64,000 bases of DNA, taken from Actinernus sp. WN-2022. Taxonomy: Eukaryota; Cnidaria; Anthozoa; Actiniaria; Actinernidae. Positions 1 to 64,000 of the stretch are shown here, in pieces; position 1 is the first letter of the stretch; every line of letters starts with the position of its first letter. Below the pieces are notes generated by a model. It saw only the letters and a program-made list of their open reading frames with translations. It did no database searches and had not been told where the DNA came from. Made by a program: the position numbers and the translations under genes. Location: the NCBI GenBank assembly GCA_030867875.1, contig JAOWCC010001634.1, positions 134,504,022-134,568,021 on the forward strand. The letters run 5' to 3'.

Positions 1-941
1 CTGGAAGTGAACAGTGATTGACCCTTGGCTTTGAACGCGAACGGAAATCAGAACTGGTGAAGTTGAAATTATGTGTTTATATATATGCAAATCTTACTTG
101 TTCCCCACTTTTAAATTAAGTGTAATGGTGACTGTAATTCGAACTGGAAATGAAATTGTCCGTAAGTTGAACTGTATGTGACTTTATAGAGACCAAGAAG
201 GAAAAAAGTTAAAATCGATCGTCAAAACAATAACAGAACTCGGAAGATACAGAGGCATTCGAATTTACTACGAATTATACCCATAAACAGAACTGGATAT
301 GACTTACAAACCGAGAATACCGAATTAAAATTGAATTGAATGTGAAACTGTCAAAAGAAGAGCAGAATTCGTTGTGTAAAGCCATACTGGAGAGTACAAT
401 TATATAAGTTATAATTGTAGAGCATCAAATGCCCCACTGTGGAGTCAAGTGCTCCATGGTGGGGCTTTGGTACGGGTGCAAATCTCTTATCAAATTCACT
501 ATTTTGACTCTTTCTACAAATGAATTCCTCACCCTGCCAACTTTTGTTTGCTCCAAAATGTCTCACCCCTGGGACAAAAACTCAGTCAAATGCCCCACTT
601 ATGCCCCCCACCCTTGGGGAAGGGCAGGTTTGGAATTGGTAGAGCTATACACAGATACTGGAACTGATTAGAACAATCATAAATAGAATTGGGTGTGGAG
701 ATTTATTTACCAAGCGAACACTGTTGCCCTGAAAAATATGTTGAAAAGTCAACTTGAAATACTGAAGAAAGAAGACAAAGAAGTATTTATGTTTTCAGAT
801 AACCAATTGAACTGATATATAATTTATATGCTTTCACTTGTATACTGATATTATTATTACACTCATGAACAGACAATATTTAGCTTCATTAGTGACATAT
901 TTTAATTGATATTAATCTAAATCATGTTCCATGCATTTCTT
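1..941. other. gene-free stretch
   Basis: No supported gene is visible. The short open frames here lack composition or motifs of real proteins. The sequence is AT-rich and unique within the window. Confidence 0.6.
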
Positions 942-1006
942 AGCCTCCCCCGCAGTCGTTTTTAGGGGCTCATAACTAGCCCCTAAAAACGACTGTGGTG
1001 GAGGCT
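942..1006. repeat. foldback hairpin
   Basis: Two arms of about 29 bp (942-970 and 978-1006) are near-perfect inverted copies separated by about 7 bp. Both arms contain CCCCTAAAAACGACTG or its complement. It is probably a tiny foldback or MITE remnant. Confidence 0.8.
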
Positions 1007-1876
1007 ACACATTTCTATGTGTGTACTAGTTGGTGTTACCCTCATTAAATAAAGTTAATTTTCAATGCACACAATATTTTATTAAACATTAGGGACTGGT
1101 CAAAAATTAGCAGGGGAGGTGCAAAGGGGGTGGGGTGGAGATAAAAAAGTCTAAAAATGTATAGTATGTATTAGTATGAAATTTGTTGACCCTTTCTCCC
1201 CTATAACCAATCCTTTTTCAGTTGCCCAATATTTATGACCATCCAGTTTTGGGGATTCAAAACAATATGATCCTCCCCCTTTCACAACCCCTTCCCCTGC
1301 TAATTTCTGACCAGTCCCTTCAGCGACCACCCTTGTGCAACCTGGTTTTAATTATTAGTAAAACTTTGCAATTAGAAGCTCCTGTAAGTGACCGTGACCA
1401 CCTTTGGAGGTTGAGAATTGTAAGAAGGTGGAAAATAGCATTTACAAACAGGTTTTGCTAATAACACTACCAATCTCGTACAAGTGCCTTTAATTTTTAA
1501 TGATTTTCACGAAGTCGTCCTTTTTTGGCAGAATTTATTTTAGAAACAGTTGGCCTCGTACCTAAAAGTGACAGCCCGAGTAAACGCCCAGCGGGCGTCT
1601 TGTTATTATTAGAAGACAATTCATTTTCTTCAAAGAAGAATTATAATTAAATCCTTTAAAAAGAATATAAAACAATTATGCCTCTTCTTTGAAGAAAATT
1701 ATGTCTTTCTGAAAGAATTGTAATTCTACATACCCAGAGAAGAATATAAAATAATTCCCTATTGCCAATCTGTCCAGGGTTCAAGCCCCAACTAAATACA
1801 TGTATCAATTCCATCATAAATAAAGATTATGTATGTGTGTATGTACTGCATTATAGATGCCACTTTTATTTACATT
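1007..1876. other. gene-free stretch
   Basis: No gene is supported. A weak inverted pair built on TTCTTCAAAGAAGAA lies around 1630-1700. Otherwise the stretch is low-complexity AT-rich sequence. Confidence 0.55.
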
Positions 1877-2110
1877 AAATAAAGACTCAAAAAGACTGAG
1901 CTGCTTGGATACAATAAATACTACATGCAGCTCTTATTTGCAAGAAAGAGATTCAAAAAGGCAATGAGTTGGTTTGGTACAATAATACTAGATTCAGTTC
2001 TTATTTACAATAAACAGAGATTCAAAAAGGCAATGAGCTGCTTCAATACAATAAATGCTAGATACAGCTCTTATTTACAATAAACAGAGATTCAAAAAAG
2101 CAATGAGCTG
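1877..2110. repeat. tandem repeat, unit about 68 bp
   Basis: At least three degenerate tandem units contain the words GATTCAAAAAGGCAATGAG and TACAATAAATACTAGATACA. The array resumes at 2541-2640 and 2949-3050 after two insertions, so it was once continuous. Confidence 0.75.
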
Positions 2111-2540
2111 TATGGTTGCCACCAATCAGGCAAAAAATGTCCCCGACCAGAAAATAATTTTCACTGATCATAATAAGACTAATCGACATTCCCTCGTCCA
2201 AAACAAAAGTCGTTATAAAAACCTGTAGCCTCCCTTCACAGACATTTTGAGGTATGAGGAACCCTTGTCAAGTTGTCAAATGTCAAATGTCAGGTTGTGC
2301 ATTAAACTCATTTTTGATGTTTTGCGCAAATACCTACATTCAACAAACAATAAAACAAAAAACATTATCTTGCCCTTCCCCCCTCGCGCTGCGCATTAGA
2401 CTCCTGTTTGATGTCTGGGTGCGAATACCCGCACTAACACAAGAACCCTTGTGGCAACTGGAAAATAAAATTCCCTGACTTTGACAAGAAATTTAGAATT
2501 TACCCGACCAGATGCAAAATTTCCTGACCTGTGGCAACTG
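2111..2540. mobile_element. non-autonomous DNA transposon (MITE)
   Basis: The ends are inverted copies of a GGTTGCCAC..TCAGG-like terminus of about 18 bp. TGAGCTG occurs directly outside both ends (2104-2110 and 2541-2547), consistent with a target duplication of about 7-8 bp as in hAT elements. It interrupts the 68-bp tandem array. No transposase is encoded. Confidence 0.65.
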
Positions 2541-2640
2541 TGAGCTGCTTGGAAACAATAAATACTAGATACATTTCTGCTTTTATACATGTACATTAAA
2601 TATAGATTGAATAAGGCAGTGAGCTGCTTGGATAAATAAA

Positions 2641-2948
2641 GGTTGGTACACATGAAGGGACGAGTCCCTGGGACTTGTAGTCCCTCGTCTGAACTATGAA
2701 AAATCTTGGCGTGGGGACACAATGTGATTGTGTAAACTGTTTATGCAACATGTCCCTGGGACAAAATGAAAATAAACCAATCGTAAAGCATTATTTTACT
2801 TTCCCAGAAGCCCTTCTGAACTCTATTTTACTTTCCCAGAAGCCCTTCTGAACTCTATTTCAAGATGGCATCTGCTAAAATCACAATGTCCCTGCAACAC
2901 ATCCCCTCGTCTGAACACCTGGGACTTGTCCCTTCGTGTGTGCTGACC
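2641..2948. mobile_element. MITE with about 30-bp terminal inverted repeats
   Basis: The left end GGTTGGTACACATGAAGGGA is matched in inverted form by the right end at 2920-2948. Internally a 33-bp stretch around TTTCCCAGAAGCCCTTCTGA is tandemly duplicated (2790-2855). It has no coding capacity and sits in the same tandem array as the preceding MITE. Confidence 0.65.
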
Positions 2949-3090
2949 TTAAATACTAGGTGCAACTCTTATTTACAAATATATATATATATATAAATAG
3001 AGATTCAAAAAGAATGAGCTGCTTGGATACAATAATTATTTTTGAATCTTTATATCTTTTTTGAAAATAAGAGCTGCACCTAGTATTGAT
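2949..3090. repeat. tandem-array remnant with inverted copy
   Basis: A unit of the 68-bp array is followed at 3041-3086 by the same words in reverse orientation, with an (AT)n run between them. Confidence 0.55.
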
Positions 3091-4314
3091 CAATTTGATA
3101 CGCTACTTCTCCAATCTGTTTAATTTAAAGTAGTATTCGTAGCAATATACGAATAAAAATGTTAACCCTCGATCTTCAGTTTATTGTTATCATCTTAATT
3201 GCTAGTTACAGTTAATACACTTCGATTCATACAGTGACACTCAATTTCATATGAAGTTCATAATTTAACAATAACATTGACAATTAACATACAAACAATA
3301 TACAAACACAGTCGTAAATCGTGAGACTTTTCTACAGTGCATAAATATACTACCTTCTTACCTTCTCATCTAATTTCTTTTCTTGGGAAACTTTGCCCTA
3401 ACTAAGTCAGTAAGTGTTTATTTTGCTTGCTGGAGATTTCTCTTTAGAGTCCCTGAAGTTCGGCATAAATTTTGTGTCTTCCATCTGCCGGTTCTCTCTC
3501 TCAGCAGCTTCCGCTCTTTCATGTAGGTGCCAACTTGAAATCGTGGCAAATTTTAGCACCAGATTGACGCACAAAACCCAATAACCATAGGAAAATCAAA
3601 GCGTAATTTCGAAAAACAAAAAAGAAGGCGATTCCCTTTGAGCATCAAAGAACGTTGCTTCAGGTGCTAAAAGCTTAAATAACTTGCCGTTTAGAAAATA
3701 AAACAAGCCTCAAAATTACTCCTTTTTCAAAAAACTGCAATTTTCCTCAACTGGCTTACATTTGTACAGGCTTCACAAACGTTTTCTTCCACTTTACCCG
3801 CAATGTTTGGTATCAAAATGGAGGTCTCTTTCAGCTCTACCGTTTTCCGCCATCCGCTTTTACATCGAGTTTGGAGGTAGGAAATCAGTCAAAAACTTGT
3901 CCTACACCATGGTATTCATGGTAAAAATCTACACGTTATTGGTCACTTTGTACCATCGCCCGCGATTTCAGTCAGCGGAATAGCAGGCTCCAACAGGCGC
4001 AGTACATTGATTCTGGAGTTGTGGTTCATCCCAGTACAAGTACAAAATGTATGTGCCACGGATCTCATGCAAATTAAGACAGATTTTAATAGCGTCCGCA
4101 GAGCCATAAGAGTTAACAATGAAACGTTAGAGAGAAAAAGGAAGAGGCCAAACACGGACTTTTCCAGTTCTGGCACGATGAGAGCGAGTGTCTCAGATTC
4201 TGCTCGACTAAGAGTAAGACTAAGAGTACCTTGCCCTTGGCCTTGGTGAGTTGTTCGTGCCTCGTGGGTTTATCCGCCAAATTATTTCGTGTTCGCTTAA
4301 TCTGTTACCGATCT
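3091..4314. other. gene-free stretch
   Basis: No gene, repeat family or RNA recognised. Open frames here are short and have no recognisable motif. Confidence 0.5.
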
Positions 4315-4323
4315 GTGTGACCC

Positions 4324-4475
4324 GACCCTGGTTCCAGAGGTTTTCTAGATATACTATAGAGAGAAGAGCCGCGGCGAAAGCAGTCCGCTTCTCGCTGCTT
4401 CGCAGCTCGCTTCGCGGCTCTAAGTCTAATTCTCCACGGCTGTTCTCTCTCTAGAAAACCTCTGGGACCTGGGTA
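4324..4475. mobile_element. foldback MITE, family with ACCCTGG ends
   Basis: The arms at about 4325-4349 and 4451-4474 are inverted copies (ACCCTGGTTCCAGAGGTTTT at the left end). GTGTGACCC flanks both sides (4315-4323 and 4476-4484), giving a 9-bp target duplication. The ends resemble those of the element at 12413-12529. No coding capacity. Confidence 0.75.
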
Positions 4476-4484
4476 GTGTGACCC

Positions 4485-5829
4485 CCGGTCGTATCAAGTG
4501 TAGTTTACGACAAAATCTTATCGAGAATTACTAGAAAATCAAACATTTTAGAATGACAAAGTCAAAACAGGACGTAATCTTTTGGATTTTGTCGTTTTAA
4601 AATGTGTGATACGTTTCGTTTACCATCGGCCGACTAATTGACCCATTTTTTGGGAGAAAGGTAAAAATATACAAAGCTTGACACCGACCCAATATTTTGG
4701 GAAAAGTAAAAAAACGCTTGAAGAATGTTTTACACCTCTTTTCCGAGCTCCTACGTATTCGTTCCATACTGTACCTTTCTCATGCAAATTGTCAATCTAC
4801 AACTAGTAGAGGAAAAAGTAGTCTAGGAATACAGGAAAACTTTTATGCAAGTCTTCAAGCCGGCTTAGTTGCAGACTAGATCCCTTGAGTGTTTTTTTTA
4901 TGGACCCACCATAATGAGCCAGATGGGAAACAAAACATTTAATTGGGATGGCCATATTCCACTTCTAGTGATTCTCCACTTGATCCCCAATCGGATCCCC
5001 AATTGGATAAGTTTATGTCAAAGTTATATCTATTAATACAAGTACAGTATGTGGAAGCCACAATTAGGTGTAGTTTACAACTCCACTTGACAATGGGTCT
5101 TAAATTACAACACAGTATACTTCTGTGTAGTTTACAAATCCTTTTTCAAAACAATATCAACTGGCCCCCAGTTGTTTCACCCCCAATCTGAAGTCGATTC
5201 GGCTTCAATTTAAGTGTGGATGAATGCCGGTTTCTACAATGTATGATTAAACTACACACTAAAGTTACTTGAGTAGTTGAGAGTCTGCACACTTTACAAC
5301 ATGTAAGTTATCCTGTGTGTCGTCATTTTTTTTTCAAATAAGACAATTCACTGTGCCGCTGTTTGTGCTTTCACTTAAAAGTACTGGTCAACTAATGTTA
5401 TTTCTAGAACTTATGCAATAGTTATTTAGAAACCATTCATAATACTGTGTGTATGAACACCAGTTTCTAGACAGTCAGCAAACTTTATCCCATGCGCTTT
5501 GATATGTTGTCTTAGTCTTTTGTTCGACTGCGCAGGTGTTTTTGTATTGGTTTATGTGAAAACCTTTCTGTATATTACTGCCTCTAAAGAAGGTTCTTGG
5601 TGCGTTTTTACTTCTCTAAATTGAAGTTATTCATACATTAGTCATACATTGTAATATGCTTTATGAAATTAACACAAGCACCTTTACTGGTTGATGGACG
5701 TTTCATTCATAATTATTATGGTAAATTCTAACTGGCCTGTATGCATCTTCATTACAATACACTATTTCCTGTTTCACAGCATGTTAGGAATTGAACAAAC
5801 ATTGTTTTGGATCTGCAGTTGATGTGCCA
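4485..5829. other. gene-free stretch
   Basis: No supported gene. A short word TAGTTTACAA(C/A)TCC recurs near 5070-5150. Otherwise unique AT-rich DNA. Confidence 0.5.
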
Positions 5830-7280
5830 CTGGTTTTCTGAAATTTTTACCATCACAACATTTCTGTCTCCATAAAACTTCCAAGTGTATTAAAATCTTT
5901 TTAGATGTTAAGAATCAATTGGAACCTCACGTTACATTACATAAAAAACTACTGCTATGTGTGATTCGAATTGAACCGGTGACTAGTCTGGCTTGTGGTA
6001 CAAATAGACAGGTTTCCTGTATTTTTTTTTGTTACCTTCACTACTTTTCTGTCTCCATAAAATCTCAATAGTATCAAATTAAAAATCGATTGGAACCATA
6101 CTTTATATCAATTAAAAAATAACATCACATAAAAGGTACTTTCTATGTATGATTTGTTTCAACCAGTGACCTCTGGCTCGTGGTACAAATAGCCAGGTTT
6201 CCTGTAATTTCTTACCATCACTACTTTTCTGTTTCCATAAAATATCAAGAGTATTAAAATATATATTAGATGTTAAGAATAAATTGGAACCATGCTTACA
6301 TCACATAAAAGGTTCTCTCTATGTGTAATTTAACTTGAAATGGTGACTTGTTTGGCTCGTGGTACAAATAGCCAGGTTTCCTGTAATTTCTTACCATCAC
6401 TACTTTTCTGTTTCCATAAAATATCAAGAGTATTAAAATATATATTAGATGTTAAGAATAAATTGGAACCATGCTTACATCACATAAAAGGTTCTCTCTA
6501 TGTGTAATTTAACTTGAAATGGTGACTTGTTTGGCTCGTGGTACAAATAGCCAGGTTTCCTGTAATTTCTTACCATCACTACTTTTCTGTTTCCATAAAA
6601 TATCAAGAGTATTAAATATATATTAGATGTTAAGAATAAATTGGAACCATGCTTACATCACAAAAAATGTTCTCTCTATGTGTAATTTAACTTGAAATGG
6701 TGACTTGTCTGGCTCGTGGTACAAATAGCCAGGTTTCCTGTAATTTCTTACCATCACTACTTTTCTGTTTCCATAAAATATCAAGAGTATTAAAATATAT
6801 ATTAGATGTTAAGAATAAATTGGAACCATGCTTACATCACATAAAAGGTTCTCTCTATGTGTAATTTAACTTGAAATGGTGACTTGTCTGGCTCGTGGTA
6901 CAAATAGCCAGGTTTCCTGTAATTTCTTACCGTCACTACTTTTCTGTTTCCATAAAATATCAAGAGTATTAAAATATATATTAGATGTTAAGAATAAATT
7001 GGAACCATGCTTACATCACATAAAAGGTTCTCTCTCTGTGTAATTTAACTTGAAATGGTGACTTGTCTGGCTCGTGGTACAAATAGCCAGGTTTCCTGTA
7101 ATTTCTTACCGTCACTACTTTTCTGTTTCCATAAAATATCAAGAGTATTAAAATATATATTAGATGTTAAGAATAAATTGGAACCATGCTTACATCACAT
7201 AAAAGGTTCTCTCTATGTGTAATTTAACTTGAAATGGTGACTTGTCTGGCTTGTGGACAAATTGGCAGGTTTTCTGACAG
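5830..7280. repeat. satellite array, period about 179 bp
   Basis: About eight tandem units are marked by CTTTTCTGTTTCCATAAAA near 6220, 6400, 6579, 6757, 6936 and 7114. The first two units (from about 5830) are strongly diverged, while central units are nearly identical. This suggests recent expansion from the centre or right. No coding potential. Confidence 0.9.
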
Positions 7281-7811
7281 TAATTTATTACCATAAAGGT
7301 AAAAGGTAAGGTTATTCATTTTCTATGTGCAAAATCTTTTAATAGTAGGGAAAGACTAGTTAATGAACTTTGTACTGGAATAATATATTTTGCTATGTGG
7401 TTGAGCAGGCTCGAAACAGCTACATGTTTTTGTATCTTAGCACAACATGACAATCCGAAGTCGTAGTTGCCCGTCCAAAATATTTCAGTGGCATTCCTAC
7501 TTTGTGGGAAGTTGGTTCGACTCCAACAGGAATAATGGACATGCTTTAAGGCTCAAAATCATTATCTCAATAAACATGTTTGATTCCCATGTGATTCCCA
7601 TGTACTAAAAAGGAAATTACATGGCTGCTTGGAGATACAGTGTATACGATATATTCGCTGTGCCTTGTCCTGAGTTATCAAACTAAACATTCAGTGACTT
7701 TTTACCTGACTACACAGCACTAGTATAGGTTATTTGTCAAGTACGCTACATACAACTGCTAAAAATACTATTAATAATTACAATTGTTAGAGATTGGAAC
7801 ACTGTCTATAA
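7281..7811. other. gene-free stretch
   Basis: Nothing recognisable apart from unique AT-rich sequence. Confidence 0.5.
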
Positions 7812-8202
7812 TACAGTACTTACCCGCTTATAAGAACCTAGGTTTTTCCAAGTTAGCCTAAACAGGTTCTTATATAAATGGTGCTTAGTGGAGTTTTAGG
7901 CTATTTAGGTTCTTAAACAGGTTCTTATTTTTATAAGAAAGATATGATACCAGTGGCTGGAAGAAGGGCGGCATGTATATTAATTTAATGCCAAAACCGG
8001 CCTGCCCATTTAGTAGATATTTCAATTCTCAGTATCCGGCTAAATGTTGATTTAAGGGTTAGGTTAGGTTAGGGTTAGGTTAAATAAGAACCTGTTTCAA
8101 ATTTTAGGCTAAATAGGTTCTTATGTAAAGGGAGTCTAAATTGATATTTTTAGGCTAACAGGTTCTTAAATTCTAGGTTCTTATAAGCGGGTAAGTACTG
8201 TA
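7812..8202. mobile_element. MITE, 391 bp, about 30-bp inverted ends
   Basis: The left end TACAGTACTTACCCGCTTAT and its inverted copy ending at 8202 define the element. The TA ends fit a Tc1/mariner-like TA target. Internally GGTTCTTAT recurs several times on both strands. A telomere-like GGTTAGG cluster lies at about 8055-8085. No ORF. Confidence 0.8.
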
Positions 8203-8351
8203 CTAACAATCTTAATTATAAGGCGGGAGTTCTAATCTTATCTAAAATTGATCAAGGATGAATTAATTTACGATGGGTGACATTGCTCTAAAACTCAAAA
8301 CAATTACTAATAAACAATTACTAGTTTTAATGTTCATGCATGTGGTATCAT

Positions 8352-8535
8352 AGAGGTAATCGGCTAACTCTGTTGCCATGTGATGTAAACACACATTACT
8401 CTGGAGAATTGACTCTTTGAAAATTAAACATGACTGCATTATGATTAGAATAAAAAGGGAATAATTCCCCAGAGTAGCATCTGTTTACATCACATGATCT
8501 GAATTGGGTGGCAACAGCGTTAGCCGATTACCTCT
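8352..8535. mobile_element. MITE family A, copy 1
   Basis: The ends AGAGGTAATCGGCTAAC and its complement are inverted repeats. A second copy lies at 11636-11832. This copy lacks about 14 bp inside the left arm relative to the second one. Non-coding. Confidence 0.8.
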
Positions 8536-10034
8536 ATTGCTTTCCCTCTTCAGATTAATCTTCCGAATTATGCAAATTGCATATAGTGATGTGATTAACA
8601 GAATGGCCAGGAAGATTAAAGTGGCGAGCTACTGGTTTGGCGAGATCCTTGCTGTTAGTTCCAACATCCAGCAAGTGTTCGCGGAATCGATCTCCTAATC
8701 TTCGCCCTGTTTCTCCGTTGTAGAGTTTGTTACAAAGTGTGCAGGTGATACATTAACCTTCAAGAGAGCCTTTGGGTCCTGAAATGAATGTGGCAGTTCT
8801 AGTGAAAGCACATGTGTTACTTCGTTTCCTGGGTCATTTAAAAGTTTCTGGTTGGATTTACCTACTTGTAAGAAAGCAGATGAATTTGTGCTAAAGAAGA
8901 TCAGGACAACTTTTTGTCATGATTACCTATCAGAAAATTCGTCTGCTTTCTTAGAAGTAAAGAAGAGATATTCTACCGCACTTTAATGAGATTCCACCGC
9001 ACCAACACAATAGATAATGAGATACCACCTCACTTTATTCATGAGCCCAAGACAATAGAGCTGTGATGACGTCACCCGAATTAATGAGATACCACCTCGT
9101 TTAATTAATGAGGTACCACCGCAAACAAGAGGCTGATTCCATGCACCCTGTACTACTGAAACTGCATGTTTATGCATATTAGACGTAAAGAAGGAATAAG
9201 GGTTAGGATTAACATTTATCAAAAGTCCTAAAAGCTGGACAAAAAAGTTCATGATAAAACGCGACCAAAAATGATAATGGTAAGTTGATTGATAACGCCC
9301 ATCACGTGTTATGACGTTTTCAATACCAGATGACCAATTTTTCGATTTCATCCGATCTGCATTAAAAGTAGTGTCTTATGAAAGGTCATTATTACACCAA
9401 TCTGAATTTGGATATCCCAAACATGACAAAAGATAGGATATTTTGTATAGAACAAGCTTGATATGGCGAATTTGAAACCGAGTGCTGTTGCTTGGAGGCA
9501 TATCCGATGTATCGTTACACTCGTAAGTAGATAACTTTTTTATTTGTCACCAATTTTAAATTTGATTGGCTTAATTATTAATTTCACTGTTTTGCTATTA
9601 ATGACGTCATAACTTATTAAGGGCATGGTCAGGACACTTGTCAAAACGCATTTGCGATCTCATCTAGTTGAGATCTTTCATATGATACAGTTGCAAATTT
9701 CATCCTTTTCTGATGTATATTTCAAAATTAAGTCAGTTTGGGGTTAATTTGGTAAAAATACTCTTCAGTGTAATATGGATACATGCGACCTAAAGCTGAA
9801 ATTAGGATTAGAGTTAACATTTCTCAAAAGTCTTCAAAGTTGTATAAAAAAGGCACCAATCAGAAGTTCATTGTAAAACACGACCAAAAAGATCATGGTC
9901 AGTCGATTGACCACGCCCATCACCTGTTATGATGCCATCAATATCAGATGGCAATTTTTCGATTTCGATCATCCGATCTGCATAAAAATGGTATCTTATG
10001 AAATCTCATTATTACACCAAACTAACGATCTAAA
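8536..10034. other. gene-free stretch
   Basis: The short word ATGAGATACCACC recurs at about 8985-9115. Two related segments (about 9180-9360 and 9780-10000) share ATCACxTGTTATGA and similar words, suggesting an old duplication. No gene supported. Confidence 0.45.
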
Positions 10035-11625
10035 CGTTAGTTTAGACCGTTGTTGTTGTTGTTCATTTTTAAGGGAGAAAATGACTTTTCTGTGCATGTC
10101 GTATAATCGACCATTTTCTTGTCTTTTTCTACCATCTCCTCGAGATCTCTTAACGGTTACTATATACAGAAGTGAGCTCTATAAGTTACTAATGTTTGTA
10201 TGATATGCAAACTCTGTTTTGGCATGTTTTAACAGTTGTCGTTCATTTTAACGGAAGAAAATGACTTTTCTATGCACGTGGTATAATGGCCATTTCCTTG
10301 TCTTTTTCTATACCATCTCCTAACCGTTATTATCACTTGCTCATGATTGTATGGCGTACAAACTCTGTTCTGCCATATGTTAAATCATGAGCAACTGATA
10401 CCGCCTATTCTGTAGTAACCATTCAAGACGTTAAGGACGTGGTAGAGAGTTCAGTTGTATGTCATATAGCCATTAGTGACTTATAGAGCTCATTTCTGTA
10501 GTAACCGTTACGAGATCTCAAGGAGATGGTAGAAAAAGCCAAGAAAATGGTCCATTATACCACGTACACAGAAAAGTCATTTTCTCCCGTAAACATGAAC
10601 GACAAGTGTTAAAACATGTTAAAACACAGTTTGTATGTCATACAGCCATTAGTAACTTATAGCGCTCACTTCTGTAGTAACCGTTACGAGCTCTCAAGGA
10701 GATGGTAGAAAAAGACAAGAAAATGGTCCATTATACCACGTGCACAGAAAAGTCATTTTCTCCCGTAAAAATGAACGACAAGTGTTAAAACACAGTTTGT
10801 ATGTCATACAGCCATTAGTAACTTATAGCGCTCACTTCTGTAGTTACCGTTACGAGCTCTCAAGGAGATGGTTGAAAAAGACAGTCAAGAAAATGGTCCA
10901 TTATACCAAGTGCACAGAAAAGTCATTTTCTCCCGTAAAAATGAACGACAAGTGTTAAAACATGTTAAAACAGAGTTTGTACGTTATATAATCATTATCA
11001 ACTGACTTATCGCGATCACCTCACAATTTCTGTAGTAACCATTCATTTACGAGAACTCAAGGAGATGGTAGAAAAAGACAAGAAAATGGTCCATTATACC
11101 ACGTGCACAGAAAAGTAATTTTCTCCCGTAAAAATGAACGACAAGTGTTAAAACATGTTAAAACAGAGTTTGTATGTCATACAGCCATTAGTAACTTATA
11201 GCGCTCACTTCTGTAGTAACCGTTACGAGCTCTCAAGGAGATGGTAGAAAAAGACAAGAAAATGGTCCATTATACCACGTGCACAGAAAAGTAATTTTCT
11301 CCCGTAAAAATGAACGACAAGTGTTAAAACATGTTAAAACAGAGTTTGTATGTCATACAGCCATTAGTAACTTATAGCGCTCACTTCTGTAGTAACCGTT
11401 ACGAGATCTCAAGGAGATGATAGAAAAAGACAAGAAAATGGTCCATTATACCACGTGCACAGAAAAGTTATTTTCTCCCGTAAAATTGAACGACAAGTGT
11501 TAAAACATGCCAAAACACAGTTTGTATGTGATACAGCCATTAGCAACTTATAGAAGTTAATTATGTAGTAACCGTTACGTGACCTCAAGAAGATGGTAGA
11601 AAAAAACAAGAAAATGGTTATTTTA
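10035..11625. repeat. satellite array, period about 175-190 bp, with inverted block
   Basis: Units contain AAGAAAATGGTCCATTATAC and CCATTAGTAACTTATAG. From about 10440 to 11600 the units run in one orientation. At about 10040-10400 they are reverse-complemented, so the array has an internal orientation switch. No coding potential; the open frames inside are repeat artefacts. Confidence 0.85.
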
Positions 11626-11635
11626 GCAGACGCAT

Positions 11636-11832
11636 AGATGTAATCGGTTAACGCTGTTGCCACCCAATTCAGATCATGTGATGTAAACACACATTACTCT
11701 GGAGGTTGACTCTTAGAAAATAAATTTTATTCAGATAGGCATGACTGCATTGTGATTACAATAAAAAAAGAACAATTCCCCAGAGATCACATGATCTGAA
11801 TTGGGTGGCAACAGCGTTAGCCGATTGCCTCT
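11636..11832. mobile_element. MITE family A, copy 2
   Basis: Full copy of the 8352-8535 element with longer inverted ends (AATCGGTTAACGCTGTTGCC at left). It is inserted at the edge of the preceding satellite array. Confidence 0.8.
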
Positions 11833-12401
11833 ATTGGGGCGGCACATGTGTGTCCGTACAGTGTCTGTAGTAAATCTGAACGAGTTGCTATTATATATAT
11901 TATTGTCTGGCGTAGAAACTAATCAGTTCTCAAACAGTTTCTATTCCCGGAAACCGCGTTTAAAATAGTTGACATGTTAATGTTGAGCGAGGGAGTTTTG
12001 GGCTTGAATACTGTTTATCCTCCGTATCCTACTCATTTCATGTCATACTAAATGAAGGTAAATCGTGCAACATTTTAAAGCCATCCGTTATCTTGTATTA
12101 TTATATTATAACTGGCTCGGTTAATATTACTCAGATAAAAAGTAGTAATAATCATGGGCTATGGTGCTATAAAGACGGCACCTGGGCCTTTCAGCCTTGA
12201 CCTTGTAAACACGAAGTAATTGATAAAATACAGACTTGTCACTTGATTAATTATAATCTGTAAACCGAGGAAAAATTATGCAATGAACATCATTGTTTAC
12301 GAGATTGAATAGGTTACACTGGGTTTCATACAGTAATAACAATATGGCCGTACTTTTTAACACCACAGTCTTATAATGCCGGCGCGCTTTACAAATTACC
12401 G
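11833..12401. other. gene-free stretch
   Basis: No gene, RNA or repeat recognised. Confidence 0.5.
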
Positions 12402-12412
12402 AGGTCTATATT

Positions 12413-12529
12413 ACCCTGGGTGCCAGAGGTTCTACTGACCTCTCTAAGCCAAAGTTTAGCAGGGTTTAGCCTTCTCGTCGATCTAAACTTTGGCTAAGAG
12501 AGGGCAGTAGAACCTCTGGCACCCAGGGT
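12413..12529. mobile_element. foldback MITE, 117 bp, 11-bp target duplication
   Basis: Arms of about 50 bp begin ACCCTGGGTGCCAGAGG and end with its complement. AGGTCTATATT flanks both sides (12402-12412 and 12530-12540). It belongs to the same end family as 4324-4475. Confidence 0.85.
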
Positions 12530-12540
12530 AGGTCTATATT

Positions 12541-13232
12541 AGTCTCAGTGCTGACTGCTTAATATCTCGTCCAAAAGCTGGGTGAATATTATGCCGTATC
12601 TCGTTTTATTTAAGCTCCAACCCAACCGGCTAATAATTAGACTGAACACGTTCTTCTTGTGCTTTTGCGAGTCGCCGGCCGACAGTCAGTAATGTCGCTA
12701 GAGTCGCGGCTGTCCTCAACTTTAAGCGGTGCACAACTCTTATCGGATTATGCTTCTGTTGCCAGCAAGGACCATATTTCCTGATTTTCTAGTTTAGGTT
12801 ATAAACACACAGGCTAAAATTCATGTTGCTCTAGCTTTGTAAATTATTCTAACCCTATTTAGGTTGGATACGCTCAGGCTAAAATTCATGTTTGAATGAA
12901 GACTAACGAATTATTTCTGGCTGTGGCGTGTTGCTCTTGCTCTGTAATCGCTATAAACTGCACTCGTGGTATTCCATACGATATTTATGTCATGGTATAC
13001 CATACACAATACATGTTCATTTATACCACAGATACCATGGTGTAGGACCAGTTTTTGACACGTTTCCTTACTGGAGTTTGACGATTGCTCTACGGAAGGC
13101 CGAAGCTGATCGTGTCAGTCGTGTTCGTTAATTAGTTACCAGGCTTCAAAAAAAGGCTCCCATCGAACATGGCGGCCTGTTACACGGAATCCCGCCGTTT
13201 TTCGCTGCGCGCGTGCCCGGCGTGCATACCCA
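12541..13232. other. gene-free stretch
   Basis: Unique sequence, somewhat more GC-rich near 13150-13230. No supported gene. The truncated Polinton fragment begins at the right end. Confidence 0.45.
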
Positions 13233-13353
13233 TTCGAGCCCTAGGAACGATGCGGAAATACATTCACCTCACAGTTTAGCAGTTTGCAATGAGAAAGGCA
13301 ATCTCATAGACTTCAACAAGCAGCCTATACGTTTCGTATTGAAGCTTGAGTAA
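13233..13353 (+). pseudogene. C-terminal remnant of penton-like minor capsid gene
   Basis: Translation shows ALGTMRK..HLTV, then a disrupted stretch, then IDFNKQPIRFVLKLE and a stop. This matches the C-terminus of the minor capsid protein at 25498-26163. The join contains an in-frame TAG and a length change. Only the last 35-40 codons survive, and everything upstream has been lost at the element boundary. Confidence 0.8.
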
Positions 13354-13360
13354 ATCATAC

Positions 13361-13367
13361 GTATATC
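13361..13367 (+). promoter_or_regulatory. start-proximal box GTATATC
   Basis: The box lies 9 nt upstream of the ATG at 13377 and matches the box found before most Polinton genes here. Confidence 0.55.
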
Positions 13368-13376
13368 ACATATACG

Positions 13377-13994
13377 ATGGACGGTGATTCAATTCAACCG
13401 CTTCTTCCATCAGCACCAAATATCTATCCGTCGCTTGCTAGTGGCACTGGAAATAATTTTCGACTGAAAACAATCCGAGATACGCTTTCGGATATCGAAA
13501 TTCAAGAAAAACACTATGAAGGCGTACGTAAGAAATATGCTCGTTCTCAAGGAATAGTTAATGGTATTGCCGTGGTAACAGGAGGTCTATCTGTGATTTT
13601 ATCTGGGTCCGGATTGGGAATAGCTTTAACTGGCATCGGAATAGTGATTGGTTTACCATTAGGTGTTATTGGTGGCTTGTGTGGATTAATTTCAGCATCT
13701 ACGACCATTGGAGCTAAAAAATTAGGAATAAAAGTATCTAAACATGAGAAAACAACTATGTTAGCTAAAGCGAAAATTAATACGATTCGTGATCTAGTAT
13801 CGAAGGCTCTACGCGATGAAAATATATCTGACTCTGAATACGGTCTCATCCTCGCTGAAGCAGATAAATACGAGATTATGAGGTCTGAAATTCGTCGCGA
13901 GACTCCAGGACAAATAAGCGAAAAAAATATAGAACAAATTCGCTCCGAAATCAAACAAAAAATGTTAGAAGAAATGAGAGCAAAATTGGGATAA
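13377..13994 (+). CDS. hydrophobic Polinton protein of unknown function (205 aa)
   Basis: I do not recognise a named family. The N-terminal third is hydrophilic (starts MDGDSIQPLLPSAP). Residues about 60-120 form a Gly-rich strongly hydrophobic stretch that could be two membrane helices. The C-terminal 85 residues are charged and predicted helical. The same gene follows the penton gene in the complete element (24883-25478, minus), where a deletion breaks it. A GTATATC box sits just upstream of the ATG. It lies 24 bp after the penton remnant on the same strand. A virion or membrane-active role is possible, but no motif proves it. Confidence 0.75.
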   Translation: MDGDSIQPLLPSAPNIYPSLASGTGNNFRLKTIRDTLSDIEIQEKHYEGVRKKYARSQGIVNGIAVVTGGLSVILSGSGLGIALTGIGIVIGLPLGVIGGLCGLISASTTIGAKKLGIKVSKHEKTTMLAKAKINTIRDLVSKALRDENISDSEYGLILAEADKYEIMRSEIRRETPGQISEKNIEQIRSEIKQKMLEEMRAKLG

Positions 13995-14060
13995 AAATCA
14001 ACATCTCATATGAGAAAACATCGCATGGGCGATATTTCCACTTTGATAAGAGCAGCTGTA

Positions 14061-14192
14061 TTTAATTAGTATGTCTGGTTCGTATTCAAATTTCGAGACA
14101 CCGCGTGGGCAGTTGTCAACTTGGCGTTTAATTAGTATGTCTGGTTCGTATTCAAATTTCGAGACACCGCGTGGGCGGCTGTCAACTTGGCG
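14061..14192. repeat. 66-bp perfect-type tandem duplication
   Basis: Two adjacent 66-bp units start TTTAATTAGTATGTCTGG (14061-14126 and 14127-14192) and differ by about two bases. They lie in the intergenic gap between two convergent Polinton genes. Confidence 0.9.
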
Positions 14193-14464
14193 AAATAAAA
14201 GTTTCTAAGTCGTACGCAAAATTCAGTCTAGAATTCGGGTCGCCAAAAAATTTTGCATGCCTTTGCGCCCCTATTCTACTCGTTCGAAGTAAATTGGGGC
14301 GCTAAGGCATTTCTGGGTCGCTCAGGAATTTTAGGGGGAACTTAGGAATTTATACATTTAGCCCCCCTTGACCGATGGAACGATAGTACGTGACAAAACA
14401 ACGGGAATTTGCATATGAAACAGACCTTCGTTTTCGACTAGAATTCTTACTAGACAGTTATCGT

Positions 14465-15412
14465 TCAACTACTATTTAGTTCGTGTTTATCATAAATAGG
14501 TTTAAAGCGTGAGTGGTAAGCAATCAACTCATTGATAAAACGCACGACCGAACCCTTATGCATACCACACCGTTTAACAACGTCAATAAGAGACATACGA
14601 GATCCCGAACGATGTAGTACCTCGTAACTCGCTCCAACGACTTTAGTTCGAAGTATAGAGCTGGTACCTATATTGTTTTCTATTGCCGTATGAACAATCT
14701 CATAGACTATTTGTTGGACATTCTTAGGTACTCCTTGGGGGTCGAGTTTAACAAAAGTCGTTGTAATGTGAGGAGCTATTCGATCGGTATTTAAATCTAT
14801 ATCGATCTTATCGTCATCATGTAGAGAACGTATAAAGACATTTCCACGACATATGCTTGTATTGTTTAGTTGCATAAAACGAGCGGCCTCACCTTTAGAT
14901 CTAACGAACCCACATTGTATACATGCTTGATAAAGTATAGCGGCTAAAATAGTTCGTTTCGCATAGCTACGTTTGATACAAACTTTCTGTACTTGAATGA
15001 ATGCATCGGCTACGATTACTAATACATTTGTGGGAAACGAGAGAGCGTAATTTTGTTTATAAATAGTGTCGTATGCCTGAAGTTCTCGCATAATCGTTCG
15101 TAGTTGTAATTCTTTGTTATCGCTTTGCTTTGGGATTGTGCGGTCTAGATCATGTTGATAACTAAAGCTATCCGGCCCTACTATGCGTAACCTAGTAGTA
15201 AGATTGGTAGTTGTTTCTTCACATGATTCAGTCTCTGAAATAAGACCACAGGTGGGACATATGAATTCCGTTCCTTGCATTTCCATCGGGCATAGACATT
15301 CGGAACATGTTTCACCAGTGTTAATATGCGACAATGGTTTGATATGCGACAGTGGTTTGATATGTAGGCTTGCACAAATTTCTGGACCAAGTAATCTGAT
15401 AAGATCATCCAT
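14465..15412 (-). CDS. TFIIB-like transcription factor (left copy)
   Basis: About 315 aa from the ATG at 15412. The frame stays open further upstream, but the homologous copy at 23893 starts here and a GTATAC box lies 6 nt before. An N-terminal zinc ribbon has paired cysteines (CSEC...CPTC, about residues 37-57). Two helical repeats follow, like the cyclin folds of TFIIB. The first contains YAKRTILAAILYQAC, close to the TFIIB core repeat. Such factors recruit RNA polymerase to promoters. A 7-residue duplication (HIKPLS twice) near the N-terminus distinguishes this copy. It is open from start to stop although about 25-30% diverged from the other copy, suggesting selection. Assignment to TFIIB rather than a VLTF3-like family is by eye. 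Confidence 0.75.
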   Translation of the reverse strand: MDDLIRLLGPEICASLHIKPLSHIKPLSHINTGETCSECLCPMEMQGTEFICPTCGLISETESCEETTTNLTTRLRIVGPDSFSYQHDLDRTIPKQSDNKELQLRTIMRELQAYDTIYKQNYALSFPTNVLVIVADAFIQVQKVCIKRSYAKRTILAAILYQACIQCGFVRSKGEAARFMQLNNTSICRGNVFIRSLHDDDKIDIDLNTDRIAPHITTTFVKLDPQGVPKNVQQIVYEIVHTAIENNIGTSSILRTKVVGASYEVLHRSGSRMSLIDVVKRCGMHKGSVVRFINELIAYHSRFKPIYDKHELNSS

Positions 15413-15418
15413 ACTAGT

Positions 15419-15425
15419 TGTATAC
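15419..15425 (-). promoter_or_regulatory. start-proximal box GTATACA
   Basis: Located 6 nt upstream of the TFIIB-like start at 15412. It is a variant of the shared box. Confidence 0.5.
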
Positions 15426-15463
15426 CATATGCCTGTCAATTGTCCAATTGTTTGTTTGTTTTT

Positions 15464-15522
15464 AAAAAAAGAAAAAAATGAAGACAGGTCGCATAACAAT
15501 TTCTCTTCATTCTTTTTTTTTT
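15464..15522 (-). terminator. purine/pyrimidine hairpin between Cys-rich and TFIIB-like genes
   Basis: Arms 15464-15484 (A-rich, ending AATGAAGA) and 15504-15522 (TCTTCATTC then T run) pair perfectly around a loop of about 19 nt. The hairpin is conserved in position and arms at 23794-23848, with a diverged loop. It lies just 3' of the Cys-rich gene. A transcript 3'-end role is inferred. Confidence 0.6.
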
Positions 15523-15535
15523 CGTATCGTGATTT

Positions 15536-15955
15536 CTACTTATCCTCCGATCCTACCACATTTAGATCTTTCTCACCGATGGAGAGGTCATCCAATGCAT
15601 TATCGAGATCGTTAATGTCCACCACATTTTGATCTTTTTCCGATTCCACTACATTTAGATCTTTCTCCGATTCTACTACATTTGAACACGTGATATTCGC
15701 CGACTCGTTAGCTCGTTTCTTATCAAGGTTCTTCTTATTGCGAATGGTACGGCGTTGAGGTGCACCACATTTTGAACAAAGTTCGTTAGTAGTACGACAG
15801 CCTCGACCACACGTCAAACATGGAACGAATATAGCACATCCTCTTCCTATCTGGAAGTTATGTTGAGAGCAATACTCTGACGTCTTTGAACACTTACTTA
15901 TACATTTCGTGGTCTTTCCTCGCATCAACCAATCACAAGTTCTTGTCTCAATCAT
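15536..15955 (-). CDS. Cys-rich zinc-binding-like protein (left copy, 139 aa)
   Basis: No named family recognised. The N-terminal half has a C-W-L..G..C..C....C..H pattern (residues about 7-32) followed by CLTCGRGC and CSKCGAPQRR, so two zinc-binding modules are likely. The C-terminal half is acidic with an imperfect heptad-like repeat built on NVVESEKD. The same gene is at 23371-23778 in the complete element, also open. It is co-oriented with and upstream of the TFIIB-like gene, from which it is separated by a conserved hairpin. A nucleic-acid or transcription-related role is plausible from the neighbours but unproven. Confidence 0.75.
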   Translation of the reverse strand: MIETRTCDWLMRGKTTKCISKCSKTSEYCSQHNFQIGRGCAIFVPCLTCGRGCRTTNELCSKCGAPQRRTIRNKKNLDKKRANESANITCSNVVESEKDLNVVESEKDQNVVDINDLDNALDDLSIGEKDLNVVGSEDK

Positions 15956-15960
15956 CGTGC

Positions 15961-15967
15961 AATATAC
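15961..15967 (-). promoter_or_regulatory. start-proximal box GTATATT
   Basis: Located 5 nt upstream of the ATG at 15955. Near-match to GTATATC. Confidence 0.5.
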
Positions 15968-16245
15968 CTATATATGTTATATGTCTAATTGGTATCTTAG
16001 TTGTGACGTCTGCGTTGAGGTTCTTCAATTATACGCACTTGTCTAATCTGTGTGGTATTAATACGTACTAAGATAACAGCATACGTTAATATCGTGAAGT
16101 AGAGAATGTATGTTAGTACCATGGATGGATATACTGTAAACTAATCATTCCTTTAATAGGTGTTAAAATGTAAAAATACAATGAAAACAAATAGTACAAC
16201 AAAACTGCGCCAATCTGGAAAAAAGCAGTAGAAACCGGAGCTGTG

Positions 16246-16291
16246 CTCAAGTTTGGATCTTTAGGTGCAAGAATGCCTAGGGACAATTTGG
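16246..16291. repeat. TIR-like segment between F-box/ankyrin and Cys-rich genes
   Basis: CTCAAGTTTGGATCTTTAGG and the following CTAGGGACAATTTGG closely match the right TIR at about 36011-36055. It therefore places a terminus-like sequence inside the element. A corresponding segment is at 23195-23250. Confidence 0.8.
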
Positions 16292-16306
16292 ATGTTGCGA
16301 GAGATC

Positions 16307-16993
16307 CTATGTGGCAGCATAAGCATTTATGTAGTAATCTAGTAGAGCGTTTTCGTCCTCTATGGTGAGCTGGGAGCGCTTAATGAGCCACTCAATGATC
16401 CATTTAGCGGTATTAAGATGATCGTTGCTACAGGCGCACAGTAGAGCATGATGAATGTATTTATGCTCTGTAGTTATCTGAAAGCGTCGAATGAGCCACT
16501 TAACGGTATTGAGATGGTCATTCCTACAGGCATCTAGTATAGCAAACCCGACGGCTTTATCCTCTTTGGTGAACTGGAAGTGCTTAGTGAGCCACTTAAC
16601 GATATCAAGACGGCCATCCTTACAGGCAGCGCATAGAACGTAATCGGTGTGTCCATCCATTTTATCGAACCATAAGTGCTTAATGAGCCACTTAATAACG
16701 TTAAGATTACCATATTCACTGGCGTAGACAAGAGGAAAGCTATCATCGATGTAGTTTGCGGAAATACCGAAAGTCCTAGCCAAATTGTCTCGATCGTTGT
16801 CATTACGAGTAGACCTAAGACCGAAAGTGAGTACTCGTTTACGGAACTCTTGGTTTACGTTTTTGTAGCACACGAGAGATGCGGCACCGTTTAGGTGTTT
16901 CGATGTCCTTGCGATGCTTGCGAATGATTCTGGGCCTGCATGCTCTACTATCTTGACTAAGATTTCTATGGGAAGGCACGATATGCTATCGAT
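16307..16993 (-). pseudogene. F-box/ankyrin-repeat protein gene, start codon lost (left copy)
   Basis: The frame is open from 16993 to the stop. The position equal to the ATG of the other copy (22220) reads ATC here, so the original start is lost. The N-terminus has an F-box-like segment (LPIEILVKIVEHAG). Four ankyrin-type units follow (..LDIVKWL.., ..LNTVKWL..). F-box proteins link substrates to SCF ubiquitin ligases, and ankyrin units provide binding surfaces. Six units are present in the right copy. A GTG at 16873 would exclude the F-box. Initiation from another codon is possible but not shown. Confidence 0.75.
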
Positions 16994-17251
16994 AGTGGAA
17001 GAGATCGATATACTGCATAGTAATCACTTATCTAATAGGTTCTCAAAACTGCTTTTAAAAAATACAACGAAAAAATGAGGGTCTTATTATATGTTGTTTT
17101 TTCTTGTGTCATATGTTTTTTTTTTGTGTGCAGGCTCGTTGGAAATCGTCGTACGTGTCCCAGTCGTTTGCTGCTCTTTGTTGCTTTTTTGTTGTATTTG
17201 TTCGTTGAAATTTGTTGTGTGTGTCCCAGTCCCCCCACTTTGTATACTACT

Positions 17252-17880
17252 CAGTAGTGAATTTGACCTGGACCTGCAAGATTGTAATCTTGAAAATAAA
17301 TATTGTTGTTGTCGATTCCAAATGTTTTTCATGTGTGAAGAATAGATTAATTAATTCTACACTGTCAGACATATTATAAAGTACATATAGTCTGCTTAGA
17401 GTGATTTTTCTTAATTTTATTACTCTATTAGTCTTGTTTGTTTGGGTCTATATAATAGACACTGACTATTAGATATTGTTTCACGGGTTAAGTGAAATTA
17501 CTCTAATATGTACCTTTGTTAAAAGACCATGAGTACAAATTACATGTATGTATAAAAGCTTATTTGCATATGGTTATCAAGCATGTCACAGTAGTGAATT
17601 TGACCTGGACCTGCAAGATTGTAATCATTGCTGTTGTCGATTCCAAATGTTTTTCATGTGTGAAGAATAGATTAATTAATTCTACACTGTCAGACATATT
17701 ATAAAGTACATAATTTTATATAGTCTGCCTAGAGTGATTTCATTTAATCTGTGAACTAGATCCTAGTTTCATACACTTTATTACTCTATTAGTCTTGTTT
17801 GTTTGGGGTCTATATAATAGACACTGACTATTAGATATTGTTTCATGGGTTAAGTGAAATCACTCTAATATGTACCTATG
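17252..17880. repeat. direct duplication of about 330 bp
   Basis: Two consecutive copies share GTGAATTTGACCTGGACC, CATGTGTGAAGAATAG and a conserved AATAGACACTGACTATTAG tail. The second copy has small insertions and deletions. No coding role. Confidence 0.8.
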
Positions 17881-20055
17881 TACATCTGTTTTAGGTCTTG
17901 TTTGGAATAAGGATGCAGAAACCTTGACAAGTGTTTTATTTTTCATTTAAAATGGACTATTGTTAAAAATATATTTATTCACATTGAGTCCAGATATCCC
18001 AACCCTATAAACATGGCTCAAATTGCAGTCTGGTACCGCGCAAAATGCTTATTTTTTTCACTGCATTGTTGGGTTTTCATATTTAAAACTTGGGATACCT
18101 GTCTGTCTCTGTTTCTGTCAAAAAGAAAATTGCATATTTGGGATACCTGTAAGTACCAATGCCTATCGCTCACCTTTTTCCAAATGAAAGCGGGGATATT
18201 CTTGAAAGTTATCGGCAAAAAGTTGATATCTATTCTCAAAAACCCGTCCCTTGAAAGATGGAAGAGTCTCTCCTTCTCGTCGTTTCACATTTGCAAGGGC
18301 TAAGGCCTTGCTCCGCCACAAAAAAACCCTTGCAAAACCACAACTGATAACTTCCGTCATTGTTCGGCCATTTTGTACATGTCGTGAAAAGTCGCCCTTC
18401 ATATTTGCCGCCAAAAGATATGAATTAAAGCGCATGTCAGTGATAGAGTGGCTGCTATTTGGCTAAATTTCCTCCCAAAAAATCAGTCAAGAAAACAGCC
18501 GTGCCCCAACCGATTATAAAAGACAACAATGAACATTACGAACTAAGATCTTTAAGTAGGAAAGCATTTATTCTATCAAATTACAAATGAAATAAGCAAA
18601 TTCATTGTCATAATACTTCACCAGTGCCTCTGGCTCCTTTGGTGCACTTGATTATTAAAAATGCACTGAATTGAAAGGAAGAATAGGCCGTTTTCAAAGA
18701 CTTGTTGATCTTTCTTTCTTTCCGCCATTTTGTTTTCCACCTAGTTCCAGGCTTCTTTCAAAATTAAATATGCACTTGCCAGGGGTACCCTAAGAATATT
18801 TGTCGTCCTATCAAGCGTACGTATTGCCTGCTGGGTAAAACCAAAAAACAAGATGGCCGATCTTGAAAGTTTTGAGTTTACTGCAAATAAGATAAAATGC
18901 GGTGATGAGATTTGCATGTTTGATACTATTTTGGTATATTACTCGGAGTCACAGAATTTGACAACAAACTTACACTTAGAAAAGTTGTTTATCTTCAATA
19001 AATCACTTGCTATGCTGGAGAGAACGTACAAGTCGGTATTGAGCGAGAGGTTTTTTCTTTTTATTCCACCAACAGTGTGAGGTGGGCATCTTTTCTAAGT
19101 TGAAATGGTTAAAGGGCTGTGGCCTTAATTCCAAGCACTTGTTCAGCTACCTTTTGGTTTTAATCTCAGAGCCGCATTTTTGATTTTCTTAGTTGGCCTT
19201 CTAAGTCACATGACCTATCACGTGACCAGTATGTTTTCGATTTGACCACTTAAGGAAATCGAGGATGTTGAGATTTATAACTGTACCAAGTTTCATAGAC
19301 TTATCTTGCTTGGTTGCACTGTAATAAGGAAATCATTTTTCAACCGAAATATCTCACTTGAACCAGGCCTTAACGTGCTTGAGTACGGCACATCGACTGA
19401 TCTCGTTCCGCTACATGCAGATCTCACACTGTCTCGGTTAGCTGTGCAAAGATCATAACTTTTGAAATGGTTAGTTTCCATCATGATGCCGCTTTGTATA
19501 CAGTATCGAAGCTCTTTTCGACATGACATGAGTGAAACATATGTTCGCTTAGATATCATTTCAGCGGTTTCTTGGTTTTCACTTTTTTCTCTTTAAGTGA
19601 TTTATAGTTTTGACACGTGTGATAGCCGAATATTTGTTCTCTCACGGGAAGTTTCAAACCAGCGTGAATCCAGTCAAGATCCATGACTTGTGTGCTGGGA
19701 ACAGAAATAATTTCCCTTAAAGGGAAAACTCCGAAACACTTTACTAAGTTATGTGGGAGCTATCTGTGGTGAATTTGCGGAATGAAAAATGATTTAAAAT
19801 ACGTTTTAGTTTCAAGTTTCATCACAGGCTACTATCCTCCAGGTTTGTACCTCAGAATTGTTGTTGGGTTCCCTGTGGCTACGAATTTAAAGATTACTGA
19901 GAAACGTTGACATGGATATTTATATTCCATATCAAAGTCATTGCGTACAAAAGCCTACATATCGATATCAGGTGCACTTCCGGTATCGGCCAGTAATCTC
20001 ACTCGAAAATCATCGTGTCATGGTTTTGGAAGCTATTTTGCATTCTAAAACAAAC
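17881..20055. other. mostly unique stretch; possible first exon at 18853-19080
   Basis: No protein family is recognised. At 18853 an ATG in good context (AAGATGGCC) opens a 75-codon frame with ordinary protein-like composition, which could be a short gene or first exon. Evidence is weak and nothing downstream confirms it. The rest shows no repeats. Confidence 0.25.
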
Positions 20056-22031
20056 AAGAAGCTGCACGCAGCTTGAACTTCGGCGTATCATTTGCAACGC
20101 GGATGCTCTCATACACCTCAGTGCGTGTTTGGCACATTACGAACGCACAATTATATGCGAAAGTAGGCAGAGACAGTCGATCTGATCTAAAACTCCATGC
20201 CACGAGTTCATTAGAACTCGAGTAAACACAAGTACAACACGAACACAAGTAGCACATGAGTGAACACAAGCGAGGTTAAGTAAGCCAGGATACTCTTGGA
20301 TAACATGCACAGATAGCCCAAAAATACTACGATACAAATGCTGACAAACTGCATGATCCAAAACTCCACACGAGTCAGAACCCGAGTGCACTAGCGAATC
20401 ATAATTTAATTAACAAAACATTATAGTAAAAAAATCAATAATAAAAATTGTGTTATCATCTTAGTTGTTTCGGGTTAACTGTTCTTAGCTTACCCATTCA
20501 CCTGCGTGTTTGGCAATTTATGAACGCACAATCAGATGCAAAAGTACCACGCACAGCTGTCGATCTGACCTAAAACCCACATGTGTGAGAACACGAGTGA
20601 AGACGAGTGAAGACGAGCGACTTCAAGTAAGCTAGGGCACCCCAGTATAACACTGCAAGCTAAAAACTACTAGGATCCAAATACAATGATGTTCTGATCT
20701 AAAACTCCACATGAGTGCACAGCGGTTCATAATTATCAAAACATTATAATAATAATAAAAAACATTTAATTGTTTTCTCGTCTTACTTGTTTCGGGTTAC
20801 CTGTGTTATCAGTGGGGTACCCGCTTTTTGTATTTTCGGGTTACCAGTATTATCCTAAGCTTGGCTCAGTTGTGTCGGGTTACCTGTGTTTTCAGTTAGG
20901 TATTTTCGGGCTATCTGCATTCACATCGTTATTAGTATGCACATTGCCAGATTACTGTTTATAGTACACATGTACAATCACTCAAGACAAATTGGATTGG
21001 ACTATCAGATGCGAAAGTATACACGCAGAGTCGCATCACGAAGCAGCGCCAGAGTAACAAGAAGCTGCACGTGCCTTAAATGAGAACTAAAGCCTAAAAT
21101 CAACTCAATGTCTATGCAAAGATGTATTCGAAATATATAAATTGTGCGGTTTATTTTTTCTCTGTTACACGTCTATGAAGAGAAAATCTGAAACCTTTCT
21201 CACAGGCTTCACAGCGTCCGCTCAGACGGCTCAAGTCTATTTTTTACTGGACTAACGGCTCCTAATTGCGAACCATTGTGTTTTCTTTGTGTTGGAGGTC
21301 GATATGGGGAAATTTGCTTTGAATTGAGCCGCCACACAATCTAAATTGATCAGCGGAGAATCGAACTTGAAAACTAATTTTCTCTTCAGACGCGCAACAC
21401 AGACAAATATAATAGCAGAACTTATATCTTTAAAATACATGTTTGTTTAGACGTTGTGAACAACACAAGTAGAACACTAGTGAACACGAGTGCACGCAAG
21501 TAGAACACGAATAAACACGAGCAACCGTCACGTAATAAGCCAGGGTACACAGGGTACCCAGGATTACACAGGTAGCCCACAAATACTAGGATCCAAACTC
21601 CTAGTAGGATCTGAAATATAATTCCACACGAGTCAGAATACGAGTGAATATGAGCGCACCAGCGCTTCATGATTTAATTAACAGAAAAGTATAATAATAA
21701 AATAATAAAGATTGTGTTATCGGCTTAGTTGTGTCGGGATATCTGTGGTATCAGTGTGTGCCGTCTTTGTATTGTCGGACTATCTGTGTTATCCTAGAGG
21801 AACGCCATTATCATGATATATATAATAATAAAATAATAAACTTAGTTGTGTTGTCCTATTGTTATCAATGCAGTACGGTGACTGGTACAGTACTATACTC
21901 TATGTATTTTCCCTCTAACTACGACTAGATTTATCAGCGCACATTCGAACATGAAAACTCTTTTTTTCTTCAAAGACGCGCAACACAGAAAAATAAAATA
22001 GCAGAACATAATGATGTATTTTGACGTTGGG
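20056..22031. repeat. large host repeat, copy A, left part
   Basis: Begins with AAGAAGCTGCACGCAGCTTG and runs to the Polinton insertion point. Its sequence recurs at 38586-38834 plus 41229-42775, and in part at 45000-46118 and 48567-49000. Recurring words include CACGAGTGAACACGAGTG and TTAGTTGTTTCGGG. No long frame is conserved among copies, so it appears non-coding. Confidence 0.85.
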
Positions 22032-22179
22032 AGTAGTAAGAGGCCACTCACCTCCTTGCTTGCACCAATTTATTTCAAGCTTTTCCAGAACCCCCATTGT
22101 TCATACTACTATATATAGTGTTGCCCCAAATTGTCCCTAGACATTCTCACACCTAAAAATCCAAACTTGAGAACCTATT
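22032..22179 (+). repeat. left terminal inverted repeat
   Basis: Matches 36002-36164 in inverted orientation with small indels. It starts AGTAGTA and includes CCTCCTTGCTTGCACCAATT. The inner part (about 22150-22206) doubles as the upstream region of the first gene. Confidence 0.9.
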
Positions 22180-22199
22180 AGAGAAGTGATTACTATACT

Positions 22200-22206
22200 G
22201 TATATC
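22200..22206 (+). promoter_or_regulatory. start-proximal box GTATATC
   Basis: Located 13 nt before the ATG at 22220. It is embedded in a longer conserved stretch (GTGATTACTATACTGTATAT) repeated upstream of the Cys-rich gene. Confidence 0.6.
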
Positions 22207-22219
22207 GATCTCTTCCACT

Positions 22220-23140
22220 ATGGATAACATATCGTACCTTCCCATAGAAATCTTGACTAAGATCGTAGAGCATGCAGGTCCTACGTCATTCGCAAGCATC
22301 GCAAGGACATCGAAACGCCTAAACGATGCAGCATCCCTAGCACGCTACAAAAACGTAGACCAAGGGTTCCATAAACGAGTTCTCACTTTCGGTCTTAAGT
22401 CTACTCACAACGATGACGAGCGAGACGAGTTGGCTGGGAGGTTCGGCGTCCTTGCAACTGACGAAGACTACGTTGTCGATGCTATACTAGATGCCTGCAA
22501 AGACGGTCATCTCGATGTTGCTAAATGGCTAGCCAATCGCTTTCATCCCATCACAGATTTCGATAATTAATACATTGATGCTATGCTAGATGCCTGTAGA
22601 AATGGTCATTTTGACGTCGCTGAATGGTTCGCTGAGTATTTTCAGACCACTATAGATGATGGATACGTTGTCGATGCTATACTAGATGCCGGTAGGAGTT
22701 GTCATCTCGATGTCGCTAAGTGGCTAGCTAATCGCTTCCAGCCCATCATCGTAGATGATTATGACTACTCCATTGATGCTATTATACTAAGTGCCAGTAG
22801 ACGTGGTCATTTCGATGTTGTTGAATGGTTCGTCGAGTACTTTCAGCCTATCATAGAGGATGAATGCGTTGTCGACGTTATATCAAGTGCCAGTAGACAC
22901 GGCCATCTCGATGATGTTAAATGGCTCGCTGAGTACTTTCAGCCAATCATAGAGTATGAAGAATTCAATCGTATGATGCTCACTGCCTACGAAAGAGGGT
23001 ATTGCGATATCGCTAAGTGGCTTGCTGAGCACTTCCAGCTCACCCCAGAGTATAGATACTGCGCTTGCGTAGCGTGCGAGACCTGCGAAGATGGGGAGAT
23101 CACTACACATTGTAATTATCATTACTCAACCAAAACTTAA
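22220..23140 (+). pseudogene. F-box/ankyrin-repeat protein gene, premature in-frame stop (right copy)
   Basis: The ATG at 22220 begins an F-box-like domain (LPIEILTKIVEHAG, residues about 7-50), followed by six ankyrin-type units with HLDVAKWL/HFDVAEWF cores. A TAA at 22568-22570 interrupts the frame after the first unit. The same frame continues to the stop at 23140, so one substitution explains the break. The intact design would be about 306 residues. N-terminal F-box plus ankyrin is known in some giant DNA viruses. A role in redirecting host ubiquitin ligase is a family-based inference. Truncated product or readthrough cannot be excluded. Confidence 0.8.
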
Positions 23141-23194
23141 AGAACTCATTACCTATTTAACCAAAAGCTCCAAGATCCCGAGATCGAGGAGATT

Positions 23195-23250
23195 ACCTAA
23201 AAATCCTAACTTGAGTATCTGTTAGAGGAGTGATTAGCATACTGTATATC
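23195..23250 (+). repeat. internal copy of TIR-inner/promoter segment
   Basis: CCTAAAAATCCTAACTTGAG followed by GTGATTAGCATACTGTATAT matches 22152-22206. It lies upstream of the Cys-rich gene, so the F-box/ankyrin gene is bracketed by direct repeats. Confidence 0.85.
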
Positions 23251-23370
23251 ACCACCAAATGGTATTAGTATATATTCTTTATTCCACGATATTAGCGTTT
23301 GTTGTCATCTTAGTACGCATTAATACCATACAGATCGAACAAGCCGAAGAGTCTAAACGTAGACGCCACA

Positions 23371-23778
23371 ATGACTGAGATAGTAACTTGTGATTGGTTG
23401 CTGCGAGGAAAGGACGCGAAATGTGCAAAGAAGATTTCGAAGACATCGAAGTTCTGTGCCCAGCACAACTTCCAGATCTCGAAAGGCTGTGCCCCATTCG
23501 TGCCATGCTCGAAGTGCGGTAAAGGATGCCGTACGAGTTACGGGCTTTGCTCAGGATGCGGAGCACCTCAACGTCGTCTCATTCTCAATAAGAAGAACCT
23601 CGATATAAGACGTGCTAAGGAGCAGGCGAAACTTGCAGGTCCAAACGTGGTGGAACCGGAGGAAGAGCCAAATACGGTGGAACCGGAGAAAGATCCAAAT
23701 GAGACAGCCTTCGTGGAAGTAGTCCGCGAGTTCGATAGGACGTTTGCAGGCCTCTTGGTCGATGAGAAGGAAGATTAG
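23371..23778 (+). CDS. Cys-rich zinc-binding-like protein (right copy, 135 aa)
   Basis: It corresponds to 15536-15955 and is fully open. The conserved cysteine/histidine layout is CDWLL..G..AKC near residues 7-17, then C..H, then CSKCGKGC and CSGCGAPQRR. This suggests two zinc modules. The C-terminus is acidic with EPEKDPN-type repeats and is the least conserved part. The nearest GTATATC box is about 120 nt upstream (23244-23250), farther than for most genes here. It is co-oriented with the TFIIB-like gene downstream. No family name can be given; a transcription-related role is a guess from context. Confidence 0.75.
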   Translation: MTEIVTCDWLLRGKDAKCAKKISKTSKFCAQHNFQISKGCAPFVPCSKCGKGCRTSYGLCSGCGAPQRRLILNKKNLDIRRAKEQAKLAGPNVVEPEEEPNTVEPEKDPNETAFVEVVREFDRTFAGLLVDEKED

Positions 23779-23793
23779 GAATCACCACATAAG

Positions 23794-23848
23794 AAAAAAA
23801 AAAGAATGAAGAAAAGTCGTTGCGTGACCCCTCTTCATTCATTTTTTT
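23794..23848 (+). terminator. purine/pyrimidine hairpin downstream of Cys-rich gene
   Basis: Arms A(n)GAATGAAGA (23794-23812) and TCTTCATTCATTTTTTT (23832-23848) pair across a loop of about 19 nt. It begins 15 nt after the stop codon. Conserved with 15464-15522. Confidence 0.65.
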
Positions 23849-23885
23849 CCTTTTTTTTCTTTCTATTAAACAGATGACATCTATA

Positions 23886-23892
23886 GTATATC
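23886..23892 (+). promoter_or_regulatory. start-proximal box GTATATC
   Basis: Immediately abuts the ATG at 23893, the shortest spacing in the element. Confidence 0.55.
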
Positions 23893-24831
23893 ATGGACGA
23901 GCTCATCAGATTGTTTGGTTCTGGAATTTGTAGAAGCCTGCATATCAAACCACAATTGCATATTAACACCAGTGAAACATGTTCTGATTGTCTCTGCCCC
24001 TTGGAAATACAAGGAACGGAATTCGTATGTCCCACGTGTGGTCTTGTTTCCGAGGCCGAACCATGTGAAGAAACGAAGATCGATATTACTACTACTCGAC
24101 TGCGTATAGTAGGTCCGGACGGATTTCAGTATCAAAACGATCTAGACCACGCAAAGCCAAAGCAAAGCGATAACACAAAACTGCAACGCCGAACGATCCT
24201 ACGAGAACTACGAGAATACAACACTATTTATAAACGAAATTACGACCTATCGTTCCCTACGAACACGTTAGGAATCGTAGCCGACGCATTTATCCAAGTA
24301 AAGAAAGTTTATATCAAGCGTAGTTACGCTAAGAGAACTGTTTTAGCTTCTCTACTCTACCAGGCATGCATACAATGCGGGTTTGTGCGATCTAGAGGCG
24401 AGGTTGCTCGCTTCATGCAACTAAACGACAAAAGCATCTGTAGCGGAGAGGTCTTTATACGTTCTCTGTATAACGATGATAAGATTGATATGGACTTGGA
24501 TGCCAAGCGCATAGTTCCTCACATTGCAACAACTTTCCTTAAGCTCGATCCTCAAGGAGTACCTATAGACGTTCAACAAATAGTCCACGAGGTTGTTACT
24601 ACAGCAATGGAAAACAATATAGGCACCAGATCGGTACTTAAGACGAAAGTTGTTGGAGCAAGTTACGAGGTACTACGGCGTTTAGGATCGCCTATGTCTC
24701 TTAACGAGGTCATTAAACTATGCGATGTATTTGGAGGTTCGGTCAAGCGTTTTTTCAAGGAGTTGCTTTCTTACCATTCCCACTTCGAACCAATCTACAC
24801 TAAGCATGGGCTAACTAGTAATAGGACTTAG
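23893..24831 (+). CDS. TFIIB-like transcription factor (right copy, 312 aa)
   Basis: A zinc ribbon uses C30, C33, C46 and C49 (CSDC...CPTC). Two cyclin-like repeats follow at about residues 97-180 and 200-300; the first contains YAKRTVLASLLYQAC. This layout is that of TFIIB, which bridges promoter DNA and RNA polymerase. Many large DNA viruses encode relatives, but it is not part of the usual Polinton core set. The frame is intact and about 70-75% identical to the left copy. It is preceded by a box touching the ATG and by a hairpin. It converges with the broken hydrophobic-protein gene. I infer it directs transcription of the element's own genes. Confidence 0.78.
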   Translation: MDELIRLFGSGICRSLHIKPQLHINTSETCSDCLCPLEIQGTEFVCPTCGLVSEAEPCEETKIDITTTRLRIVGPDGFQYQNDLDHAKPKQSDNTKLQRRTILRELREYNTIYKRNYDLSFPTNTLGIVADAFIQVKKVYIKRSYAKRTVLASLLYQACIQCGFVRSRGEVARFMQLNDKSICSGEVFIRSLYNDDKIDMDLDAKRIVPHIATTFLKLDPQGVPIDVQQIVHEVVTTAMENNIGTRSVLKTKVVGASYEVLRRLGSPMSLNEVIKLCDVFGGSVKRFFKELLSYHSHFEPIYTKHGLTSNRT

Positions 24832-24882
24832 CGAAGTGAAAGTGAGAGCCGTGTTCGTTTCTTTCGTAGGAAATATCGATTC

Positions 24883-25478
24883 TTACCCCACTAAGCTGCC
24901 AAGTTTTTCTCGCATTTCCTTTTGCACTTCTTGCTTGAGTTCGGCTCGAACCTGATCCGAACTTTTTTCACCTATGGAAGTCTCGCGACGAATTTCAGAC
25001 CTCATAATCTCATATTTGTTTGCTTCATCCAGGATGAGACTGTATTCAGAGTCGGATATACTTTCATCGCGTAGGGCCTTCGATACTAGATCGCGAATCG
25101 TATTGATTTTCGCCTTTGCCAACATAGTTGTCCTTTCATGTTTAGAAACCTTTATTCCTAACTTCTTAGCTCCAAGGGTCGTAGATGCTGAAATTAATCC
25201 ACATAGCCCACCAACAACTCCAAGGGGTAGACCAATCACTATTCCAACCCCAGTCAACGCTACGCCCAATCCAGATCCAGATAAGATCACGGATAGACCT
25301 CCCGTTGCCACTGCGATACCATGAACTATTCCTTGGGAACGTAGTGTCTTTCTTGAACTTCAATGTCCGAAAGCGTGTCTCGGATCGTTTGCAGTCTAAA
25401 GTTCTTTCCAGTGTCACTAGCAATCGGTGGATAGATATTTGGTGCTGATGGAAACGGTTGAATCGAATCGCCTTCCAT
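24883..25478 (-). pseudogene. hydrophobic Polinton protein, frameshifted by a 25-bp deletion (right copy)
   Basis: It corresponds to the 205-aa protein at 13377-13994. The start at 25478 (MEGDSIQP) opens a frame resembling the left copy for about 45 codons. Near 25338-25345 about 25 bp present in the left copy are missing, and the frame shifts into a stop. The downstream frame from about 25311 then continues the same protein, including the Gly-rich hydrophobic stretch and charged C-terminus, to 24883. The C-terminus is slightly longer (LGSLVG). It lies directly downstream of the penton gene on the same strand. Confidence 0.85.
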
Positions 25479-25483
25479 TGTAC

Positions 25484-25490
25484 GTTATAC
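25484..25490 (-). promoter_or_regulatory. start-proximal box GTATAAC
   Basis: Located 5 nt upstream of the ATG at 25478, in the gap after the penton stop codon. Confidence 0.55.
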
Positions 25491-25497
25491 ATATGGC

Positions 25498-26163
25498 TTA
25501 CTCAAGCTTCAATACGTATCGTAGAGGTCGACCACGGAAGTCCATGATATTATTTTTGTCATCGCGAACAGTCAGTCGAAGGCTGTTCCGCATTGTTCCT
25601 AGAGCTTGGATTTTCGTTGATTCCATCAAATGATTGGTCCTTCTGTTAAACCAGGTGCCTTCTACGTTAAAGCTAGCTAGTACAGTCGAGCGTTTTCCCT
25701 CAAGGAGTGAGAATTTGGAATCCACCGCATCACAGTGGATATATATTGTTTGGATATATTCCATTATCAGGTCGTATTCTCTCACTTTTAATGTTACGTT
25801 TCCATGCTCGTCTTCATTTCCTTTGATACCCAATATTTCGCAGAGATGTTTACTGAACTTGATTGGTTTCTTCACATCTAGGGTCCAATACTTTTTACTG
25901 GATATGTCTATAAATTTAACGATGTCAGCATTGACTGCAGGTGCTAAGCGATCCATTAAGGTAGTTATATTATAATTCCCTAGATTGATTGTGTATGGGA
26001 ACCCCACGCCCTTGACTTTCCACTGAAACGTGGCCTTCTCTTTTAGATTCAACCAACTGTTCTCAATGGTGGTTTCGAGTAGCGAAATATTATTGATAAG
26101 AATTGGATCGTCGAAGTAGACCGTATGGTCGGATGATGTGGTGATGACATTAAGGATCGCCAT
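25498..26163 (-). CDS. penton-like minor capsid protein (221 aa)
   Basis: Length, beta-rich composition and motif order fit the single-jelly-roll minor capsid (penton) proteins of Polintons and relatives. These are an N-terminal strand region with ISLLETTIENSW, a glycine turn before the NYNITTLMDRL segment, and a KHLCEILG segment. A YIHCDAVDSKFSLLEGK stretch follows, then a C-terminal RNSLRLTVRDDKNNIMDF region. In virions such proteins occupy the fivefold vertices. It is divergent from the 495-aa gene across a gap of only about 40 bp. The frame is intact. Assignment is by pattern, not by search. Confidence 0.75.
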   Translation of the reverse strand: MAILNVITTSSDHTVYFDDPILINNISLLETTIENSWLNLKEKATFQWKVKGVGFPYTINLGNYNITTLMDRLAPAVNADIVKFIDISSKKYWTLDVKKPIKFSKHLCEILGIKGNEDEHGNVTLKVREYDLIMEYIQTIYIHCDAVDSKFSLLEGKRSTVLASFNVEGTWFNRRTNHLMESTKIQALGTMRNSLRLTVRDDKNNIMDFRGRPLRYVLKLE

Positions 26164-26191
26164 TATGTATTAAAGGTATAACTGTATGTAT

Positions 26192-26198
26192 GTATAAC
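26192..26198 (+). promoter_or_regulatory. start-proximal box GTATAAC
   Basis: Located 6 nt before the ATG at 26205. A second GGTATAAC lies at about 26175-26182 in the same short divergent spacer. The box would fall inside the gene if translation began at the upstream ATG 26190, which favours 26205. Confidence 0.6.
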
Positions 26199-26204
26199 TT
26201 CAAT

Positions 26205-27692
26205 ATGTCTCATAAAGTTCATTTCGAAGGTGATTGGGGTGACTATATCGCACCTCGCAATGCAAAGGCCTTTGCAGTCTTTAAGGAAAAATATCCCCAT
26301 GCGGACTTTGAGAAGTTCTTAGCTAGGACGACGGCGTCAGACATACACGATGATTCAACGTATGAGACTAGGATCGTGTTTTTCGATTGTGGACAACATT
26401 GGTATATTACCGGTCTCGTACCAGTGGATATTCGAAAACGCATCGATGACGCATTGCAGGGAATGGTTGATGGTTTCCCATCTACGTTTACAGCAGTTCC
26501 TTCTACTGAACCGGCACGAGACGTTGATCTCACTAATCTATGGATATATGTCACCCCAAGGAAGAAGTTCAAAGCTGGCGTTCCTAACATATTCAAGGAG
26601 ACCGTCGTAAGGCATGTGACAGCAAAGGAGTCCCATGCATGGCTATCAGGTCCGGATTTCAAATATTGGCCTCAACAATTGAATTTCGCAACGTGGTGTG
26701 CGACTTCCGGATGTGGAGTATCGTTGTTCGACCCTACTTTCAAAACGTATCCACCAGTCGTTCAGGGGTTCCTACGATTCCATGTTTATTTCACGATACG
26801 AAGGGTTCTACATGAACTTGGTTGCCCTCTACCTGGTGACAGTGCTTTCAAACAACTCGATAACCTCTACAGCGAATCAGCTCTTGAGAGATTGTGCATC
26901 GAATTTGGCATATCCCGAACACCAGACTTCCGATGGCACGGAGGTAGGAATCGCGGATTAGGAGACGTATTCCTTTTGTATGGTGATGGCTACAAAAACG
27001 TCCACGTAATCCGAGGCTACGACAAAGAAGCAGGTAATTATCCCAACCACAATAACTTATTTGCAGACGAGGTAGGCAGGGTGGACAAGGGCGATCTAGT
27101 ATCCTTTATTCGGAACGACGAACACGAAGGAAAGCAATACAATTGGTTTACGCCACCAATCGGTAGAGGTTTGACGAACGCTGGGTTAGGTAGATTGAAT
27201 CGATCTGTTGAGGCTTTTGGATACTGCATTCTAGGTGCTCAAAACGACCTTAACGAATCCATCATGGATAGTTTCAACGTCAAAGAAAAGTTCAAGAGCT
27301 TAGTCGAAGGCGCTATTCTCGAAAACGCCTTAGTGGTGAGCTATAAAAACTATCTTACAGCCATAATACACACACATAAGAGACTAGATCTAGCAATAGC
27401 TATAGGTGTACGATTATTACCAAGCAATCTTGAGTACTACCTCGGTAAGAAGGATCCAATCCCGAACGCCACGAAAGATATGGTATTAGGTGTAAACGAT
27501 ATTAATAGAGACGTTCGCAAACCCAAATTACCACCAGATATGGAAGGGAAGAAACAAAAGAAACAATTACCACATAGCGCAAAGCAACAATTACCACAAC
27601 GAGTTCTACATGGTCCTACTCCACAACACGAGACCAATCTAGCGATGGTATCTATTGCAGGAGCTGGAATTGCATGGACCCTATTTCGTTAA
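26205..27692 (+). CDS. unrecognised 495-aa Polinton protein
   Basis: No family recognised. The ATG at 26205 (MSHKVHF) is preferred over 26190 because a GTATAAC box lies between them. The protein is globular in appearance, with aromatic and charged segments (GDWGDYIAP, FKYWPQQLNFATWC, GKQYNWFTPPIGRG). A Lys/Gln/Pro-rich linker follows near residue 440. It ends in a short hydrophobic C-terminal segment (MVSIAGAGIAWTLF), possibly a membrane anchor. It is intact and is one of the longest frames of the element. No Walker, protease or nuclease motif is evident. Its place among capsid genes suggests a structural or virion role, as inference only. Confidence 0.75.
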   Translation: MSHKVHFEGDWGDYIAPRNAKAFAVFKEKYPHADFEKFLARTTASDIHDDSTYETRIVFFDCGQHWYITGLVPVDIRKRIDDALQGMVDGFPSTFTAVPSTEPARDVDLTNLWIYVTPRKKFKAGVPNIFKETVVRHVTAKESHAWLSGPDFKYWPQQLNFATWCATSGCGVSLFDPTFKTYPPVVQGFLRFHVYFTIRRVLHELGCPLPGDSAFKQLDNLYSESALERLCIEFGISRTPDFRWHGGRNRGLGDVFLLYGDGYKNVHVIRGYDKEAGNYPNHNNLFADEVGRVDKGDLVSFIRNDEHEGKQYNWFTPPIGRGLTNAGLGRLNRSVEAFGYCILGAQNDLNESIMDSFNVKEKFKSLVEGAILENALVVSYKNYLTAIIHTHKRLDLAIAIGVRLLPSNLEYYLGKKDPIPNATKDMVLGVNDINRDVRKPKLPPDMEGKKQKKQLPHSAKQQLPQRVLHGPTPQHETNLAMVSIAGAGIAWTLFR

Positions 27693-28069
27693 CGTCGTTT
27701 ATATTGCTCTATCGCGATCACCACTATTGCTACGATGAATAACCAAACGTTCTCTGCTAGTACTCCCAGGGCTTTACCAGCCATAGTAAATATGAAACTC
27801 GCAATCGATCCAATCATTCCAGGTAGGATCTGTCCAAGTTTCTTTCCCATTTCTTTCAACAAACCACCAGTCGTTTTTAATCCCTTCTTTACTGCATCTG
27901 TCGCTTTATCGATACTATCCTTTACTGGTTTCGGTACGGATTTCGATAGCAGGGAAACTATCGTACTAACGATCATAGCACCAATAGAAGTTACCACTGC
28001 AAGAACAGTCATTCCATACTTTCTGAAAATGTATTTGATCTTTTCACGTAGCGACGTACGTTCTAGCAT
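27689..28069 (-). CDS. small two-segment membrane protein (126 aa)
   Basis: Basic N-terminus, then a hydrophobic segment (about residues 20-42). Next come an amphipathic Lys-rich middle (KPVKDSIDKATDAVKKG) and a long hydrophobic region (about 78-118) ending QYKRR. This is a membrane or membrane-disrupting type of virion protein; no named family. It overlaps the convergent 495-aa gene by 4 bp and lies 24 bp downstream of the 218-aa gene on the same strand. It has no start-proximal box of its own, which suggests co-transcription with that gene. Confidence 0.65.
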   Translation of the reverse strand: MLERTSLREKIKYIFRKYGMTVLAVVTSIGAMIVSTIVSLLSKSVPKPVKDSIDKATDAVKKGLKTTGGLLKEMGKKLGQILPGMIGSIASFIFTMAGKALGVLAENVWLFIVAIVVIAIEQYKRR

Positions 28070-28093
28070 GGCTTCTTCTTGACGTTCAAGGAA

Positions 28094-28750
28094 TTATCTT
28101 GCCCTATGGATGGACATTAACTCCTTCTTAGCTACTTCTTTCTGAGCGTCGGTTGATTCAGAGTCCCCCAGAATAGATTCATTATTTGCTGCCCGTTCGG
28201 CGAGTTGTTGTTCTGCAAATATTCTTTCATTGGCGGCTTCTTCAGTAGTTGGACCTAAGGTCTCTTTGAGAGAGCTTCGAATCCTAACGTGTAATTTCTT
28301 ATCTTTATCATCACCGGTGAATAGACGTATAGGTGGTCCTTTGCTGCCAAGTTCACGAACTTTGATTTGTTCGTCTATTAAGTAGATTTCGATATTATGT
28401 CGAACAACCGCATCCGGATATTGTCCCTTTACCATGTCAACCAGCATTTCCTTTGCCGAATCTTGAATGGTTTGTTCGAATGTGAATCCTCGAAACAGGT
28501 CATCACCTTCTAGGACGTAGTTGTGAATATCGTCCATGGGAATCGTTTCACTACCACCAGCTTCATCTTGACTACCATCCAATATATTAGCCAAGTATCT
28601 TCGTTGGTCTTCTTCATCTTGTTGTCGTCGGTTTTCTTCTTCTTCTCGTTGTTGTCGATCATCTTCATTTCGTTGTCGATCATCTTCATTTCGTTGTCTA
28701 TCAGCTCCACCAGGTCTTTCCTCTGTGGTATCAACGTCCATGTTGAACAT
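28094..28750 (-). CDS. charged Arg/Glu/Gln-rich protein (about 218 aa)
   Basis: Start taken at 28750 (MFNMDVD) or 28741. The longer frame to 28831 would run across the capsid gene start. Residues about 10-50 are a low-complexity charged stretch with a tandem DRQRNED unit, encoded by near-perfect 21-bp repeats (about 28660-28700). The C-terminal half is ordinary alpha/beta-like sequence without recognised motif. Divergent from the capsid gene with about 25 bp between starts. A scaffold or core role is possible from position, not shown. Confidence 0.65.
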   Translation of the reverse strand: MFNMDVDTTEERPGGADRQRNEDDRQRNEDDRQQREEEENRRQQDEEDQRRYLANILDGSQDEAGGSETIPMDDIHNYVLEGDDLFRGFTFEQTIQDSAKEMLVDMVKGQYPDAVVRHNIEIYLIDEQIKVRELGSKGPPIRLFTGDDKDKKLHVRIRSSLKETLGPTTEEAANERIFAEQQLAERAANNESILGDSESTDAQKEVAKKELMSIHRAR

Positions 28751-28764
28751 AACTATGTATCTAT

Positions 28765-28771
28765 GTATATT
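28765..28771 (+). promoter_or_regulatory. start-proximal box GTATATT
   Basis: Located 4 nt before the capsid ATG at 28776, in a spacer with further TATGTAT words that may serve the divergent gene. Confidence 0.5.
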
Positions 28772-28775
28772 CAAC

Positions 28776-30012
28776 ATGATATCATCAAAGTTGATTCCCA
28801 CACAAGCACGAAGAGAGCCTCTTGCACTCAAAGCTCAACGAACCTTATATAGGAAAACTTTCAATCCATCATCTGCCAATCCAGGTGAGACTCTATACGT
28901 AGACGTTCCAACGCTAGTTGAAGGCATAGTACTAGTACCTGGTAGCCTAGCGCTATTGGGCGACATCGTATTATCTGGTGGACATGCGAATAACAGAGTC
29001 GTTTACAACGTTGGACGCTGCTTGGTCGTGCGTAGAGTCTGTAAGATGGGAGCTGAAATAGTAGAAGACCTTGCCAGGTCAGATCTTCTACAAACGTATT
29101 CCGACGTGTATCTATCCACGCAAGAGAGAGAATCGAGAATACAACAAGGCATCCAATCAGAGAACGTAAACAAGCTACGATCTAAGGCTGGCGACAAAAG
29201 TACTTCGGTTGCTGCCGATAATGCGCTCCTAGCTGCACACGGTTCCAAATATAGAATTCCGTTAGATGTCGATATTCTGACACAACATGGAGTTCTATAT
29301 CCACATGCCCTAGAAGATACTATTTCATTCGAGTTGACTCTAGCGCATGCCATTGATGTCGTAGTTGGATCGGATACGACAAAGATAGGTACGTACCAAC
29401 TTACCAACATCCAACTAGAATACGAAATGATCAAGGATGGAACGCTGGCTAGTAGTGCACTTCACGAATACGAAATAGGTACTGCATTCCTATACGACCA
29501 CGCTGTTCACTTCAAGACAGTAAAGATCGCTAAAGCATCCGATACTTTGATATCTCAAAACGTCAATGTTCCACGACGATCCTTTGCTGGACTACTTCTA
29601 CTATTCGTAGATCCACACACTGCTGGTACGCGAGATAGCGAATCATTCTCGAATCCCGATATTTTGAAGGTAGAAGTAGATGTCATAAGGGATTCCCAAC
29701 AGATTATTTCCAAGAGGTATGCTTCCCCCAGATTTCTGGGAGGCTGCAAAAGGCTGGTTTGGTACGTCCAATACTTCCATGACTCCAACAAAGTGTTAAA
29801 ACAATAGGTTCGCTATCCTAGTCGATTGTCGCACAGCAAAAGATTCCACCGTTCATGGTGATGGATTGGCACAAACCGGTGGTGGAAAAGATATCGACAT
29901 TCGCATACATAGAACTGTAGGAGGAAGTGGAAATGTGAACATGCACATCTATGTCCTTGCGGATGCTCAGCTTACGGTATTGAACGGATCTTTACGTAGT
30001 ATAACATACTGA
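28776..30012 (+). pseudogene. major capsid-like protein gene with frameshift and in-frame stop
   Basis: Start chosen at 28776 (MISSKLIPT), 4 nt after a box. The first frame runs to 29807. Beyond about 29690-29720, however, capsid-like sequence continues in the +1 frame (LPPDFWEAAKGW), so there is a frameshift. That frame meets TAA at 29797-29799 and then stays open to the TGA at 30010-30012 (..NVNMHIYVLADAQL..). The design is about 410 residues, short compared with common Polinton capsid proteins. Beta-rich two-part architecture and the position beside the packaging ATPase support a double-jelly-roll capsid. The last stop overlaps the ATPase ATG. Confidence 0.72.
29999..30005 (+). promoter_or_regulatory. 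start-proximal box GTATAAC
   Basis: Located 6 nt before the ATPase ATG at 30012 and inside the final codons of the capsid gene. Confidence 0.55.
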
Positions 30013-30632
30013 TGGATTCTCTCGTAGAGCACGTGCCGTTCAACGCACTCATAGTCGGTCCAACGAATTGTGGGAAGACTGCGTTTCTCATAGAACAACT
30101 TCGTGGATCATTTCGTGGTAAGTTCGATTACATAGTACTGATTTGTCCTACATATGCCCACAATAGAACCTATCGTGGATTTGCAAATCGAGATCCTCGT
30201 TTCTTCGTCATGTCACCACCGCAGGATGCCATCGATGCTACGTTAAATATTTGCGCAACGTTTTGGTCAGGTACCAATACTCTATTGTTTCTCGATGATT
30301 GCGCCGCATCGAAGGACGTCAAGAAACGAACTGACAAGCTAGTAGACTTAGCATTTTCTGCACGACATATAGGGCTTTCTATTTGGGTGCTGTCCCAACA
30401 ATTAACGAGCATATGTAAACCCTTCTTCGAGAACGTAGCTATCGTAGTAGCATTCCATACAGCATCGGCCGTAGATGGTAAAAGGATATTTGAGGATTAT
30501 GGAGGCTCGCAAGAATGTAAAGAGTTACGAACGATACTTGGATCTCATAAGTTCGCTCGCATGTGCTTCTGTCTACGCCATCCTTTCGAGGTAGTCTTAG
30601 AGCTACCAGCACCTATAACATATTATGGCTGA
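30012..30632 (+). CDS. FtsK/HerA-type genome-packaging ATPase (206 aa)
   Basis: Walker A is GPTNCGKT at residues 16-23, and Walker B is LLFLDD at 91-96. A WVLSQQ sensor-like motif follows at about 125-130. This order and size are those of the A32-like packaging ATPases of Polintons, virophages and large DNA viruses. These pump DNA into capsids. The frame is intact. The ATG overlaps the TGA of the capsid gene, and its end overlaps the next start by a few bases. A GTATAAC box precedes it. It is the clearest evidence for a virion-forming ancestry together with the capsid genes. Confidence 0.9.
   Translation: MDSLVEHVPFNALIVGPTNCGKTAFLIEQLRGSFRGKFDYIVLICPTYAHNRTYRGFANRDPRFFVMSPPQDAIDATLNICATFWSGTNTLLFLDDCAASKDVKKRTDKLVDLAFSARHIGLSIWVLSQQLTSICKPFFENVAIVVAFHTASAVDGKRIFEDYGGSQECKELRTILGSHKFARMCFCLRHPFEVVLELPAPITYYG
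30613..30619 (+). promoter_or_regulatory. start-proximal box CTATAAC
   Basis: Located 5 nt before the ATG at 30625, within the ATPase C-terminal codons. Confidence 0.5.
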
Positions 30633-31173
30633 TAAAGAAATACTCGAGATACTCGGTGAGGACGTAACAGGCCCACCACCAACCAACCTAGACGTTACAT
30701 CAAACAATCGCGAATCACTTTCGATCTTAGCTGCAACGGGCGTAACGAAAGAATACCTAGGTAAGAACTTCTCCCTAGGAGACATCTCTAGACTTCCTGA
30801 GAAAGAAGTAGATAAGTTGTATAGGAGGTACCAGGCCGTTCTAGCTCAGCAAATAACGAAAGGCTTAGTCGATGGCGTGATGCGTCTAGCTACCGGCCTA
30901 GTTGCCTACCTAGTACCAATAGATTCTCAAGAAGCCCTGATCAAAGATCTACAAGAAGACCATCTCGTCCGCAACGAGATCAGTGCTGCGACTGGCCTAC
31001 TATCGCTTAAAGCAGGTCGCCTTGTAGCGCTAGCTAGCGTCCTATTTCACGTATCTGGCCACGTAGTCATTCCTGGTACGCCTATTGAACCTCCACTAGT
31101 ACTTACTATACCGAATCGAGATGGAAGAAGCGGACCAGATAACTGCGAATCCTCCGACGACTGCACCAACTAA
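30625..31173 (+). CDS. unrecognised 182-aa Polinton protein
   Basis: It overlaps the end of the ATPase gene by 8 bp and the start of the next gene by about 53 bp. The N-terminus is acidic and Pro-containing. The centre is helical with moderately hydrophobic segments (GLVDGVMRLATGLVAYLVP, residues about 92-110). The C-terminus is polar. No motif is recognised. A structural or membrane-associated role is possible by position among late genes. The frame is intact. Confidence 0.65.
   Translation: MADKEILEILGEDVTGPPPTNLDVTSNNRESLSILAATGVTKEYLGKNFSLGDISRLPEKEVDKLYRRYQAVLAQQITKGLVDGVMRLATGLVAYLVPIDSQEALIKDLQEDHLVRNEISAATGLLSLKAGRLVALASVLFHVSGHVVIPGTPIEPPLVLTIPNRDGRSGPDNCESSDDCTN
31106..31112 (+). 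promoter_or_regulatory. start-proximal box CTATACC
   Basis: Located 8 nt before the ATG at 31121, inside the preceding gene. Confidence 0.45.
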
Positions 31174-31468
31174 GGTAAAAAAAACAAAGCGCGTTGCAGC
31201 CGGAAAGGCACTAGCGTTAAGCAACAAACTTGCTAGAGAAGCTCAGAAGAGAGAGTTGACGCGCGAAAGCGAATCGTGCAAAGAAATCGACGTAGAGAAA
31301 GGTCGGTTCGAAAACCTGGCTATCCTCGCAGTCATCGGTACGGGCGCTACATTGGTTGGCACGTACTATACATACAAAAAGTATGTAGATGGCAATAAGC
31401 GTGTTGCCGCCGTTAGCACGATACGACCTGCAGCTCCGGTAAAGCCTACGGCACTAGACATGGAGTAA
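31121..31468 (+). CDS. single-pass membrane protein (115 aa)
   Basis: Lys-rich N-terminal half (residues about 16-60), then one membrane segment (LAILAVIGTGATLVGTYY, about 66-83), then a short Pro/Ala-rich tail. It starts inside the upstream gene in another frame. A CTATACC box and a good GAGATGG context support the start. No family recognised. Small one-pass proteins like this and the next two could sit in an internal virion membrane. Confidence 0.6.
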   Translation: MEEADQITANPPTTAPTKVKKTKRVAAGKALALSNKLAREAQKRELTRESESCKEIDVEKGRFENLAILAVIGTGATLVGTYYTYKKYVDGNKRVAAVSTIRPAAPVKPTALDME

Positions 31469-31490
31469 CACTTAAAGACTAGAGACCATA

Positions 31491-31497
31491 CTATATA
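31491..31497 (+). promoter_or_regulatory. start-proximal box CTATATA
   Basis: Located 7 nt before the ATG at 31505 in a 36-bp gap. Confidence 0.5.
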
Positions 31498-31504
31498 TGT
31501 CGAG

Positions 31505-31714
31505 ATGGATAAAGAATTGATGAAGACGGCAACCGATGCATCTATAATTGTAGGACTTGCTACTGGTATTGGGTGGATCGCAAAGAAGACTACCAAGGAA
31601 TCTATGCTTAGTGATCCTTCTTCTTCCCTAGTAAATTACGTAAAGTGGACTGCCGTGATAGTTGGTAGCTTATACGCGAAACAATATCTTGAGAAACAAA
31701 AGATCATACCGTAA
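31505..31714 (+). CDS. small membrane protein (69 aa)
   Basis: Two moderately hydrophobic segments (TDASIIVGLATGIGWIA, residues about 9-25, and YVKWTAVIVGSLYA, about 45-58). The short C-terminus is Lys-rich. The stop TAA shares its last base with the next ATG. No family recognised. Confidence 0.6.
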   Translation: MDKELMKTATDASIIVGLATGIGWIAKKTTKESMLSDPSSSLVNYVKWTAVIVGSLYAKQYLEKQKIIP

Positions 31715-32140
31715 TGGCGGCAGCAATTGCTATGACAGTTTTCGGAGCTGTTTTGAATGCGACGGCATTTACTGGTGGTGGTATACTAGCTAGAATGATT
31801 GGAAAGGGTGATATAGATACAGAACGAGAGAGACACGATAGGGCCATCGAAAGACAAGAATCTGAAATGACAGCGTATAGAATCGAACGTCAAAGATTAT
31901 ACGACTTTGCACAAAATCAGTAAGGTCTTGAACGCGACGCATACAACGTTCAAAGAGATACCAACAAAGCCTTCGTGCAATCCGATAAGTTACGTAAGGC
32001 GCTTAAACGGCTCGAAGGAATGAAAGAACCCCGCTTATCTGACTACTATCGACCCTCAAACAATCAGAAGACCGGTGAGTTGCTATATGTTGGCGGTGGA
32101 ATGCTAGGCGCTGGATACGCTATTAGTAGATGGCTATAGA
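31714..32140 (+). pseudogene. small Polinton membrane-type protein, interrupted by an in-frame stop
   Basis: The ATG at 31714 opens a hydrophobic N-terminus (AIAMTVFGAVLNATAFTGG) followed by a charged helix. TAA at 31921-31923 stops it. The same frame then runs open for about 72 codons to the TAG at 32138-32140, ending in a glycine-rich hydrophobic segment (VGGGMLGAGYAI). One substitution explains the break, giving a design of about 141 residues with membrane segments at both ends. Function unknown. Confidence 0.7.
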
Positions 32141-32154
32141 TGCTACTAGAAACG

Positions 32155-32350
32155 TACTAGGTACTACTACTAGGCAACTACTAGGCAACTACTAGGCAAC
32201 TACTAGGCAACTACTAGGCAACTAGATACGTACTAGAAACGTACTAGAAACATACTAGGTACTACTAGGAACGTACTAGGTACTACTACTAGGCAACTAC
32301 TAGGCAACTACTAGGCAACTACTAGGCTACTAGATACTACTAGGTCACTA
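32155..32350 (+). repeat. short-unit tandem repeat (ACTACTAGGCA and variants)
   Basis: Repeated CTACTAGGCAA and CGTACTAGAAA units lie downstream of the late membrane genes. Non-coding, low-complexity, likely slippage-prone. Confidence 0.9.
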
Positions 32351-32410
32351 CTAAAAAATACGAAAAGAAAAGAAAAAAGAAAGAAAAAAAGAAAAAGAAA
32401 AAAAAGAAAA

Positions 32411-32466
32411 GAAAAAAGAAAGGAATAAGGACCGGTTGGATAGGTTCTTATTCTTTTCTTTTTTTT
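32411..32466 (+). terminator. purine/pyrimidine hairpin upstream of integrase
   Basis: The left arm (32411-32432, AAAAAAGAAAGGAATAAGGA core) pairs with the right arm (32443-32466, GGTTCTTATTCTTTTC core) across a loop of about 10 nt. It is preceded by about 60 nt of poly-purine. It resembles the hairpins at 15464 and 23794 and lies 3' of the late gene block. Confidence 0.65.
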
Positions 32467-32484
32467 CATCTGTTGAAGGTTAGA

Positions 32485-33549
32485 ATGTATAGATGTATGA
32501 TGGATGCTAAACTTGCGAATATCTTCTATGGTCCTATGGGCTATTGGAAAGGTCACGCTGCAATTGACAAGCTATCGGTAGCAGCGAAAGTATCAGAAGA
32601 CGTAGCTAGTAGTTGGTTGGAAAAGCAATCTATATGGCAAGTATATCTACCACCACCGAAACACATTCCACGCCCGCATTGGACTGTATCGAAACCAAAT
32701 GAAGTCCACCAAGCTGATTTGATATTCTTACCACACGATCGACCTGGGCGTAGACGAAAGCTATACAAGTACGCTTTAGTAGTAATCGATGTAGCTTATC
32801 GATACAAAGAAGCCGAACCTTTAGCATCTAAAGATAGTGGTGAAGTTGCTGCTGCATTCGAACGAATCTACAAACGTAGTCCACTCGAATGGCCAAAGAC
32901 GTTGCAAGTAGACCCTGGTAGAGAATTCATGGGGCGTATGTCTGAAACGCTAGAACTACATGGTACGAAAGTTCAACGAGGCGAGGCTGGTAATCATAGA
33001 GCGCAAGGCTTCGTCGAACGAGCGAATAGAACATTGGCTGAGAGATTGTTTGGATATCAATATGCACAAGAGATGGTACTTACTTCGGAAGGATCGGATG
33101 CGCGTAGTAGAGAATGGGTAGTTCGTTTACCAATGGTTATCAAAGCCCTAAACAGTGAGGTGACTCGACATACAGGAAAAGAGCCTTCGAATTCTGTAGT
33201 GACGCAACAAGTAGATCTAAAGACTCCTACATATTCGCGCACTGTTGGATTGAGAGAAGAGCGCCTACCATTCGACGTCTTAGTTCGATATCTCTACGCA
33301 CCAGGAGAATTGGAAGGGGGTGAAAAACGTAGAGCTACTGATCCTGTGTGGAGTTTACGGCTATATGGTGTTTCGCGAAGTGTAGTATCTTCGGGACAGC
33401 CTGTGCTGTACTACCTTGCGAAGCAAGAAGGGGAGAAGGACGCACCCAAACGTGGATTTGTTCGTGAAGAGCTACAAGTCGTTCCACCAGATACGGAACT
33501 ACCACCAAGAGGTATTCTGTTCGTACCTAGTATAGCAGCTCGTAAATGA
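32485..33549 (+). CDS. retroviral-type DDE integrase
   Basis: Catalytic triad visible as D in HQADLIFL (about residue 78), D in QVDPGREF (about 143) and E in GFVERANRTL (about 178). The last two are separated by 34 residues, close to the usual spacing. The N-terminus matches the helical region of Polinton integrases. The C-terminus (PVLYYLAKQEG..., about 300-330) fits their small beta-barrel domain. It inserts element DNA into chromosomes with short target duplications. Start taken at 32485; ATGs at 32497 and 32500 are alternatives. The frame is intact. It converges with the polymerase gene and overlaps its end by 23 bp. Confidence 0.92.
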   Translation: MYRCMMDAKLANIFYGPMGYWKGHAAIDKLSVAAKVSEDVASSWLEKQSIWQVYLPPPKHIPRPHWTVSKPNEVHQADLIFLPHDRPGRRRKLYKYALVVIDVAYRYKEAEPLASKDSGEVAAAFERIYKRSPLEWPKTLQVDPGREFMGRMSETLELHGTKVQRGEAGNHRAQGFVERANRTLAERLFGYQYAQEMVLTSEGSDARSREWVVRLPMVIKALNSEVTRHTGKEPSNSVVTQQVDLKTPTYSRTVGLREERLPFDVLVRYLYAPGELEGGEKRRATDPVWSLRLYGVSRSVVSSGQPVLYYLAKQEGEKDAPKRGFVREELQVVPPDTELPPRGILFVPSIAARK

Positions 33550-35622
33550 AACCATCCATGTCTAAGTTTTTGTGTCCATAGGCTAATGTATCGATTCCAT
33601 TATTATGGATCCAACTCTTGGAGTCGAATGGTGAAAGGGATACCTTATTAATGTGCTGCCCATAGATGTGGTGGCCTTCCGAGCGTAGTACATCCATCCC
33701 ATGTCGGAAGGTCTTCTTAGCAAATAGCGACTCTTTGTACTGCTTGTGGCGGATGTGCTTCTTTACAACTACCTTGCGGATGCCTTTAGCCTTCCTTACG
33801 CTTTTCCCACCGGCCTCTAGGATAGAATACATCTTCTGTCGAAGGCCTACGTACTCAGCGATTGGGCGCCCTGCACACTCGTCCTTCATCTTTCCAAGGA
33901 CTTTCTTGTTCGCTGTGCTATGTAGTGGATGCTCCTTAGGGTAGTCAGATGTGTCATAGAGATCTTCGTGGGTAGCCATGTCGGCATACACATCGTCTGT
34001 CTGGATCTCAAGGAGTAGACTGTCTGTGTCTGTATAGATTAGCTGGCATCGGTCTCCGTACTGTCCAAGCAGTTGGTTGTAGTAGGAGTCGTACATCAGA
34101 TGCTTTGAGAGGTCAAGAATGCTCATCCCCACGTAGACTGGACGGTTCAAAGTCAGTCGACTCTTATGCATATGCAGGGCTGCCAGATCATCGTCGAAGA
34201 CGTTTGCCCGTGCGAAGGTTGGGCTGGCAATCAGGCATCTAAGTTTATCCTCTTCGCTGGCACGCACTAGATCGACATTTACACGCTTGCGTAAGTTCTC
34301 CATGGTTTTGCCGAAGACGCTGTTGTTCATCAACTTGTACAGGTCCTTTTCGAAGTCACTAGTCGCATCTTTCCGGAGCTCAGTGTTCTTTCGGATATAA
34401 GGCTCCATCCATGGACTTTGGTCAAATCGTAGTGCTCTGTGAATCTTCTCGAGATGCATGCCTAGGGATAGGTAAAGCTGTAGATTGCGGTAGTGGAGTA
34501 CGTATCGCCCTTTGTCGCGGAGGTTCGGCACCAACTTTTCAACCTCTATTGATGTACCTTTGAGGTTGCACTGATATGATATTCGGACATCCACTCCTTT
34601 GGGATCTTCATGCGCTCTGGTGCTAGCGGATAGGCATTGTGCGTGTTGTGGAGTTCTTGTGGGTATTCGAGATCCACTTCTAGTATGTAGCCCTTAGGGC
34701 TGTCAGATGGATAGTTTACTATGGTATTGGTGAGTTCTTGAAGGTCCTCTACCCACCCGAAGCCTCCCGCTGGTAGTGGCTGACTCATCGCCCATCCATA
34801 TAGGTTGTTGGCATCGAGGTACTGGATATACGTTGTGGGCTTCGATTGGTCATAGCACTCAACCAGAGGATTGTTGGCCTTGGCATGTCTCTTCGATACC
34901 ATAGATATACCTCCGCGAAGACCTTTCTCTACGAAGAGATGCTGGTCATAGTCCACAAGCAGCTCGAGCTCTACATCTGTAGTTTTCAAGAGCGCATCCC
35001 AAGAGAGACCAGGGCTGGTGTAGTAGTGTGCAGGATCCATGCCATACTGATGTAGACACGTTTCCCGAAAGGTCTCAAAGACTCGATACATTGCTGAGCG
35101 TAGTGTCCAACGAAAACAGTTGTCATCGTTGTTCCTTACATTTATCATGGCTTTCTTATTTGCAACTTCCGGAGGTAGTTCGATGACGGATCCACCTCTC
35201 AGAGGTTGGTAGAGAGCGATGTTTAGCCAGAGCAGGATGATATGGTCGACAACCCATCCAGAGCCTCTATTCGTCCACTTCTCGAGATGCTCTAGAATCG
35301 TTGGGATGGCTCTGTCTAAGGCCTCATGAATCTCGTCGGTCTGCATGACAACCTCCTGGTTATGGCGCATCGTAGGGTCGGTAGACTCATTGCTACCGTC
35401 TGGATGGTCCTTCCTGAGCGTCACCTTCAGAGCGAGTTGAAACTTCGCGCCACGTAGGTCGTCGACTTCTTCCACCAATTTCTGATGAATATCGTGGCGC
35501 GTGTCTTCTAGGAAGGCCCTTGGGGCAACAGCTAGTTCGTGGCCCACGGGAACGTCCATCTGCCACCCACGTAGATACTTACCGATGGGCCGATGGGTTC
35601 GCTGCAATGTAAGGCGTTCCAT
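33527..35622 (-). pseudogene. protein-primed DNA polymerase B gene, frameshifted and apparently lacking the exonuclease region
   Basis: The N-terminal frame runs 35622 to 34546. It contains a CFRW segment (residue about 169) and polymerase motif A (LDANNLYG, about 259). The C-terminal frame is 34594 to 33527, with KLMNNSVFGK (motif B) and YTDTDS (motif C). The frame changes at about 34550-34600. Polintons replicate with such enzymes using a terminal-protein primer. The sequence passes from the CFRW segment almost directly to the region upstream of motif A. The 3'-5' exonuclease block expected between them is not visible. A GTATACG box precedes the ATG at 35622. Confidence 0.88.
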
Positions 35623-35634
35623 ATTGGGGGCGGG

Positions 35635-35641
35635 CGTATAC
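35635..35641 (-). promoter_or_regulatory. start-proximal box GTATACG
   Basis: Located 12 nt upstream of the polymerase ATG, next to a longer repeat shared with the zinc-finger gene upstream. Confidence 0.5.
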
Positions 35642-35650
35642 TATAGTGGA

Positions 35651-35976
35651 GCTATATGTTTAAATGGTTATACGATATTGAGTAAATGCGTGTGTGTGTG
35701 TCCAGTTTTCGTTAACGATGGGTTTAGGGTGGTAGGTAGGGCAGTTCTTTTTCTTATGTCTCCACAAAGCAAAGTAGCAGCTTAGCTCTCCGCCACAATT
35801 CTCACAAATGTATTGCTTTGGGGCCCTAACACACGGGGTCTTGCGATTCTCTCGATGGCGTTTCAGATTCCACCTCCTCTGAAATACTCTTCCACACTTT
35901 TCACACTCCAGCTCCTATGGGTTGTATATCTTAAATGGAGCTATATGTTTAAGTGGTATGTCATGTTGAGTAAAAA
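35651..35976 (-). repeat. duplicated upstream element (35651-35686 and 35941-35976)
   Basis: GCTATATGTTTAAATGGT at 35651 recurs as GCTATATGTTTAAGTGGT at 35941, followed in both by TTGAGTAAA. One copy lies upstream of the polymerase gene and the other upstream of the small zinc-finger gene. Confidence 0.8.
35660..35914 (-). pseudogene. small C2H2-type zinc-finger gene, start disrupted
   Basis: The reverse strand encodes about 84 residues with CEKCGRVFQRRWNLKRHR and CENCGGEL...LWRHKKKNC, two zinc-finger-like modules. No ATG is in frame; a TAG is the codon just before. The sequence at 35914-35920 looks like a start codon split by one extra base. A TATAC box and a copy of the polymerase upstream repeat precede it. 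Zinc fingers often form the N-terminus of Polinton polymerases, so this may be a split-off polymerase domain or a separate regulator. Confidence 0.6.
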
Positions 35977-36001
35977 TAATTGGCCGGTTGGAACGCGTGC
36001 G

Positions 36002-36164
36002 AATAGGTTCTCAAGTTTGGATTTTTAGGTGTGAGAATGTCTAGGGACAATTTGGGGGCAACACTATGTATATAGTAGTATGAACAATGGGGGTTCTGGC
36101 CCACCTTGAAAAAAATTGGTGCAAGCAAGGAGGTCGTGTCATCTGCCAACGTACTACTACTACT
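36002..36164 (-). repeat. right terminal inverted repeat
   Basis: Inverted match to 22032-22179, ending TACTACT. It has a few indels and an extra (ACT)n at the very end. Confidence 0.9.
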
Positions 36165-38585
36165 TTGGGTTGATTTTAGAGTTCAGTTCCCCTTTTAATT
36201 CGTACCGGGTTTTTTTTTCAAATCAACTTTGACATTGCTCGAAAACTGAATTAGTTAAAAAAAAAAATATTTGTCGCGACGAATGTGAACTAACGGAGCT
36301 AACGGAGCGGATGACCTTTCACCAGTCTCGTTCCAGTCTATGGCGGTGCTAGCTAGCTTTTAGTCCAACTTTATACTAATTCTCTTGATTGGTTATTAGT
36401 TTCCTGAAATAATATATATATATATATATATATTGTTGAAGGCTAATGTGTAGCCACAGTCATAAAAGTACTCAATGCGGATGCAGAGCGGTAATAAAAT
36501 GTTAAAAACTTTTAAAATGGAAAAAAAATAAAAAACTATGTTACTCGAGTTTCACGATATATAGACGTAATTTCTAGCAGATTATCCGAGCCCATGAATC
36601 AAATTATAGGTGGGATCGGATAATTTAGGACGATATTTAGGACTAGTTTCTGAAAACAGCAAAGCTATTAAAAGTACAGTGGGGAAATACGTATCAGGAA
36701 GGCCCACAAGAATATATATCTTGTCTGGAACATTTACGAAGCCTGAAACGACTTTCTGAAATACCGTTCTGGATATTCGAGTTTACAAATTTAATACAGC
36801 ATTGGCTTTCCAGCTTGTGTTTGTTTCGGTTGTTCGTTCCCGATTACATTCGCTCCATTTACTACGCTCTGACTACAAGCACTCTTGTATTTTCAAGTAA
36901 TTTTCAATAATTATGTTCTCAAGTTCCGCAATAATTTATGCTTATATGTTATAAGGTAAGACGAAATACTCTATCGATGTAAATCATGCCAGTTATTTAA
37001 CTACAATTGGGTAAAAATCAACAACACAATGTAAGTCAATATACTTCTTCAAATAGGTCCCCTTTAGTTTATTTCTTCAACCAGAAAACGAATACAGCAT
37101 TTCAGTTGGTATACACTGAAAACATCTGTTTAACTAAGATTTGTAAGAATCTTACCGGATCATGTAAATATTTGGCTTCGCTCAATGAGGGTTTCTGTCG
37201 TCAAGGTTGATTTTTCCCCCCAGTTTTGCCCATATTAGCAGACATGTATAATATCCAGTACAACTACTGGTTATTCTGTCGTAAAACATGCCATAGCTGT
37301 GTGGTTGAACTTGAACAAGACCTGACCAAACTTTCAACATCGGTTTAGGAATAGATTTCTGACAATGACTCATCGAAATCGATACTCCCCTCTCGCCTAG
37401 TCTGAGAGCTTTGAACTTTCTTATCTGAGCGTGCCTGACGAAATCTAACCTTAGATTATAATCGGATACCCGTTTATATCCAAACGTGTTTGTAATTACA
37501 CTCAACCTGAGATTGTATTTCGCTTACGTTTTTAAATGTGCATCAGATCTCTCCAGACAGCGCAGATCGAACGTATTACGTTGTTCATGTATTTTTGTGT
37601 CAATAACAGTTCCTTTACAAGAATCGTAATGTTAGAAAGTAGTTAAAAAGTACCGATAGCGTCTCGAAGTTTCACGCGTTGCTCATTCCACATTCCCATA
37701 GTGGTAATTATTCGGTGATGATTTTATGTGATGTAAACAGTGGTAAATAAATATATAATATTTAATGCGCATGCATCCTGCTTTATCGCTCGATCACAGC
37801 GTCTACACCCATATTGTTAGCGGCAAAGGTCTGATCTGATCAACTTCTGTCGCCGATAGAACCAAAAAAGTATTAATAACAAGAAGGTTATTCTGTCGTA
37901 AACATGCCTTAGCTGTGAGTTGGATTTTTAATATTAAGACCTGACCCAAACTATTTGTGTCGTCACGCAACGATTCTCCCGGGACGCCCACGCGAATAGA
38001 TCATGACTCATCGATCAATATCACCTTGTCTCGCCTTGTCTGAGAGCTTTGAACTTTCTTATCTGAGCGCGCCTGACGAAATCTAACCTGAGATTAAAAT
38101 GTGATACCTTTTATATCTAAACGTATTTGTATACACTTAAGCCGAGATTGTATTTCGTTCACGTTTTTAGATCTGTTCAGGTAGAGCAGATCGAATGTAT
38201 TACGTTGTTCGTGTATTTTTAGGTCTCTAACAGTTCCTTTACAAGAATCATAAGATTAAAAATTAGTTAAAAAGAACTATAGCGCCCCGAAGTCTCTCGT
38301 GTTGCTCATTTACATTCCCACAGTGGTAATTAAATGGTGATGATATTATGCGATACAAACAGCGTTAAATAAATATATAACGTTTAATGCGCATGTTTCC
38401 TGCTTTATCGCTCGATCACAGCGTCTGCGACCCACATGGTTAGCGGCAAAGGTCTGAACTGATCAACTTCTGTCGTCGATAGAACAGACTGCATTTTAAG
38501 ACTAGCAGCGCCGGAGTAATAAAAAAAAAAAAGACAGACTGCATTTTAAGACTCCGGCCGCTGCCCAACAGCGCCGAAGTAACAA
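36165..38585. repeat. large host repeat, copy A, right part
   Basis: Continues the repeat interrupted by the Polinton. It parallels 42776-44562 and parts of 48990-49860 and 54737-55486. It includes an (AT)n tract, the TAGCAGATTATCCGAGCCCA and AATGCGCATG words, and ends near AACTTCTGTCG. At 38481-38582 are short hairpin modules (see 60504-60623). No gene. Confidence 0.8.
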
Positions 38586-38834
38586 GAAGCTGCACGCAGC
38601 TTGAACTCCTGCGTATCATTTGCAACGCGGATGCTCTCATACACCTCAGTGCGTGTTTGGCACATAACGAACGCACAATTAGATGCGAAAGTAGGCAGAG
38701 ACAGTCGATCTGATCTAAAACTCCACGAGTTCATTAGAACTCGAGTAAACACAATTACAACACGAACACAAGTAGCACATGAGTGAACACAAGCGAGGTT
38801 AAGTAAGCCAGGATACTCTTGGATAAGATAGGCA
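38586..38834. repeat. large host repeat, copy B, start
   Basis: AAGAAGCTGCACGCAGCTTG begins a second unit nearly identical to 20056-20300. It is cut at TACTCTTGGATAA by the Penelope-like element. Confidence 0.85.
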
Positions 38835-38885
38835 ACTAGTTCCTGTAAAAACTAGTTTTGGTCTGCGTCGGCGGGGAAGATAAAC

Positions 38886-39273
38886 AATGGTATGTAATCA
38901 ACTAAAGTCGATTGAGGTATGCTAACCGCCGTGGAAAGCGAGTAGCAGCTGACGTTTCGAGCGCTAGCCCTTCGTCAGAGCAAAAGAGGGAATTGTAGGT
39001 GGGGAAATGGTTTATAAGTGTCGAGTGCATGCTTACCGCTGAGGAAACATGTACTCGGATCAATTGGGATCAAAGGAAATTGCGCCAATGCATGATTACC
39101 GCTAAGGAAACATGTGCTCGGATCAATTGTAATCAAAGAAAAGTGCGCCAACAATAGAAATGCTAATAGTTGTAAAAGCAAGTGTTGATGAGTAAACTAA
39201 GGAAACATGCTGATCTAAGTGTGAGTGAATACATGAATTCTGAAATTAAATGAACGAAAAGCGTTCATTAATA
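38886..39273 (-). repeat. left inverted arm of Penelope-like element
   Basis: Inverted, nearly identical copy of 40842-41228. It includes the last codons of the coding frame in reverse orientation. Confidence 0.9.
38945..38984 (-). ncRNA. hammerhead-ribozyme-like motif
   Basis: On the minus strand: CTGACGA, a GGGC/GCTC stem, then GAAAC and GTC. It is the mirror of 41131-41170. Such minimal hammerheads are established in Penelope-like elements. Confidence 0.7.
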
Positions 39274-39308
39274 CCGTTACTACTCCTAGAACTTCACACA
39301 TATACTTT

Positions 39309-40868
39309 TTGCCTAAGATCCACAAAGCTAACAATCCCGGCCGCCCTATTGTTTCTGCTTGTAGTTGCCCTACTGAATTAATTTCTAGTTACCTGGATAA
39401 GCAGATGGCTCCTTTCGTACGATCTTTACCTTCCTACATTAAGGACACTAACCATGCACTCCAGATTTTTGACCAGTTTACATTTCATACCGACAATAAG
39501 TTCCTATTCACAATGGACGTTAAGTCTCTGTACACTGTCATACCCAATGACGAGGGACTTAAAGCACTTAAGCACTTCTTTGACCGCCGAACTAACCTGG
39601 AACCTAGCACCGAAACTCTAATTCGTTTAGCCGAGCTCGTTCTTACTCTCAATTGCTTTTCATTTTCTGGTGAATTTTACAAGCAGACTAACGGCGTAGC
39701 TATGGGCACTAAAATGGGCCCCAGTTATGCTAACCTTTTTGTTGGTTATGTAGAGGAAAAAAAAATTGATCAGTACGACGGTCCTACGCCTGATTTTTTC
39801 GGTCGTTACATCGATGACTGCATCGGTGCAACTTCTTCTAGTAAACGGGATATAGAACGGTTTATTGATTTTGTTAACAACTTTCATCCGGCTCTCGACT
39901 TCACATGGGAGATTTCAGATGTTTCTATCACTTTTTTGGATGTCAATGTTTCTGTTAGCGGCAATAGTCTAACCACTACTGTTCATTACAAGCCAACTGA
40001 TTCGCACAGTTATTTATTGTTTTCATCTTCTCATCCTACACATGTTAAAACCTCTATCCCATATTCTCAATTCCTTAGGCTTCGCCGTTTGTGCAGCGAT
40101 GAATCCGACTTCAATTCAAAGTCCGAGGAGATGCACCAGTTCTTTGTCGAGCGCGGTTATCCTAACGCTGTTGTGACAACTGCATTGAACCGCGCCCGTG
40201 ACATCGACAGAAGCACGGCTCTGCTACCGTCCAAACCTAAGACTGAAGATAGGATTCCGTTCCCATTAACTTACCATCCGTCTAATCTGTCTATCAAGAA
40301 AATTATCCAGAGGAACTTTAAGATTTTACAGAGTGATCCAGAGACCGCTTCTATTTTCCTGCAGCCTCCTCTCATTTCTTTCAAACGTGACAAGAATCTC
40401 CGTGATTCCCTAGTCAAAGGATCACTACAACCTGAACTTCAACCAGGCACTTTTAAATGTTCTAGGACACGATGCAATACCTGTGCTTACACTAAACCTA
40501 CGACATCTATTTCAGGACCGAAAAGCTCTCTTAAAGTCAGTGATCATTTTGATTGCACTTCCAGTAATGTCATTTATTGCATCACCTGCACACTTTGTAA
40601 CAAACTCTACATCGGAGAAACAGGGCGAAGATTAGGAGATCGATTCCGCGAACACTTGCTAGATGTTAGAACTAACAGCAAGGATCTCGCCAAACCTGTA
40701 GCTCGTCACTTTAACCTTCCTTGTCATTGCATTGATCACATCACTGTATGCGGCATTTCTCTGCATCAAGGTACTACCGACACTCGTAAACGCAAAGAAC
40801 AGAACTTTATTTTCAAATTAGGAACTTTGTCACCTCACGGTATTAATGAACGCTTTTCGTTCATTTAA
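39309..40868 (+). CDS. Penelope-like reverse transcriptase/GIY-YIG endonuclease, 5'-truncated
   Basis: The frame of about 519 codons is open. The first codon given is TTG, and reverse-transcriptase sequence (FLPKIHK..GRPIVS) enters from upstream, so the true N-terminus is lost. The polymerase domain shows FLFTMDVKSLYT and the active site YIDD at about residues 167-170. A cysteine-rich linker (CSRTRCNTCAY, about 400) follows. The C-terminal GIY-YIG-type nuclease has YCITC..LYIGETGR (about 425-450). The enzyme copies element RNA at endonuclease nicks. Absence of internal stops suggests recent activity. Confidence 0.93.
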   Translation: MPKIHKANNPGRPIVSACSCPTELISSYLDKQMAPFVRSLPSYIKDTNHALQIFDQFTFHTDNKFLFTMDVKSLYTVIPNDEGLKALKHFFDRRTNLEPSTETLIRLAELVLTLNCFSFSGEFYKQTNGVAMGTKMGPSYANLFVGYVEEKKIDQYDGPTPDFFGRYIDDCIGATSSSKRDIERFIDFVNNFHPALDFTWEISDVSITFLDVNVSVSGNSLTTTVHYKPTDSHSYLLFSSSHPTHVKTSIPYSQFLRLRRLCSDESDFNSKSEEMHQFFVERGYPNAVVTTALNRARDIDRSTALLPSKPKTEDRIPFPLTYHPSNLSIKKIIQRNFKILQSDPETASIFLQPPLISFKRDKNLRDSLVKGSLQPELQPGTFKCSRTRCNTCAYTKPTTSISGPKSSLKVSDHFDCTSSNVIYCITCTLCNKLYIGETGRRLGDRFREHLLDVRTNSKDLAKPVARHFNLPCHCIDHITVCGISLHQGTTDTRKRKEQNFIFKLGTLSPHGINERFSFI

Positions 40869-41228
40869 TTTCAGAATTCATGTATTCACTCACACTTAGA
40901 TCAGCATGTTTCCTTAGTTTACTCATCAACACTTGCTGTTACAACTATTAGCATTTCTATTGTTGGCGCACTTTTCTTTGATCACAATTGATCCGAGCAC
41001 ATGTTTCCTTAGCGGTAATCATGCATTGGCGCAATTTCCTTTGATCCCAATTGATCCGAGTACATGTTTCCTCAGCGGTAAGCATGCACTCGACACTTAT
41101 AAACCATTTCCCCACCCACAATTCCCTCTTTTGCTCTGACGAAGGGCTAGCGCTCGAAACGTCAGCTGCTACTCGCTTTCCACGGCGGTTAGCATACCTC
41201 AATCGACTTTAGTTGATTACATACCATT
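40842..41228 (+). repeat. right inverted arm of Penelope-like element
   Basis: It contains the end of the coding frame, the 3' untranslated region with two CATGTTTCCT words, and the hammerhead-like motif. Confidence 0.9.
41131..41170 (+). ncRNA. hammerhead-ribozyme-like motif
   Basis: CTGACGA (41136-41142), stem GGGC-TAGC-GCTC, GAAAC (41156-41160), GTC (41161-41163). The third stem is only ACGT, so self-cleavage would require a dimer, as reported for minimal hammerheads of this element class. Confidence 0.7.
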
Positions 41229-44200
41229 ATTACTCTTGGATAACATGCACAGATAGCCCAAAAATACTAGGATACAAATACTAACGAACTGCATGATCTA
41301 AAACTCCACACGAGTCAGAACCCGAGTGCACTAGCGAATCATAATTTAATTAACAAAACATTATAGTAAAAAAATCAATAATAAAAATTGTGTTATCATC
41401 TTAGTTGTTTCGGGTTAACTGTTCTTAGCTTACCCATTCACCTGCGTGTTTGGCACTTTATGAACGCACAATCAGACGCAAAAGTACACACGCACAGCTG
41501 TCGATCTGAACTAAAACCCACATGTGTCAGGAAACGAGTGAAGACGAGTGAAGACGAGCGACTTCAAGTAAGCTAGGGCACCCCAGTATAACACAGCAAG
41601 GTATTTTCGGGCTCCCTGCATTCACATCGTTATTAGTATGGACATAGCCAGATCACTGTTTATAGTACACATGAACAATCACTCAAGACAAATTGGATGG
41701 ACTATCAGATGCGAAAGTATGCAAGCACAGTCGCATCACGAAGCAGCGCCAGAGTAACAAGAAGCTGCACGCACCTTAAATGAGAACTACAGCCTAAAAT
41801 GAACTCAATGTCTATGGAAAGATGTATTCGAAATATATAAATTGTGCAGTTTATTTTCTCTGTTACACGTCTAGGAAGAGAAAATCTGAAACCGTTCTCG
41901 CAGCGTCCGCTCAGACGGCTCAAATCTATTTTTTACTGGACTAACGGCTCCTAGTTGCGAATCATTGTGTTTTCTTTGTGTTGAAGGTCGATATGGGAAA
42001 ATTTGCTTTGAATTGAGCCGCCACACAATCTAAATTGATCAGCGGAGAATCGAACTTGAAAACTAATTTTCTCTTCAGACGCGCAACACAGACAAATATA
42101 ACAGCGGAACTTATATATTTAGAATACATGCTTGTTTAGACGTTGTGAACAACACAAGTAGAACACGAGTGAACACGAGTGCACGCAAGTAGAACACGGA
42201 ACTTATATATTTAGAATACATGCTTGTTTAGACGTTGTGAACAACACAAGTAGAACACGAGTGCACGCAAGTAGAACACGAATAAACACGAGCAACCGTC
42301 GCGTAATAAGCCAGGGTACCCAGGATTACACAGGTAGCCCACAAATACTAGGATCCAAATACTAGTAGGATCTGAAATATAACTCCACACGAGTCAGAAT
42401 ACGAGTGAACATGAGTGCACCAGCGCTTCATGATTTAATTAACAGAAAAGCATAATAATAAAAATCGTGTTATCGGCTTAGTTGTTTCGGGATATCTGTG
42501 GTATCAGTGTGTACCGTCTTTATTTTGTCGGGCTATCTGTGTTATCCTAGGGGAACGCCATAATCTTGATAATAATAAAATAATAAACTTAGTTGTGTTG
42601 TCCTATTGTTATCAATGCAGTACGGTGACCGGTACGGTACTATACTCTATGTATTTTCCGTCTAACTACAACTAGATTTATCAGCGCACATTCGAACATG
42701 AAAACTCTTTTTTTCTTCAAAGACGCGCAATACAGAACAATAAAATAGCAGAACTTAATTATGTCTTTTGACGTTCGGTTGATTTTAGAGTTCAGTTCCC
42801 TTTTTAATTCGGACCGGTTTTTTTTCAAATCAACTTTGACATTGTTCGAAAGCTGAATTAGTTTTTTTTAATCTATTTGTCCCGACGAACTTGAACTAAT
42901 GACAAAATGTGTGAATGCAAGGCGAGACTGTCTTCCGTCTTCCAGTTACTTTGCGTGACCTGGCAAATTAATAAGTTTTCTATTAGGCTTTCACTATGCG
43001 AGCGGATGACCTTTCACCAGTCTCGTTCCAGTCTATGGCGGTGCTAGCTAGCTTTTAGTCCAACTTTATACTAATTCTCTTGATTGGTTATTAGTTTCCT
43101 GATAGAATATATATATATATATATAGACGTAATTTCGAGCAGATTATCCGAGCCCATGAGTCAAATTATAGGTGGGATCGGATAATTTAGGACGATATTT
43201 AGGACGAGTTTCTGAAAACAGCAAAGCTATTAAAAGTACAGTGGGGAATTACGTGTCAGGAAGGCCCACAAGAATATGTATCTTGTCTGGAACATTTACG
43301 AAGCCTGAAACGACTTTCTGAAATACCGTTCTGGATATTCGAGTTTACAAATTTAATACAGTACTGGGTTTCCAGCTAGTGTTTGTTTCGGTTGTTCGTT
43401 CCCGATTACATTCGCTCCATTTACTACGCTCTCAGACTACAAGCACTCTTGTATTTTCAAGTAAATTTCAATAATTATGTTCTCAAGTTCCGCAATAATT
43501 TATGCTTATATGTCATAAGGTAAGACGAAATACTCTATCGATGTAAATCATACCAGTTATTTAACTACAATTGGGTAAAAATCAACAACACTTCGGTCAG
43601 AGATTTTTTCTATTTCCCTCGTAGGGCGTGCACACTTACCACGTGACTTTACATCACATCCATCCTTTACACTTACTAGTGCTACGCGGCAAACATGATT
43701 TCCTATCATAACTACATATACTTCTTCAAATAGGTCCCCTTTAGTTTATTTCTTCAACAAGAAAACGAGTACAGCATTTCAGTTGGTATACACTGAAAAC
43801 ATCTGCTTAACTAAGATTTCTAAGAATCTTACCGGATCATGTAAATATTCCGCTTGGCTCAATGAGGGTTTCTGTCGTCAAAGTTGATTTTTTTCCCCAG
43901 TTTTGCCCATATTAGAAGACATGCATGTATAATATCCAGTAGAACTACTGGTTATTCTGTCGTAAAATATGCCTTAGCTGTGTGGTTGAACTTGAACAAG
44001 ACCTGACCAAACTTTCAACATCGGTTTAGGAATAGATTTCTGACAATGTTTCATCGAAATCGATACTCCTCGTCCCGCCTAGTCTGAGAGCTTTGAACTT
44101 TCTTATCTGACGGAGCGTGCCTGACGAAATCTAACCTTTGATTATAATCGGATACCCGTTTATATCCAAACGTGTTTGTATACACTCAACCTGAGATTGT

Positions 44201-44562
44201 ATTTCGCTTACGTTTTTAAATGTGCATCAGATCTCTCCAGACAGCGCAGATCGAATGTATTACGTTGTTCATGTATTTTTGGGTCAATAACAGTTCCTTT
44301 ACAAGAATCATAAAGTTAGAAAGTAGTTAAAAAGTACCGATAATGCCTCGAAGTCTCACGCGTTGCTCATTCCACATTCCCATAGTGGTAATTATTCGGT
44401 GATGATTTTATGTGATGTAAACAGTGTTAAATAAATCTATAACATTTAATGCGCATGCATCCTGCTTTATCGCTCGATCACAGCGTCTACACCCACATTG
44501 TTAGCGGAAAAGGTCTGATCTGATCAACTTCTGTCGCCGATAGAACAAAAAAATATTAACAG
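41229..44562. repeat. large host repeat, copy B, main part
   Basis: Parallels 20290-22031 and 36165-38560 without the Polinton. It holds the unoccupied Polinton target at about 42770-42790, and a fragment of the tRNA-associated repeat without the tRNA at about 43600-43725. A 60-bp internal duplication (ATGCTTGTTTAGACGTTGTG) lies at about 42128 and 42221. Non-coding. Confidence 0.85.
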
Positions 44563-44984
44563 GAAGCTGCACGCAGCTAATTTAGGACGATTACTAGTTG
44601 CTGAGAGAAATGCTTGAAAATCATAAGCCGAAGACGCATTTCGAGCTCCCAACATCCCAAGTCGTGCTTTAATTCGCCAGTGAGAACGTCATAAAAACGT
44701 CTGGTCTATTAATTGGTTTTATGACATGACTATTATAACGCAGGATTTCAACAACAGAATCCTGGCAATTCAAGTGTATAAATGCAATACAATTACATAT
44801 TCAGACTTTGAATTTGATTGAAAATATATCCAAAACTCGGGGAAATGTCCAATAAAACTGTATGAATAAATGTGAAATGAAACATAAATTTCATAGCAAG
44901 AAAAAAATTGCAATTCCTAATGAGAAAGCTCTTCTAAGTCCGCTTCTCAAATTCACAGACTGTTTTACAAAAAAACATTTGCAC
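44563..44984. other. unique spacer between host repeat copies
   Basis: Begins with GGAAGCTGCACGCAGCT, then unique AT-rich sequence. No gene. Confidence 0.5.
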
Positions 44985-46118
44985 TTATCAACACAGTCAG
45001 ATGCGAAAGTACGCACACACAGTTGATCTCATCTAAAACGAGCCAGAACACGAGTGAACAAAAGTAGAACATGATTACACAGGTAGCCCAAAAATACTAG
45101 GATCCAAATACTAAGATGATCTGTTCTAAAATTCCACATGAGTCAGGACATGAGTGAACACGGTTCATAATTTAATTTCCAATAAAACGTAATAAACAAA
45201 TATAATTATAATTGTCTTATCGGGTTACCTGTGTTATCAGTGCGGTATCCTATTTTTGTATTTCCGGGCTACCTGTGTTATTCTAGCTTGGCTTAGTTGT
45301 GTCGAGTTACTTGTGTTTTAAGTAACAAAGGTACCCTGACTTTGTATTTTCGGGCTACTTGTGTTCACATCGTTATGAGCATGCACACAGTCATATCACT
45401 GTTAGTACACACGCACAATCAGTCAAATTGGATTGGACAATCAGATGCGAAAGTAAACACGCACAGTCGCAACACGTAGCAGCGCCAGAGTAACAAGAAG
45501 CTGCACGCACCTTTAAAGAGGAACTAAACATAAAATATGTATTCGAAATAAAAAAATATTGCTATTTAATTTTTCTACGTTAGGCGTCTATGAAGAGAAA
45601 AGCTGAAACCGTCCTCGCAGCCTCCGCTCAGACGGCTCAAGTCTGTTTTTTTTGCTGGATTAACAGCTCCTAATTACCAACCACTGTGTTTTCTTCAATA
45701 TGGGGAAATTTGCTTTGAATTGAGGCACCACACAATCTAAATTTATCAGCGGAGAATCGAACTTGAAAACTAACTTGAAACTAATTTTCTCTTCAGAGAC
45801 GCGCAACACAGACACATATAATAGCAGAACTTATATATTTAGAATACATGTTTGTTTAGATGTTGTGAACACAAGTAGAACACGAGTGAATATGAGTGCA
45901 CCCAGGTAAAACACGAATCAACACGAGCAACTTCATGTAAGCCAGGGTACCTGGGATTGCATAGGTAGCCCAAAAATACTAGGATCCAAATACTAGTAGG
46001 ATCCATGATTCAGAACACGAGTGAACATTGGTACACTAGCGCTTCATGATTTAATTAACACAAAATCAGAATCAGAATAAAATAATAAAAATGGTGTTGT
46101 TGGCTTAGTTGTTTCGGG
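44985..46118. repeat. large host repeat, copy C, first part
   Basis: More diverged copy of the repeat (TAGCCCAAAAATACTAGGAT, ACGCGCAACACAGACA). Interrupted by a LINE at GTTTCGGGATAT. Confidence 0.8.
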
Positions 46119-48566
46119 ATATACACACATTTTTTTTTACACACATTTTTATTTTTCTATTCTAATAGTGTAATTTACAATCTGACTGGCCCGCAGGTAG
46201 CTTAAAGCTAATCTAGGCGAGCCGAGTCTTATATAAATAAATATACTAATTACAGTTTAAAATAATAAGTTACGTTTTACAAGTAATGGAGGGAGAAAAA
46301 AAATGAGAGAAGAAAAAGGAATTATAAATTATAAAGAGACAAAAGACAAGGTGGTGACTTATGTTAATAGAACTATAAACGTTAATTTATAGAAATAACA
46401 ACTGTGAAATCAGCAAATTTTATTTGAATGATTTTACTTTTGAAATAATCATGGATGTATCAATATATGTATCTTCTAATTTGAGTATATTAACTAGTAT
46501 TTTCTTAAGTTCTATTTTAAATTCTTTTTTTTTTTAATTTCTGAGATAACATGGTATCTCATTCCATAGTTTTGCTACAATTCTAGAGAAAGCGTTTTTT
46601 TGTATTTCAAGTCTAGAGCTTTTAATATAGAAATTGTTGGATGTAGAGGAACGTGTATTATAAGATTGGATACTGGAGGTGTTTACGAACAAATTTAAAA
46701 TACTTATTGGTGCTGAGTTATTTCTGACATCATACATCAAGTTGGATAGTGACTCATAGTATAAAAAGTTCACAGGCATAATATTAGCATTAATGAAAAG
46801 GGGAATTGCGGGCTCATTTCTGTCGGCAAAATACATAAAGCGGAGTGCCCGCTTTTGAAGAATTATACGTTTTTTTTCAGATAGGACTTACATGCCTGAC
46901 CCCAAACTGTCAACCCATAAGTTAAGTAAGGAGGAATTAATGATCGATAAATACTCAGAAGGGTATGTACGGGCACAAAATGTCTTAGTTTCGCGATTAA
47001 CCCTACTGATTTGCTAATTTTTACAGCAATATGATCAATATGATGCTTCCAGGATAAATTATTGTCAATTAAAACTCCGAGATATTTCACATAGTATTTG
47101 CATTCCAAGGGAACGTTCTTATTCTGTTCATTATCGAATATACTTATTTTAGGTTGATAGTTAAGTTTCTGTTGATAGGGACGAAATATAACAACATTTG
47201 TTTTATGTTAAGGGTTAATTTATTTGCTGTTAGCCAATCTCTTTAGTTCCTTGTTTACGATTAGTTCCAACGATTTAAGATTTTTGTCTGCGTAAAGTAT
47301 ATTAGTATCATCAGCAAAAAGATAAAAGCTGAATTTATCAGAACAGTTTTGAATATCGTTGATATAGAGTAAAAAGAGCAATGGACCTAAAACAGAACTA
47401 TGTGGTACGCCACAAACAGTTTCCAATTTGGTAGATATGTGTGAACCAATTTGAGTTGTTTGTGTCCGACCTTGTAGATAAGTTAAAAACCATTTATTTA
47501 TTATGCCACGAAAACGGTAGTGGTTGAGTTTATTGAGCAGAATGCTTTGGTCAACAGTATCAAAAGCTATTTTCATATCTATAAAGACTCCACACGAAAA
47601 TAGGCGCTTATCCATATTAGTCTGTATAGCATTAAGAATATCAAGAATTGCGTGTTGAGTTGAGTGTGCTTTACGAAAGCCATATTGAGAAGAGAACAGT
47701 ATATTGTTTTCTTCAATAAAATATTCCATTCTTTTGTACATTAATTTTTCGAAAATTCTGTTAAAATTAGATAACAAAGATATAGGTCTGTAATTATTTG
47801 CGTCGGTCTCATCTTCAGCTTTGAATATCGGTATGATTGTTGACATTTTTAGTTTTGAGGGATATGCTCCTAATATAATAGATGTATTAAGTATGTTTGA
47901 TAGCACATCACTTATAGTGTTACTTGCAGATTTCAATATTTGCGTAGGGCAAGAATATAGACCATGAGATTTGTTGTTTGGTATACATAAGATTTCCAAT
48001 TTAACTTCTTCTGGTGTAACAGGCTCGAAAAGAAATGATGTATCGGGTGATTTGGATTTACAGAGAAAATCAAGATAATGATGGTGTGCCAGTGGCAGTT
48101 TGTTTGCTAATTTATGCCCTACTGATGCAAAATGTTCGTTGAGTATATTAGCTATACGTGGGGGATCTCTAGTTACTTTATTATTGTTAAAATCCTTAAT
48201 TGCATTGATTCGCTTAAAATTATTTGCTTTACGATTTATTTATTCCTTCCCATGTTTTTTCATATTTGTCAAATTAGTATTGAAGTATTCATAGAAGTGT
48301 TGCTTTTTGCTTATTCGTGTTAAGTTGCAAATTTTATTTATGTATAATTTGTATTTATTGTCGTCGCCGGATGCATACAATTTGTTTTTAATCCTAATTG
48401 AGGCTCGTAATCCCATAGTTATCCATGGCTTAGAAAGTTGTTTTGCTTTACGGTGCGAGATTGTCTTCATGGGTGCATGTTTATTAACGAGTTTATTGAA
48501 CCTATTGTAAAAAGAAGAGAACAGCTTATCCACATCACTTGCTCCATTCAAAAGAATATCATTACA
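46119..48566 (-). mobile_element. 5'-truncated non-LTR retrotransposon (LINE 1)
   Basis: Minus-strand reverse transcriptase sequence is followed at the left by a 3' tail of TGTGTGTAAAA-type repeats. Host repeat resumes at both sides (GGGATAT at left, ATATCTGTGG at right). Its 5' half, including ORF1 and most of the endonuclease, is missing. Confidence 0.85.
46534..48551 (-). pseudogene. LINE ORF2 fragment: reverse transcriptase and C-terminus, broken
   Basis: Segments in order from the 5' side are 48551-48240 (linker with KPWITMGLRASIR), 47999-47220, 47108-46863 and 46836-46534. The 47999-47220 segment has palm motifs YRPISLLSNF, GVFIDMKIAFDTVD and YLFADDTN. The 47108-46863 segment has KYLGVLIDNNLSWKHHI, and the last is C-terminal with AKLWNEIP. 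Frames change and stops occur between segments. The family is CR1/Jockey-like by motif order; the exact clade is uncertain. Confidence 0.85.
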
Positions 48567-49860
48567 ATATCTGTGGTATCAATATCTGTGGTATCAGTGT
48601 GTGCTGTGGTTACCTGTGTTGTCCTATTGTTATCAATGCGGTACATTACTATACTCTATGTATTGTCGGGCTATCTGTGTTATCCCAGGGGAACGCAATT
48701 ATCATGATAATACAATTGTGTTATCGCCTTAGTTGTTCCGGGTTACCTGTGGTATTAGTGCGTGCCGTCTTTGTATTTTCGGGGTACCTGTGTTGTCCTA
48801 TTGTTATCAATGCAGAACGGTGACCGGTACGGTACTATACTCTATGTATTTTCGGGCTAACTACAATCTAGATTTATCAGCGGACATTCGAACATGAAAA
48901 CTAATTTTCTCTTCAAAAACGCGCAACACAGAAAAATAAAATAGCAGAACATAATGATGTATTTTGAATACATCTTTGTATAGACGTTGACATTGTTCGA
49001 AAGCTGAATCATAGTTTCTTTTATCTATTTGTATCGACGAACGTGAACTAACGACGAAATGTGTGAATGCAAGGCGAGACTGACTTGACTTCCAGTTACT
49101 TTGCGTGACCTGGCAAATTAATAAGTTTTCTATTAGGCTTTCACTATGAGAGCGGATGACCTTTCACCAGTCTCGTTCCAGTCTATGGCGGTGCTACTGA
49201 CCGTACTAAAAGGCGTCGAACAAAGCTAGCTTTTACTCCAACTTTATACTAATGCTCTTGATTGGTTATTATTTTCCTGAAAGAAGTATATATATATAGA
49301 GAGAGACGTAATTTCTAGCAGATTACCCGAGCCCATGAATCAAATTATAGGTGGGATCGAATAATTTACATGTAGGACGATATCGAGGTTCTGAAAACAG
49401 CAAAAAAAAAAAAAATCGAAAGCACAGTGGGAAAATACGTGTCAGGAAGGCCCACAAGAATATATATCTTGTCTGGAACATTTACGAAGCCTGAAACGAC
49501 TTTCTAAAATACCGTTCTGGATATTCGAGTTTACAAATTTAATACAGTACTGGGTTTCCAGCTAGTGTTTGTTTCAGTTGTTCATTGCCGATTACATTCG
49601 CTCCATTTAATACGCTCCGACTACAAGCACTCTTGTATTTTCAAGTAATTTTCAATTATTATGTTCTCAAGTTCCGGAATAATTTATGCTTATATGTTAT
49701 AAGGAAAGACGAAATACTCTATCGATGTAGATCGTGTTAGTTTACTACAATTGGGTAAAAATCAACAACACAATGTAAGTCAATATATTTCTTCAAATAG
49801 GTCCCCTTTAGTTTATTTTTTCAACCAGAAAACGAGCACAGCATTTCAGTTGGTATACAC
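48567..49860. repeat. large host repeat, copy C, middle part
   Basis: Continues the repeat after LINE 1 (CAATATCTGTGGTATCA appears twice in tandem). It parallels 42480-43800 with a shortened centre and is interrupted at GGTATACAC by LINE 2. Confidence 0.8.
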
Positions 49861-50252
49861 GTTTGAACATTTTTGTTTGAACATTTATTGAGCTATATAT
49901 ATTTTATGTTTACAATAGATAGATGTAAAGTCGAAGCCAGTGGCTTATTTGACAAGGGTCAACAAATCGTACAATTACAATAATAAAGTATGTTGTCTAG
50001 ATCAAATGTTCTTACACTGCAGACTGAGAGGACAAAAAAAAGAAAGAAAAAAAAACATAAGAGAGAAGAATGTATAAATAGGAATTATATCAGGCTAAAC
50101 TACATTACACAGCTAAACTAATTTACATGTGCACTTTTAACAGAAATATTACATAAATAATCTAATCACTTCAAAAACTGGGAGTAACAATAATCGAGTG
50201 AGGTTATAAATACACATTACGTAATTAAGGAAAAGGTAATATATAAATTAAA

Positions 50253-53200
50253 TCAATGAGAAAGGAAGTATGTCTTAAATTTCATTTTATGGTTGTATGG
50301 TTGTTGTGATTCACGAAGGGATAAGGGAATCTCATTCCATATGTTGGGTCCTTGGGATCTAATAGAGTATTTGTATTTGAGAAAGTGGTGATGCATGTCA
50401 GACCGGTGTCTTGCATAGTGTTGATGATAATCCTGATTGAATTTGAATAGAGAAGACAATGGAACAGGTAATAGTTTATTAATATGGGAGAAAATGAAGC
50501 ATGAGATCTGAAGCTTGTAGATATTTGAAACAGATAACACGTTAAGCTTATTGAATAATGGTTGTGTGTGGGCACATGAGGATGAGTGAGTAATAATTCT
50601 GACTACTTTCTTCTGTAGGAGAAAAATAGGGTGAATATGTGTAGGATAAGTTGTTGCCCATATAAGGTTTCCATATTGTAGATAAGGTAATACAAGAGAA
50701 TTATACAGAATGCGCAGAGTATCACAAGAGAAGAATTGACGGGATTTATTAATAACACCAATGGCTCTGGAAATCTTAGAAGTTATAGTCTGAATGTGAG
50801 GTGTCCAGGAAAGGTTCTGTTAATTATAATACCTAGATACTTAGAATTTTCTGTCCGTTTAATTGACTTGCATTTTACATAGACTTTGATATTATCTAGA
50901 TTGACCTTTTTTCTTGCAAGATGGACACATATAAATTTAGTTTTGTCAGGATGAAGAGTTAATTTATTAGAATTTAACCAGGAGACAAAATGAATAAGTT
51001 CAGTGTTTAAAATATCAAGAAGTGTATTTATGTCTTTGTGGCTAAAAAATATATTTGTGTCGTCGGCAAAAAGAATGAACGAAAGATATTTAGAGCAATG
51101 AAACAAGTCATTGATGTATATCGAAAAGAGAAGTGGTCCCAGTATGGAGCACTGTGGTACTCCACAACTAATAGTATTTAGGGGGGATTTAGAATTATCA
51201 ATTTCAACATATTGCTGTCTATTATTTAGATAACTTTTCATCCAAGCTAAAGGTAAACCTCTGACTCCATAAAACTCCAGCTTACTCAGTAATAGTGTGT
51301 GATTGACAGTATCAAAAGCCTTTTTTAGGTCAACAAAAAATCCTATTGTAAACTCATTATTCTCTAGGCCTTGAAATATGTGATCAATAAGTTCAAGAAT
51401 AGCCATTGCTGTAGAGTGATCTTGCCTAAAGCCATATTGGTGGTCATTTAACATGTTATATTTATTAAAGAAATTTGAGATTCTATTAAAAACAACTTTT
51501 TCTAAAATTTTAGAGAAACATGGCAGAATAGAGCTAGGCCTATAGTTAGAAAATGTAGAAACATTGTCAGCTTTATAGATTGGAATGACTTTAGCAAGTT
51601 TATCTGGAAATATACCATTAGAAAGTGATAAGTTACTAATAAAGGAAAGAGGAGATGCAAGTAAATCAATTGTTGCTTTGATAGGTATAATACTGATTCC
51701 ATCCCAGCCTTCACTATGGCTATTTTTTAGGGAAGTCACTAATGTGATAATTTCATTGGTTGTTGTTGGAGAAAAAATGCTATTAGCATAGTCACCTGAC
51801 ATGAATTTAGTGTGACTTAAATGAGGTGTATGAATGTTCTTAGATAAGGATGGACCAACATTAGAGAAAATGTTATTAAACTTAGTTGCAATTTGTACAG
51901 GGTCAGAATATTGACCATTTGAGTCTTTCATGATTGTTGGTTTATTATTAGATTGCTTTTTAGAGATTACTGATTTAATAAGAGACCAAGTTTTTCTTAA
52001 GGAGGAATTAATAGAAGAAAATTTGTCATGGAAATATTTTTTCCTTGCTATCTTTATTAAGGAGTTGTATTTATTACGAAATGTCTTATACTTTTTATTA
52101 TTCTCAACAGTTGGCTGAGTTAAAGCAATCTTGTACAGGGAATTTTTCCTTCTGCATGAGTTCATTAAGCCAGGTGTGAACCATGGTTTAGAATGATTTT
52201 TGATGTGGTGTTTAATAGTTTTTAATGGAAAACAAGAGTTATAAATAGGGTTTAAGAAATTTAGAAATAAGTCATACGAGTCATTTGGAGAAGGTGTATT
52301 ATAAATGAAACTCCAATCAGTATTGGTTAGTCTTGATCGAAATTTACCTATATTAGACGTAATACGAATATAAATTTGTCTTGGATGAGATATAGCAGAG
52401 AGCTTAAGATTTGTTATTTGAAATATAGGAAGGTGATCAGATATATCAGTATAGAATAAACCACTAATAATCTGATGATCTAGATTATTAGTAAAAATGT
52501 TATCGATAAGAGTGGCTGAGTAAGTAGTAATTATAGTAGGTTTAGATATCAGAGGGAAGAAGCTGTTAGTGGACATAATATTTTAAAAATCATTGGTAGG
52601 ATTATGGGTATCATTATTGAGAATGTTGATATTGAAGTCACCCATAATGTAAGAAATTATATTTTCAAAACTAATTTTTGTTAATGGTGGGTTAATACTA
52701 TCAATGAAGTCATTAATGTTTACATCGGGTGCTTTATAAATACATCCAACTATAATATTTTTATCATTAGGCTGGATAATTTCTACAAATACTGATTCAC
52801 AAGTACTAGTATCTTTAGACTGTAGGTCAGCCCGAATTTTAAAATCATATTTAGAGTTTATATATAGACCAACACCACCTCCTTGTTTATGTTTACGAGA
52901 ACATGAAATGAAGTTAAATCCAGAGAGATTATAAGAATCATAGGTACATGTAGATTCATCAAGCCAAGTTTCAGTTATGCCAATTGCAGAAAAATATATA
53001 TTTAGTGTTGATAGATAGTCACTTAAGTCTTCTATGTGTTTCTTTAAGCTTCTAATATTTAAGTGAAAAAGAGAGAACGTTTCAGAAGATGAACCTAAAG
53101 GAAAGTTGTTAAATTCTTTAGAAGTTAAGTAAGCACAGTTTGAGAGTATATTTGCATTATCAGAAAATATGTTGGTATCTGGGTCAATATCAGGGTTAAG

Positions 53201-53530
53201 AAGTAAGTGATGAGTTTCAGGATCTACTAAGAAAGGATTAAAAAAATTATGTTTAATGGATGATATGTCAAAGTTTGAATGAAACGTAGATTGGAGGTCA
53301 CAAATAGCAAAATAGAAGTCAGTGTCATCTTCATAGTGATTAAATGGAAATATGTTAGATAAATAGACATGACAGAACCATGATTCATCAATTTCAGAAA
53401 GTAATTTGTAATCCTTAAGAGAAAGTTTTGTACATTTGAGATGTGTCCATAGTTTACAGTTGTCACAAAATATTGCACGGTGATTATTGTGTACAGCATA
53501 ACAACATATAGAACAAGGGTTTTTAACCAT
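50253..53530 (-). pseudogene. LINE ORF2: PHD-like finger, APE endonuclease, reverse transcriptase; one stop and one frameshift
   Basis: The N-terminus has a PHD-like Cys/His finger (CSIC..H..CDNCKLWTHLKC, residues 6-33). Endonuclease motifs are LFHLNIRSL, ITETWLDES and GDFNI, then ISDHLPIF after the stop. The reverse transcriptase shows YRPSSILPCFSKILEK, FVDLKKAFDTV and FILFADDTN, and the C-terminus has WNEIPLSLRE. TAA at 52583-52585 interrupts the endonuclease in frame. A frameshift near 50800-50815 separates the C-terminal region. Otherwise the frame is preserved. Confidence 0.9.
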
Positions 53531-53773
53531 GAGAAATTAATAAATATGAATTAGATAACTATATAGGACAATTTAAATAGAAAAAAAGTTATATATGGAG
53601 CTTAATTAGCACAGCTTTGGAGCCTAGCATATCTAGTCTTATACAGGCTTATATGAACATAATGAGTTAATTGTGATATAATTTCGGACAGATTTAGATA
53701 CATTCAAGTATATGCAGTTTATAATATCTAAGGCCCGAAATTTCTATGAATTATATATCTAGTATAAAAGTAA

Positions 53774-54571
53774 TTAACATTTATCAATTTCATTCGAGCA
53801 GTCTTCTAGAGTAGTGCACCTGATTATTTTAGAAGTGTTCCCTTTTGGTCTGAAATGCACAACCCCATCGATGGTCCACACTTTGTCGACTTTTTCGCGG
53901 CAGTTGTCATTTAGATATTTAACAATACCTCGCCTTGCCATGGTAAGGTCTTCTTTCATGGCATATGGTCGCCTATTTTCTTTCAGTATATGCCTTTTTC
54001 TAAGAATCATGACCTTAGTATTGTGTTTCGTAAAACGAATTATGATAGGGCGAGGATTCTCAGATCTTTTTCCGATGCGATGGGAACTGCTAATGTCATC
54101 AGAGGTTATCTGTATATCGAGTTCATGACCGAAGAACGAGATCACAGTTTCGTCGGTAGATTCATGGTTAGTGGCTTCAGGTATACCGAATATCCTAAGA
54201 TTTGTCCTTCTTGTTTATTGTTCCAGATTATCATTATCTTTAGCAAGGGTCTTCATCTCGGTCTTTAGTGAGCTGACTTGATTTCTCAATGTGTCTACGT
54301 TGGTCTGCAGTTCGCCGATGTCAAAGCCAATACTTTCTGTAACTGATAATTGGAAGCTTTCTGATGAAACATACTCATCTACTTGTTTCTTGATGATTTC
54401 TTCAGATACCGATGTAATAATGTTTTTAACTAAAGCTGGGAGGGTATTTTGTACCCATTCATTGAGCTTTCCTTCAAGCTTTTGCCAGATATTGTCAAGG
54501 TCGTCTTCGTTGTCTTCATCTCGTGTAGCATCTTTATCACTAGAAGGTTTTTTTTTCGTTCCCTTTACCAT
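53774..54571 (-). pseudogene. LINE ORF1 with one in-frame stop
   Basis: The N-terminal part (54571-54218) is charged, then a heptad coiled coil (DIGELQTNVDTLRNQVSSL, about residues 85-115). TAA at 54215-54217 interrupts after LEQ. The same frame continues with an RNA-binding-type C-terminal domain (SFFGHELDI.., RPIIIRFTKHN, ARRGIVKYLND). One substitution explains the break. ORF1 proteins bind element RNA. Confidence 0.85.
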
Positions 54572-54736
54572 GTTGCTCAGTCTTATATTTAGTAAAGGAT
54601 GTCTGATTTATGTAGAGTCATTCAGGCGTATATTAATCATATAAGAGCTAGTAAAGCTATTGCTAAGCCATTAAATTGTCGATTTCATAGCGAGCAAGAA
54701 ATTGACCTAGCCGCCATCATTGCCGACCGCTGACCG

Positions 54737-55486
54737 ACTGAAAACATCGGCTTAACTAAGATTTGTAAAAATCTTACCGGATCATGTAAATATTCCGCTT
54801 GGCTCAATGAGGGTTTCTGCCGTCAAAGTTCATTTTTTGTTTCAGTTTTCCCCATATTAGCAGACATGTATAATGTCTAGAACTCTCAATCCAGTAGAAT
54901 GACTGGTTATTCTGTCGTAAAACATGCCTTAGCTGTACAAGACCTGACCCAAATTTAGGTTGTATTGCATAATTGCCCACGATGGAATAGATTTCTGACA
55001 ATGACTCATTTAAATTGATATCTCCTTGTCTCGCCTAGTCTGAGAGCTTTGAACTTTCTTATCTGAGCGTGCCTGACGAAATCTAACCTTTGATTATAAT
55101 TCGATACCCGTTTATATCCAAACGTGTTTGGATATTGTATTTCGCTTACGTTTCTAAATGTACAATGGATCTGTCCAGACAGCGCAGATCGAATGTATTA
55201 CGTTGTTCGTGTATTTTTATGGTCAATAACAGTTCCTTTACAAGAATTATAAGGTTAGAAAGTAGTTAAAATTACCGATAGCGCCTCGAAGCCTCGCACG
55301 TTGCTCATTCCACATTCCTGTAGTGGTAATTATTCGGTGATGATTTTATATAATGTAAACAGTATTAAATAGATCTATAACGTTTAATGCGCATGCCTCC
55401 AGCTTTATCGCTCGATCACAGCGTCTCCGACCCACATTGTTAGCGGCAAAGGTCTGAACTGATCAACTTCTGTAGACGATAGGAAA
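54737..55486. repeat. large host repeat, copy C, end
   Basis: Parallels 43795-44560 and 37120-37860, ending near AACTTCTGTAGACGATAG. No gene. Confidence 0.8.
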
Positions 55487-55640
55487 ACAAGAAGCTGCAC
55501 GCAGCTTGAACTCCGGCGTATCTTTTCGGTAACTCGTATGATCTCATACACCTTCGTGTTTGGCACATTACAACGCACAATCAGATATGAAAGTACGCAA
55601 ACAGTCGATCTCATATAAAACTGCACACGAGTCAGAACAC
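55487..55640. repeat. large host repeat, copy D, start
   Basis: AAGAAGCTGCACGCAGCTTG again begins a unit, cut after about 150 bp by the tRNA-associated repeat. Confidence 0.8.
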
Positions 55641-55788
55641 TACAGCTTACCACGTGACTTTACATCACATCCATCCTTTACACTTACTAGTGCTACGCGG
55701 CAAACATGATTTCCTATCATAACTACATATACATATATAATCGCCGTGACCCCATAAAACGCACCAATACCCACGATTGCTCTCATCT

Positions 55789-55861
55789 GACTTGATAGCT
55801 CAGTTGGTAGAGCGCCAGACATGTAACCTGGAGGTCGTTGGGTTCGAGTCCCACTTGGGTC
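55789..55861 (+). tRNA. tRNA-Thr(TGT)-like sequence, copy 1
   Basis: Cloverleaf can be drawn: GACTTGA pairs with TTGGGTC (GU pairs included). D arm TAGCTCAGTTGGTAGAGC, anticodon stem CCAG/CTGG, T arm GGGTTCGAGTCCC. The loop reads CATGTAA, so position 33 is A instead of the near-invariant T, and pair 31-39 is A-C. Internal promoter boxes look good. A functional tRNA is doubtful; a tRNA-derived repeat head is likelier. Confidence 0.6.
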
Positions 55862-56053
55862 AGAGATTTGTTCTCTTTCCCTCGTAGGGCGTGCACACTT
55901 AGCACTACAGCTTACCACGTGACTTTACATCACATCCATCCTTTACACTTACTAGTGCTACGCGGCAAACATGATTTCCTATCATAACTACATATACATA
56001 TATTATCGCCGTGACCCCATAAAACGCACCAATACCCACGATTGCTCTCATCT

Positions 56054-56126
56054 GACTTGATAGCTCAGTTGGTAGAGCGCCAGACATGTAACCTGGAGGT
56101 CGTTGGGTTCGAGTCCCACTTGGGTC
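56054..56126 (+). tRNA. tRNA-Thr(TGT)-like sequence, copy 2
   Basis: Identical to copy 1, including the unusual anticodon loop. The downstream base differs (GGAG instead of AGAG). Confidence 0.6.
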
Positions 56127-56204
56127 GGAGATTACATCACATCCATCCTTTACACTTACTAGTGCTACGCGGCAAACATGATTTCCTATCATAATTACAT
56201 ATAC

Positions 56205-56365
56205 GACTTCAAGAAAGCCAGGCTACCCTAGGATAACACAGGTAGCCCAAAAATACTATTATCATCTGATCTAAAACTCCACATGAGTCAGGACACGAGT
56301 GAACACGAGTGCACAGCACTTCATAATTTAATTAACACAACATATTGTAATAAAAATAACAGGAA
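56205..56365. repeat. large host repeat, copy D, fragment
   Basis: AGGTAGCCCAAAAATACTA and CACGAGTGAACACGAGTG words place this in the host repeat, resuming after the tRNA-like repeat. Confidence 0.7.
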
Positions 56366-56579
56366 TATAATACACAGGAGTGTTCCTGTGTCCTTGTGTT
56401 GGCCCCTAACACAGCATATGGTGTGTCTATTTATAGCCGTGAAGTTCTGGTATGCAATTACGTTGTCTTTTGTTCTCTTGCGCTTTTGCCATTTCCATTT
56501 TGCACTACCAGATCCTCTTCGGAGAGATCCACATTGCTATAGAGGCCTATGATCTAAAGTGAGGCTGACGGTCTTGGGG

Positions 56580-56632
56580 GCTGTGCTATGCTGATGAATC
56601 CTAACAAGGACGAAACAGCTGTACATGTGAGC
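56580..56632 (+). ncRNA. hammerhead ribozyme motif, copy 1 (decayed)
   Basis: CTGATGA at 56591-56597, stem ATCC/GGAC with loop TAACAA, GAAAC at 56612-56616, then AGCTGTA. One stem II pair is A-C and stem I is weakened (UAUG/CAUG), so activity may be reduced. Confidence 0.75.
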
Positions 56633-56787
56633 GTGCGTATTAGACGCTAACTACGTCATAGCGTGTGTTGGGTAGTGCCATGAAACGTGTTTGGTTTATA
56701 ATTTCGGATTTGGCCGTTCTATTTCCATTTTGCACTACCAGATCCTCTTCGGAGAGATCCACATTGCTATAGCAACGCGTCATCTCT

Positions 56788-57203
56788 CTTAGATTGACTA
56801 TTATCATCAATTGTCAAAATCGCTAGAATTGATTTTAATCATCATTCTAAGACAAACCCTAACCCGAACTACAAACCAAACCCTAACCATCGGACGAGTT
56901 CACGGGTAAACGACGGGTTCTCACTCACTTAGAGCTAGGGTTCACAGGTAAACAAGAACGGAAGGTAAACGAGAGAAAACAAAATGTGAGCGCTCCTACT
57001 CGGGCTCGAACGCGTAGCCGTTTGCGTGTAGTGCTAGGTAGTACAGACGTCATGACCACTACACTAAGCGCGTCTACCGCCGTTCGGAATTCGACAATTG
57101 TTTATCTTTATACTTGACTGGTTTTAACCTCGAGGTTAAATTTATGATTATAATCAATTCTAGCGATTTTGACAATTGATGATAATAGTCAATCTAAGGG
57201 AGA
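56788..57203. mobile_element. MITE with about 47-bp inverted ends
   Basis: TTAGATTGACTATTATCATC at left and its complement at right are near-perfect inverted repeats. It is inserted between the two hammerhead repeats. It contains CCCTAACC words and no ORF. Confidence 0.8.
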
Positions 57204-57354
57204 TACCGTGTTGGCTATAGCGCTTGTTCACATCTCTAGCTCCCACACGTGTTAGTGTGGTGGCTGGGGTTTAAAGCAGCTTTCGAGCTCGCCGTTAGAT
57301 TAACCAGATTCTGAGGCCTATGATCTAAAGTGAGGCTGACGGTCTTGGGGGCTA

Positions 57355-57400
57355 TGCCATGCTGATGAGTCCTAACAAGGACGAAACAGCTGTACATGGT
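57355..57400 (+). ncRNA. hammerhead ribozyme motif, copy 2 (well conserved)
   Basis: CTGATGA (57362-57368), perfect stem GTCC/GGAC with loop TAACAA, GAAAC (57383-57387), then AGCTGTA with cleavage expected after GUA. Stem I CCATG/CATGG is perfect. Stem III ACAGCUGU is self-complementary, pointing to dimeric folding. Confidence 0.85.
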
Positions 57401-57639
57401 TGCTACTCTACCGGTAATAAGATGTGAGCATGCGTATTGTACGCAATTTACGTCATAGCGTGTGTTGGGTAGTGCCATGCAACGTGTTTGGTTTAGTATT
57501 TTTAGCAGTTTGAACCGTGTTAATTACAATTATTCAGTGCATCCTGATTGCAAAAAGTGACGGCCTTTGTTCCTTCTCGCCGGAAACGCTATGCTAAAAA
57601 TAACTCTTCCGTCTACAGTGTTGTGTGACAATATAATGT

Positions 57640-57890
57640 CGGAAGAGGAACACTCCATAATAATCTTGTTTTATCGTCTTAGTTGTTTCGGGTTACCTGT
57701 GTATCAGTGCGGTACCAACCCAAAACAAATTGCATGCAAATACTATAAGGATCTGATCTAGAACACCACACTAGTGAACACGAGTACACTAGCTAGCGTT
57801 TCATCATTTAATTAACCAACATTTACAATTAAAATCCAATTCTGTTATCGTCTTAGTTGTTTCGGGTTAACTGTGTAAATGCCGAGTGAA
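57640..57890. repeat. large host repeat, short fragments
   Basis: TTAGTTGTTTCGGGTTACCTG appears at about 57678 and a similar word at 57850, with host-repeat text between. Strongly degraded. Confidence 0.6.
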
Positions 57891-58741
57891 GCTGCAAAAG
57901 CCGAGCCTATTGCGTTACCACTTGTGACCCCGTGTTCACCCATGAATCGTTGCAGGTGAGCAATGTTTTGATTAGTCTGATATTGTGGTCATTAAAAATA
58001 TTTGTTTGCAGAAGTACACAGTTTCGAGTTGACTGCCGTAAATGGTTGGATAGCAAGTAGATTTGGTTACATACACGTATAGAACTTATGAACAATAGAG
58101 CGTGATTTCTACGAAATCTATTAGAACAAAAACAGTATGTAGACTTATGATTACAAAGTTACAAAGTGACAATACAAGAAAAGAAAAAGACTTACTTATT
58201 ATATTTTATTCCAATAATTTAAATTGTCTTTTTCTTTAAATATATACATATAAATCAGGAGCCCATGGGCTCCTGTATAAATATATTAACACATAGTACA
58301 CATACAGTGAATATACAAGTCATATAAAAATATAAAATAGAAAAATGATGAAGGCTTAAAGTAAGTAACAATAAGTGCAAAATATGTGCCCTCTGTTTTT
58401 TCGGGCTACCTGTGTTATCCTTGTGCAAACAAAACAACTATGAAACTGTTGATTCCTGAAGAGATCGAGTGCCACTACATGGCAATTAAAATCAGCAAAT
58501 TGCCAGTTGAGCAAACCTTATGAGTTTGCTTAACCGTTATGAGTTTCTTTATCAACGGTCGCATAAATATTAAAAAGACTTGTTTTAACACTAGAATTAA
58601 AAGAACTAAGACAATCAATCCCAATGAGTTCCATAAAATAGGAGCAGATACCGAAAAAGCGCGGAGTCCATGATTTCAACTGATACTTCGAGACCTTGAG
58701 TAAATGTTGACTTGCCGAGCGTAGCTTCTGGACTTCTCGAA
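57891..58741. other. gene-free stretch
   Basis: AT-rich, unique. A short palindrome GAGCCCATGGGCTC lies at about 58259. No gene supported. Confidence 0.5.
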
Positions 58742-59280
58742 CTAGTAGCTTGTCGAAGTAAAATGCTCTCGTTGTTTATTTGTTTCATGAAAGAAGTAGA
58801 CATCCGCTTTGTATTCATGTACGAGTGGGACTTTTCACAACCACGCTTGGTAGTTTGAAATGTACTCGACATCACAGACACATAGACTTTAAAACAGAGC
58901 AATAAAATAAAAGAACGAAAAGCACATGCATTAACAGACTATAGAATCCTTGTAAGTCTAGAATCCTAGTAGCTTGTCGAAGTAAAATGCTCTCGTTGTT
59001 TATTTGTTTCATGAAAGAAGTAGACATGCGCTTTGGGTAACGAATTTCATTATTTCTAGTGGATTAAAAACACAATCGAACCCATGAATTTCCCCCGGGT
59101 GCTTCGAATATGATTTGACCTCGGCATGAAGCCAGTGTATTCCTGTACGAGTGGGACTTTTCACAACCACGCTTGGTAGTTTGAAATGTACTCGACATCA
59201 CAGACACATAGACTTTAAAACAGAGCGATAATTAAAATAAAAGAATGAAAAGCACATTAACAGACTATAGAATCCTCGTA
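58742..59280. repeat. direct duplication of about 210 bp
   Basis: AGTAGCTTGTCGAAGTAAAA starts copies at about 58745 and 58969. Both continue through GAGTGGGACTTTTCACAACC and TTTAAAACAGAGC. The second copy contains an insertion of about 95 bp (about 59035-59130). Confidence 0.85.
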
Positions 59281-60099
59281 AGTCTTGCAACGATATCGAA
59301 ACACGATCCCGTAAATTTTGAATGAGTAAGTCTATTGAAAAAGTCTAGAGTTTTAATTTAATTGAAGTCTGGCACACAAATCTTGGCCCGTTTGGGCATC
59401 ACAAAGTATTTTTAACTTGCTTTTCGTAAAGTGTTTGGACGAGATTGACCGATATTAGATTTTACGCAAAATTGTCAATGTCATTAATGTTGTACATCTA
59501 GAACAGAACATTCAACCAAATGTTTTCAATATTTTTTCTTTCGCATAGTCAGCATCTCTGTTAGCTGCCGTATAAAAAATAGACAATTTCAATCAATATT
59601 TCTGGTTCAAAAGTTTCGAAATCTAAGACATGTTTAACGCTAGAAAGTTCAGCAGTCCGGAAGTCTGTGAAGTGACTAGCGACTTTGAATATTCTTTAGA
59701 CTGTTTTCCTTTAAACGATATCCAGTCTCCAAGTCGGTTTTCCAAAACGATTTTCAAGTTCTGTTTACAATTATACAGTTATCCAGCTCCAATACGATTT
59801 GATCTCCCGATAAACCCACAGGGGAAGCCAGTGAGATCCGCAAATGAGCACTTCCAAAACATTCCAAATGTCAGTTGAGAAAACAACCTTACGAGTTTGC
59901 TAGAAATGTCCGGCAGTCAGCCTTAGTTTTTTTATATTAACCAGCAATTTTGCATATAGAACGCAAGAGACTGCTTGTAAAAATGTGACCTCGTTTCCAG
60001 ACATGATTTGACTTGTTCTAGACTAGGAAAACACAATTAATTGATAAAATAACAAACGCCCTGTCCTGCTGTCATTCACTTAAAGTTATCTCGAGTTGT
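59281..60099. other. gene-free stretch
   Basis: No recognised gene. A frame at 59630-59878 has neutral composition and no support. Confidence 0.4.
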
Positions 60100-60503
60100 C
60101 TCATACAGCTGACCCCGTTATCTAAACGTGTTTGCATACACTTAACTTGAGATTGTATTTCGCTTATGCTATTAGATCTGTTCAGGCAGCGCAGATCGAA
60201 TGTATTACGTTGTTCGTGTATTTTTACAGTTCCTTTACAAGAATCATAGGATTAGAAAATAGTTAAAAAGAACTGATAGCGCCTCAAAGTCTCACGCGTT
60301 GCTGATTCCACATTCCCGTAGTGGTAATTATTCTGTGATGATTATATGTGATGTAAACGGCGTTAAATAAATCTATAACGTTTAATGCGCATGCCTCCTG
60401 CTTTATCGCTCGATCACAGCGTCTCCGACCCACATTGTTTGCGGCAAAGGTCTGAATTGATCAACTTCTGTCGCCGCTAGAACAATAATAAAAAAAATAA
60501 GAC
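60100..60503. repeat. large host repeat, copy E, terminal fragment
   Basis: Parallels the end of other copies (GCGCAGATCGAATGTATTAC, TTTATCGCTCGATCACAGCG), ending AACTTCTGTCGCCG. Confidence 0.85.
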
Positions 60504-60623
60504 ACAGACTGCATTTTAACACTCCGGCCGCTGCCTCAGCAGCGCCGGAGTAAAAAAAAAAGGGAAAAAAAAGCCACAGACTGCATTTTAAGACTCCGGC
60601 CGCTGCCCAGCAGCGCCGGAGTA
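60504..60623. repeat. GC-rich hairpin modules at host-repeat junction
   Basis: CAGACTGCATTTTAA followed by ACTCCGGCCGCTG..CAGCGCCGGAGT occurs twice here and about twice at 38481-38582, in each case separated by A runs. The arms form strong hairpins exactly where a host repeat unit ends. Confidence 0.8.
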
Positions 60624-60983
60624 ATAAAATGATTGATGAAAAATTTCTACCTTCAAATCAAAGTTAAGTAGTATCTAATCTGCACTTGTAACTGTTTGGA
60701 GTGATTATGGTAAGATTTTGACCCTATAAATTTGAATTTGCTTTCGCGAGTGAAGGGATTTTTTGCAAGGCGTTACTCGTTTATCATGGACGACCAAGCA
60801 GAAGAAAACTGGGTTTAGCTTGAATACGAATATATGGACTGACTTTCTACCGCTGAATTCAGACAGAAGAATTAATTTCCAGTGTTGAGATGTATAGATC
60901 ATCGAGGTTTCTCGAGTTTAGAGTGGTACAAATTGCTGTTAAAGTTCCATTTCGTGTTATTTTTTTCTTGTGTGACCTTTGTA

Positions 60984-61325
60984 ATGGCGGGAGCTGCAGT
61001 AGGAGAGATTTTGGAGCGGTCAAAACGAAAGCAGATAATTATCTTTCGTATAGTTCTGGCATCAACAGGTAAGCCATATTATAAACGTGTAATGCGACTG
61101 AAGTTGTTATCTCTCTCAAAATCGCATTTACTTCAAAGCAATGACAATACCAAATGTCCTCTTCTGTGTGCAATGATTTTGATATGCGGCATTCAGTAAC
61201 ATTTCAACTTCTGATGCACGCTAAAGCATGTACATTTCAGTCTATTGGAATATATTGTATAGGGCCTAAAACGATCGAAAACAACACGGAGTATTCGGCG
61301 TGCGTCTTGATTCATTTGGTATCAG
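60984..61325 (+). CDS. possible two-exon start of a host gene
   Basis: The ATG at 60984 (TAATGGCGG) opens MAGAAVGEILERSKRKQ. It runs to a consensus donor at 61068/61069 (ACAG|GTAAGC). An acceptor at 61196/61197 (GGCATTCAG) opens 129 bp in matching phase, ending at another donor at 61325/61326 (TCAG|GTGAG). Both splice phases agree and there are no stops. The intron would be 128 bp. Protein family not recognised and further exons not located, so this rests on splice signals only. Confidence 0.3.
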
Positions 61326-61639
61326 GTGAGTTTCAGCGTGTTTTGCGTAATTCTTTGAAAGGATTTCCTCGTATTTCGAGTCTTAAAGCACAGCATAGCT
61401 TTGGCTTGAATCCGTGGCAAAGAAGAAGGATGTCTTTAATATGTATTCTTCCCGCTGGATTTTTTGGGAAAGTTTGGTTTCTCGGTTGCTGCATGCTGTC
61501 TACTTGAATGTCTACTTGGGAATTAGGACGAACCACGGTTGCCGTTGTGGCTTAAAACGGCTTCTCTCTCCTCTCCCCTGAAGAGAGCCTGTTCGCACGC
61601 AGGCTATATGTTTTAAGTACTAGATAAAGAATGAGTAGC

Positions 61640-61752
61640 CGATCTTTATGTGATTTACAAACTCGAGCTGAAAGCGAGCTGAAACAAGAGCTGAAAGCGA
61701 GCTGAAACTCGAGCTGAAAGCGAGAGTTTGTAAATCCTATAAAGATCGTATG
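61640..61752. repeat. inverted pair around GAGCTGAAAGC repeats
   Basis: CGATCTTTATGTGATTTACA is mirrored at about 61727-61750. Between them GAGCTGAAAGCGAGCTGAAA units repeat about five times. Confidence 0.75.
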
Positions 61753-61837
61753 CGAATTCTTTATCGCACTTATCGAATGTCTAGATGTATTTTGGCGATA
61801 CGACTTATTTTGGCCAACAACTGATCGAAGCAAAAGT

Positions 61838-62268
61838 TTATACATGACTTTCATAATGGCCGCCTTCGGCCACCTCCTAATTTGCATAATTTGGAAGATA
61901 AATCTGTAGGGGGAAACCAATGCTACCACATGAAAGATTACATTATAACTACTGTAGTATTTGGTTTGAGTTTTGGAGCAATGTGGAAAATTGCTGTTGA
62001 ACTATAATAAGCATTTGTAATGCAGAAAAATATGAAAGCGAGGCTAGAAAGGCCTCCGTTGTTTTTCTCATACAAATCTCTCTAATTTCAACTGGCTGTA
62101 ACTTCATTGCTTTATAAGCCACAGCACTCAACTTTCACAAGTTCACTAATGTCGACATGCTCTTTCACATGGCAATGTTCATATTTTCTATACATGTGGA
62201 TCAACTACCGAAACGTGAAATCACATATGCAAATTAGGAGGCGGCCATTATGAAAGTCGTGTATGTAA
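61838..62268. mobile_element. foldback element with about 45-bp inverted ends
   Basis: CATGACTTTCATAATGGCCG at left and its inverted copy at 62237-62258, continuing into CTCCTAATTTGCATA. The left arm has a 9-bp insertion. No ORF. Confidence 0.75.
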
Positions 62269-63299
62269 ATCAGGACGAAGTCTCTAGTAGAATAAAGGAA
62301 CTGATGTTTTATAATTTTCCTTTGTTTTTGATTCATGAATTATTAATGAGTTTGATCATGAATAATAAAACATAATCTTTTAATTTGGCGTTCGAAATAT
62401 GTTATAGTTATTAAGTCCTCCAGAAACAAATAGGCAGTTGATATTACGTCGTGATACCATCTTCGACTCATTCAAAATTATGTATCTGATATTCTGGTAC
62501 ATGCCAAAGCATCTACATTGTCTGCCTTCCAGCCCGAGTACAGGCTGCTTACAGCCTCTTGTTTAATTTAGACACGACTCCACAAGCTGTAAGCTTTAAT
62601 GCTTATTGTGTATAAATAAAGTAATTGATTGATGAATTGATTCTTTTAACATTCTTGAAGTTTTAAGGGCAGTCTAAGGAATGTACGGTTAGTCTTGAAT
62701 GTCAACTGGCCGATTTAACTAATAAACATAACTTTACTTCGAAACGAAAAAGCAAAGTTCAAGAAAAAGAAAACAGAGTCATTGCATGTGGAAAATAAGT
62801 ACCGCTAGTCACCGACATTGAGGGCAATGATTGTTAATCATTGAAAAGGAATACAAATACATCATTGCATTGGAGAATATTTTATGATACTAAAATCATA
62901 TCTACCCAATCCCTTCATTGAATGCACTTCATTAGAAATATTCCTGCTTAATGTATTTTTTTTTAGATATTTCTCTTTGGTTTAAGTATTGGTCAACAAC
63001 AACGCGAATCATGGCCTGGAGTTAATTTTATTTACATTGAACCACCAGAATTTACCAAAGAACACTCGAGTTTATTTATTTCAATCCTAGCTTAAAGTTT
63101 GCATTAATTAGTTTACAAAGCAAATATCCTGTGTGACTTCAGTGGTTAAAGACTACAAGAATAGTGGCTTAGTGCCAGGTATACCTTAATCGTACAGAAT
63201 TCTTAATTATAAGTTGCTTTAAAAAAATGCCAAAATTAGGTTTTACTGAATTTTCTTTTAGTGTTCTTATTTGCAATGTAGTCGAAGTGTTCCTACTTG
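62269..63299. other. gene-free stretch with a LINE-like 3' tail
   Basis: About 62530-62645 resembles a short LINE 3' end (TATAAATAAAGTAATTGATTG tail reading plus). The remainder is AT-rich and could be the 3' untranslated or downstream region of the adjacent minus-strand gene. Confidence 0.4.
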
Positions 63300-63995
63300 C
63301 TACAGAGGTTTGCGAAAACACAGACCACACATTTGCGGACACCTTGTTTGCAAGAAAGATCTAATTCTAAACTTGTTTGTTTTGCATGGAACTCCGTTGT
63401 ATTTCTCCATAAATTGTTTGCACGTGTGCGGATAGGTATCCATACACATAGGACAGTCCCGTTTGTCTTGTCTTAAGGCAATAAGACCATCGAAACAGCA
63501 CCCATGAGGAGCTTTGGAGCCATATTGCTTCTCGCATGATTTCTGAGGGCTGGGTGGCTGGCAGAATCCACACGTCATTGGACATTTCTGTCTGTACCGC
63601 TTGAATGTTTCCAGATCTTTTAAACATTCTCTCTTCCTATCATGCGAAGACATCTTAAGCATTTCAGCACACGTCTCAGGGTGTTTATCGTAACATAACC
63701 TTAACGCACAATCTTTCTCATCAGGGCCTAGTGCCGAGGTTTTCCCATCGATACAGTAGCCATATTGTGGTTCTTCTTCTCGCTTATCATTCATTTCATC
63801 ATCGAAGGCTTTTAGCATAGCCCTGGCTTGGCTACTCAACCATTCATCGTTTTTATCGACCGGCTGTAGTTTCTCTCTGCGGTGATTACTGTCAGAAGAC
63901 TGCAGCAGTTTATCTAGGTCATCCAGGAGGGATAATTCCTTTGATGGCGAAGCCAGGACTTGGTAGACACACAAAAGTAGAAGAAAAGACTTCAT
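63300..63995 (-). CDS. secreted double ShKT-domain protein (231 aa)
   Basis: Signal peptide MKSFLLLLCVYQVLAS at the N-terminus, then an acidic helical stretch. Two cysteine-rich domains follow: residues 81-145 (C81, 96, 101, 109, 124, 138, 142, 145) and about 166-226 (C166, 167, 181, 184, 192, 204, 219, 223, 226). Each ends C-P-x-x-C-G-x-C, the hallmark of ShKT domains, named from a sea-anemone channel-blocking peptide but common in ordinary cnidarian secreted proteins and proteases. Here the domains stand without a catalytic domain. Function is unknown; toxin activity should not be assumed. Single-exon as seen. The start lies 5 bp from the window end, so upstream exons cannot be excluded. 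Confidence 0.8.
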   Translation of the reverse strand: MKSFLLLLCVYQVLASPSKELSLLDDLDKLLQSSDSNHRREKLQPVDKNDEWLSSQARAMLKAFDDEMNDKREEEPQYGYCIDGKTSALGPDEKDCALRLCYDKHPETCAEMLKMSSHDRKRECLKDLETFKRYRQKCPMTCGFCQPPSPQKSCEKQYGSKAPHGCCFDGLIALRQDKRDCPMCMDTYPHTCKQFMEKYNGVPCKTNKFRIRSFLQTRCPQMCGLCFRKPL

Positions 63996-64000
63996 CTTTG

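Follow-up and report, generated by a model that had tools for sequence, protein, structure and literature searches.

A TATA-like box beside the start codons of a Polinton in the genome of Actinernus and its possible role as the core of a compact promoter

By which signals are the genes of a Polinton that has inserted into an animal genome read? The expression of animal Polintons has, to our knowledge, been little studied. A promoter motif for them was not found in a search of open-licence literature, and the terms TFIIB, promoter and TATA are absent from PMC11071308 and PMC11071296 in a term search. In a 64,000-nucleotide stretch of the genome of Actinernus sp. WN-2022 (here the window), an initial annotation had noticed GTATATC, GTATAAC or close variants just before most start codons of such an element. 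The ten spacings that it listed (13, 0, 5, 6, 4, 6, 5, 8, 7, and 12 nt) are recovered on re-reading the sequence, as are the boxes that it placed before 13377, 15412(-), and 15955(-) in a truncated copy, and four further boxes are added here, before 23259, its copy 16122(-) (at 5 nt), 26163(-), and 32497 (Table 1).

Table 1. Positions in the window of the Polinton, its truncated copy, the TFIIB-like gene and the start-proximal boxes.
Feature	Sequence	Position	Strand	Relation to genes
Polinton element (copy A)		22032..36164	.	ends AGTAGTA...; 5-bp direct repeat TTGGG
Truncated inverted copy B		13237..17046	-	same 5' genes as the element; boxes before 13377(+), 15412(-), 15955(-), 16122(-)
TFIIB-like protein, 312 aa		23893..24831	+	four-cysteine ribbon; profile compared with PDB TFIIB
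Box	GTATATC	22200..22206	+	13 nt before ATG 22220 (F-box/ankyrin-like gene)
Box	GTATATC	23244..23250	+	8 nt before ATG 23259 (39-aa ORF); absent from initial annotation
Box	GTATATC	23886..23892	+	abuts ATG 23893 (TFIIB-like gene)
Box	GTATAAC	25484..25490	-	5 nt before ATG 25478 (p25)
Box	TATACC (TTATACC), then TTTAAT	26175..26180	-	11 nt before ATG 26163 (presumably penton-type, labelled from gene position)
Box	GTATAACTTCAAT	26192..26204	+	abuts ATG 26205 (p495)
Divergent spacer, 34 nt	TATGTTCAAC (minus); TATATTCAAC (plus)	28742..28775	.	each runs up to an ATG: minus, p216; plus, capsid-type gene
Box	GTATAAC	29999..30005	+	6 nt before ATG 30012 (A32-like ATPase); inside last codons of preceding frame
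Box	CTATAAC	30613..30619	+	5 nt before ATG 30625 (p182); inside ATPase gene
Box	CTATACC	31106..31112	+	8 nt before ATG 31121 (p115)
Box	CTATATA	31491..31497	+	7 nt before ATG 31505; loosest box
Box	GTATAGA	32487..32493	+	3 nt before ATG 32497 (rve integrase); absent from initial annotation
Box	GTATACG	35635..35641	-	12 nt before ATG 35622 (PolB N part)

The element carries what defines a Polinton (Maverick), namely an rve integrase (E 1.2e-8), an A32-like ATPase (Pox_A32, E 7.3e-9), a PolB (DNA_pol_B_2, E 1.7e-4, below its cut-off), terminal inverted repeats (22050-22179 and 36002-36134) and the short target duplication TTGGG, and its extent is supported by positions 42199-42899, where the host repeat occurs in its empty form. 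The F-box match of the first gene reaches E 1.2e-4, above its cut-off. The capsid-type protein of the window matches no Pfam family and no PDB entry up to E 10, and one of two homologues matches Capsid_N at E 0.053. Copies A and B differ by a dS of 0.70-0.80 with dN/dS of 0.17-0.41 over four genes (the 39-aa ORF has a dN/dS of 0.21 against copy B); between them GTATA is in register at three of four boxes, as against one of six other GTATA/TATAC sites, and copy B also has a GTATATC at the F-box gene, whose start codon is ATC there. At the gene ends of the element, AATAAA or ATTAAA lies within -40..+100 of one of 18 stops; the absence of AATAAA from the plus strand falls short of significance (34 of 300 Markov runs), and T-runs, considered as terminators, were dropped, with one within 100 nt at only one of 18 ends.

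The position of the box is not random. TATA occurs in the interval -20..-1 at 13 of 17 curated element starts, five of which (25478, 26205, 28741, 28776, and 32497) hinge on a choice of in-frame ATG made with the boxes in view, and at all four starts of the truncated copy, against a frequency of 0.088 at the other ATGs of the element. This 20-nt bin is by far the highest: TATA falls to 5/17 in -40..-21 (control 0.098) and to background, 0-2/17 per bin, from -41 to -160. The best 5-mer before the starts is GTATA, which 0 of 1000 random ATG sets matched. When the 20-nt leaders were shuffled with dinucleotides preserved, the TATA count was reached in 5 of 2000 runs and the GTATAWC count (6/17) in none. 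With first-ATG starts in place of the curated ones the signal is weaker but persists, with TATA at 10/17 (7 of 2000 shuffles) and GTATA again the top 5-mer (0 of 1000 random sets); in 40-nt leaders the TATA count is reached in 189 of 2000 shuffles, and the top 6-mer and 7-mer are ATACTG and ACTGTAT, at three starts each (1 of 1000 and 0 of 1000 random sets). A de novo EM search gave a WTAMYRTA-like motif (66 versus 37 +/- 4 in 18 random sets) that is off-register, and the k-mer test is preferred. Three starts without TATA in 20 nt, at 23371, 28069(-), and 31714, each overlap the co-directional gene before them or begin no more than 25 nt from it, in agreement with the earlier remark that 28069(-) and 31714 directly follow another gene; 28741(-), also without TATA, carries TATG.

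Close copies of the element show how differently the individual boxes are kept. TATAA precedes p25 in 13/13 copies, with TATA within 20 nt of its ATG in three of three additional families, in which protein identity goes as low as 40%, and the 39-aa ORF keeps GTATATC in 10/12. The GTATATC of the TFIIB-like gene is found in 0/13, the p182 box has TACA in place of TATA in roughly one in three of 30 copies, and the integrase box is changed to GCATAGA or ACATAGA in 5/9. The PolB box is unreplicated because the PolB start was unmatched in 9/9 copies tried. It had been claimed that boxes even lie inside upstream coding regions. The ATPase and p182 boxes are indeed so placed, but they are weakened as signals, since the former spells S-I-T-Y-stop, with which the preceding frame ends, and alters with those codons in other families, and the latter varies.

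The same arrangement recurs among related Polintons of this 1.39-Gb genome, where TATA precedes 37/62 starts and 217/2586 other ATGs of the same stretches, a comparison among related sequences in which one ATPase start was entered twice and part of the control ATGs fall outside element DNA. From this set two ATPase matches and one p25 match without a nearby ATG were removed, matches starting after residue 12 were skipped, and starts of p495, p216, p126, and the F-box gene are not part of it. The ATPase has TATA at 8/20 starts (one counted twice), without it the figure is 29/42, and 6/20 capsid-type starts have no TATA in 20 nt. Stretches L031, L032, L044, L054, L065-L073, L114, and L115 gave nothing usable and L119 a weak F-box match only; no relatives were found in the collection genome_contigs, nor in viral contigs searched with the ATPase, integrase, and the ATPase, TFIIB, and capsid-type profiles. 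The enrichment that the initial annotation had named as a test is found in the element, against shuffled controls, and in its relatives, against other ATGs.

Two divergent gene pairs, with spacers of 34 and 41 nt, carry a composite of a TATA-like box and TTYAAY on both sides, and this composite is found at 4/17 starts, all in these two pairs, versus 1/459 control ATGs. The 34-nt spacer is a dyad at 30 of 40 positions, reached in 0 of 2000 shuffles. Across 20 families (a comparison without L110) the spacer is 34 nt long in nine; in 15 TTCAAY lies directly before the capsid-type ATG, and in 11 directly before the facing one.

On the basis of the DNA sequence, we consider it rather probable that the start-abutting box serves as the core of a highly compact promoter, one that yields near-leaderless mRNAs. 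From the observations above we infer that the box is a transcription signal, and also where transcription would start. Transcription probably starts at the box or a few bases downstream, and such mRNAs would therefore have almost no leader. In the divergent pairs the TTYAAY behind the box is perhaps an initiator, so that both promoters would fit in 34-41 nt, and genes without a box that lie directly behind another probably share its transcript. The ATPase box tied to codons, the TFIIB-gene box not kept in close copies, and the variable p182 and integrase boxes all speak against a simple version of this mechanism.

That the spacing is unlike that of a TATA box whose start site follows 25-30 nt downstream and still precedes the ATG, as had been pointed out, holds for all boxes (0-13 nt from the ATG), and a box nearer the start codon than an ordinary animal promoter permits suggests that the element is transcribed by unusual rules. 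A metazoan TATA-box promoter shares the TATA core, but TATAAA occurs in the 40 nt upstream of 0/17 starts. The closest likeness is to late promoters of ASFV, where, in the available text of PMC7163114, an AT-rich or TATA motif lies 4-12 bp before the start site and the median late leader is 9 nt; here the distance is measured to the ATG. Viral homologues of TBP and TFIIB are put forward as its readers by the ASFV authors, who also remark that the spacing departs from that of a classical complex (passages of PMC7163114 and PMC5294985). ASFV, however, encodes its own RNA polymerase and a TBP relative, none of which was recognised in the Polinton, has TATATA rather than GTATAWC, and has an early/late split, which was not seen in the Polinton. 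More broadly, the box-to-ATG distance fits a late-type NCLDV element, which is AT-rich and sits at the start site or up to about 12 nt from it. The suggested resemblance to late promoters of large DNA viruses stands for the spacing. A ‘late’ class is not supported, since boxes of this type stand before the TFIIB-like, integrase, PolB, and capsid-type genes alike and, judged from gene identity, are not confined to post-replicative ones. The poxvirus late TAAAT initiator likewise overlaps the initiation site (PMC5294985, in part), but differs in sequence and is read by a viral polymerase. Mavirus and EMALEs resemble the Polinton as integrated, related viruses whose genes share a motif; according to the accessible part of PMC8547959, theirs is TCTA, sought in 100-nt windows and linked to a giant virus that infects a flagellate.

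Other readings must be weighed against the compact promoter. Chance and AT-rich upstream DNA passed on to related copies is very improbable: the copies are not independent, the DNA upstream of starts is 65% AT and shuffles average 8.0/17 for TATA, but GTATAWC is never matched in shuffles, GTATA precedes 9/17 starts versus 5/167 AT-rich control ATGs, and the enrichment recurs in related families. We also doubt strongly that the motif acts as a leader for translation or arises only from codon overlap. TTCAAY adjoins the ATG and the ATPase box is indeed the end of a frame, but the distance to the ATG varies, several boxes are intergenic, and facing genes share the composite on both strands. A co-infecting large DNA virus might supply the machinery, as CroV is thought to for mavirus in a virophage-like life; this we regard as unlikely. 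It would accord with the ASFV spacing, with the TCTA common to mavirus and CroV (PMC8547959, as above) and with a pacmanvirus transpoviron in which six genes are preceded by TATATA, the late motif of its host virus (PMC11788076, accessible text). The assembly also contains a contig of 195,635 bases with genes for an NCLDV capsid protein and VLTF3. In the 9.5 kb of it that were examined, however, TATA precedes 1/6 starts (control 52/364) and AATAAA or AAATAA 6/6 (control 19/364), a signature different from the Polinton box, so that this contig, one candidate helper only, is not supported as the helper.

Host RNA polymerase II might instead start in the box region, from an initiator-type promoter of the ordinary kind whose leader is very short and which has no element-specific reader, a reading to which we give a low but real probability. 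TTCAAY is similar to the YCA initiator, and boxes are kept in stretches without a TFIIB match. A Pfam scan of 16 element proteins (four small or broken ORFs left out, several proteins without an assigned family) found no polymerase domain. Against it are the absence of TATAAA, the single stop with AATAAA or ATTAAA nearby, and the four histone genes of one host repeat unit, in three of which TATA lies 69-92 nt upstream of the ATG, although H4 also has TATA at -13.

It is possible, if unlikely, that initiation at the compact promoter uses a virus-type factor, with the TFIIB-like protein of the Polinton as the candidate, working with host RNA polymerase II, which is invoked because the 16 scanned proteins showed no polymerase domain. 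The profile of this protein matches the TFIIB core in the PDB at E 6.6e-5, Foldseek gives E 1.4e-6 on a low-confidence model (pLDDT 56), and the cyclin-type core has a Pfam score of 17.1, below the cut-off of 23.6; in the N-terminal zinc ribbon C30, C33, C46, and C49 are invariant in 9/9 aligned proteins. Stretches L116, L118, and L120 retain the neighbouring genes and their boxes without a TFIIB match, which weakens the idea that the box needs this gene, and since L116 too is without a match, confidence in the protein as initiation factor is lowered. Equally tentative is the proposal of a Polinton lineage that has a promoter language to itself, in which GTATAWC beside the start codon is joined by TTCAAY in the capsid block, and whose own TFIIB-like protein would replace or redirect the host factor within the initiation complex. 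If true, Polinton genes would be expressed without regard to the promoter rules that normally apply in the host. A defined motif and abundant near-identical copies make Polinton expression testable by start-site mapping, and the box bears on the question of whether Polintons are self-sufficient viruses or satellites of large DNA viruses.

The signal abutting the start codons of the Polinton genes is real and recurrent. The initial annotation had listed the spacing between a TATA-containing box (GTATATC, GTATAAC or similar) and the ATG for ten genes of copy A, the Polinton of the window, and three further boxes in its truncated inverted copy B; on re-reading, the ten spacings agree with the sequence and the three boxes are present as described. 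TATA occurs between -20 and -1 at 13 of 17 curated starts versus 8.8% of control ATGs, five of these 17 starts being ambiguous and the selection among candidates having been made with the boxes in view. If first-ATG starts are used instead, TATA is found at 10 of 17 and GTATA remains the top 5-mer, with ATACTG and ACTGTAT as the top 6-mer and 7-mer. Between -40 and -21 the count is 5/17 curated starts versus 9.8% of control ATGs, and from -41 to -160 it is 0-2 of 17 starts per bin. TATAAA precedes none of the 17 starts, and of 1687 ATGs lying outside both elements, 4 have GTATA[ATC]C in front of them. In the comparison with shuffled controls that the annotation had called for, the specific box was still enriched, both over shuffled upstream DNA and over AT-rich control ATGs.

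The genome around the window comprises 1.39 Gb in 1772 contigs, and its histone repeat, together with LINE and Penelope-type ORFs recognised by eye, suggests an animal host. ATPase queries each gave more than 4500 first-look candidates in this genome, of which the best 150 were scored, so the Polinton family is very abundant. Copy A is decayed, with a stop in its F-box/ankyrin gene, a capsid-type gene whose frame is broken before 29.81 kb, and PolB spread over two frames. Copies A and B differ by a dS of 0.70-0.80 with dN/dS of 0.17-0.41 in four genes; hence, the lineage was under selection. We take the names "capsid-type" and "penton-type" and the p-numbers from position or size, not from a significant domain match. 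AATAAA or ATTAAA lies within -40 to +100 of 1 of 18 stop codons of copy A, and the usual polyadenylation signal may not be used at Polinton 3' ends.

Positions of the Polinton copies and associated features in the window
Feature	Position	Remark
Polinton (copy A)	22032-36164	14.1 kb; inserted within older repeat
Empty form of older host repeat	42199-42899	
Truncated inverted Polinton copy (B)	13237-17046	
Inverted repeat end plus F-box leader, box included	22151-22206	56-bp piece, duplicated
Duplicate of this piece, before 39-aa ORF	23195-23250	87.5% identity
Stop in F-box/ankyrin gene	22568-22570	
A/T-rich hairpin	23794-23866	directly upstream of TFIIB-like gene; folds in copy B too
p25	24883-25478	minus strand
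A/T-rich hairpin	32353-32466	directly upstream of integrase

Between copies A and B, GTATA is kept in register at three of four boxes, and GTATA/TATAC at one of six other sites. Sixteen close-copy 5' fragments were fetched, 13 of them containing the 5' genes; the p25 TATAA is kept in 13/13 and the GTATATC of the 39-aa ORF in 10/12, while that of the TFIIB-like gene is kept in 0/13. In all 13 close copies holding it (L033-L046), p25 itself gives two separate matches with the break near residue 46, which may reflect a shared frame change or an intron; in copy B it is a single frame of 205 aa. One copy (L028/L042) joins a window-type ATPase block to zinc-ribbon and TFIIB genes with copy-B-like leaders, a mosaic that suggests recombination between Polinton families. 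Among 30 copies around the ATPase gene, TATA is invariant in the ATPase and capsid-type boxes and becomes TACA in about a third of the p182 boxes; the integrase box is GTATAGA in four of nine copies.

A divergent ATPase query (P0118) yielded 20 further loci with 56-93% ATPase identity, to which stretches around other genes were added. TATA lies in the 20 nt before 37 of 62 homology-defined starts, and among the remaining ATGs of these stretches 217 of 2586 have it, one ATPase being entered twice and some control ATGs falling in non-element DNA; the P value of 3e-23 overstates independence because the sequences are related. L121, a near relative (93% ATPase), supplies four of the 62 starts. By gene, the counts are ATPase 8/20 (one counted twice), capsid-type 14/20, p182 5/9, penton-type 1/3, zinc-ribbon gene 3/4, TFIIB 2/2, p25 3/3, and the 39-aa ORF 1/1. 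Boxes had also been reported inside upstream coding regions. Indeed, the ATPase box coincides with the final codons (S-I-T-Y-stop) of the preceding frame and changes together with them in other families, so this box is explained, at least in part, by coding constraint.

For the capsid block, 20 of 21 loci were parsed, the window among them. The facing p216 and capsid-type genes are separated by 34 nt in 9 of the 20, and TTCAAY lies directly against the capsid-type ATG in 15 and against the p216 ATG in 11. The composite TAT[AG]-0..3-TTYAAY stands in the window upstream of exactly four starts, those of both divergent pairs; of 459 control ATGs, 1 has it. Together with the start codons on either side, the 34-nt spacer forms a dyad (30/40) that none of 2000 shuffles reached; the 41-nt spacer has no register dyad (1450/2000). 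By geometry rather than by measurement, 34 nt cannot hold two classical promoters, each with its TATA placed 30 bp upstream of the start site.

The nearest model for reading the box is ASFV, whose late motif lies 4-12 bp before the start site and whose viral TBP and TFIIB homologues are proposed as readers by the authors of PMC7163114. The TFIIB-like protein of the element matches the TFIIB core by profile (E 6.6e-5) and by fold (E 1.4e-6, from a weak model), scores below the Pfam cut-off, has one homologue (P0001) among the matches listed from 5.8 billion proteins, and has four ribbon cysteines that do not vary across nine relatives. In this genome, copy B and 13/16 close fragments have a TFIIB match; of 11 stretches from more distant families, two (L117, L121) have one, most of the other nine missing the relevant place or holding few element genes. 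Three of these (L116, L118, L120) have the neighbouring zinc-ribbon gene and/or p25 and keep boxes with no TFIIB match, so the distribution of the protein does not demand a role in reading the box, possible as that role is. Initiation by a virus-type factor, with this protein as a candidate, seems to us rather unlikely. Another option is that a helper virus supplies the machinery: within the 9.5 kb examined (28-31% GC), contig C1216 of the same assembly (195,635 bases; L123, L124) encodes VLTF3 as well as an NCLDV major capsid protein (E 7e-68). The contig probably represents a large DNA virus that was either assembled along with the host or is integrated in it, but AATAAA/AAATAA, not the box, stands at its six gene starts in these 9.5 kb.

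Whatever reads it, the start-abutting signal is, from sequence, most likely a compact core promoter, and we propose that such a putative promoter, directly beside the start codon, would drive the Polinton genes.
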